Assembly: GCF_003121985.1 (NCBI RefSeq)
Contig: NZ_QEWP01000028.1
Coordinates: forward strand, 1 to 36,059
Length of the DNA: 36,059 bases
Source of the DNA: Marinilabilia rubra
GTDB lineage: Bacteria > Bacteroidota > Bacteroidia > Bacteroidales > Marinilabiliaceae
Direction: 5' to 3'
Part shown: piece by piece, positions 1 through 36,059 of the stretch
How positions within the stretch are numbered: position 1 is the stretch's first letter
Layout: each line of letters begins with the position of its first letter
Notes under the pieces: model-generated
The model's database searches: none
Told to the model about the DNA's origin: nothing
Seen by the model: only the letters and a program-made list of their open reading frames with translations
Position numbers and translations under genes: made by a program

Positions 1-64
1 TTTATAAGGGTTTTTAAGCACGAACTGCTTACAACAAAAGTAAAACAGTGAAAAGTAGGATCTA

Positions 65-89
65 CTGACAGGTTTCCAAACCCTGTCAG
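65..89. repeat. palindromic repeat hairpin
   Basis: CTGACAGG-TTT and AAA-C-CCTGTCAG form a near-perfect inverted repeat with a two-base CC centre and one bulged base. It resembles short interspersed palindromes common in intergenic DNA of Bacteroidota. It has no T-tract, so it is more likely a repeat than a terminator for an upstream gene. Confidence 0.5.
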
Positions 90-361
90 GGGCGTAGTGG
101 TTCAGCATTGCAGAATAGCCCCGTTGGTCCGTTATATATTGGTCGAAAAATGAGTACGGCCATTGGGTGAATGCCGTAGGAATGAGATAGAATAATTTGG
201 GTTATCCATTTTCATCAATACAATTTAGATAAAACATTTTGGAGAATAAACCAGGTCTAATCTGCCAAATGTCTATAAATTTATAATAACTGCTATTACA
301 AATAAGGTTAGTTTCTGGGATAATATATTTTAATACAAATAGTATAGTTGAAATTTTTCTT

Positions 362-369
362 TATTTTTG
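362..369 (+). promoter_or_regulatory. Bacteroidota -7 promoter box (TAnnTTTG)
   Basis: TATTTTTG matches the primary sigma factor -7 consensus TAnnTTTG of Bacteroidota and lies 38 bases before the start codon at 408. No well-placed TTTG -33 element is evident, so this is a partial match. Confidence 0.45.
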
Positions 370-407
370 CGCCTTTAAAAACAAAGTCCTATTTTTTAAA
401 ACCGTAA

Positions 408-1076
408 ATGATGAAAAGAGTTTTTATTGCTTTTGTATTTAGCCTTTTTGCCCTCTCTTCTTTCGCCCAAAACCTGCAGGTTCATTATGACTTTGGGGAA
501 GACCGTAAAATGGTTACTACCACTTTGGAAATGTTTAAACCTGACAAGTATGGTAGCACCTTCTTTTTTGTTGATTTTGATTATAGTAGTGATAGCAGAA
601 ATATCGACAATGGCGTTTCTCTGGCTTACTGGGAGATTGCGAGAAGCTTTAAGTGGAATGAAACTCAGAAATTTGAACCTCGTATTGAGTTTAATAGTGG
701 AAAAGCTACTGGTTTCCAGATTGAAAATGCTTGGTTAGCAGGAGGGCAGTATACTTTTAATAATGATGATTTTTCCAAAATATTAACAGTTCAGGCCAAC
801 TATAAGTACATTAAAGACAAACATGATGCTTCTTTTCAGTTGACTGCCGTTTGGGGATTACACTTTATGAATAGGAAACTATCATTCCTGGGATTTGCTG
901 ATTTCTGGAAAGAGGACATGTTTTGGGGAACAGAATATAGATTTCTAACAGAACCTCAAATTTGGTATAACATTAACCAAAATTTGTCATTGGGGAGCGA
1001 AATTGAGATCAGTAATAATTTTGCAGAAGAGGGTTTTCTGGTATGCCCCACACTTGCTGCAAAATGGACTTTCTAA
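408..1076 (+). CDS. DUF5020 family outer-membrane beta-barrel protein, Tsx-like
   Basis: A 222-residue protein with a signal peptide (about residues 1-21, MMKR then a hydrophobic run ending SFAQ). The mature part has the alternating aromatic/polar strands of a small outer-membrane barrel and ends in a terminal aromatic (KWTF), as barrel proteins do. It resembles the Bacteroidota DUF5020 family, which is related to the nucleoside-specific Tsx channels of Proteobacteria. It lies 17 bases before a purine permease gene, so the two probably form a transcription unit for passing nucleosides or nucleobases across the outer and then the inner membrane. Family assignment is from recognised sequence character; the substrate is inferred from context. 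Confidence 0.8.
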   Translation: MMKRVFIAFVFSLFALSSFAQNLQVHYDFGEDRKMVTTTLEMFKPDKYGSTFFFVDFDYSSDSRNIDNGVSLAYWEIARSFKWNETQKFEPRIEFNSGKATGFQIENAWLAGGQYTFNNDDFSKILTVQANYKYIKDKHDASFQLTAVWGLHFMNRKLSFLGFADFWKEDMFWGTEYRFLTEPQIWYNINQNLSLGSEIEISNNFAEEGFLVCPTLAAKWTF

Positions 1077-1093
1077 AGAAAAATCACTAAGCT

Positions 1094-2386
1094 ATGTTAG
1101 AAAAATTCTTCAACCTCAAAGGAAATAAGACCACGGTACGCACCGAGGTGATTGCTGGTATTACCACCTTCATGACCATGGCGTACATATTGGCAGTGAA
1201 CCCTGACATTCTCTCTGCTACAGGCATGGATAAGAGCGCTGTCTTTTCTGCCACTACACTTTCTGCAATAGTTGGTACGCTTGTAATGGCATTGTGGGCA
1301 CGTTTGCCTTTTGCGCTTGCTCCCGGCATGGGACTGAATGCCTTTTTTGCCTTTACTGTCGTTCTTGGAATGGGGTATAGCTGGCAATTTGCCTTGACGG
1401 CTGTTTTTTTAGAAGGAATCATATTCTTAATACTTACAGCCTTCAATGTGCGGGAAGTGATAGTGAATGCCATCCCAATGAACTTAAAGCATGCCATCTC
1501 TGCTGGTATCGGCCTGTTCATTGCCTTTATTGGGATGCAAAACACCGGTCTGATTGTAAACAGTGATGCTACTTTGGTTGCATTGGGAGATATGGGTTCT
1601 CATACCATCTGGATTACATTATTCGGTTTAGTTCTAATTGGCGTTCTTCTTGCTTTAAAAGTCCGTGGGGCATTGTTGATTGGCATTTTTGCAGCCACAA
1701 TTGCAGGAATCCCATTTGGCGTGACACATTTGCCGGAAGGGTCATGGTTGACTTTGCCGCCATCAATAGAGCCTATCGCCTTTAAATTTGAATTCTCAAG
1801 TATCTTTACCATCGATATGATGATCGTATTGTTTACGTTCCTTTTTGTGGATATGTTTGATACGGTTGGAACCTTGATTGGTGTTGCTTCAAAAGCAGAT
1901 ATGATTCGTGAAGATGGAACTTTGCCAAGGGCTAAACATGCTTTATTTGCTGATGCCATTGGTACTACTGTTGGTTCAATGCTGGGTACCTCAACGGTTA
2001 CCACCTATGTTGAAAGTGCTTCAGGTGTTGCCGAAGGTGGTCGCACAGGATTGACTGCCCTGACCACTGCCGGAATGTTCCTGCTGGCCTTGTTCCTGTC
2101 TCCATTGTTTTTAATGGTACCTGCAGCAGCTACAGCACCAGCCCTTATTTTGGTTGGATCATTTATGATGTCACCCATTCTAAAGATTAATTTTGACGAT
2201 TATACAGAATCGATACCTGTATTTCTCACCATTATTATGATGCCATTGGCATATAGTATAGCGGAAGGAATTGTGTTTGGTATGCTGGGATATGTTGCAT
2301 TAAAACTTCTTTCAGGAAAAGCAAAAGACTTGTCCTGGGTGATGTATATTCTTACTGTATTATTTGTTATGAAATTTTTCTTTTAA
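1094..2386 (+). CDS. NCS2 family permease (adenine/guanine/hypoxanthine, AzgA-like)
   Basis: A 430-residue polytopic inner-membrane protein with about 12-14 hydrophobic segments. The N-terminus (FFNLKGNKTTVRTEVIAG) and the following TTFMTMAYILAVNP stretch are typical of AzgA/GhxP-type purine:proton symporters, as is the central FLFVDMFDTVGTLIGVA with a membrane-embedded acidic pair, followed by GTSTVTTYVESASG. These transporters import adenine, guanine or hypoxanthine using the proton gradient. The length is normal for the family. It follows the Tsx-like gene closely and is ended by the hairpin at 2416-2452. The exact purine specificity cannot be read from the sequence. Confidence 0.93.
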   Translation: MLEKFFNLKGNKTTVRTEVIAGITTFMTMAYILAVNPDILSATGMDKSAVFSATTLSAIVGTLVMALWARLPFALAPGMGLNAFFAFTVVLGMGYSWQFALTAVFLEGIIFLILTAFNVREVIVNAIPMNLKHAISAGIGLFIAFIGMQNTGLIVNSDATLVALGDMGSHTIWITLFGLVLIGVLLALKVRGALLIGIFAATIAGIPFGVTHLPEGSWLTLPPSIEPIAFKFEFSSIFTIDMMIVLFTFLFVDMFDTVGTLIGVASKADMIREDGTLPRAKHALFADAIGTTVGSMLGTSTVTTYVESASGVAEGGRTGLTALTTAGMFLLALFLSPLFLMVPAAATAPALILVGSFMMSPILKINFDDYTESIPVFLTIIMMPLAYSIAEGIVFGMLGYVALKLLSGKAKDLSWVMYILTVLFVMKFFF

Positions 2387-2415
2387 AATAGAAGGATTTT
2401 AAAGAGATATTTTTC

Positions 2416-2452
2416 AAAACCGGGTTGGAGAGTTGTTCCAATCCGGTTTTTT
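2416..2452 (+). terminator. rho-independent terminator after NCS2 permease gene
   Basis: AACCGGGTTGGA (2418-2429) pairs with TCCAATCCGGTT (2437-2448) with a single G-T wobble and a seven-base loop. It is preceded by A residues and followed by a T-run to 2452. It lies 30 bases after the permease stop. Confidence 0.9.
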
Positions 2453-2878
2453 GATTAAAGCGGTTGCGTATTTTGGAAAAAGCTTGATTAGATTAGGAGC
2501 TGCTGAAAAAGTCAAAAGGGCAGAATTTACAAGCCGCCCAATCGAAAGAGTATTGAAATACTTCGAGATTGAGGCGGTGAAGTAAATTTTGTTCTTTTGA
2601 TTAGCCAATTTCATATAATCAAGTGCAAAGAAATTCGAGTATATTGTGAAATAAGCTTGCACTTAAGTATTTGTTGAGAGGATTTAAGGTTTTAATAGCT
2701 AGTTAAATATGCGTTTTTCAGCGCTCCCTGGATTAGTTTTTCCTGATTTATAGGGAATGAGGCGTTTATCAATGCTATGTGTGCTAAGTCTGAATCTTTT
2801 GAAAATGAAAGACTATGTTTATCTGATGTCTTAGATCTTATAATCTCATCATCTATTTATATGGATTGTGTATTTCTA
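2453..2878. other. intergenic region, nothing recognised
   Basis: About 430 bases between the terminator and the ileS promoter. A 44-codon open stretch beginning with TTG near 2451 and a 62-codon one from 2777 are present, but neither has a convincing ribosome binding site or recognisable similarity. The second would overlap the ileS promoter and start. I see no RNA gene. Confidence 0.4.
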
Positions 2879-2910
2879 TTTGCTTTTGTTTTAGCCAAGC
2901 GATATATTTG
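2879..2910 (+). promoter_or_regulatory. Bacteroidota promoter of ileS (TTTG-N20-TAnnTTTG)
   Basis: TTTG at 2879-2882 and TATATTTG at 2903-2910, separated by 20 bases, match the -33/-7 pattern of the Bacteroidota housekeeping sigma factor. Transcription would start near 2916-2918, leaving a leader of about 30 nt before the ATG at 2946. This is the best promoter match in the window. Confidence 0.7.
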
Positions 2911-2945
2911 TAGACTTTTAAAATCGGAGGTAAAACATTATATAA

Positions 2946-5900
2946 ATGAGCAAAAAATTTCCTGAATACAAGGGTTTAAACCTCGCTGAAGTTAATAAGG
3001 AGGTGCTGAAAGAGTGGGAGGCCAATAAAACATTCGAGAAAAGTTTGTCCAGTCGTGAAGGGCGTCCGTCTTTTGTCTTTTATGAAGGGCCTCCTTCGGC
3101 CAATGGTATGCCGGGTATACACCACGTAATGGCGCGAACCATTAAGGATATTTTTTGCCGTTTCAAAACTCAGCAGGGATATCAGGTTCATCGTAAAGCC
3201 GGTTGGGATACTCACGGTTTGCCTGTTGAGCTTGGTGTTGAGAAGACATTAGGTATTACCAAAGAAGACATCGGGAAAAGCATTTCTGTAGCAGAATACA
3301 ATGAAGCCTGCCGTAAAGATGTAATGAAATATACCGATATGTGGGAAGATTTGACCCACAAAATGGGATACTGGGTAGATATGGATAAGCCATACATTAC
3401 CTATGATAACCGGTATATTGAAACCCTTTGGTGGATGCTCAAAGAGCTTTACAAGAAAGGAATGCTCTATAAAGGATATACCATACAGCCATTTTCCCCT
3501 GCTGCAGGTACCGGTCTGAGTACCCATGAATTGAATCAGCCCGGCTGTTATCGTGATGTCAAAGATACCACATGTACGGGACAGTTTAAGGTTGTAAAAA
3601 ACAAAGATTCTGAGTTTCTATTTGAAAATACTGATGCCGAAGTTTATTTCCTTGCTTGGACAACCACTCCCTGGACATTTCCGTCCAATACGGCATTAGC
3701 AGTTGGAACTTCCATTAAGTATGTGAAAATCCGTTCGTTCAATCCATATACCGGCGAACCGTTGGTGGTGGTTATGGCGAAGGATCTCATGAATACCCTT
3801 TTTAATCCAAAACATGCAGAACTGGCGTTGGAGGATTACAAGTCCGGAGGCAAGGAAATTCCCTTTAAAGTATTAGATGAATTCGAGGGCTCCAAATTGG
3901 TCGGATTACGCTACGAGCAATTGATTCCCTGGGTGAAACCTGACGGAGATGCTTTTAGAGTGATTTCCGGTGATTTTGTAACCACTGAAGATGGTACCGG
4001 AATCGTACATATTGCCCCTACTTTTGGTGCTGATGACAACCGTGTGGCCAAAGAAGCAGGAATTTCTGCATTGTTGTTGGAAGATAGGGATGGAAAGCAA
4101 CAACCAATGGTTGATCGCACCGGAAAGTTTTTTCTTATAAAAGACCTGGATCCTTCATTTGTAAAAACGAATGTAGATCTTGATACATACAGTGAGTTTT
4201 CGGGGAGGTATGTTAAGAATGCCTACGACGAGAAACTTACGGATAATGATCCAAGCCTGGATGTGGATATTGCCGTGATGCTGAAGAAGGAAAACAAAGC
4301 CTTCAAAGTAGAGAAATACGTTCACAGTTATCCGCATTGCTGGCGTACAGATAAACCGGTGTTGTATTACCCGCTGGATAGCTGGTTTGTTCGTACTACT
4401 GCTGTCAGGGAGAGAATGATGGAACTCAACAATTCCATCAACTGGAAGCCTCAATCAACAGGAACCGGACGTTTCGGTAAATGGCTGGAAAATCTGGTTG
4501 ACTGGAACCTTAGTCGCTCTCGTTATTGGGGAACCCCATTGCCTATCTGGAGAACGGAAGACGGATCTGAAGAAAAGTGTATAGGATCTGTTGAAGAACT
4601 GGTAAATGAAATAGACCGTTCCGTACGCGCCGGATTTATGGAGAAGAATCCTTTTGGAAGATTCCGTCCGGGTGATTTCAGTGATAAGAATTACGACAAA
4701 ATTGACCTTCACAGACCATATGTGGATGATGTTGTTCTGGTTTCAGAAGAAGGAAAGCCGATGCATCGTGAAACTGATTTGATTGATGTCTGGTTCGATT
4801 CCGGGGCTATGCCTTATGCACAGGTACACTATCCTTTTGAGGGCCTCCCCCCAACCCCCTCCCAAAGAGGGGGAGAAGGAAGACCTGGGTATGAAACCGG
4901 AAGAGAATCAACATATAATGGTATGGTTGATAAGGTTCGACAAATGCGTAAAGAACCCACTGAGGCAGAAGATATTCTATGGCAACAGTTGCGCAATAAA
5001 CAGATGGACGGATGGAAATTCAGGCGGCAGCATGTTATTGATCAGTTTATTGTTGACTTCGTATGCTTAGATAAAAAACTAATTATAGAAGTTGATGGTG
5101 GATATCATAATGATCCGGAAATAAAAGATGCAGACCAACAAAGGACAGGAGTTCTTGAGGGTTTGGGATACAAAGTTATTAGCTTTACCAATGAGGAAGT
5201 CTTAGGTGATACGGAGTCTGTGATTAAACAAATAAAGCTTAACTTGGAAGAACTTCCCTCCCCGGGTGGGGATGAGGGAGGCCACACTTCCCCCCTTGGG
5301 GGGGATCGAGGGGGGCCATTGCCCTTCCCGGCTGATTTTATTGCTGAAGGGGTCGATCAAACACGTGGATGGTTCTTTACCTTGCACTCATTAGGCACTA
5401 TGCTGTTTGATAGTGTTGCATTTAAAAATATTATTTCCAATGGACTTGTGTTGGACAAGAATGGAAACAAAATGTCCAAGCGCCTGGGAAATGCAGTAGA
5501 TCCATTTGAAACCATTGATAAATATGGCTCAGACCCACTTCGTTGGTACATGATTACCAATGCTCAGCCATGGGATAATTTGAAATTTGACCTGGCTGGC
5601 ATTGATGAAGTTAGACGAAAGTTTTTTGGCACTCTGTACAATACTTATTCATTCTTCTCATTGTATGCCAATATTGATGGTTTTACCGGTCAGGAAGAAG
5701 AAGTCCCGGTTGAGGAGCGCCCTGAGATTGATCGTTGGATCATTTCTCTTTTAAATACGTTGACTAAAGAAGTTAATACGGCTCTCGAAAACTACGAGCC
5801 AACAAGAGCAGGGAGAGCTATTCAGGATTTTGTAACTGAGAATCTTAGTAACTGGTACGTGCGTCTTAACCGGAAACGTTTTTGGGGAGGCGCCTTTGAC

Positions 5901-6839
5901 AGGGATAAATTAGCTGCCTACCAAACATTGTACCAGGCATTGGAAACCGTGGCCTTGTTGGGTGCCCCAATTGCTCCCTTCTTTATGGATCGCCTATTCA
6001 AAGATTTGAATAAAGTTTCCCGGAAACATTCCGATGAATCTGTTCATTTAGCCCGGTTCCCTGAATTTAATGAGAAATACATCGACACTTCTCTGGAAGA
6101 AAGAATGGGATTTGCCCAGCAAATTTCTTCAATGGTGCTGGCCTTACGCAGAAAAGTGAACATTAAGGTCCGTCAGCCATTGCAAAAGATAATGGTGCCG
6201 GTATATGATGATCATTTTGAACAGCAGATTGAAGCTGTAAAAGATTTGATCCTGACAGAGGTAAATATCAAGGAAATTGAGTATCTTAAAGATGTCACCG
6301 GCGTATTGGTTAAGAAGATCAAGCCCAACTTTAAAACCCTTGGCCCACGTTATGGCAAGATGATGAAGGCCATCAGCAAAGCTTTCGCTCAAATGTCACA
6401 GGAAGACATTGCCCAATATGAACGTGATGAAAAATACAGTCTGGACCTGGATGGCGAAAAGGTTGAATTAAACCGTGAAGATGCTGAAATCATTAGTGAA
6501 GATATTCCGGGCATGTTGGTTGCCAATGAAGGTCGTATCACCGTAGCTTTGGATATTAATATTACCCTGGAGCTAAAAGAGGAAGGGTTTGCCAGGGAAT
6601 TGATTAATCGCATTCAAAACCTCCGTAAAGACAGTGGATTTGAAGTGACCGATAAAATAAAAATAAAAATACAGCAACATGAATCGCTGGCCAGTGCCAT
6701 CGAGAGTCACAGAGAATATATTTCTGCGCAAACGCTGGCTCAGGAGGTAGAAATGGTAGATTCTTGTAACAGCAGCGATGCCCTTTCCGTAGAGTTGGAA
6801 GATGGCGTGAGCACGCTGCTTGAAATTGAGAAAGTTTAG
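2946..6839 (+). CDS. ileS: isoleucyl-tRNA synthetase with an in-frame DUF559 nuclease-like insertion
   Basis: Charges tRNA-Ile with isoleucine in the cytoplasm. The protein is 1297 residues; Bacteroidota IleS is normally about 1140. Class I signatures are present: PSANGMPGIHH (about 50-60, the HIGH equivalent), AWTTTPWT and GTGIVHIAPTFGADD of the editing domain, WFDSG at 616-620, and KMSKR at 842-846. The excess is an insertion of about 161 residues (633-793) between HYPFE and FPADFIAEGVDQTRGWF. This is a variable loop between two conserved catalytic-domain blocks. The insert contains a DUF559 domain (about 660-769) flanked by Gly/Pro-rich peptides translated from GC-rich inverted repeats. 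Both the host and insert frames are intact, and all synthetase motifs survive on either side, so I infer a functional enzyme with an extra domain, unless the product is cleaved. Transcribed from the promoter at 2879-2910; followed after 35 bases by the DksA-like gene. Confidence 0.97.
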   Translation: MSKKFPEYKGLNLAEVNKEVLKEWEANKTFEKSLSSREGRPSFVFYEGPPSANGMPGIHHVMARTIKDIFCRFKTQQGYQVHRKAGWDTHGLPVELGVEKTLGITKEDIGKSISVAEYNEACRKDVMKYTDMWEDLTHKMGYWVDMDKPYITYDNRYIETLWWMLKELYKKGMLYKGYTIQPFSPAAGTGLSTHELNQPGCYRDVKDTTCTGQFKVVKNKDSEFLFENTDAEVYFLAWTTTPWTFPSNTALAVGTSIKYVKIRSFNPYTGEPLVVVMAKDLMNTLFNPKHAELALEDYKSGGKEIPFKVLDEFEGSKLVGLRYEQLIPWVKPDGDAFRVISGDFVTTEDGTGIVHIAPTFGADDNRVAKEAGISALLLEDRDGKQQPMVDRTGKFFLIKDLDPSFVKTNVDLDTYSEFSGRYVKNAYDEKLTDNDPSLDVDIAVMLKKENKAFKVEKYVHSYPHCWRTDKPVLYYPLDSWFVRTTAVRERMMELNNSINWKPQSTGTGRFGKWLENLVDWNLSRSRYWGTPLPIWRTEDGSEEKCIGSVEELVNEIDRSVRAGFMEKNPFGRFRPGDFSDKNYDKIDLHRPYVDDVVLVSEEGKPMHRETDLIDVWFDSGAMPYAQVHYPFEGLPPTPSQRGGEGRPGYETGRESTYNGMVDKVRQMRKEPTEAEDILWQQLRNKQMDGWKFRRQHVIDQFIVDFVCLDKKLIIEVDGGYHNDPEIKDADQQRTGVLEGLGYKVISFTNEEVLGDTESVIKQIKLNLEELPSPGGDEGGHTSPLGGDRGGPLPFPADFIAEGVDQTRGWFFTLHSLGTMLFDSVAFKNIISNGLVLDKNGNKMSKRLGNAVDPFETIDKYGSDPLRWYMITNAQPWDNLKFDLAGIDEVRRKFFGTLYNTYSFFSLYANIDGFTGQEEEVPVEERPEIDRWIISLLNTLTKEVNTALENYEPTRAGRAIQDFVTENLSNWYVRLNRKRFWGGAFDRDKLAAYQTLYQALETVALLGAPIAPFFMDRLFKDLNKVSRKHSDESVHLARFPEFNEKYIDTSLEERMGFAQQISSMVLALRRKVNIKVRQPLQKIMVPVYDDHFEQQIEAVKDLILTEVNIKEIEYLKDVTGVLVKKIKPNFKTLGPRYGKMMKAISKAFAQMSQEDIAQYERDEKYSLDLDGEKVELNREDAEIISEDIPGMLVANEGRITVALDINITLELKEEGFARELINRIQNLRKDSGFEVTDKIKIKIQQHESLASAIESHREYISAQTLAQEVEMVDSCNSSDALSVELEDGVSTLLEIEKV
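4841..4879 (+). repeat. left GC-rich terminal repeat of DUF559 element
   Basis: Begins GGGCCTCCCCCCAACCCCCT, then CCCAAAGAGGGGGAG. It contains an internal C-run/G-run hairpin and is inverted relative to the two right-hand copies. It is translated in ileS as a Gly/Pro/Arg-rich peptide (GLPPTPSQRGGEGR). Confidence 0.85.
5253..5283 (-). repeat. right GC-rich repeat, copy 1
   Basis: The reverse complement reads GGCCTCCCTCATCCCCACCC then GGGGAGGGAAG, the same plan as the left repeat (GGCC, pyrimidine run, C-run, G-run, GAAG). Read in ileS as LPSPGGDEGGH. Confidence 0.75.
5286..5318 (-). repeat. right GC-rich repeat, copy 2
   Basis: The reverse complement reads GGCCCCCCTCGATCCCCCCC then AAGGGGGGAAGT. 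It closely resembles the repeat at 12028-12062 and is the inverse of the left end. Two tandem copies on one side suggest repeated insertion or slippage. Confidence 0.8.
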
Positions 6840-6874
6840 CACACTCATTTTATACACATATAAATTTTGTCATT

Positions 6875-7252
6875 ATGGCAGAAAAAACCCGATATTCAGA
6901 TGAAGAGCTTCAGGAATTCAGAGAAATAATTCTTGCTAAGCTCGAAAAAGCAAAACGGGATTACGAATTGCTTAGAAACACCATAACCCTTGAGGATGGT
7001 AACGACACACAGGACACTTCACCCACTTTCAAAGTGCTGGAGGAAGGTGCAGCCGTGTTGTCTAAAGAAGAGGCCGGAAAATTGGCACAGCGTCAGCAAA
7101 AATTCATTCAACACTTGCAGGCCGCATTGGTTCGGATAGAAAATAAAACCTACGGTATTTGTCGCGAAACCGGCAAACTGATTGCAAAAGAGCGATTGCG
7201 CGCTGTTCCTCATGCCACTTTGAGCATTGAGGCCAAGAAAGCTCAGAAGTAA
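6875..7252 (+). CDS. TraR/DksA family regulator lacking zinc-finger cysteines
   Basis: A 125-residue protein with a predicted helical coiled-coil N-terminus (about 8-95) rich in Glu, Lys and Gln, followed by the C-terminal globular motif YGICRETGKLIAKERLRAVP typical of Bacteroidota DksA-like proteins. DksA binds the RNA polymerase secondary channel and, with ppGpp, adjusts rRNA and amino-acid promoters. Classical DksA has four Cys around a zinc; this protein has only one (in GIC), as is usual for the Bacteroidota branch, so the fold must hold without zinc. It starts 35 bases after ileS and precedes lspA. Confidence 0.88.
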   Translation: MAEKTRYSDEELQEFREIILAKLEKAKRDYELLRNTITLEDGNDTQDTSPTFKVLEEGAAVLSKEEAGKLAQRQQKFIQHLQAALVRIENKTYGICRETGKLIAKERLRAVPHATLSIEAKKAQK

Positions 7253-7696
7253 GATGCTTTTTATTTTACTGGTATAGTGGTTCCTTTATTTTCCGGGTAA
7301 TTGTGTTTTCCGGAAAAGAAATCATGCTGAGATGATATGCCGTTTTTTTAGCAAAGGAACAGTTAATCTTTTTGTTGTATGTCATTTGTTGCCCCATGAT
7401 TGTTTGTAACAAACATAATTTATGGAGAATCCAGATGATATCGCACCTGCTTCAAGATCAAAAACAATTGGGTTTTGAACGGCAGAATCCTGTGAGTTGA
7501 GTATACACGGCTCCATTGATGTTGCATTTTTCCAATATCAGGCGTTCGTTAAAGAAAGATTAAACGCAGACGCCATGATATGTTGTTTTTTAATGCTTTA
7601 ATTTAAGGTGTTTTCAATCCCGAAGCTTTAGGATAACGGAGTATTGTAATATCTAAAATGTAAGAATCTAACGTCTAATTATCTATTATTAATCGG
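7253..7696. other. intergenic region with one hairpin
   Basis: A 444-base gap between the DksA-like gene and lspA. TTTTCCGG (7291-7298) and CCGGAAAA (7312-7319) form a perfect 8-bp stem with a 13-base loop. It is not followed by a clear T-run, so it may be a weak terminator or a processing site. The remainder is non-coding with no feature I recognise. lspA may have its own promoter, but no good TAnnTTTG box was found. Confidence 0.4.
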
Positions 7697-8305
7697 ATGG
7701 GAAAATTGAAGACCCCGCTTTTTATTGTTGCAGCGATATTGATTATTGACCAGGCCCTGAAATTTTGGGTGAAAACCAATATGATGCTTGGCGATGAATT
7801 TTCAGTTTTTGGCAATTGGTTTTACATCCATTTTGTGGAAAATAACGGAATGGCTTTTGGAATGGAGCTTGGAGGTGATTTTGGCAAAATATTCCTGAGC
7901 ATTTTCAGGATTGTTGCGGTTATAGGTATCGTTTGGTATTTAATTAAACTTGCCCGAAAAGATGCTCCCACAGGTCTTATTGTGAGTGTAAGTATGGTCC
8001 TGGCCGGAGCACTTGGCAATATTATTGACAGCGCCTTTTACGGAATGATCTTTAATCATAGTTATTCACAGGTTGCCTCACTTTTCCCCGAAGGCGGAGG
8101 ATATGCCCCCTTTTTGCATGGAAGGGTAGTCGACATGTTTTACTTTCCATTGTTTAGTGGTGTCTATCCCGATTGGATCCCTTTTCTCGGGGGACAACAA
8201 TTCATTTTCTTCAGGCCGGTATTTAATATTGCCGATTCTTCTATTACCCTTGGCATTCTCTCCATCCTGGTTTTTCAAAAGCATTTTTTTAAAGAAGAAC
8301 TGTAG
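7697..8305 (+). CDS. lspA: lipoprotein signal peptidase (signal peptidase II)
   Basis: An inner-membrane aspartic protease that removes signal peptides from lipid-modified prolipoproteins. It is 202 residues, longer than the roughly 165 of E. coli because of an extra segment (about 115-140) before the last catalytic block, a common Bacteroidota feature. Four hydrophobic segments are visible. Conserved blocks: D18 in IIDQALK, VENNGMAFG (47-55), GALGNIIDS (104-112), GRVVDMFYF with catalytic D146, and FNIADSSI with catalytic D180. Ended by the hairpin at 8331-8355. Confidence 0.95.
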   Translation: MGKLKTPLFIVAAILIIDQALKFWVKTNMMLGDEFSVFGNWFYIHFVENNGMAFGMELGGDFGKIFLSIFRIVAVIGIVWYLIKLARKDAPTGLIVSVSMVLAGALGNIIDSAFYGMIFNHSYSQVASLFPEGGGYAPFLHGRVVDMFYFPLFSGVYPDWIPFLGGQQFIFFRPVFNIADSSITLGILSILVFQKHFFKEEL

Positions 8306-8330
8306 GGTTAAAACGAGTAATATTACTTTT

Positions 8331-8355
8331 AAAAGCGGCACTTGCCGTTTTTTTT
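8331..8355 (+). terminator. rho-independent terminator after lspA
   Basis: AAAAGCGGC, ACTT loop, GCCG then a run of nine T residues. It lies about 25 bases after the lspA stop and separates housekeeping genes from the polysaccharide region. Confidence 0.85.
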
Positions 8356-8486
8356 ATGGTCAAACCCTAAAGGAATCTCTTTCAAAAAAAATATCGGAAT
8401 TTTTCAATTGATTTTGATAAAGACTTTAAAGAAAAATTGTTTTTTTGAAGAATTAATAAATGATGACATTTTGAGAAAATGGGAGT

Positions 8487-8514
8487 ATTGCCCGGTTATA
8501 TTTTAATAAATTTG
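8487..8514 (+). promoter_or_regulatory. candidate promoter of the first polysaccharide-export operon
   Basis: TAAATTTG at 8507-8514 matches the -7 box TAnnTTTG exactly. ATTG at 8487-8490 is a possible -33 element, with a spacing of 16 bases that is somewhat short. Transcription from here would give a long leader of about 200 nt before the ATG at 8728. Confidence 0.45.
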
Positions 8515-8727
8515 CAAAAACCTTTGGGATGCAGTCTACATACTAATTGTGGTGTAAGAGCGTTCTTAATACAGAGTTATTTAAGGCGAAGGGGCAAATA
8601 ATGCAGTGTAATTAGATATTAAGCCAGCCCTTTTATTTAGCTATTGATTAAAACTGCCCCATGGGAGTCAGGAAACGGTAGTGTATCCATATCACAAATT
8701 TTTCTTCAAAAATCATTTTCCAAAGAT

Positions 8728-11133
8728 ATGCGTAAAATTTTCATTTTAGTTTTTTCTCTTTTTCTGGTGTTCGCTTCTCAGGAGGGCATGGCCCAGGAAA
8801 ACATTAATCCCAGAAATGTTACCATCTCTGAATTGTCGGATGGCCAAGTCCGAAGAATTTACAATGAAATCATGAACCGTGGTCTTTCAGAACAGCAAGC
8901 CACTTCTTTGGCATTAGCACGGGGATTTACCATGCAACAGGTAAACGCTCTTAAGCTGAGATTTGAAGAACTCCAAAATGGAGGAAATGGAAGCAAAGAA
9001 AGTAATGGTAGTGTTACAGCTACAGCATTTGTGGGGGATCTTTCCGAAAAGGATGAAGTACAGCCCACAAAGACTGAACAGCGCCTATTTGGATTTAACT
9101 TTTTTAACTCTGAAAGCCTGACTTTTGAACCGGGAGTTAATTTGCCTGCATCCAATGATTACATTGTGGGGCCCGGAGATGAATTCTCAATCGATATCTG
9201 GGGCGCTTCTCAGCAGAGTTTCCAATTAATGGTTGACAACTCCGGTAATATCAATATTCCAAATGCCGGTCCGGTTTCTGTTGAGGGACTCAGTCTGGAA
9301 AATGCCCGCGATAAAATCTTTGACAAGCTCACCCTTATTTACAGAGACCTTACCGGAAATCAGCCTGGTACGTTTGCCAATATTTACCTCGCGCAAATTC
9401 AGCCCCTCAAGGTACATGTAATAGGTGAGGCCTTTGCTCCCGGGACTTATACTTTACCCGGATCAGCCAGTGCATTTAATGCACTTTATTTGGCTGGTGG
9501 TCCCAATATGAAAGGCTCCTTCAGGGATATCAGGGTGATACGTGACGGAAAGATCATGAAGCATCTTGATGTATATAAATATCTTATTGATGGCGACAGT
9601 GATGTCAATATTTCTTTGAGAGACGATGATGTCATTATGATTCCATCTTATCAAAAGCGTGTAAAAATAAGTGGCGAGTTCAAGCGCAATGGTATTTTTG
9701 AAGGGAAAGAAGGAGAAACCATTGCAGATTTATTAAGATATGCAGGCGGGTTTACCGAAAGAGCGTTTAAGGAAAGACTTGAATTGTTCAGAAACGACTC
9801 CCGCCAGACCCTCTTTAAGGAAGTTAAGGCTGATGAGTTTGAAACCCTGATGGTGCAAAATGGGGACAGCATCATTGCCGGTGAAATTCTGGACCGCATT
9901 GAAAACAGGGTCATTCTTGAAGGTGCAGTTATGCGCCCCGGAAATTATGAATTGACCGAAGGGTTGACGCTTGCCGGATTGATCAAAAATGCCAATGGCT
10001 TGATGGAAGATGCTTTTCTTGAGCGTGGACAAATACTGAGATTGGATGAGAATTTTCAATTGACAAATGTTTCTTTTGATGTTAAGAAAGTCATTAACGG
10101 TAAGTTTGATGTCGGACTTCAGCGTGAAGATGTTGTAACGGTATACTCTATTGACGAATTAAGACAAAACAGGACGCTGGATATAAAAGGGCAGGTGCGT
10201 AATCCCGGGACTTTTGAATTTCGTGATGGATCTACCTTATCCGATGTTATTGCGCTGGCAGGAGGTTTTACTGAAACTGCCTCCAATTCTTATATTGAGG
10301 TAGCTCGTCGGCTAAGCCATGAGGAGGCCGGAAAATACCAGAATAAAACAGGACATCTTTTTCAGTTTACCATATCACGAGACATGGAGCTGGATGAAAA
10401 AGACAGCCAGTTTGAGTTGCAACCCTATGACCAGATTTTTGTCAGAAAGGCTCCCGGGTACAGCCAAACAGGTGCTGTGAAAATTTCCGGTGAGATTTTA
10501 TATGCAGGTGATTATAACCTGGCTAATCGGCAAGAGAGGTTGTCTTCAATTATAGAAAGAGCAGGTGGGCTTACTCCTGAAGCTTATCCTGAAGGTGCTA
10601 TGCTGACCCGAAAAGTAGAAATCAATCCTAAAATGAGACGATTAAGACAGCAACTGGCAGAAAGAGACAGCACCCTTGAATTTGATGATATGGGATTTGA
10701 AGTACTTGCTATTGACCTAAAATCCGTTCTTGAAAATCCAGGGACCAAAGAGGATGTTTTCCTGAAAGAAGGCGATGAGATAAGAATTCCACGTGAACTT
10801 CAAACAGTTAATGTGGGGGGAGCTGTTTTGAATCCTGTTAGTTCTCCCTTTGTTAAGGGAAAATCGTTGAAATACTATGTAGATCAGAGTGGAGGCTTTT
10901 CAAATATGGCAAAAAAAGGAAAAGCTTATGTGATTTATCCCAATGGAAAAGCTGCAGCCACGAAGAAATTCATCTTCTTTAATAATTACCCGAAAGTTTT
11001 ACCCGGTAGTGAGATTATTATTCCCGAAAAGCCACAAAGAGAATCTTTGCCGGCTTCGGCATGGATAAGTATCGGAAGTAGCGTGGCTTCATTAGCATTG
11101 ACAGTGGTGACTATTTCGAATGCGCTTAAGTAA
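8728..11133 (+). CDS. SLBB-domain polysaccharide export protein (Wza-like), copy 1
   Basis: An outer-membrane/periplasmic export channel component of Wzx/Wzy-type systems. I choose the ATG at 8728 because it begins a signal peptide (MRKIFILVF...GMAQ); an upstream TTG in frame at 8644 would bury that peptide. The protein is 801 residues. Order: signal peptide; a helical N-terminal segment (DGQVRRIYNEIMNRGLSEQQ); the polysaccharide export domain (DYIVGPGDEFSIDIWG); then a series of SLBB domains recognisable by repeated G-x-V-x-x-P-G-x-Y/F and AGG elements. It ends in a single hydrophobic segment (about 770-795). No lipobox cysteine is seen, unlike E. coli Wza. It is paralogous to the protein at 14554. 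Its Wzz partner is displaced by the HEPN-MNT cassette. Confidence 0.92.
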   Translation: MRKIFILVFSLFLVFASQEGMAQENINPRNVTISELSDGQVRRIYNEIMNRGLSEQQATSLALARGFTMQQVNALKLRFEELQNGGNGSKESNGSVTATAFVGDLSEKDEVQPTKTEQRLFGFNFFNSESLTFEPGVNLPASNDYIVGPGDEFSIDIWGASQQSFQLMVDNSGNINIPNAGPVSVEGLSLENARDKIFDKLTLIYRDLTGNQPGTFANIYLAQIQPLKVHVIGEAFAPGTYTLPGSASAFNALYLAGGPNMKGSFRDIRVIRDGKIMKHLDVYKYLIDGDSDVNISLRDDDVIMIPSYQKRVKISGEFKRNGIFEGKEGETIADLLRYAGGFTERAFKERLELFRNDSRQTLFKEVKADEFETLMVQNGDSIIAGEILDRIENRVILEGAVMRPGNYELTEGLTLAGLIKNANGLMEDAFLERGQILRLDENFQLTNVSFDVKKVINGKFDVGLQREDVVTVYSIDELRQNRTLDIKGQVRNPGTFEFRDGSTLSDVIALAGGFTETASNSYIEVARRLSHEEAGKYQNKTGHLFQFTISRDMELDEKDSQFELQPYDQIFVRKAPGYSQTGAVKISGEILYAGDYNLANRQERLSSIIERAGGLTPEAYPEGAMLTRKVEINPKMRRLRQQLAERDSTLEFDDMGFEVLAIDLKSVLENPGTKEDVFLKEGDEIRIPRELQTVNVGGAVLNPVSSPFVKGKSLKYYVDQSGGFSNMAKKGKAYVIYPNGKAAATKKFIFFNNYPKVLPGSEIIIPEKPQRESLPASAWISIGSSVASLALTVVTISNALK

Positions 11134-11316
11134 GGTAAAGGCTGAGACTAAGGCTAAGGTAAAGGCTGAGAGAAGACAGGTTAAGGCTGAGGCTAAGGCT
11201 GAGAAAAAAAGGTTAAGGCTAAGACTGAGAAGAGAAAATAAAAATTCCAGTTTATTACATAGCTTCTTAACCTCAAACTCAACCTAATTCTAAGACTCAA
11301 CCTTAATTTCAACCTC
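11134..11316. repeat. complementary purine-rich and pyrimidine-rich degenerate repeats
   Basis: From 11134 to about 11238 the + strand is a degenerate tandem of AAGGCTGAG/AAGGTTAAG units. From about 11263 to 11316 it is the complementary kind (CTCAACCT/CTTAACCTC units). The two tracts could fold into a long imperfect hairpin. The block starts directly after the wza-like stop and ends 7 bases before the hepT-like ATG, so it looks like the left border of the cassette. Confidence 0.75.
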
Positions 11317-11323
11317 ATTCACT

Positions 11324-11719
11324 ATGGAAATCCGCTGGCAACACCGATACACCAACTACAAAAAAGCTTTAAATCAGCTATCCCGTTTCCTGGAGCATAA
11401 ATCGCTCAACGAGATGGAGGAGCAGGGATTAATTCAAGCTTTTGAATATACTTTTAAGCTGGCCTGGAAAACTTTGCAGGATTTTCTGGAATTGGAGAGT
11501 GGATATGTAGAGTTGAAAGGTCCCAGGCCCGTTTTGAAGCAAGCGTTTAAAGACGGCATAATAACCAATGGAGAGATTTGGATGGAAATGCTCAAGGATC
11601 GTAATCGATCTGTGCATACCTATGATGAAGATATTGCAAAGGAAATCATTAATGCCATCGTTCGAAACTATTTCCCTTTGTTAACACAACTGGATGATTA
11701 TTGGGGGTTACGAACATGA
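11324..11719 (+). CDS. HEPN-domain protein, HepT-like toxin (HI0074 family)
   Basis: A 131-residue all-helical protein of the nucleotidyltransferase-substrate-binding (HI0074/HEPN) family. R93, H98 and Y100 form the RX4HXY motif (RNRSVHTY), the RNase site of HepT toxins. In characterised HepT/MntA pairs the Tyr of this motif is AMPylated by the partner. The stop codon overlaps the start of the next gene (ATGA at 11716-11719), so the two are translationally coupled. The pair lies between the first SLBB gene and its Wzz gene; the second SLBB/Wzz pair has nothing there. I infer a toxin-antitoxin cassette; activity is not shown by sequence alone. Confidence 0.85.
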   Translation: MEIRWQHRYTNYKKALNQLSRFLEHKSLNEMEEQGLIQAFEYTFKLAWKTLQDFLELESGYVELKGPRPVLKQAFKDGIITNGEIWMEMLKDRNRSVHTYDEDIAKEIINAIVRNYFPLLTQLDDYWGLRT

Positions 11720-12024
11720 AAAATCAAGAAATATTTGGACTGTCAAAAACAACCATTGATAGGCTTCTGAATGTTTTTAATAAGTTTGATGTGGTTCAAC
11801 AAGTTATTTTATTTGGATCACGGGCCAAAGGAAATTTTAAGGAAGGAAGCGATATTGATCTTGCCCTGATAGGAGATGGATTAAACTTTGAAACGATTAG
11901 GAAACTGGAAATTAAAATTGATGATTTGATGTTGCCTTATGATGTGGATCTTATTATTTATGATAAAATTAAGGAGACAAAATTAAAGGAGCATATTAAA
12001 CGGATGGGGGTAGAGTTGATGTGA
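11716..12024 (+). CDS. MNT-domain nucleotidyltransferase, MntA-like antitoxin
   Basis: A 102-residue minimal nucleotidyltransferase. G34-S35 and D46-x-D48 give the GSX10DXD signature (FGSRAKG...GSDIDL), with a third acidic residue at D76 or D78 (YDVDL). In HepT/MntA systems this enzyme transfers AMP to the HEPN toxin and neutralises it. I choose the ATG at 11716, which overlaps the upstream stop, rather than a TTG at 11701. It is followed at once by a GC-rich repeat of the kind that flanks the DUF559 insertion in ileS. Confidence 0.87.
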   Translation: MKNQEIFGLSKTTIDRLLNVFNKFDVVQQVILFGSRAKGNFKEGSDIDLALIGDGLNFETIRKLEIKIDDLMLPYDVDLIIYDKIKETKLKEHIKRMGVELM

Positions 12025-12027
12025 AGT

Positions 12028-12062
12028 GGCCCCTAAATCCCCCAAAGGGGGACTTTGGGATG
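12028..12062 (+). repeat. GC-rich palindromic repeat, same family as the DUF559 element ends
   Basis: Reads GGCCCCTAAATCCCCCAAAG then GGGGACTTTGGGATG. It has the same plan as the ileS repeats (GGCC, spacer, C-run, AA/AAA, G-run) but no DUF559 gene. It lies 4 bases after the mntA-like stop. Confidence 0.7.
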
Positions 12063-12078
12063 TAGTTAAGTAACCAAA

Positions 12079-12164
12079 GAGCTCATTAGTTCAACAGCTC
12101 ATTAGCTCAAAGCTATACGAACTCAGAACCCGGAACTCAAAATTCAGAACCCGGAACTCAAAAC
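12079..12164 (+). repeat. short direct repeats before wzz copy 1
   Basis: AGCTCATTAG-TTCAA recurs as AGCTCATTAG-CTCAA (about 12079-12109). TCAGAACCCGGAACTCAAAA plus one base occurs twice in perfect tandem as a 21-bp unit (12123-12143, 12144-12164; only the last base differs). Together with the GC-rich repeat these fill the right border of the HEPN-MNT cassette. Confidence 0.8.
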
Positions 12165-12172
12165 ACAGAACA

Positions 12173-13321
12173 ATGAACGAAAGCACAAACGATAAAAGCA
12201 TTTCCCAAAAAACCGACGATCGGCCCATTATTAAAGACGACGAAATCGATCTTATAGCCCTTGTACGCACTATTTGGGATAACCGGAGGTGGATATTTTA
12301 TTCACTCGCAGTGAGTGTTTTAATAGGTTTGATTGTTGCCTTTACCAGCCCTGATAAATATGTTGCTTCAGCCACTATTTTGCCTCAGGCTGAAAGTAAA
12401 ACAAACCTGGGAGGACTGAGTGGCTTAGCCAGTATGGCAGGCATCAATTTAGGCTCCATGCTGGGGAATTCCACAGGCATTCAGCCTGAGTTATATCCCA
12501 AAGTTATAAATAGTTATCCTTTTTTAAAAGAGTTGGTTCATCAGCCTTTCGATTTTCAGGAAGAGGAAAGGCCAATTTCCATTTATGATAAGCAACTAAA
12601 AGATACCATCCCGGGTTTTGGTTCAACACTTATAAAATATACCATCAGGTTGCCGTGGACCATTAAAAATGCTGTTTTTTCAGACGATGATAAATCCTTA
12701 TCAACACTGAAAACAGGCAGTTCGGCAGTAGACGTAACAAAACTTACAGAGGAAGAAATGGCAGCCATGGGAGTTTTGTCCGGAGTGTTGGTGGTTGAAG
12801 CCGATCGTGAAACCGGCCTCGTTTCCATTAGTGCCGAACTTGGAGAGCCTTTGTTAACCGCGCAGGTAGCCCAGAAGACAGTTGAGTTACTTCAAAAGTA
12901 TATCATTGAATACAAAACCAAACAGGCGGCAGAGAATCTTGAGTTTATCAAAGAGAGATATGATGAAAAGAAGGCTGAGTTTGAAGCTGCAAGGGCTGCC
13001 TTTTTTGAATTTCGCGACCGCAATAGGAACGTGGTGGAAGAGCGGACCAATATTCACTATCAGGAGTTGAGAGATGCCTATGATGTGGCAGGGGAAGTTT
13101 ATCAGACCCTGGGCAAGCAGTTAGAGCAGGCCGAAATTGCCATGAAAAAGGATACCCCTGCTTTTTCTATTATTGAACCGGTAAAGGTGCCTATTGAAAA
13201 ATCGGCTCCCCGCCGAAGTGTGATAATGGTTGTTAGTGTGTTTTTAGGTGGTTTCCTTGGAATTGCTCTGATTTTCGCCCGTATGATATTCAGTAAATTT
13301 AAGTGTGCCTGGAGGGAATAG
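12173..13321 (+). CDS. Wzz-like chain-length determinant, copy 1 (no kinase domain)
   Basis: A 382-residue inner-membrane protein of the Wzz/GumC type that regulates polysaccharide chain length with a Wzy polymerase and Wza-like channel. N-terminal cytoplasmic segment with IIKDDEIDLIALVRTIWDNRR (the Bacteroidota signature), first membrane segment about 40-60 (FYSLAVSVLIGLIVAF), a periplasmic region with a predicted coiled coil (about 240-320), a Pro-rich approach (PVKVPIEKSAPRRS) and a second membrane segment about 343-368. There are no Walker motifs, so it is not a BY-kinase. It is the same length as the paralogue at 17058. The downstream 1.2 kb is non-coding. Confidence 0.9.
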   Translation: MNESTNDKSISQKTDDRPIIKDDEIDLIALVRTIWDNRRWIFYSLAVSVLIGLIVAFTSPDKYVASATILPQAESKTNLGGLSGLASMAGINLGSMLGNSTGIQPELYPKVINSYPFLKELVHQPFDFQEEERPISIYDKQLKDTIPGFGSTLIKYTIRLPWTIKNAVFSDDDKSLSTLKTGSSAVDVTKLTEEEMAAMGVLSGVLVVEADRETGLVSISAELGEPLLTAQVAQKTVELLQKYIIEYKTKQAAENLEFIKERYDEKKAEFEAARAAFFEFRDRNRNVVEERTNIHYQELRDAYDVAGEVYQTLGKQLEQAEIAMKKDTPAFSIIEPVKVPIEKSAPRRSVIMVVSVFLGGFLGIALIFARMIFSKFKCAWRE

Positions 13322-13432
13322 CTTTTTTCATACAATACCTGCACCGGGCATTTATGATAAGCAACAGGTATTTCTACCTTGTTGATTTCCCGAATGATCG
13401 TTATTTACATTGGCGGGACTTTGTAATATTTT

Positions 13433-14070
13433 GAGAGGTTTCAGGAAGCTGTCTCAAAGGTATAAAGCTTAAATGGCTTGTCATGTTGAGCGGAGGCGAA
13501 ACATCTGTATATAGAATAACACTGTTGTCCGGTAAAACAATAGTATTTTCTTTTTTGCGCTCAAGCCGCGCTGGCTTTTCCTTTTTTTGTTCATAAATGT
13601 GTTTGCTTTAAGCGGTAATCACGATTTCCGCTTCGCTCCAATTCTACAGCAAAAAAAAGAAAACAAAAAATGCCGTCGCTTAAAGAAAATCTCTAAAAAT
13701 CAGTCTGTTTTCCTAAAATCCGGAAACTCTCCCGATTTAAGTTTTGTAAGGTTTTTGGTGCCCAAAAACCAACAGAAACTAATCTCGGGATCAAACAGTC
13801 CGGATTTACCTCATTAATGTGTTTGTTTTCAAAGGCATTCAATGAACTCACAAGCTCGTTTCTTAACGGAAAACAGTCTGATTTTCTTGACGAGATTTTC
13901 TTAATGCGAAATGCAAGCTCCCACTTGAGTCAGACTTATTAAAAAAATTAACATTCTATCAACTAGCAGACCATAGAACTATTTTAACCGGACACCAATG
14001 ATAAAACAAACCGATTCTTCGACAAGCTCAGAATGACATCAAATTTGGACTCTTGAGACAACCTCTCTGC
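13433..14070. mobile_element. MITE-like non-coding element with imperfect inverted arms
   Basis: The left arm (GAGAGGTT...GCTGTCTCAAAG...TTGTCATGTTGAGC...TGTTGTCCGGTAAAACAATAGT, 13433-13551) is mirrored by the right arm (13975-14070). The right arm's reverse complement carries GAGAGGTTGTCTCAA, TGTCATTCTGAGC and GTGTCCGGTTAAAATAGT in the same order. Inside, AATCAGTCTGTTTTCC (about 13697) is mirrored near 13868 with one mismatch. There is no transposase gene. It is probably a non-autonomous element or two old insertion-sequence ends; the exact boundaries are approximate. Confidence 0.6.
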
Positions 14071-14170
14071 AACCCGGAAAAGACCTATTAAACATGGTCA
14101 TTGCGAGTGGCTACCCCATAAAAAATTGGAACATAATACGAAAATGACAAGTTTGTCCGCCCTGTTTTCC

Positions 14171-14262
14171 GGGCCCTGGAAGGGTCCAATTTGGATAACC
14201 CCGGGTGAAAAACCCGGGGCTAAGCGTCACCAAAATACCTGGTCCCTGAAAGGGGCCAACTG
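14171..14262. repeat. palindromic GC-rich repeat cluster (REP-like)
   Basis: CCCCGGGT (14199-14206), loop GAAAA, ACCCGGGG (14212-14219) is a perfect 8-bp hairpin. It is bracketed by direct copies of a CCCTG(G/A)AAGGG-type unit (14172-14193 and 14241-14262). No T-tract follows. It resembles dispersed intergenic repeats, not a terminator. Confidence 0.65.
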
Positions 14263-14469
14263 GCAACATGGTGATATTATGGTTTTTACCGGAATCTGTT
14301 ATAGCGAGCAAAGTGGAGCAATCTTTATAAAATAAATCAGTTTCTCCCGATACCAATGATTTTTATCAAAAAAAAAGTGGAAGTCTGAAACACAGATTGT
14401 TATTGTGCGTTGTAGTATGAATTAATTCTAAATGAGTTTTATTCTGTTCTTATTTCAGCATAAAAGTAG

Positions 14470-14477
14470 TACTTTTG
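14470..14477 (+). promoter_or_regulatory. Bacteroidota -7 box before the second export pair
   Basis: TACTTTTG fits TAnnTTTG and lies 76 bases before the ATG at 14554. No clear -33 TTTG was found, so the call is partial. Confidence 0.45.
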
Positions 14478-14553
14478 CGGCTGAATTTCCTGGGACTCAC
14501 AGTGCCGGAGGTGTATCTTTTTGGCAAATAAACATCTGTAAATTAAAGTCATT

Positions 14554-17031
14554 ATGCCCACTTCAGAATTGAGGAAAGTGCTTACTTCAAGACTTCTCTT
14601 TCTCTTTTTTATTTCATTTCTTACCATAACGATTTGCGGTCCTGTTGCTGCCCAGCAAAGCAGTTTGGTCAGCAGAGACTTATCAACAGTTAAGTCCGAA
14701 GACATCAGCGACGAACAATTGCAGGCTTACATTGCCAAAGGTAAGGCGCAGGGCCTGACCGAGGATGAAGTTGTGCAAATGGCCGTCCAGCGTGGGCTTC
14801 CTGCTTCCGAAGCTTCTGAGTTAAGACGGAGGGTTAAACAATTGATGCAGGATTCTACATCTGTCAAATCCACAGATATACGATCCAGAGAAGGCGTTGA
14901 GGCCAAAGATGATGGAGCAAGGACTGAAACTCAGGAAAAGTCCCTGGAATGGCTGACGCCTGAAGGCGACAATAAAGTTTTTGGTTCGCGGCTTTTTTCA
15001 AGAAATGATTTGAGTTTCGAACCTTCCCTCAGTATTCCCACACCGGTAAATTATGTTTTGGGAGCGGGGGATGAAATCATCATAGACGTATGGGGAGCTG
15101 CTTCTAATATCCATCAATTGGAGGTTAGTCCCGAAGGTACTGTGTTGCTCGATAATTTAGGACCGGTATATGTGAACGGGTTAACAATTGAGGAAGCCAG
15201 GGAGCGATTAATCGGGAAATTAAAGTCCCTTTACCGTGGATTGCGTCCGGGACAGGCCGATCAGACTACCTTTGCCAGAATTAGTCTGGGAAGGGTACGA
15301 ACCATTCAGGTATCCATTATTGGCGAGGTGTCCACTCCCGGGAATTATGCCTTGTCTTCTCTTTCTACAGTGCTCAATGGGCTTTACAAAGCAGGGGGGC
15401 CGAATGAGATTGGTTCTTATCGCGACATCGAGGTGATCCGGAACAATAAGGTTGTGGCCAATTTTGATTTGTACGATTTGCTCATTGGAGGAGATCAAAC
15501 CCAAAACATCCGGCTCCGGGATCAGGATATGGTTAAAATTAATCCATACAGCCAAAGAGTTGAAGTGGAGGGACAGGTTAAAAGACCTGGTATTTATGAA
15601 TTGCAGGAGAAGGAAGTGCTCAGCGATTTGTTGGAATTTGCCGGGCAGTTCACCGATTCCGCTTTTACGGGTAACTTAAAAGTGTATCGCAACACACCTT
15701 CCGAAAAAAAGATTATCACGGTTTCCAATCAGGCATTTCAATCCTTTTCATTGAAGAATGGCGACCGGTTGAATATAGGAACCATTCTGGATCGTTTTAC
15801 CAACAGAGTGACTATTTCGGGGGCTGTATGGCGCCCCGGTGAATATGAGCTGGAAGAGGGAATGACCGTCAAAGATCTCCTAAAAAAGGCGGAAGGGGTT
15901 CGTCCCGATGCATTCCTTTCACGTGCAGTCATTAACCGGTTGGATGAAAACTATGACTTCTCAATTGTTCCTTTCAGTGTAAGAGAAGTGCTTGACAATA
16001 ATTCTGCCCATGACATCTTATTGGAGCGGGAAGATCACATTGAGGTCAAAACCCTTCAGGAAATGCGTGAGAATTACTCAGTAAGTATTCGTGGCGAAGT
16101 TCAGGAAGGCGGAGATTTCCCCTTTCAGGAAGGTATGAGACTTGGGGATTTGATTTTTAAAGCTCAGGGATTTAAAGAAGGGGCTTCTGAATCGAGAATT
16201 GAAATTTACCGCAGAGTAAACGGAGAGGTATCATCCGGGAAACGATCCAGCCAGATGGCAGAAAGTTTCATTTTTGAGGTTCCCCGTAATTTGGCGCTAT
16301 CCGATGAAGACAAAAACTTTGAACTGGCACCTTTCGACCAGGTGTTTGTCAGGAGACGACCCGATTATCAGGTTCAGAAAAATGTTAAGATTGAGGGGGA
16401 AGTGTTGTATCCGGGAGCTTATACGCTGAAAAACCGCCGGGAGCGAATATCTGACCTGGTGGCGCGCTCGGGGGGATTGACCGATGAAGCTTATCTTGCA
16501 GGAGCTACCCTGATGCGGGAGCAGGAAGAACTGGAACGGGTGGAAACTGAAATTGAAACAGGTCTTGGAGAAGTACTAATAGATCCTTCAGAAAAAGAAT
16601 CCTTTATTGGCATTAATCTGGAAGAGATTTTAGCAAATCCGGGATCAGAAGATGACCTTTTTCTGAAACCCGGTGATGTGATCCGTATCCCTTCTGAATT
16701 GCAAACGGTGAAAGTGACCGGGGCTGTGTTGAGAGATACAGAGATCCGTCATATAAAAGGGAAAAGTTTAAAATACTACATTAACCGTTCGGGAGGTTTT
16801 GCCGAGAATGCACTTAAAAAGAGCGCATATGTGGTTTATGCCAATGGAGATGTGGCCGCCAAAAAGAAGGTGCTCTTTTTTAATAATTATCCGTCTGTTG
16901 AACCAGGTGCCGAAATCATTATTCCTGCCAAAGAGAAACGGGAGCGGTTGAGTGCAGGTGAGAGAATCTCCATTCTTTCTTCCATTGTTTCAATGGCTGC
17001 CATTGTGACGACTGCGATTACCCGGTTTTAA
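14554..17031 (+). CDS. SLBB-domain polysaccharide export protein (Wza-like), copy 2
   Basis: 825 residues, paralogous to the protein at 8728 over its whole length. It has an N-terminal signal/anchor (FLFFISFLTITICGPVAAQ, about 15-34), a helical segment (DEQLQAYIAKGKAQGLTEDE), the polysaccharide export domain (YVLGAGDEIIIDVWG), repeated SLBB units, the shared KGKSLKYYI(N/D)xSGGF block, FFNNYPSVEPGAEIIIPAKE, and a C-terminal hydrophobic segment. The C in TICGP is not followed by a normal lipoprotein context, so lipidation is doubtful. It is followed after 26 bases by its Wzz partner, the usual arrangement, which copy 1 has lost to the HEPN-MNT cassette. Confidence 0.92.
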   Translation: MPTSELRKVLTSRLLFLFFISFLTITICGPVAAQQSSLVSRDLSTVKSEDISDEQLQAYIAKGKAQGLTEDEVVQMAVQRGLPASEASELRRRVKQLMQDSTSVKSTDIRSREGVEAKDDGARTETQEKSLEWLTPEGDNKVFGSRLFSRNDLSFEPSLSIPTPVNYVLGAGDEIIIDVWGAASNIHQLEVSPEGTVLLDNLGPVYVNGLTIEEARERLIGKLKSLYRGLRPGQADQTTFARISLGRVRTIQVSIIGEVSTPGNYALSSLSTVLNGLYKAGGPNEIGSYRDIEVIRNNKVVANFDLYDLLIGGDQTQNIRLRDQDMVKINPYSQRVEVEGQVKRPGIYELQEKEVLSDLLEFAGQFTDSAFTGNLKVYRNTPSEKKIITVSNQAFQSFSLKNGDRLNIGTILDRFTNRVTISGAVWRPGEYELEEGMTVKDLLKKAEGVRPDAFLSRAVINRLDENYDFSIVPFSVREVLDNNSAHDILLEREDHIEVKTLQEMRENYSVSIRGEVQEGGDFPFQEGMRLGDLIFKAQGFKEGASESRIEIYRRVNGEVSSGKRSSQMAESFIFEVPRNLALSDEDKNFELAPFDQVFVRRRPDYQVQKNVKIEGEVLYPGAYTLKNRRERISDLVARSGGLTDEAYLAGATLMREQEELERVETEIETGLGEVLIDPSEKESFIGINLEEILANPGSEDDLFLKPGDVIRIPSELQTVKVTGAVLRDTEIRHIKGKSLKYYINRSGGFAENALKKSAYVVYANGDVAAKKKVLFFNNYPSVEPGAEIIIPAKEKRERLSAGERISILSSIVSMAAIVTTAITRF

Positions 17032-17057
17032 TTGATTGCTTCTAATTGTATTTGAGA

Positions 17058-18206
17058 ATGGATCAACTTCATAAAGATTCCAATAAAGATAGTTCCGCCA
17101 AACAGCCACAAATCATCAAAGACGATGAGATTGATTTGGTGGCTCTGGCTAAAACCATCTGGGATGGTCGCAGAACCATCGTGAAAACAACCATTGTGGT
17201 GGTGCTTTTGGGCTTATTGTATGCTTTTTTAAGTACAGAACAATACACCACCACTGTGAAGTTAATGCCCGAGACCGGTCAGCAATCCAGCCTTGGAAGT
17301 TTGGGCAGTCTGGCCTCACAATTTGGATTTGGAGGGTTACCCTCAGGGGGGGATCTATCGGAAGGCATTCCGCCGGACTACTTTCCTGAAATCATGAAAA
17401 GTTTGCCTTTTATGAAAAGTCTGCTGAGGTACGAAACATTCATGAAAGGACCTGCGGATACCATGAGTATCTACCATTATTTTGCAGAGTATCGCTCCAA
17501 ATTGTTTGTCAAACAGCTTGGGAAATATACCATCAAACTGCCTTTCACCATCCTTAGTCTATTGAAGGGAGAGGATGATGGTAAAAAGCAAAAAGGAGAG
17601 CAGGAAATCATTCAGTTCACCAAAAAGGAGTGGGGGGTTATTGAAAAGTTGCAGGATCTTATTTCAGTCGAAATAGGCAAAGAGACAGGAATTGTTTCCG
17701 TGACCGTTACCATGCCTGAAGATTACCTGGCCGCCGATGTGGCAGATCAGGTTACCGGACAGCTGGTGGACTACATCAAGGAGTACCGGACCGAAAAGGC
17801 CAAAGAAGACCTTAGTTTTATTCAGGAGCGGTTAAATGAAGCGCTCCAACGCTTTGAAAAAGCACAGGAGGCATTGGCGACTTTCCGCGATCAAAGTCAC
17901 GGACAACTAACCGAAATGGCCCGCACACGCGAGCAACGCCTGCAAAGTGAATACGACCTGGCATACAAGGTTTACGGCTCCATGGCTCAGCGCCTGGAAG
18001 AGGCCAAAATTAAACTGCAGGAAGAAACCCCCGTTGTTAAAGTACTGGAACCGGCTTATGTTCCTAAAGAAAAGAGTGCTCCGAAACGTAAGTTGATATT
18101 GGTGGTGAGTGTGTTTTTGGGTGTGTTTTTGGGAATATGTGTGATTTTTGGAAAACTAGGACTAAAAATGTTCAAAAATAGACTCAATAATACAGATGAT
18201 ATATAG
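17058..18206 (+). CDS. Wzz-like chain-length determinant, copy 2 (no kinase domain)
   Basis: 382 residues from the ATG at 17058; a TTG at 17046 would add four residues and is less likely. It shares with copy 1 the N-terminal IIKDDEIDLVALAKTIWDGRR, a first membrane segment (TTIVVVLLGLLYAFL), a coiled-coil periplasmic stretch with RTEKAKEDLSFIQERLNEAL, an EPAYVPKEKSAPKRK approach and a second membrane segment (LVVSVFLGVFLGICVIF). It has no Walker A/B or tyrosine tail, so it is not a BY-kinase. Linked closely to the SLBB gene upstream and, after 52 bases, to pseB. Confidence 0.9.
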   Translation: MDQLHKDSNKDSSAKQPQIIKDDEIDLVALAKTIWDGRRTIVKTTIVVVLLGLLYAFLSTEQYTTTVKLMPETGQQSSLGSLGSLASQFGFGGLPSGGDLSEGIPPDYFPEIMKSLPFMKSLLRYETFMKGPADTMSIYHYFAEYRSKLFVKQLGKYTIKLPFTILSLLKGEDDGKKQKGEQEIIQFTKKEWGVIEKLQDLISVEIGKETGIVSVTVTMPEDYLAADVADQVTGQLVDYIKEYRTEKAKEDLSFIQERLNEALQRFEKAQEALATFRDQSHGQLTEMARTREQRLQSEYDLAYKVYGSMAQRLEEAKIKLQEETPVVKVLEPAYVPKEKSAPKRKLILVVSVFLGVFLGICVIFGKLGLKMFKNRLNNTDDI

Positions 18207-18258
18207 AAAAGCTGGCTGCTTTTTAGGAATAATTGTTTTGTTATTAAACTAATAGGAA

Positions 18259-19272
18259 ATGCTAAATTACAAAAAAATCTTAATCACCGGAGGTACAGGT
18301 TCATTTGGTAAAAAGTTTACTGAAATGATTCTCCGGGAATACCCTGAAGTTAAGCGCATCGTAATCTACTCCAGAGATGAGCTGAAGCAATCGGAAATGC
18401 GCATGAAGTATCCACCTAAGGATTTTCCACAGTTGCGTTTTTTTATTGGAGATATTCGCGATAGGGAAAGGCTTATTCGTGCTTGTGAGGGAATTGACGT
18501 AATAATTCATGCAGCAGCCATAAAACAAGTGGATACCGCTGAATATAATCCCACTGAATGCATTAGAACCAATATCGACGGGGCTGAAAATGTAATTCAT
18601 GCCGCACTTGCCTGTAATGTTAAACGTGTTGTTGCATTAAGTACTGATAAAGCCTGTGCTCCCATAAACCTTTATGGAACTACCAAGTTGGCTTCCGATA
18701 AGTTGTTTACCGCAGCGAACAACATAAAAGGATCACGGGATATAAGGTTTTCAGCTGTTAGATATGGAAATGTGATGGGCTCCAGAGGCTCTGTTATTCC
18801 TTTCTTTATGAAACAAAGGGAAAAAGGAATTATTCCAATAACCCATGAGGGAATGACTCGATTTAATATTTCTTTGGAAGAAGGGGTGCGTTTGGTGTTT
18901 TTTGCCATTGAAAATGCATTAGGAGGAGAGATCTTTGTGCCTAAAATACCTTCTTACAAGATTTTGGATGTTGCCAAAGCCATTGCACCGGAATGTGAAG
19001 TTAAAAATGTAGGAATTCGGCCGGGGGAAAAATTGCACGAAGAGATGATAACGGAAACCGACTCACTAAACACTATTGATTTAGGGAAATATTATGCTAT
19101 TTTGCCATCCGTGTCTTTTAGCCATTCCAAGGAGGATTTTATAAAACATCATAACGCTAAATCTGTTGAGTTTGGATTTAAATATAACTCTGGCACTAAT
19201 GATGAATGGGATTCCGTTGAGTCATTGCGTGAGAAAATTAGAAAATTCGTTGATCCTAATTTTACTGTATGA
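18259..19272 (+). CDS. pseB: UDP-GlcNAc 4,6-dehydratase (inverting), first pseudaminic acid step
   Basis: 337 residues. It converts UDP-GlcNAc to UDP-2-acetamido-2,6-dideoxy-beta-L-arabino-hexos-4-ulose in the cytoplasm. Short-chain dehydrogenase fold: NADP-binding GGTGSFGKK (about 11-19), STDKACAPINLYGTTK with the Asp-Lys pair and YxxxK used in the inverting dehydratase, and RYGNVMGSRGSVIPFF typical of the PseB/FlaA1 family. The short length, with no N-terminal membrane part, separates it from CapD/PglF. Its stop overlaps the pseC start (ATGA at 19269-19272), so translation is coupled. Confidence 0.94.
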   Translation: MLNYKKILITGGTGSFGKKFTEMILREYPEVKRIVIYSRDELKQSEMRMKYPPKDFPQLRFFIGDIRDRERLIRACEGIDVIIHAAAIKQVDTAEYNPTECIRTNIDGAENVIHAALACNVKRVVALSTDKACAPINLYGTTKLASDKLFTAANNIKGSRDIRFSAVRYGNVMGSRGSVIPFFMKQREKGIIPITHEGMTRFNISLEEGVRLVFFAIENALGGEIFVPKIPSYKILDVAKAIAPECEVKNVGIRPGEKLHEEMITETDSLNTIDLGKYYAILPSVSFSHSKEDFIKHHNAKSVEFGFKYNSGTNDEWDSVESLREKIRKFVDPNFTV

Positions 19273-20426
19273 TAGATCGAGCAATACCTTATGGGAAGCA
19301 GTCCATCGATCAGAAGGATATCGATGCCGTTGTAAATGTCTTGAAGTCTGATTTCTTAACTCAGGGACCTGCTGTTTCTGATTTTGAAAAAGCTTTTGCA
19401 AAATACATAGGTGCCAAATTTGCGATTGCAGTTTCCAATGGTACAGCTGCTTTACATTTGTCTGCATTAGCATTGGGAGTAAGTGAAGGTGATAAGGTTA
19501 TTACTACTCCCATTACGTTTGCTGCTTCAGCCAATTGCATTCGTTATGCAGGTGGAGAAGTGGTTTTTGCTGATATTGACCCGGAAAGTTATTTAATAGA
19601 TTTAAATGAAGTGAAAAAGCTTCTTTCTGAAAGTCCCAAAGGAACCTTTAAAGGGATTATTCCGGTTGATTTTGCAGGAAGGGCGGTTAACATGGAGAGC
19701 TTAAGAGAAATTGCGGATCAATATGGATGTTGGATTATAGAGGATGCTTGCCATGCACCCGGAGGCTGGTTCACGGATTCTAAAGGTATTAAACAATTTT
19801 GTGGTAATGGAAACTTTGCCGACCTGGCAATATTCTCTTTTCACCCAGTAAAACATATTGCGTCTGGAGAAGGCGGTATGATAACTACGAATGATGAAGA
19901 GTTATATAATAAGTTGCTGGTTCTTCGGACACATGGTATTACTAAAGATGCAAATTTGCTTGAAGAAAACCATGGTGGCTGGTATTATGAAATGCAGCAA
20001 TTAGGTTATAATTACAGATTATCAGACATTCAGGCAGCGCTCGGAGCAAGCCAACTGAGAAAAGCTGATGAAGGTTTACAGCGGAGGCGGAAAATTGCGA
20101 AAAGATACAATCAAGCTTTTAAGGAGGTATCTCAAATTAAAGGTCAATCAGGTTATGTTGAAGGACACGCCTACCATTTGTTTATAATTGAGGTTGAGGA
20201 CAGGTTAGGATTGTATAATTTCCTTAGAAAAAATGGAGTTTTTGCTCAGGTTCATTATATCCCGGTACATCTCATGCCTTATTACAAACAATTAGGTTGG
20301 AAAAAAGGGGATATGCGCTTTGCAGAGAATTACTACTCACAATGTTTGAGTTTACCAATGTATCCTTCTTTAAGCGATGAGGAACAAGAGTTTGTGATTA
20401 ATTGTATTTTTGATTTTTTTGCATAA
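19269..20426 (+). CDS. pseC: UDP-4-amino-4,6-dideoxy-N-acetyl-L-altrosamine transaminase
   Basis: 385 residues, PLP-dependent aminotransferase of the DegT/DnrJ/EryC1 family. It aminates C4 of the PseB product using glutamate. SNGTAALHLSALALG binds the cofactor phosphate, D159 (IIEDACHAPGG) contacts the pyridine nitrogen, and K195 in SFHPVKHIASGEGG forms the Schiff base. The C-terminal VHYIPVHLMPYY is typical of PseC. The gene overlaps pseB at its start and the next gene at its end, all in one operon. Confidence 0.94.
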   Translation: MIDRAIPYGKQSIDQKDIDAVVNVLKSDFLTQGPAVSDFEKAFAKYIGAKFAIAVSNGTAALHLSALALGVSEGDKVITTPITFAASANCIRYAGGEVVFADIDPESYLIDLNEVKKLLSESPKGTFKGIIPVDFAGRAVNMESLREIADQYGCWIIEDACHAPGGWFTDSKGIKQFCGNGNFADLAIFSFHPVKHIASGEGGMITTNDEELYNKLLVLRTHGITKDANLLEENHGGWYYEMQQLGYNYRLSDIQAALGASQLRKADEGLQRRRKIAKRYNQAFKEVSQIKGQSGYVEGHAYHLFIIEVEDRLGLYNFLRKNGVFAQVHYIPVHLMPYYKQLGWKKGDMRFAENYYSQCLSLPMYPSLSDEEQEFVINCIFDFFA

Positions 20427-21441
20427 TAAGGGAATAAATAGCCAAAAGACAAGAATCGTTTTTAGAGCTGATGGAGACCGTAAAATCGGCATGGGGCATT
20501 TCGTTAGAACCCTTGCCTTAGCAGATATGCTAAAAGAAGATTTTTATTGCGTTTTTGCCACTGTTAAGCCCTCTTCATATCAAGAAGATGAGGTTTTTAA
20601 AGTTTGTGAGGAATTAATTGTTCTACCTGAAAAGAAAACGCATTTTGAAGATCTTCTTAAGGAACTTACCGGTCATGAAATTGTAGTATTAGATAATTAT
20701 TATTTTAGCACTAACCATCAAAATAAGATCAAATCTATTGGTTGTAAATTGGTTTGTATTGATGATGTTCATGATAAGCATTATGAATCTGATATTGTTT
20801 TAAATCATGCTCCGATAAATCCTGGTGGTTTTTCCCTAAGTCCAAAAACCAAACTCTTATTAGGTTTAGATTATGTTTTGCTCAGGCCTCCTTTTTTTAC
20901 AAGAACCAAAAGGAAAGGACAGTTTATTGAATTTCGTCACGTATTTCTGAACTTTGGAGGGGCTGATTTTAAGAACCTAACAGGATGCTGGCTTCGAGAA
21001 CTAGCAACTGTTTCTTACATCAACGAAATTTCAATTGTTGTTGGGGATGCTTTCATGCAGATGCATGAGCTTTCTTGTTTAGTTGAAAAAAATCCGCTAA
21101 AAATCAACATATATCAAAATGTCGATGCTAATAAGTTAGTTTCTATCCTACAGACTATCGACCTCGCAATTGTTCCTTGTAGTACTATCTTGTATGAAGT
21201 AATATCCCAAGACGTTCCAGTTGTTACAGGCTATTTTGTCGACAATCAAAAGGAAATAGCTAGTTGTTTAAAGGGGAGGTACGAACATGTCTATGTTTTA
21301 GGCAATCTTGAAAAAGTGGAGATTAGAGAAATACATAAATTTAGAGAAAAGGTCAAAAACTCTAAAATTATAGGACTTAATTTAAAGCATCCAGTGGGGA
21401 AATTGAAAAAAGAGTTTTTGGCATTAAACCAGCGTAATTAG
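20410..21441 (+). CDS. pseG: UDP-2,4-diacetamido-2,4,6-trideoxy-L-altrose hydrolase
   Basis: About 340 residues, GT-B-like nucleotide-sugar hydrolase that removes UDP before the sugar is condensed by PseI. RADGDRKIGMGHFVRT carries the GxGHxxR motif with the catalytic His (H30 if the start is at 20410); the C-terminal half has the GT28-like nucleotide-binding part (LNFGGADFKN, YQNVDANKLVSILQ). The start is uncertain: there is no ATG before the conserved region, and TTG codons at 20410 or 20419 are the only reasonable choices, both inside the end of pseC. From here on the coding DNA is clearly more AT-rich than upstream. Confidence 0.9.
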   Translation: MIFLHNKGINSQKTRIVFRADGDRKIGMGHFVRTLALADMLKEDFYCVFATVKPSSYQEDEVFKVCEELIVLPEKKTHFEDLLKELTGHEIVVLDNYYFSTNHQNKIKSIGCKLVCIDDVHDKHYESDIVLNHAPINPGGFSLSPKTKLLLGLDYVLLRPPFFTRTKRKGQFIEFRHVFLNFGGADFKNLTGCWLRELATVSYINEISIVVGDAFMQMHELSCLVEKNPLKINIYQNVDANKLVSILQTIDLAIVPCSTILYEVISQDVPVVTGYFVDNQKEIASCLKGRYEHVYVLGNLEKVEIREIHKFREKVKNSKIIGLNLKHPVGKLKKEFLALNQRN

Positions 21442-21446
21442 ATTTT

Positions 21447-22121
21447 ATGAAAAATATTGCCATTATACCTGCAAGAGGAGGAAGCAAAAGAATACCTCAT
21501 AAAAATATAAAGCACTTCCTTGGTAAGCCAATTATCGCCTATTCTATTGAAGCTGCTATTAATTCTGATTTATTTGATGAAATAATGGTTTCGACAGATG
21601 ATTACGAAATAGCGGAAGTTGCAAAACAACATGGTGCAAGAGTTCCATTTCTGCGTTCAGAGGAGAATTCAGACGACTTTGCTACCTTAGCTGATGTAAT
21701 TGATGAAGTAAAAAGACAGTACCTGGAACAAGGAAATTTGTTTGATAATATTTGTTGCATTTTACCTACCGCACCTTTGTTAACTGTTGATAATTTAAAA
21801 AAAGGGTATGATTTACTTAGCAACAGAAATGTTGATTCAGCACGTCCTGTTGTTCGCTTCTCATACCCCATTCAGCGTGCATTGAGATTGGATGGAAATA
21901 AAAAAATAGGCATGTTTAACGACGAATATAAAGATTGCCGATCACAGGATTTAGAAGCTGCATTTCATGATGCAGGACAGTTTTATTGGATGAAGTTTGA
22001 TATTGGATTAAGAGGGAACAACAAATTTGGATTTGAAATTCCGGAAACAATGGTTCAGGATATTGATAATGAACAAGATTGGGTGATTGCTGAATTGAAA
22101 TATAAAATGATTAACTTATGA
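21447..22121 (+). CDS. pseF: pseudaminic acid cytidylyltransferase (CMP-Pse synthetase)
   Basis: 224 residues. It activates pseudaminic acid with CTP to CMP-Pse, the donor for glycosyltransferases. The N-terminal IIPARGGSKRIPHKNIK is the CTP-binding signature of the CMP-sialic acid synthetase family; VSTDDYEIAEVAKQHGA and HDAGQFYWMK are typical of PseF. It lies 5 bases after pseG, and its TGA overlaps the ATG of the ATP-grasp gene (22118-22121). Confidence 0.93.
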   Translation: MKNIAIIPARGGSKRIPHKNIKHFLGKPIIAYSIEAAINSDLFDEIMVSTDDYEIAEVAKQHGARVPFLRSEENSDDFATLADVIDEVKRQYLEQGNLFDNICCILPTAPLLTVDNLKKGYDLLSNRNVDSARPVVRFSYPIQRALRLDGNKKIGMFNDEYKDCRSQDLEAAFHDAGQFYWMKFDIGLRGNNKFGFEIPETMVQDIDNEQDWVIAELKYKMINL

Positions 22122-23074
22122 ATATTCTCATTAGTTCAGTCGGAAGACAGGCATATTTAGTAAAAGCTTTTATACAAGCATTAGGGAACCAAGGAAGGGT
22201 ATATGCTGTTGATTGTGATGAAAAGGCAGTTGGATTAAAGACGGCTGATGATTTTTTTATTGCACCACCATTTTCCAGTTCGGAATACGTTCCATGGATT
22301 ATTCAAATATGTGAAAAATATAATATTAAATTATTGGTTTCTTTAAATGTTGATGATATATTAATATTAAAAAAATCAGAAAATTTATTTTCGCATTTAG
22401 ACTGCTTTATCCTTGGAGCTGATTATGAGACAATGTCCCTTTCAAATGATAAATACCAACTCCCATTATTATCCCAGAAATTAAATCTCCCAAGTGCAAA
22501 AACTTTTTTGGTTTCCCAAGATTTTGATATAGAGATGATCCACGAGCTTCCGGTCATTGCGAAACCTAGGTATGGTAAGGGAGCAAGAGGTAACTTTATC
22601 CTAAAGGAAAAAAAGGATTTAATTGAATTCCTTGAAACAAACAAAGGAGATATTCCCTACGTATTACAGGAATTTATTTCAGGAGAGGAGTATGGTTTTG
22701 ATGTAATTAATGATTTAAATGGGAATTTCTTAAGATTATATGGGAGAAAGAAACTTCTACAATATAACGGAGAGTCATTTCGGGCAAAAACAGTCCATCC
22801 CAAATTTTGGGAAGAACCAGCGTTAAAGTGGAGTAAATGGTTAAAACATACTGGAACTGCAAACTTTGACGTGATTTTTAAAGATGGGAAAGGATATCTA
22901 ATTGATTTGAATTTACGCTTTAGCGGTGATTATGTTTTTAGTCATATTGCTGGAGCTAATACTCCTCAATTGTTAATTGATAACCTCTTAAAACTGCCGA
23001 TGGGAGAAAAAACATACCAACCCAAAATTGAGGTAATAGGTGAACGTTTGGATTATGGGGCTAAAATCATTTGA
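22118..23074 (+). CDS. ATP-grasp ligase of unknown substrate in the pseudaminic acid locus
   Basis: 318 residues, ATP-grasp fold of the carbamoyl-phosphate-synthase/PylC-like group. An N-terminal Rossmann-like part (MNILISSVGRQAYLVKAF) is followed by VIAKPRYGKGARGNF (ATP-binding loop), YVLQEFISGEEYGFDVI and DLNLRFSGD, which matches the Mg-binding (E/D)xNxRxSG element, so the catalytic site looks intact. Such enzymes join a carboxylate to an amine through an acyl phosphate. Sandwiched between pseF and a second PseG-like gene with overlapping ends, it probably modifies the sugar (for example by adding an amino-acyl group), but the substrate cannot be told from the sequence. Confidence 0.85.
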   Translation: MNILISSVGRQAYLVKAFIQALGNQGRVYAVDCDEKAVGLKTADDFFIAPPFSSSEYVPWIIQICEKYNIKLLVSLNVDDILILKKSENLFSHLDCFILGADYETMSLSNDKYQLPLLSQKLNLPSAKTFLVSQDFDIEMIHELPVIAKPRYGKGARGNFILKEKKDLIEFLETNKGDIPYVLQEFISGEEYGFDVINDLNGNFLRLYGRKKLLQYNGESFRAKTVHPKFWEEPALKWSKWLKHTGTANFDVIFKDGKGYLIDLNLRFSGDYVFSHIAGANTPQLLIDNLLKLPMGEKTYQPKIEVIGERLDYGAKII

Positions 23075-24086
23075 AAAGGGGAAAATTGCATTTTTGACAG
23101 AAGCAAATTTAGACATTGGATATGGCCATTTGTATCGTAGTGTTGCTTTGGCTCAGAAATTCTTTTCGAACAAATTTGATGTTGATTTTTTTTGCGATGG
23201 ATTTGTGCCAGCTAAAATTATAAGAGAAAATCTTCCTGAATCAAACGTTTTTGAATTACCAAGATTTAAAGCACTAATAAATAAATATAGTTTGGTCATC
23301 CTTGATGTTTTCAAGAATTCCTGGTTAAATTATCAATGGATAGCACAAACTACTGATATTAAAACAGCAAGTGTTATAGATTATGCATTTAAGGATTATT
23401 CTATTCCAACTGATTATATTTTTCAAATAGGGTTTCAGCCATATAGGTTTAATGAAGAAGTTAAGCCAAAGGAAAATGGAGAAATTTCCAAAGTCTATTC
23501 GGGAAATGATTTTTTCATTTTTAGAGAAGAATTTGAGGGGAAAAAAGCATTTGAAATAAAAAAGAATGCAAAAAAAATTCTTGTGTCCATGGGGGGAAGT
23601 GATCCGTATGGTCTTACCGAATTTGTATCCAACTCATTAATCAATATCAAAACACCATTAATAGTAACTTTTATTTTCGGTGCAGCAATAAAAGAAAAAA
23701 GGATTACAAATATTAATTCAATATTTTCAAATTCTTGTCATGACCTTCGAGTATGTCAAAATGTTAAGATTATGTCAAAAATTATGGAAAACCATGATTG
23801 TGCAATTATTAATGGAGGAAATACAAGATTTGAAATGGCCGTTGTGGGTATCCCATTTATTTCAATTTCTTTCAATAATCAGCAAAACAACATTGCAAAC
23901 TATTTACAGAATTACGGTATAGGAGAAAACTTAGGAATCTATAAAAACTTAAATTCAAAAGTGGTTGCAAAATCCATTGAAAGGTTTATCTATAATTATG
24001 CTGAAAGAAAAAAAATGTCTGAACAAATGAGAAAAAGTATTTGCATTAATGGGACCCAAAACATTTTAAATATTTTACTGGCATGA
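23055..24086 (+). CDS. second PseG/SpsG-like nucleotide-sugar hydrolase or transferase
   Basis: 343 residues from the ATG at 23055; a GTG at 23040 is the alternative start. The N-terminal EANLDIGYGHLYRS keeps the PseG GxGHxxR motif (G24-H25...R28), and the C-terminal half has MGGSDPYGLTEFV and INGGNTRFEMAVVGIPFI, which resemble GT28-type nucleotide-binding elements. It is only distantly similar to the protein at 20410, so this is not a recent duplication. It could hydrolyse a differently acylated UDP-sugar or act as a glycosyltransferase. It overlaps the ATP-grasp gene by 20 bases and the formyltransferase gene by 4. Confidence 0.8.
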   Translation: MGLKSFEKGKIAFLTEANLDIGYGHLYRSVALAQKFFSNKFDVDFFCDGFVPAKIIRENLPESNVFELPRFKALINKYSLVILDVFKNSWLNYQWIAQTTDIKTASVIDYAFKDYSIPTDYIFQIGFQPYRFNEEVKPKENGEISKVYSGNDFFIFREEFEGKKAFEIKKNAKKILVSMGGSDPYGLTEFVSNSLINIKTPLIVTFIFGAAIKEKRITNINSIFSNSCHDLRVCQNVKIMSKIMENHDCAIINGGNTRFEMAVVGIPFISISFNNQQNNIANYLQNYGIGENLGIYKNLNSKVVAKSIERFIYNYAERKKMSEQMRKSICINGTQNILNILLA

Positions 24087-25021
24087 TGGAGAAAAAGAAG
24101 TTAAAGGTTGTTTTGCTTACAATAGACAAAGCAGGTCAGATTTTAATAGAAAGATTACTCGGTGTATTGCCATCAAGTGTTTCTATAGAACTTGTTATTA
24201 CTCGAGAAACACGAAATTATGATTTTAACGGTAATCCTGTCGTAAATGCATGTAAAAAGGCAAATATTAATTGCATTCAGCCTGATTTTCAAGAGGAAGA
24301 TTATTTAGAAGAAATAAAAGCAGTACATCCAGATATTATACTAATTTCCAATTTTCATAAAATAATAAAAAAAGAACTAATTGAGTTATCTAAGATAGGC
24401 ACCTTTAATTTACATTCTTCGTTATTACCTGATTTAAGGGGAGGCACATCTGTTATCTGGGCATTAAAGAAAGGATTGAATAGAACAGGGGTGACCCTTC
24501 ATTATGTGACAGAAGGAGTTGATGATGGGGATATTATTACTCAGAAACCTGTGGATATTGATTTCTGGGATACTCAAGGATCTTTGTATGAGAAAATTAC
24601 GGTTGCTAAATTTGAAGTGTTGATGAAATTTCTTTTTGATATTGTTGAAGGACATGAAATTGTAGCTAAACCCCAAGATCATGAAAAAGCAAAATACCTT
24701 CCGAAAAGAAAAGATTCTGATGGACTTATTGATATTAACACCTCAATGCTACAAATCTATAATCATCTAAGAAGTTTTGACCCTTGGACAGGAGCTTATT
24801 TTGAATTAAATGGACAAAAAGTAAGATTGAGAAATGTTATTCCAGTAAAAGAAAAGTTAATGACGAAAGTCGATGATAGCTTTCTTACCATCGCAAAAGA
24901 GTGTGATAGTGGCATTCAGTCAATAATAATACAATCTGTTACCGATATTGTTGAAAAACCTGTTATGTATAACAAAGAATTAGCACAAAAGATATTTGAT
25001 TTCTGGAAATCCCATTATTAA
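24083..25021 (+). CDS. sugar N-formyltransferase (Fmt/ArnA-like)
   Basis: 312 residues. The N-terminal formyltransferase domain carries N109, H111 and D147 in NLHSSLLPDLRGG...VDDGD. The spacing is the same as the catalytic Asn-His-Asp of E. coli methionyl-tRNA formyltransferase and ArnA, so it should use 10-formyltetrahydrofolate. The C-terminal part (LRSFDPWTGAYFELNGQKVRL) resembles the small Fmt C-terminal domain. An Fmt housekeeping role is unlikely because it sits inside the pse operon and there is no def gene beside it. I infer N-formylation of an amino sugar, most simply the C4 amine of the PseC product in place of PseH acetylation. Confidence 0.85.
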   Translation: MMEKKKLKVVLLTIDKAGQILIERLLGVLPSSVSIELVITRETRNYDFNGNPVVNACKKANINCIQPDFQEEDYLEEIKAVHPDIILISNFHKIIKKELIELSKIGTFNLHSSLLPDLRGGTSVIWALKKGLNRTGVTLHYVTEGVDDGDIITQKPVDIDFWDTQGSLYEKITVAKFEVLMKFLFDIVEGHEIVAKPQDHEKAKYLPKRKDSDGLIDINTSMLQIYNHLRSFDPWTGAYFELNGQKVRLRNVIPVKEKLMTKVDDSFLTIAKECDSGIQSIIIQSVTDIVEKPVMYNKELAQKIFDFWKSHY

Positions 25022-25024
25022 GAA

Positions 25025-26032
25025 ATGAAACAAAATAGAACATTTATAATAGCTGAACTATCGGCTAATCATAATAACGATTTTAATCTCGCAGTAAAAA
25101 CCGTCCAAGCTATTGCAGAATCGGGCGCCGATGCGGTGAAAGTTCAAACCTACAAACCTCAAAGTTTGACCATTGATATAGACACTGGTTACTTTGCACC
25201 AAAAGCAGTAGGCTTATGGAAAGGATACACACCTTGGAAGTTATATTCCGAGGCTGCCATGCCTTACGAATGGCAACCTAAGCTAAAAAAAATAGCCGAA
25301 GATTTAGGACTTGTTTTCTTTTCATCTCCCTTTGATAAAGAGGGCGTTGATTTTCTTGAGAGCATTGATATTCCGATGTACAAGATTGCGTCATTCGAAA
25401 TTACAGACATTCCTTTGATTGAATACACTGCTTCAAAAGGAAAACCGATGATTATTTCTACAGGCGTTGCTGAAATTGAGGATATAAATCTTGCTATTGA
25501 AGCTTGTCATAAGGCTGGTAATGAAAAAATTACATTGTTGAAGTGCACATCACAGTATCCAGCAACAATTCAACAAGCCAATCTAAGAACCATCCCTGAT
25601 ATGAAAGAACGGTTTGGTGTGGATGTTGGACTATCCGATCACACATTGGGGAGCCTTGTGCCTACAGTAGCTGTTTCACTAGGAGCAACTGTGGTTGAAA
25701 AGCATTTTATTTTTGACCGTAATCTTGGTGGTCCGGATTCAGCGTTTTCTATGGAACCTCATGAGTTTAAAGAAATGGTCGATTCGGTTAGAAACGCTGA
25801 AAAGGCTTTAGGAAGTGTTGATTATACTGTTTCTGATAAAGATAAAAACAGGAGACGATCGCTTTTTGTTGTGAAGAATATTAAAGCCGGGGAAAAAATC
25901 ACAGAAAACAATGTTAGGAGTATTAGACCAGGTTATGGAATGCCTCCTAAAATTTTTAATGAAATTCTTGGGAAAACTGCCCAAATTAACATTGAGAAAG
26001 GGGAGCCATTTACAAATAGCATGATTGAATAG
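25025..26032 (+). CDS. pseI: pseudaminic acid synthase
   Basis: 335 residues, NeuB family. It condenses 2,4-diamido-2,4,6-trideoxy-L-altrose with phosphoenolpyruvate to give pseudaminic acid. TIM-barrel domain about 1-265: FIIAELSANHNNDF, ADAVKVQTYKPQSLT, FFSSPFDKEGVDFL, MYKIASFEITDIPLI, VGLSDHTLGSLVP, VVEKHFIFDRNLGGPD. The antifreeze-like SAF domain occupies about 275-335 (RRRSLFVVKNIKAGE, RSIRPGYGMPP). YKIASFE and ESIDIP favour PseI over NeuB or LegI. It is the last gene of the tightly packed pse run. Confidence 0.94.
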   Translation: MKQNRTFIIAELSANHNNDFNLAVKTVQAIAESGADAVKVQTYKPQSLTIDIDTGYFAPKAVGLWKGYTPWKLYSEAAMPYEWQPKLKKIAEDLGLVFFSSPFDKEGVDFLESIDIPMYKIASFEITDIPLIEYTASKGKPMIISTGVAEIEDINLAIEACHKAGNEKITLLKCTSQYPATIQQANLRTIPDMKERFGVDVGLSDHTLGSLVPTVAVSLGATVVEKHFIFDRNLGGPDSAFSMEPHEFKEMVDSVRNAEKALGSVDYTVSDKDKNRRRSLFVVKNIKAGEKITENNVRSIRPGYGMPPKIFNEILGKTAQINIEKGEPFTNSMIE

Positions 26033-26095
26033 GTTTAATTTATTATTGTGCAGGAAGAAGACGATTTCAATAAAAAAAATGTCACTAAAACTTGA

Positions 26096-27559
26096 ATGTC
26101 AAATTATTTTAAAATAGCAAAGAAAGCCTTAACAAATAAAGTATTACATTATATATTTAGCCGCTATGCGACCTACTTTATACAGTTTATAAATTCAATT
26201 ATTATTGCTATTTATCTTGGTCCTTATTATTTGGGGATATGGGGCTTTATTAGACTTGTGATTCAATATGTGGAACAAATAAATCTTGGAATTGCTCACT
26301 CGGTAAACGCCATTATTTCTATAGAGAAAAAGCATCAATGGTACACAAGTAAAGTGATTGGGACCTCACTCTCGATGTTAATAGCTCTTTCCTTGTTGGT
26401 GGTTTTGTTTTTTGTTGGGGATGAGGTTTTTGAATTAAATATTGGGAAGAAGTATAATTTTTCCCTTTATTCGCCAGCTGTTATTGTGATCGGAATATTA
26501 GCTTATTTTAATACATTGTTTAGCAATGTTTTTAGGGTTTATGGGCGTGTCATTGAAATTGCCATAAATCAATCGGCATTTCCGGTTTTTATGTTAGTTG
26601 CAATTTTGTTGTTTAGAAAAGAAAATTTGCTATGGGCTTTAGTTGGAGCAAATGTATTAGCTTTTTTACTTTGCTTTCTTATGTTTTTGTGGCGAGCTCC
26701 GATTAGTTTTAAACCCTTATTTATTAGAAGATTAATTAAAACCATTCAAATTAAAGGATGGCATTTGTTTATCTATAATACTTCTTTTTATTTGATTATT
26801 ATTACAACGAAATCATTTATCAGTGGATTCTACACTGTAGAAGAATTTGGTTACTTTACTTTTGCGTATAGTTTGGCAAATGTTGTTTTGTTATTACTGC
26901 AATCATTTTCATTTCTTATTTTCCCAAAATTAATAAACCGCATGGCATCTACAACGGGGGAAATGATCGATGGTCTTTTGGGAAATCTTAGGGGAATATA
27001 CATCACTTCATCCCACCTGTTGGTTCATTTAGGGATTGTTTTCATGCCTTTTTTTGTTTTGCTTTTTCCTCAGTACGATGAAGCTATTAATGTATTCAGA
27101 TTAACGGCCCTAACTGTTGTTTTGTATTCTAATGCATTTGGATATTCCGGTTTACTTATCGCTAAAAGAAAAGAAAGATTCTTGGGGTATCTTGCAATCT
27201 TTGCGCTTGGTTTAAATGTTAGTTTTGTTTGGATGTTAGCATCAGTCCTCCATCTTCCTTTTAATTTTGTCATTTTAGGAACTATGGTTGCTAATTTAGT
27301 CTATATTTTTTTATTGGGACTTTTTGGTAGGAAAACCCTCAATTTTAGGGTTGGAGTAATTATTGTTTTAAAGGATGTTTATCCAATTAGATTATTTATC
27401 CCATATTTTTTAACCCTTGCAATGATTATCCTGGGAGTTTCCAATGTTTGGTTTTTTACATCGATATTTATTTTCTTGATGCTTAACTATAAAATATTGA
27501 TACAAGTTAAGCATACTATTAGAAAGGTTATTAATAATCCTGATTTTATTAATGTCTGA
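26096..27559 (+). CDS. wzx: lipid-linked oligosaccharide flippase, Wzx-like
   Basis: 487 residues with 12-14 hydrophobic segments, of the MATE/polysaccharide-transporter superfamily. It begins FSRYATYFIQFINSIIIAIYLGPYYLGIWGF, a pattern typical of Bacteroidota Wzx proteins, and has charged residues between helices (RRLIKTIQIKGWH). It would flip undecaprenyl-diphosphate-linked repeat units from the cytoplasmic to the periplasmic face. It follows pseI after 63 bases. Wzx proteins are sequence-diverse, so the substrate is inferred from the surrounding genes. Confidence 0.88.
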   Translation: MSNYFKIAKKALTNKVLHYIFSRYATYFIQFINSIIIAIYLGPYYLGIWGFIRLVIQYVEQINLGIAHSVNAIISIEKKHQWYTSKVIGTSLSMLIALSLLVVLFFVGDEVFELNIGKKYNFSLYSPAVIVIGILAYFNTLFSNVFRVYGRVIEIAINQSAFPVFMLVAILLFRKENLLWALVGANVLAFLLCFLMFLWRAPISFKPLFIRRLIKTIQIKGWHLFIYNTSFYLIIITTKSFISGFYTVEEFGYFTFAYSLANVVLLLLQSFSFLIFPKLINRMASTTGEMIDGLLGNLRGIYITSSHLLVHLGIVFMPFFVLLFPQYDEAINVFRLTALTVVLYSNAFGYSGLLIAKRKERFLGYLAIFALGLNVSFVWMLASVLHLPFNFVILGTMVANLVYIFLLGLFGRKTLNFRVGVIIVLKDVYPIRLFIPYFLTLAMIILGVSNVWFFTSIFIFLMLNYKILIQVKHTIRKVINNPDFINV

Positions 27560-27854
27560 AATACAAATAATTAGGATTTTTAGAGGCTATAGCCCTAATG
27601 TGGCGCTTTTAATCCGAGACTGCTTCAGATCGCGTCTTTGCAATAATGTCTTTTTACTTTGATAAAGAGTATTTTGATAGCCGGAATAGGGTGTTTAGGC
27701 CCTATTCCCGCTGGCAACATTGTTCACATCAGTACGAAGCTCTTTTTATTGTGCGGTCATGGATCGAAGCAATCACCAAAAACACACACGCGATTTTAAA
27801 CGTTATCAATACAAATAGGAATTGTTTAAATGATTATAATTTATTGGAGAGAAG
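27560..27854. other. gap with a strong hairpin and a doubtful 70-codon frame
   Basis: The stretch is noticeably less AT-rich than its neighbours. GGAATAGGG (27683-27691) and CCCTATTCC (27700-27708) form a perfect 9-bp stem with an 8-base loop. A 70-residue open frame (27646-27858) spans it and runs 4 bases into the next gene. It starts MSFYFDKEYFDSRNR and I do not recognise it. It could be a small gene or a remnant of a lost cluster gene. Confidence 0.4.
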
Positions 27855-27858
27855 ATGA
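27646..27858 (+). CDS. small hypothetical protein, possible gene remnant
   Basis: 70 residues, no signal peptide or membrane segment, rich in aromatic and charged residues at the start (FDKEYFDSRNRVFRPYSRW) and ending NLLERR. No ribosome binding site is obvious. Its stop overlaps the ATG of the glycosyltransferase at 27855 (ATGA), which favours a real coupled gene. Its composition and the internal perfect hairpin favour a remnant or repeat. No function is proposed. Confidence 0.3.
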   Translation: MSFYFDKEYFDSRNRVFRPYSRWQHCSHQYEALFIVRSWIEAITKNTHAILNVINTNRNCLNDYNLLERR

Positions 27859-28787
27859 AAAATAAAAACTCTGGCTTGTTTATCTGCTCAAAACCAATTC
27901 AATTGATTATTCAAAATGCGGTAGTATCATCATTACCATCAAGCCATAATTCTGTTGACCTTTGGTTAGTCGGTAAATTTTATAAATCAGAGGAGCTTTA
28001 TGAAGAATTAAAAAAAAACAAATCATGCTGGAAAAATATTTCGTATTTCAAGACACTTTATGCTGCTTATAAAAGTCTACTAACTACTTGTGAGTACAAG
28101 CAAATCTATATTGATTCTGATTTTGGGACGGTCAATATTGTATTGGCTTTATGCAAACTTTTTGGGAGAGATATTTATGTTGTTGAAGAAGGTATTGGGA
28201 TTTACAATAAGGACTTATTAAAATCATTTGATAAAACAACAGGAATAATATACCTGCTAAAGAGGTTGTTTTTTAAAATTATCGGAAGTGGTTTATACTT
28301 TGGGAATTCTAAATGGGTAAAAGGAATTTATGTTTTTGATAAAATGAAATATGAAAATATTCATTTAACTTATAAAAAGAAAGTTATTGAAATTCCTAGA
28401 AGTCTCAAACAAGAAATATATAATAAACTTGATTATTATGAAAGAATTTTCAATCTCCAAGATGTGGTTTCAACTATTAAGGTTACAAATGTTGATTGCG
28501 TAACAATTTACTCCGCTTCTTATCATATTAGAGATTATAGACAGTTTATTGATGATGATGAGTTTTTTATAATAAAGATGCATCCGGGATATAATAATTA
28601 TTCGCAATTTGAAAAAATTGATGGAAATGTAATCTTGTTAAAGAACTCTGCACCTACAGAAGTTTTAGTATTTTTAATCGGAGCTTTTAAAAAACGTGTT
28701 AAAGTGTTGCATGAAAATAGTTCCGTTGGGAATTACCTTTTTAAAGAAAAGGGCATAAAAGTTATTAACCTTTTTGAAAGAAAGTAG
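27855..28787 (+). CDS. sialyltransferase-like glycosyltransferase, candidate pseudaminyltransferase
   Basis: 310 residues, no membrane segment. Overall similarity is weak, but three motifs shared by bacterial sialyltransferase families (GT38, GT52, GT80) occur in the right order and spacing. These are E111-E112-G113 in VVEEGIGIY (the D/E-D/E-G motif with the general base), H243-P244 in IKMHPGYNN (CMP binding), and S289-S290 in HENSSVGNY (the S/T-S motif for the phosphate). In a locus that makes a CMP-activated nonulosonic acid but no sialic acid, I infer transfer of the pseudaminic acid derivative to the glycan. It lies between wzx and a polymerase-like gene. Confidence 0.72.
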   Translation: MKNKNSGLFICSKPIQLIIQNAVVSSLPSSHNSVDLWLVGKFYKSEELYEELKKNKSCWKNISYFKTLYAAYKSLLTTCEYKQIYIDSDFGTVNIVLALCKLFGRDIYVVEEGIGIYNKDLLKSFDKTTGIIYLLKRLFFKIIGSGLYFGNSKWVKGIYVFDKMKYENIHLTYKKKVIEIPRSLKQEIYNKLDYYERIFNLQDVVSTIKVTNVDCVTIYSASYHIRDYRQFIDDDEFFIIKMHPGYNNYSQFEKIDGNVILLKNSAPTEVLVFLIGAFKKRVKVLHENSSVGNYLFKEKGIKVINLFERK

Positions 28788-28789
28788 TT

Positions 28790-30133
28790 TTGAAAGTTGC
28801 ATTTAGAAAAGTTGTAATATTTATATTAGTATTGTTTTTCTTCACTTTTCTGAGGGGAACATTGTTAATGCTTATTCCTCTTTTACCTGCCCTTTTGTAT
28901 ATTATCTTCCCTTTTCGTTTAAAAAAGCAAATAATTCCCATATTCTTGCTATCGCTTATATCATCGGGATATGGAGTCTTATTCGGGTATAATAACTTTG
29001 AAAATGTAATATTTTCAATTATATTATTATTTTCAGTTTTGATGATTGCGTTTAGTTCACCAGTAAATTTAGGGACAAAACCCATTATTAAGGATTGGAA
29101 TAATCTTCTGAGTTATACACTTAAGGTTGTATTTGTGTTTATGTTTATCAATAATTCTTTGGGGATTATTCAATATTTTTTAAACCCATTTAATCATTAC
29201 CCTCAAGAGGATGCATTTATTGGAATCTATGGAAGACATGGTATTGCTCATCACGGACTGGCTATTTTAAACGGATATTTTGTTTTATTCTATGTCAGTC
29301 AGCTTGTTAGTGCTGAAAAGAGGCAAGCAAAAAAGGCTAAAAACATTATTTTACTGTTATATTTCTCCCTATCACATTTTTTATGTTTTTACGGTTTGGG
29401 TCTTATTATATTGCTGTTATCTATTGTAATATATACATTAATCAAGTCTTTAAGCGTTAAGTTGTTTTTTAAATTGGCTTTTATCGGAACTGGCATAATC
29501 TTTATCTTTTCTTATTTTTTTTCCGACGTGTATTCATATATGACTGAAAATATTAATTATTTAACTGTTCTCTTTTCTGATTTCGATTACGATTCAGTCT
29601 ATATTCCCGGAAAAATAAGAGCTTGGATTCGTTATTTCACTGACTTTGTAGGTGAAGAATTAGGCTTGGTTTTATTTGGAACTGGCCCTGGAGGATTTAA
29701 TAGTCGGGTTTCCTTTTTGTTGAATTCTGATTCAAGTAATCTTTTTGTAAAGATATTTGGGACATCCATGCCTGCCTTCCATGATACTCTTATTCATCCT
29801 TTGTGGGATATGTCTATTATTAGTATGGATAAGTATAATGACGGTTCCAGGAATCAGCCATTTTCATCACTTCTATCATTAACAAGTGAGTATGGTATTA
29901 TATTTACAATCACTTTATTCGTTATGCTTAAAAAGGAAATAAATCGTGTTAGTGAATTAATAGAGGACAATAGATTAAAAGGGTTTATTATATTGAGTGT
30001 AATATATATATTTTTAAATGTAATTTTCGATAACTTCATAGAGTTTTCTGAATTTTGGGTGTTTATTGTCTTTTTATTCTTTTTAAAAATTCATACAATT
30101 GTTAGAGAAAGTGAGAGTTCTATTCGTTCATAA
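28790..30133 (+). CDS. O-antigen polymerase/ligase-like membrane protein (Wzy candidate 1)
   Basis: 447 residues with about 10-11 hydrophobic segments and a large loop (about 260-350: YIPGKIRAWIRYFTDF...FGTGPGGFNSRVS...HDTLIHPLWD) before the last helices, the layout of Wzy/WaaL proteins. It starts with TTG at 28790, preceded by a purine-rich GAAAGAAAG. As usual for Wzy, sequence similarity gives no substrate. It would polymerise flipped repeat units in the periplasm. Its 3' end overlaps the start of the next gene by about 23-35 bases. Confidence 0.75.
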   Translation: MKVAFRKVVIFILVLFFFTFLRGTLLMLIPLLPALLYIIFPFRLKKQIIPIFLLSLISSGYGVLFGYNNFENVIFSIILLFSVLMIAFSSPVNLGTKPIIKDWNNLLSYTLKVVFVFMFINNSLGIIQYFLNPFNHYPQEDAFIGIYGRHGIAHHGLAILNGYFVLFYVSQLVSAEKRQAKKAKNIILLLYFSLSHFLCFYGLGLIILLLSIVIYTLIKSLSVKLFFKLAFIGTGIIFIFSYFFSDVYSYMTENINYLTVLFSDFDYDSVYIPGKIRAWIRYFTDFVGEELGLVLFGTGPGGFNSRVSFLLNSDSSNLFVKIFGTSMPAFHDTLIHPLWDMSIISMDKYNDGSRNQPFSSLLSLTSEYGIIFTITLFVMLKKEINRVSELIEDNRLKGFIILSVIYIFLNVIFDNFIEFSEFWVFIVFLFFLKIHTIVRESESSIRS

Positions 30134-31277
30134 TAGGTATAAGCAAGCAGGAGGTGAAGATTCTGTAGTCAAAATGGAATCTCAGATGTTAAAACGTAAT
30201 GGGCATGATGTGGAGTTGCTTGAATTTGATAATACGGAGATAAAGTCATTTTTATCAAAAATTAAAACTTTTTTTTCAGTTATTTATTCCAAGTCTTCAA
30301 AAAAAGGAATCAGAAGAACTCTGGAAAATTCTGATTTTGACTTAATTCATGTTCATAATTTTTTCCCGTTGATTTCACCATCAATTTATGACTTAGCGAA
30401 CGAATATGATTTACCAGTTGTACAAACATTGCACAATTATAGAATTATTTGTCCTGGTGCTTTGTTAATGAAAAATAGTAAAGTGTGTGAAAAATGTATT
30501 ACAGGTAATTATATGCATTCTGTTTTATATAGGTGCTATAGAAAATCCTTTTTCGGGTCACTATCTTTAGCTATGATGGATTATGTTAATAGAAAAAGAA
30601 ATACATGGAATACAAAAATTGATAAAGTTATTTGCTTAACAGAATTTGCAAAAAGTAAATTTATTGAAGGAGGAATATCTGAAGATCTAATAACTGTTAA
30701 ACCTAACTTTATTGAATATAGAGGTGACAATTTAGAGTCAACGAGGGAGAATCTGGGATTATTTGTGGGACGTTTAAGCCATGAAAAGGGAATAGCAAAA
30801 CTAATTCAAATGCATGATTACCTTGATGGAAAAGTATTAATTGTTGGAGACGGGCCACTTATTAATAAATTGAAGGGGTTAGATAAGTTTATTGTTTATG
30901 GGAAGCAAAATAGTGAACAGGTGAATCAGTTGATGAAAAAAGCTTCATTTCTAATTTTCCCTTCTATTTGGTATGAAGGACTGCCGATGACTATAATAGA
31001 AGCTTTTTCAAATAGATTGCCAGTCGTGGCAAGTAAGCTAGGTGCGATGAAAGAGATAATAAAGCATGAAGCAACAGGCTTGCTTTTTAATCTTATTGAT
31101 TTACAGGATGGTATTGATAATATTAACAGGGCATTTAATAATTTTGCTTTAATGAGAGATTATGGTAACGCAGCTTATTGTCAATATTTAAATCAATATA
31201 CTGATAAAGTTAATCTTAAGCAGATGTTAGAAATTTATAAGGAAGTTCTAGAAAAGAGGAAAAATTGTGAAGAATAA
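30099..31277 (+). CDS. glycosyltransferase family 4 (GT-B, retaining)
   Basis: 392 residues if started at the TTG at 30099; a GTG at 30111 (VRVLFVHNRY) is equally plausible. The N-terminal acceptor domain has QAGGEDSVV and the cluster HNYRIICPGALLMKN...CEKC with further Cys, seen in many GT4 enzymes. The C-terminal domain has LFVGRLSHEKGI and the EX7E motif in YEGLPMTIIEA. It transfers a sugar from a nucleotide donor (unknown, possibly GDP-linked) during repeat-unit assembly on the cytoplasmic membrane face. It overlaps genes on both sides. Confidence 0.9.
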   Translation: MLEKVRVLFVHNRYKQAGGEDSVVKMESQMLKRNGHDVELLEFDNTEIKSFLSKIKTFFSVIYSKSSKKGIRRTLENSDFDLIHVHNFFPLISPSIYDLANEYDLPVVQTLHNYRIICPGALLMKNSKVCEKCITGNYMHSVLYRCYRKSFFGSLSLAMMDYVNRKRNTWNTKIDKVICLTEFAKSKFIEGGISEDLITVKPNFIEYRGDNLESTRENLGLFVGRLSHEKGIAKLIQMHDYLDGKVLIVGDGPLINKLKGLDKFIVYGKQNSEQVNQLMKKASFLIFPSIWYEGLPMTIIEAFSNRLPVVASKLGAMKEIIKHEATGLLFNLIDLQDGIDNINRAFNNFALMRDYGNAAYCQYLNQYTDKVNLKQMLEIYKEVLEKRKNCEE

Positions 31278-31992
31278 TGTTTTAGGCTATAGGGTGTTTG
31301 ATCAAAAATTGTCTGATTTTTTCAAACAAGATTTAGTGGGGACAATTGTTATTAATACCATTAATGCATATTCTTATGTTATTGCTAAAAAAGATAAAGA
31401 TTTTAGTAGAGCTTTAAGAGATTCCGATGTTCTATTGCCAGATGGTTTTCCAATAACTCTAGCTTCAAGGTTACTTTGCAAAAAGAAAATTCAGAAAATT
31501 GCAGGAGAAGATATTTTTTTTCATTTATTACGAAAAATGAATCATGAAAGGGGAAGAGTATTTTTTTTAGGATCTTCTGATGATACATTGGCGAAAATAG
31601 AAGCTCGCATTAACCGTGAATTTCCTAATGTCAGTTCAGGCATTTTCTCACCTCCTTATAAAGAAAGATTCTCGGAGTTGGATAATCAAAGAATGATTGA
31701 TGCCGTTAACAACTTTAAACCAACGGTTTTATTTGTAGGAATGACGGCTCCTAAACAGGAAAAATGGGTTTATCATAACCAAAACCACATTAATGCCTCC
31801 ATTATTTGTTCCATAGGCGCTGTTTTTGATTTTTATGCAGGGACTGTAAAAAGACCTTCAAAATTCTGGATTAATCTCAGACTTGAGTGGTTTATACGTC
31901 TTTTAAAAGAGCCAAAGCGATTATGGAAAAGATACTTATTTTATTCACCTAAATTTCTGATTGATGTATTTAAAGCTAAACTCGGTATATAA
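31267..31992 (+). CDS. WecG/TagA/CpsF family glycosyltransferase (GT26)
   Basis: 241 residues, starting at the GTG at 31267 and overlapping the GT4 gene by 11 bases. Family blocks: TINAYSYVIAKKD, DVLLPDGFPITLASRLL, IAGEDIF, RVFFLGSSDDTLAKIEARI, FVGMTAPKQEKWVYHN and CSIGAVFDFYAGTVKRP, followed by a basic, aromatic C-terminus (LEWFIRLLKEPKRLWKRY) that associates with the membrane. In other systems GT26 enzymes add the second sugar to an undecaprenyl-diphosphate-linked HexNAc, so this may be an early transferase here. The donor is not readable. Confidence 0.92.
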   Translation: MKNNVLGYRVFDQKLSDFFKQDLVGTIVINTINAYSYVIAKKDKDFSRALRDSDVLLPDGFPITLASRLLCKKKIQKIAGEDIFFHLLRKMNHERGRVFFLGSSDDTLAKIEARINREFPNVSSGIFSPPYKERFSELDNQRMIDAVNNFKPTVLFVGMTAPKQEKWVYHNQNHINASIICSIGAVFDFYAGTVKRPSKFWINLRLEWFIRLLKEPKRLWKRYLFYSPKFLIDVFKAKLGI

Positions 31993-33208
31993 ATTTTTAA
32001 GGCCGGGTTTTTATTTGGTTTTCTCCTTGATCTTGTTTTTTGTTTTAGAATTCGTAAATAGAGGTTTTTTCTTTAACGGTTTTCAATGGAAATTAAGTCC
32101 ATCTTCAGTACCAAAGTTAATTTGGCAATTAGGGCTTATGTTATATCTTTTTAAGAATAGAAAAAAGTATAACAAAATCGAGAATTTCTTCTTTCTTTTT
32201 TCATTTTTTATAATTGCTGTAGGAACTTTTAGATATTATGATAGTTTAAATAATCTTCTCTGGGGAATAAAACATCTGGATAAGTTATTTTTATATTTTT
32301 ATGTCTTTTTGTTCCTTAAATATCATAATGAAATAAGACTTCCCAAAGTATTGCCCGTTTTTGATGGAATATTTTTAATAAACTCTGTTCTAATTGTGAT
32401 TGGCTTCGCGTTTGATATAGAGTTTTTTAGATCCTACCCATTCTCAGAAAGATTTGGTTACAGTGGTGTTTTTCCTCGAATGTCAATTAATGATGTTTCA
32501 TTGTTTTACTTGATTGGTAATGCATATCTATATTATAGGTGGATAGAGGGTGAACGAAAATTTCTATTTTTTGCATTTGTTTTCTTCTCTTCATTTCTTG
32601 TGGGAACCAAGGCAATATATTTACAAAATTTATTACTACTAGGGGTTGTTTTCTTTGAAAGAAAGCAGGTGAGAAAATTTATTGTTCCATTAGGTTTCTT
32701 CAGTGTTGTTTTTCTTTTATTCTTCTATAATTTTTCGTTTTGGGATGATATTCTAAAGCAAAAAGGATTGATTGCCGCATTAAGTTCTTTAAGATCTGAA
32801 CTTTTAATCGATAATTTTTCGTTGATTTTGAACGAGTTTAGTTTGAAGTCCTTTCTATTTGGACTTGATAATCCTTATTATTTATTTGTAGAAATTGATG
32901 TAATTGACCTTGTTTTGACAATTGGATTACTTGGGTTTTTAGGAATAATTTATTTTTATAAGAGTATTCTTTTCAATTTTAGATTTAATACCATCTCTAG
33001 TTTTTTTATTTTTTCTTTCGTCCTATTGACTTGTATTTCAGGGCGTTACTCTTATAGTGGGGTGAATGCCATATATTTTCCCTTGTTTTTGTATTACTTA
33101 AAGCAAAAAGATTTAAATCATTATAAAACAGTAAATGAAAAGGAAAAAAGCCCTCATCACCGGCATTACCGGTCAGGACGGAGCCTATCTCTCCGAATTT
33201 TTAATTAA
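31961..33208 (+). CDS. O-antigen polymerase/ligase-like membrane protein (Wzy candidate 2)
   Basis: About 415 residues, with TTG at 31961 or ATG at 31964 as the start, inside the end of the GT26 gene. About 10-11 hydrophobic segments and a loop containing [16 protein letters not shown] and [20 protein letters not shown] before the last helices fit Wzy/ligase proteins. It is very AT-rich and rich in Phe. The C-terminus is odd: the frame runs 74 bases into gmd and ends with a hydrophilic tail ([22 protein letters not shown]). This suggests the original stop codon was lost at the junction with gmd. Confidence 0.72.
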
Positions 33209-34253
33209 GAAAGGATATGAAGTTCATGGCATAAAAAGAAGAGCTTCACAATTCAATACAGACAGGATCGACCATATGTACCAGGATCCTCATGAATCTC
33301 ATCGCAATTTAGTGTTGCATTATGGAGATCTCACCGACTCCACTAACCTAATTAGGATAATACAGGAAGTTCAGCCGGATGAAATTTACAACCTTGCGGC
33401 AATGAGTCATGTGAAGGTAAGTTTTGATACGCCTGAGTATACTGCCAATGCAGATGGTGTTGGAACATTACGCATCTTGGAGGCTATTCGACTACTTGGA
33501 CTTACTGAAAAAACAAAAATATACCAGGCATCTACTTCTGAACTTTATGGATTGGTCCAGGAAGTGCCACAATCCGAAAAAACGCCGTTCTATCCAAGAA
33601 GTCCTTATGCTGTTGCAAAGCTATATGCCTACTGGATTACCGTAAACTACCGTGAAGCTTATAATATGTTTGCCTGCAATGGCATTTTGTTTAACCATGA
33701 AAGTCCGTTAAGAGGGGAAACATTTGTTACCCGGAAAATTACCAGGGCTATTTCCCGCATAGCATTAGGCATGCAAGATACCTTGTTCTTAGGAAACATG
33801 GATGCCAAACGTGACTGGGGCCATGCCAAGGACTATGTAAAAGCCATGTGGTTGATTCTGCAGCAGGATAAGCCTGAGGATTTTGTTATTGCTACAGGTA
33901 TAACAACTTCTGTCCGTGACTTTGTTAAAATGGCCTTTGGAGAAGTAGGTGTTGAATTAGAGTTCAAAGGTGAAGGTGAGAAGGAAATTGGCGTTATTAA
34001 AAAGTGTAACAATCCCGATTTTCAAATTCCCGAAGGTAAAGAGGTTGTTAAGGTTGACCCCCGTTATTATCGTCCCACAGAAGTAGAGCTTTTGATTGGT
34101 GATCCTACCAAATCCAATGAGAAACTGGGATGGAAACCTGAATATGATTTAGCGGGATTAGTAAAAGACATGATGGAGTCGGATGTTAAGCTAATGAAGA
34201 AGGATCAGTATTTGAAAGATGGTGGGTATAGGGTATTGAATTATTTCGAATAG
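33135..34253 (+). CDS. gmd: GDP-mannose 4,6-dehydratase
   Basis: 372 residues. It converts GDP-D-mannose to GDP-4-keto-6-deoxy-D-mannose, the first step to GDP-L-fucose. NADP-binding [13 protein letters not shown] (about 10-22), [11 protein letters not shown], the catalytic Thr/Glu region STSELYG and Y-x3-K in SPYAVAK, and [16 protein letters not shown] are hallmarks of the family. Base composition returns to that of the flanking conserved genes. It overlaps the upstream polymerase frame by 74 bases, and its stop lies 3 bases before the GxxExxY cassette. Confidence 0.97.
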
Positions 34254-34256
34254 TTT

Positions 34257-34303
34257 TTTCTCGCAGAGGGCGCAAAGATTAAATTCTCGCGGAAGTCGCC
34301 AAG
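34257..34303 (+). repeat. left inverted repeat of GxxExxY cassette (two tandem sub-units)
   Basis: Unit 1 at 34257-34281 and unit 2 at 34284-34303 both begin TTCTCGC and continue with G/A-rich CGC-containing sequence. Confidence 0.7.
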
Positions 34304-34322
34304 TTATATAAATGTTTATTCT

Positions 34323-34703
34323 ATGAGGTCTGAAAATGAAATAGCTCAGATGGTCGTTGATACAGCATTTCATTTGCATAAAACAGTCGGACCTGGTTTA
34401 TTGGAGTCGGCATATGAGCAGGCACTTAAATATGATTTAGAAGAGCGAGGCCTGGGGGTGAAAAGTCAGGTAGCGATGCCCTTTCATTACAAAGGTGTAA
34501 AACTGGATGTTGGGTATAGGATAGATCTACTCGTTGAAGGAAAACTCATAGTAGAAATAAAATCAGTTGAGCAATTAGCCCCTGTCCACTTTGCACAAAC
34601 ATTAACTTATTTGCGCCTTTCAGAGATTAAACTGGGTTTACTTATTAACTTCAATTCAAAACTACTGAAAGACGGCATTAATCGTCTGGTCAATGGCCTC
34701 TAA
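34323..34703 (+). CDS. GxxExxY family protein, PD-(D/E)XK-like
   Basis: 126 residues. The name-giving motif is GPGLLESAYEQAL (G22-LLE-SAY region), preceded by VVDTAFHLHKTVG and followed by YKGVKLDVGYRIDLLVEGKLIVEIKSVEQ. The D...(E)xK-like pattern in RIDLLV...IVEIKSVE is compatible with a restriction-endonuclease-like core. The function is unknown; the family is widespread and often found as isolated small genes. It has no metabolic link with its gmd and fcl neighbours and lies inside an inverted-repeat cassette, so I regard it as cargo of a mobile element. Confidence 0.88.
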   Translation: MRSENEIAQMVVDTAFHLHKTVGPGLLESAYEQALKYDLEERGLGVKSQVAMPFHYKGVKLDVGYRIDLLVEGKLIVEIKSVEQLAPVHFAQTLTYLRLSEIKLGLLINFNSKLLKDGINRLVNGL

Positions 34704-34745
34704 TCTTTGCGTTCTTTGCGCAAACTTAGCGGTCCTAGCGAGAAA
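34701..34745 (-). repeat. right inverted repeat of GxxExxY cassette
   Basis: TAATCTTTGCGTTCTTTGCG then CAAACTTAGCGGTCCTAGCGAGAAA. Its reverse complement aligns with the left end (TTTCTCGC...CGCAAAGATTA). It includes the last bases of the GxxExxY stop codon. Confidence 0.7.
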
Positions 34746-34754
34746 CAATTTTTC

Positions 34755-35855
34755 ATGGAAAAAAGCTCAAAAATATACATAGCAGGCCACAAAGGCCTCG
34801 TCGGCTCTGCCCTTTGGAAAACACTGCCAAATAAAGGTTATAACAATCTTGTTGGAAGAAGTAAGTCAGAACTTGATTTAAGGAATCCTCAGGCCGTTAA
34901 TCAATTCTTTGAAGAAGAAAAACCTGATTATGTAATTCTGGCAGCAGCAAAAGTAGGAGGTATTGTAGCTAATAATACTTACAGGGGGCAATTCATCTAT
35001 GAGAATCTGACGATACAAAACAATGTGATTCACTCAGCTTATGTACATGGGGTGAAGAAACTATTGTTCTTAGGATCTACATGTATTTATCCCAAAGAGG
35101 CGCCTCAGCCGATGCCTGAAGATTGTCTGTTGACCTCCCCTTTGGAATATACCAACGAACCTTATGCGATTGCCAAAATAGCCGGAATTAAAATGTGCGA
35201 GTCCTATAATTTACAGTATGGCACCAATTTTATTTCCGTGATGCCTACCAATTTATATGGTCCCAATGACAATTTTGATTTGGAGAAATCGCATGTGTTA
35301 CCTGCATTGGTGCGTAAAAATCACTTGGGGAAATGCTTGGAAACAAATAACTGGAATGCCCTGAGAAAGGATTTGGACAGAAATCCTATTGAAGGCATTA
35401 GCGGAAAAAGTTCAGACGATGAAATTCTGGCGGTTCTTGACAAATACGGGATTCGCTTTAATTCAGATTTAAATTCGAGCAATTCGCGAGCATCAATAGA
35501 AATATGGGGCACCGGTAAACCTATGCGTGAGTTTTTATGGTCTGAAGAGATGGCAGATGCCTGTGTTTATGTTATGGAAAAAGTGGATTTTAACGATACA
35601 CATTCAGGTGAAAAGGAGGTCAGAAATACACACATTAATATTGGAACAGGGAAAGAGGTTTCCATTAAAGAATTAGCTGAAACCATTAAGCATAAAGTTG
35701 GATTTAAAGGAGAATTGTTTTATAACACCGATAAACCCGATGGTACTCTCAGAAAGTTGACTGATCCATCCAAGATACATGATCTTGGTTGGCATCACCA
35801 AATAGATATTGAAGAAGGAATTGAGAGGATGTATGATTGGTATATTGGGCAATAA
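34755..35855 (+). CDS. fcl: GDP-L-fucose synthase (GDP-4-keto-6-deoxymannose epimerase/reductase)
   Basis: 366 residues from the ATG at 34755. An upstream in-frame TTG at 34707 lies in the right repeat of the GxxExxY cassette and would add 16 residues unlike the family. It finishes GDP-L-fucose synthesis after Gmd. NADP-binding IAGHKGLVGSAL, LAAAKVGGIVANN, GSTCIYPKEAPQPMPE and Y-x3-K in EPYAIAK are conserved. Compared with E. coli Fcl it has an internal stretch of about 50 residues (around 195-245), which I recall as common in Bacteroidota homologues. It ends with LGWHHQIDIEEGIERMYDWY. Confidence 0.96.
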   Translation: MEKSSKIYIAGHKGLVGSALWKTLPNKGYNNLVGRSKSELDLRNPQAVNQFFEEEKPDYVILAAAKVGGIVANNTYRGQFIYENLTIQNNVIHSAYVHGVKKLLFLGSTCIYPKEAPQPMPEDCLLTSPLEYTNEPYAIAKIAGIKMCESYNLQYGTNFISVMPTNLYGPNDNFDLEKSHVLPALVRKNHLGKCLETNNWNALRKDLDRNPIEGISGKSSDDEILAVLDKYGIRFNSDLNSSNSRASIEIWGTGKPMREFLWSEEMADACVYVMEKVDFNDTHSGEKEVRNTHINIGTGKEVSIKELAETIKHKVGFKGELFYNTDKPDGTLRKLTDPSKIHDLGWHHQIDIEEGIERMYDWYIGQ

Positions 35856-36059
35856 TATCATTCTTGTTCTTTTTTTCTTCCTCTATGAAAAAATGAATTT
35901 TGAGAATCACATTTTTCAGACAGGCCTTTGGCCGTAAGCCTTCGGCCTCCCACGTAATGTAAAAGTAAGAATTTTTCCCAGCCCGGGGGTGCCGGTCTGG
36001 GAATTAGATTTTTCCAAGTTCTACTGGAATCTCTTAGAATTTATTGGAATCAGTTGGAG
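35856..36059. other. non-coding end of window with hairpins and short repeats
   Basis: TTCCCAGCCCGG (35975-35986) and CCGGTCTGGGAA (35992-36003) pair with one mismatch around a short GGGTG loop, followed by TTAGATTTTT, a possible terminator for the locus. Just before, AGGCC...GGCCT with internal GGCC copies (35922-35948) forms another palindrome. The last 40 bases repeat TGGAAT three times, as in the low-complexity repeats of this phylum. Confidence 0.5.
35975..36014 (+). terminator. possible terminator after fcl
   Basis: A 12-bp stem (one mismatch) followed after a few bases by ATTTTT. It lies 120 bases after the fcl stop. The interrupted T-run makes the call moderate. Confidence 0.5.

Follow-up and report, generated by a model that had tools for sequence, protein, structure and literature searches.

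A palindrome-bounded DUF559 nuclease domain translated inside isoleucyl-tRNA synthetase of Marinilabilia rubra, one case of a putative mobile class in Bacteroidota genes

INTRODUCTION

Homing endonucleases of the Vsr-like EDxHD group, such as I-Bth0305I, are known from mobile introns (PMC3943268). Rickettsia palindromic elements (RPEs) lie in protein genes that are unrelated to one another and are translated in frame with them; they are described as about 150 bp long, with a conserved peptide and no nuclease (PMC10969869, PMC3733652). REP/REPIN sequences with their RAYT enzymes (REPtrons) are described in one of these papers as dispersed GC-rich palindromes, often in inverted pairs, linked to a nuclease gene that they flank, with occasional copies within genes (PMC3733652). 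Within the DUF559 family, the Caulobacter protein VsrA is described as responsible for an SOS response in cells without the ScmA methyltransferase, and as an example that DUF559 proteins can be mismatch-repair-like (PMC12907096).

The element in the isoleucyl-tRNA synthetase (IleS) gene of Marinilabilia rubra compares with these systems as follows. The predicted fold of its nuclease domain matches the I-Bth0305I type, but the element has neither intron nor intein, is translated in the host protein, has palindromic ends and shows no extra DNA-binding region. Its likeness to RPEs is one of organisation only: unlike them it carries a nuclease, and the nuclease lineages are host-gene specific. With REPtrons it has in common the dispersed, often paired palindromes, the flanked nuclease gene and the occasional copies within genes; its enzyme, however, is DUF559/Vsr-like and not an HUH tyrosine transposase, and embedded nuclease copies predominate (in the best 80 of at least 570 loci). 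VsrA and NGO0050 (3hrl) belong to the same domain family and fold but are treated, in the literature consulted, as stand-alone proteins, whereas the M. rubra-type domain lies inside housekeeping enzymes. Judged by titles and the openings of abstracts, the open-access literature yielded no report of DUF559 joined with tRNA synthetases or placed inside host enzymes, and no description of in-frame palindromes combined with EDxHD nucleases was found there. In-frame palindromes and EDxHD homing nucleases are known separately; what looks new is the combination, embedded and unspliced, and it could well be a distinct kind of element.

RESULTS

The insertion in IleS

The window, that is, the whole stretch of DNA that was analysed, is one whole contig of 36,059 bases from a genome of 5.38 Mb in 59 contigs (99.99% complete). 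Its relevant features are these:

2946..6839, + strand: ileS host gene, 1297 aa, a single open frame encoding a complete IleS
4842..5324, + strand: in-frame insertion, IleS residues 633-793 (161 aa), flanked by HYPFE and FPADFIAEG and delimited by comparison with empty-site relatives
4842..4875, + strand: left palindrome, translated as LPPTPSQRGGEG, with an outer C-box, a CCCCCTCCC stem, an AAAGA loop and a GGGGGAG arm
4932..5246, + strand: DUF559/Vsr-like nuclease domain, residues 663-767 (Pfam PF04480; fold matches to 3hrl, 3r3p and Vsr)
5028..5108, + strand: catalytic-type residues Q695, H696, D704, E715, D717 and H721, from column conservation
5252..5284, + strand: first right-end repeat, translated as PSPGGDEGGH (repeat family D1)
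5286..5318, + strand: second right-end palindrome, translated as SPLGGDRGG (CCCCCC-TTGG-GGGGGG-ATCGA-GGGGGG)

The host protein matches the Pfam families tRNA-synt_1 (3.5e-111), Anticodon_1 (6.8e-32) and DUF5915 (1.5e-59). The initial annotation had read 161 additional in-frame residues into this synthetase, bounded by translated GC-rich inverted repeats, and had taken them for an endonuclease element that entered a tolerated loop without intein or intron. Our data bear this out: the extra residues are present, the fusion frame is open across both junctions, and both palindromic ends are found and read in frame. Counted net, the insertion falls a few residues short of 161, because the nuclease-free sites of two genomes of the same genus keep HYPFEGKEDGSLPFPADF (G001) and HYPFEGRTVGEGGLPFPADF (G002).

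An intein or intron is ruled out, since there is no intein family among the Pfam matches of IleS at E 0.01, no match to an Rfam group I or II intron up to E 0.1 within 2800-7000, and the insert is open and in frame. The annotation had also named three circumstances that would undo its reading, and none of them applies. A search of the genome with the whole protein gave one copy of isoleucine-type IleS, together with four weak matches to two other frames, which rules out a second, intact ileS beside a decaying copy in the window. Assembly error is ruled out by the same insertion in independent assemblies, including two genomes of Marinilabilia salmonicolor (JCM 21150 and MSL42), and a fixed, vertically inherited IleS domain by the absence of the insert from some relatives, the same-genus genomes G001 and G002 among them.

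In the whole-protein search, a full-length IleS match with the insert occurs in at least 7 of 61 related genomes, M. rubra included; the true number may be higher, since contig ends or runs of N interrupt some of the genes. One relative (G005) carries a single right-type palindrome without nuclease at the loop, SSSESPLGGDLGGLSIP; short GC remnants that may be scars are seen in G016 (CCCCCCGGAGGGGGG), G031 (CCCCCCGACGGGGGG) and G002 (GAGGGGGGCC), and plain short linkers occur as well. Alleles that read as occupied, empty, solo and scar-like evidently coexist among relatives, and the M. rubra insert looks vertical within its genus. In the family Marinilabiliaceae PF04480 is present in 39 of 71 genomes, where most copies are stand-alone; one DUF559 domain was found in the M. 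rubra genome.

The nuclease domain

The PF04480 match (E 3e-35) scores 120.8 bits against a curated cut-off of 20.6. Predicted alone, the domain reaches a pLDDT of 83.8, and its fold matches NGO0050 (3hrl), the catalytic domain of the homing endonuclease I-Bth0305I (3r3p) and Vsr; the extra DNA-binding region is absent from the domain alone. The four acidic and histidine residues said at the outset to be preserved (D704, E715, D717, H721) belong to columns that are invariant as D, E, D and H in all 90 embedded and all 30 stand-alone copies, and among the embedded copies the columns of Q695 and H696 are Q in 89/90 and H in 87/90. For the domain dN/dS is 0.06-0.17 in 7 of 16 close pairs, the other nine giving no value because synonymous sites are saturated. 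Conservation of this kind shows a predicted Vsr/EDxHD-type catalytic core that is intact and under purifying selection, and the nuclease looks alive.

A predicted model of IleS residues 1-1098 has a mean pLDDT of 75.7 and a pTM of 0.59, and the relative placement of its domains is unreliable. Residues 671-770 have a pLDDT of 67-85 (in blocks of ten), and values below 50 are seen at 618-661 and 772-796, which hold the translated palindromes and some host residues. The model fits an insert that is a folded domain hung on flexible linkers, and the two-domain synthetase is the form of IleS that we favour.

The palindromic ends

A palindrome scan places the left-type palindrome at 4847-4873 and the right-type at 5289-5315. 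Each end consists of a GC-rich hairpin and a third box that directly repeats one arm, and the two ends share one layout in inverted orientation. By a strict definition there are 147 palindromes in 83 embedded ORFs and none in each of five codon-shuffled sets; near the nuclease, 52/83 ORFs have a left, 55/83 a right and 39/83 both a left and a right palindrome. Fifteen of the 83 have extra palindromes away from the nuclease, in four cases as left-right pairs (L127, L138, L149, L157); in L155 the distant palindromes are just the ends of a long element. Stand-alone DUF559 frames have a palindrome within 350 nt in 24/33 cases and on both sides in 16/33 by a slightly looser definition, and the density around them is 2.6 per kb near versus 0.07 per kb far. 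The palindromes and the DUF559 nuclease belong together. The synonymous difference of the ends is lower than that of the host in all 16 close pairs (not all independent), which is what constraint on the palindromes at the DNA or RNA level would produce; the low synonymous freedom of C/G-rich codons may contribute.

In the M. rubra genome as a whole the right-end pattern gives 44 overlapping matches at 26 places, with none in a reversed control, and the IleS copy is the sole match to a stricter left-end pattern. Among 17 of the right-end places that were read, two lie in an open frame longer than 150 aa, namely the IleS copy and one glycosidase-like frame. A RAYT enzyme as mobiliser is unsupported in M. 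rubra: the palindromes flank none of its three Y1_Tnp (Y1 transposase) loci, and the cargo is DUF559.

Some further palindromes were observed on the way. A right-end-pattern copy, CCCCTTTGGGGGATTTAGGGG, lies at 12030-12050 (- strand) of the window, outside long reading frames, and is one of the 26 places. In another M. rubra contig (G000:C28, 1134-1154; L189) a 429-aa frame, glycosidase-like by eye, holds a translated left-type palindrome, NTPTPPQGAE, which is either a nuclease-less copy or a native loop. In L137 (4273-5499, + strand) the N-terminal region of a frame that is argC-like by eye runs across several palindromes; a stand-alone DUF559 lies immediately upstream.

Embedded copies across Bacteroidota

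Our search of a named genome collection with an alignment of ten inserts confirmed at least 570 loci, and the best 80 were kept; this sample, chosen for similarity to embedded copies, leans towards the query's kin, and many of the hosts are MAGs. DUF559 lies inside an open frame of more than 250 aa in 75 of these best 80 and is stand-alone in five. The fusion frames are open even though loci were picked by nuclease similarity and not by openness; some frames are cut by contig ends. The hosts are LeuS (24), IleS (13), MetH (13), ValS (3, L103 among them), MetG (3), AroC (2) and CinA (2), and, once each, RecG, HutU, a ligase-associated DEXH helicase, a WbcJ-type reductase, Gmk, a dTDP-glucose-dehydratase-like protein, IspF, HisD, MazG, PaaZ, an alpha-xylosidase-type GH31, a LegC-type aminotransferase, IcmF, adenine deaminase and WecB; in Gmk, IspF and HisD the domain is terminal, not internal. 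Names come from NCBIfam for 35 of the 75 and otherwise from clustering with named hosts or from reading the sequence. HsdM, helicase-like and HsdR-like hosts were further recognised by eye.

With the window insert as query, 165 of 395 genomes in an even phylum sample give a match, and in at least 37 of the 395, M. rubra included, the match is held by a stop-free frame of at least 800 aa; seven of these long-frame hosts, read besides the window, are LeuS and RecG. A search for the nuclease inside other genes, as the initial annotation had suggested, has found many housekeeping hosts, often with palindromes near the nuclease, and by these similarity searches the IleS insert is one case of a widespread, apparently phylum-wide class with many host genes.

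Two LeuS loci should be mentioned separately. L109 (823-4278, + strand) has LeuS in two same-frame pieces with a stop just after the nuclease, which is a sequencing error or a natural split, and L135 (3077-5596) is a LeuS with two different DUF559 domains at two sites, from different parts of the nuclease tree.

Nuclease lineages follow the host gene

A tree of the 90 embedded nucleases requires 10 changes of host label, counted over the 73 rows with a host gene represented two or more times (minimum 7; shuffled mean 39.5; none of 300 shuffles as low), and with trimmed ends 12 versus 39.7 shuffled. For 64 of the 73, where 14 are expected, the closest other copy occupies the same host gene. Eight second copies within a genome are telling in the same respect: the own-genome copy is nearest in none of the eight (BLAST ranks 27, 75, 66, 80, 22, 80, 85 and 102), the copies in ValS, RecG (twice) and LeuS have as their closest match a same-host copy of another genome, and the remaining four (helicase-like, HsdR-like and two gene-start fusions) have no same-host copy to match. 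Stand-alone and embedded copies are largely, not cleanly, separate (7 changes versus 26.5 shuffled). Many forks in these trees are weak; the trees leave out inter-collection duplicates and DUF559 loci with stops (L053, L061, L063), a further locus with a stop (L055) was unmatched in the nuclease profile search, and the host-label tree leaves out the gene-start fusions L226 and L229. Taken together, these comparisons show insert lineages tied to the host gene.

Within single host genes distances were compared for loci with a site motif (22 LeuS, 14 IleS, 10 MetH), and MetH was set aside for an insertion at another site in L148. Host and insert distances correlate with a Spearman coefficient of 0.54 in LeuS and 0.28 in IleS, and the insert is less diverged than the host in only 5/231 LeuS and 5/91 IleS pairs, both of which speak against horizontal spread. 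In LeuS L159 the host is nearer to L120 and the insert nearer to L140, and four LeuS pairs combine host distances of 0.12-0.21 with insert distances of 0.46-0.53; the insert thus turns over at one site. Trees of host and insert for IleS alone have few columns and weak forks (L128, without site motif, is out of the host tree and L012 out of both).

Spread of the RecG element

The motifs KLWxK and PPHxLVMTATP flank the RecG element in Maribacter, Aequorivita, Flavobacterium cucumis and further genomes, and in one genus a whole-length RecG match with the insert is found in 5 of 101 genomes. On a RecG host tree of 34 rows, 10 of them occupied (the duplicates L234 and L241, and L266, whose site motif was not found, are left out), occupancy needs five changes, at least four of them forced by starred branches. 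Occupancy is clustered nonetheless (5 changes versus 8.9 shuffled; 4 of 500 as low) and so is in part inherited. The closest relatives of the occupied L230 have plain KKNDVPPH sites, and the site of L248 keeps a half-palindrome remnant.

Three genomes (L236, L239, L240) share the insert nearly unchanged on diverged RecG flanks. Their pairs have 3-5 differences in 453 nt of insert (0.7-1.1%) versus 104-154 in 2100-2160 nt of flanking RecG (5-7%), the flanks being counted over 35-36 bins, up to where ungapped comparison falls out of register; Fisher P-values are 8e-5, 5e-9 and 2e-10 for the three, non-independent, pairs. At synonymous sites L239 and L240 differ by 24% in RecG (pS 0.24) and by 1% in the insert (pS 0.01). 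The boundary of low divergence lies at the element or within about 60-120 nt of it: the nearest 60-nt flank bins have 0-3 differences and the next bins are at the flank average, with no extended co-conversion tract. This is shorter than classical homing often leaves, so site-specific transposition may have a part. Among 11 occupied RecG pairs the synonymous divergence of the insert is clearly below that of RecG in four (L239-L240, L230-L242, L242-L239, L088-L225), about equal or slightly lower in five, and higher in two (slightly in L243-L239, clearly in L233-L235). An insert less diverged than its flanks at one conserved site, the signature of homing, is found in the RecG lineage only, and as far as divergence can tell the spread there is recent and limited to the element.

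DISCUSSION

The M. rubra insert is best explained, and in our judgement probably so, as a palindrome-bounded mobile nuclease that resides as an in-frame, unspliced, translated domain inside a housekeeping protein. The DUF559 nuclease would be made as part of the host protein, or released from it, and would cut or nick an empty allele at or near the loop; repair would then copy the element into the cut allele, as in homing. The palindromes may serve as substrate or boundary at the DNA level, as signals for cleavage, hairpin formation or recombination, and may let rarer ectopic and nuclease-less copies arise. No intein or intron would be needed, because the element keeps the reading frame and lands in tolerant loops, and an essential host gene would make sloppy deletion costly. 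In IleS two flexible linkers would tether the domain to an intact synthetase core. Cleavage and mobility of the element are what we infer from these patterns. Several observations weigh against this reading: the RecG flanks show no long exchange tract, a clearly less diverged insert is seen in four of 11 occupied RecG pairs, RecG occupancy is clustered, LeuS and IleS inserts are seldom less diverged than their hosts, the M. rubra lineage looks vertical within its genus, the domain by itself has no additional DNA-binding region, and DUF559 proteins can be mismatch-repair-like. The comparison with RPEs made in the initial annotation was fair as to organisation, but it missed the phylum-wide class of many hosts and the host-gene-specific lineages with spread in RecG, which point to behaviour like that of a homing endonuclease more than to a palindrome with passive cargo.

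The chief rival, which shares most predictions with homing, is a REP- or MITE-like transposition in which the DUF559 enzyme, taking the part of RAYT, would move the palindromes as single-stranded hairpins, and recurrent sites are tolerant loops only. Palindromes apart from the nuclease in embedded ORFs, some as left-right pairs, would suit it, as would the 26 places of the right-end pattern in M. rubra, few of them in long frames, and the confinement of the exchanged RecG segment to the element; palindromes also flank stand-alone DUF559 frames, yet no Y1 transposase locus of M. rubra. We nevertheless think it rather unlikely, since the strong locking of nuclease lineages to host genes argues against frequent free transposition, copies of one genome are not each other's nearest kin, and in RecG the insertion point stays constant across Maribacter, Aequorivita, Flavobacterium and further genomes. 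Short exchange tracts favour the REP-like route and host locking favours homing.

Selection for the benefit of the host is an improbable explanation. DUF559 might be a domesticated accessory domain, useful for example in nucleic-acid binding or stress-dependent cleavage and kept by host-level selection, and in keeping with this the domain is under purifying selection and several hosts, the synthetases and RecG, bind nucleic acid. Its presence is patchy, however, with empty sisters and scar-like remnants; AroC, CinA, MetH, HutU and adenine deaminase have no evident common function; the insert has been exchanged between genomes, and related LeuS hosts, as in the four pairs above, have very different inserts. 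To a passive read-through scar, that is, palindrome-flanked stand-alone DUF559 genes occasionally trapped in frame with their mobility over, we give very little credence: stand-alone copies do have the same kind of palindromes, and the embedded lineage, though mostly apart, is not sharply set off from them, but catalytic columns invariant in 90/90 embedded copies and recent exchange in RecG speak against it.

If the mobile, in-frame nuclease that we prefer is taken beyond IleS, the chances are about even that these loci form a class of mobile elements at home inside functional proteins, consisting of palindrome-bounded Vsr-like homing nucleases in essential genes of Bacteroidota, translated without splicing and accompanied by nuclease-less satellites, and that part of the surface-loop variation of housekeeping enzymes is selfish DNA. 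Class I tRNA synthetases, methionine synthase, RecG and other proteins harbour Vsr-fold nucleases, with no sign of splicing, and a mobile-element role for the DUF559 domain is suggested. Should cleavage and transfer prove real, selfish nucleases would have one more way of surviving in essential genes, the in-frame palindromes known from Rickettsia would have an active counterpart, and the insertions would amount to a natural catalogue of the sites at which essential enzymes tolerate added sequence. For annotation there is a warning as well, as such insertions are neither frameshifts nor ordinary domain fusions.

Apart from the element, the window has genes for a surface polysaccharide at 17046-31277 (+ strand), by Pfam a NeuB, a cytidylyltransferase, a formyltransferase, an ATP-grasp protein, an aminotransferase and a flippase-type protein, with a weak polysialyltransferase-like match as well; by its gene content this looks like a nonulosonic-acid glycan cluster.
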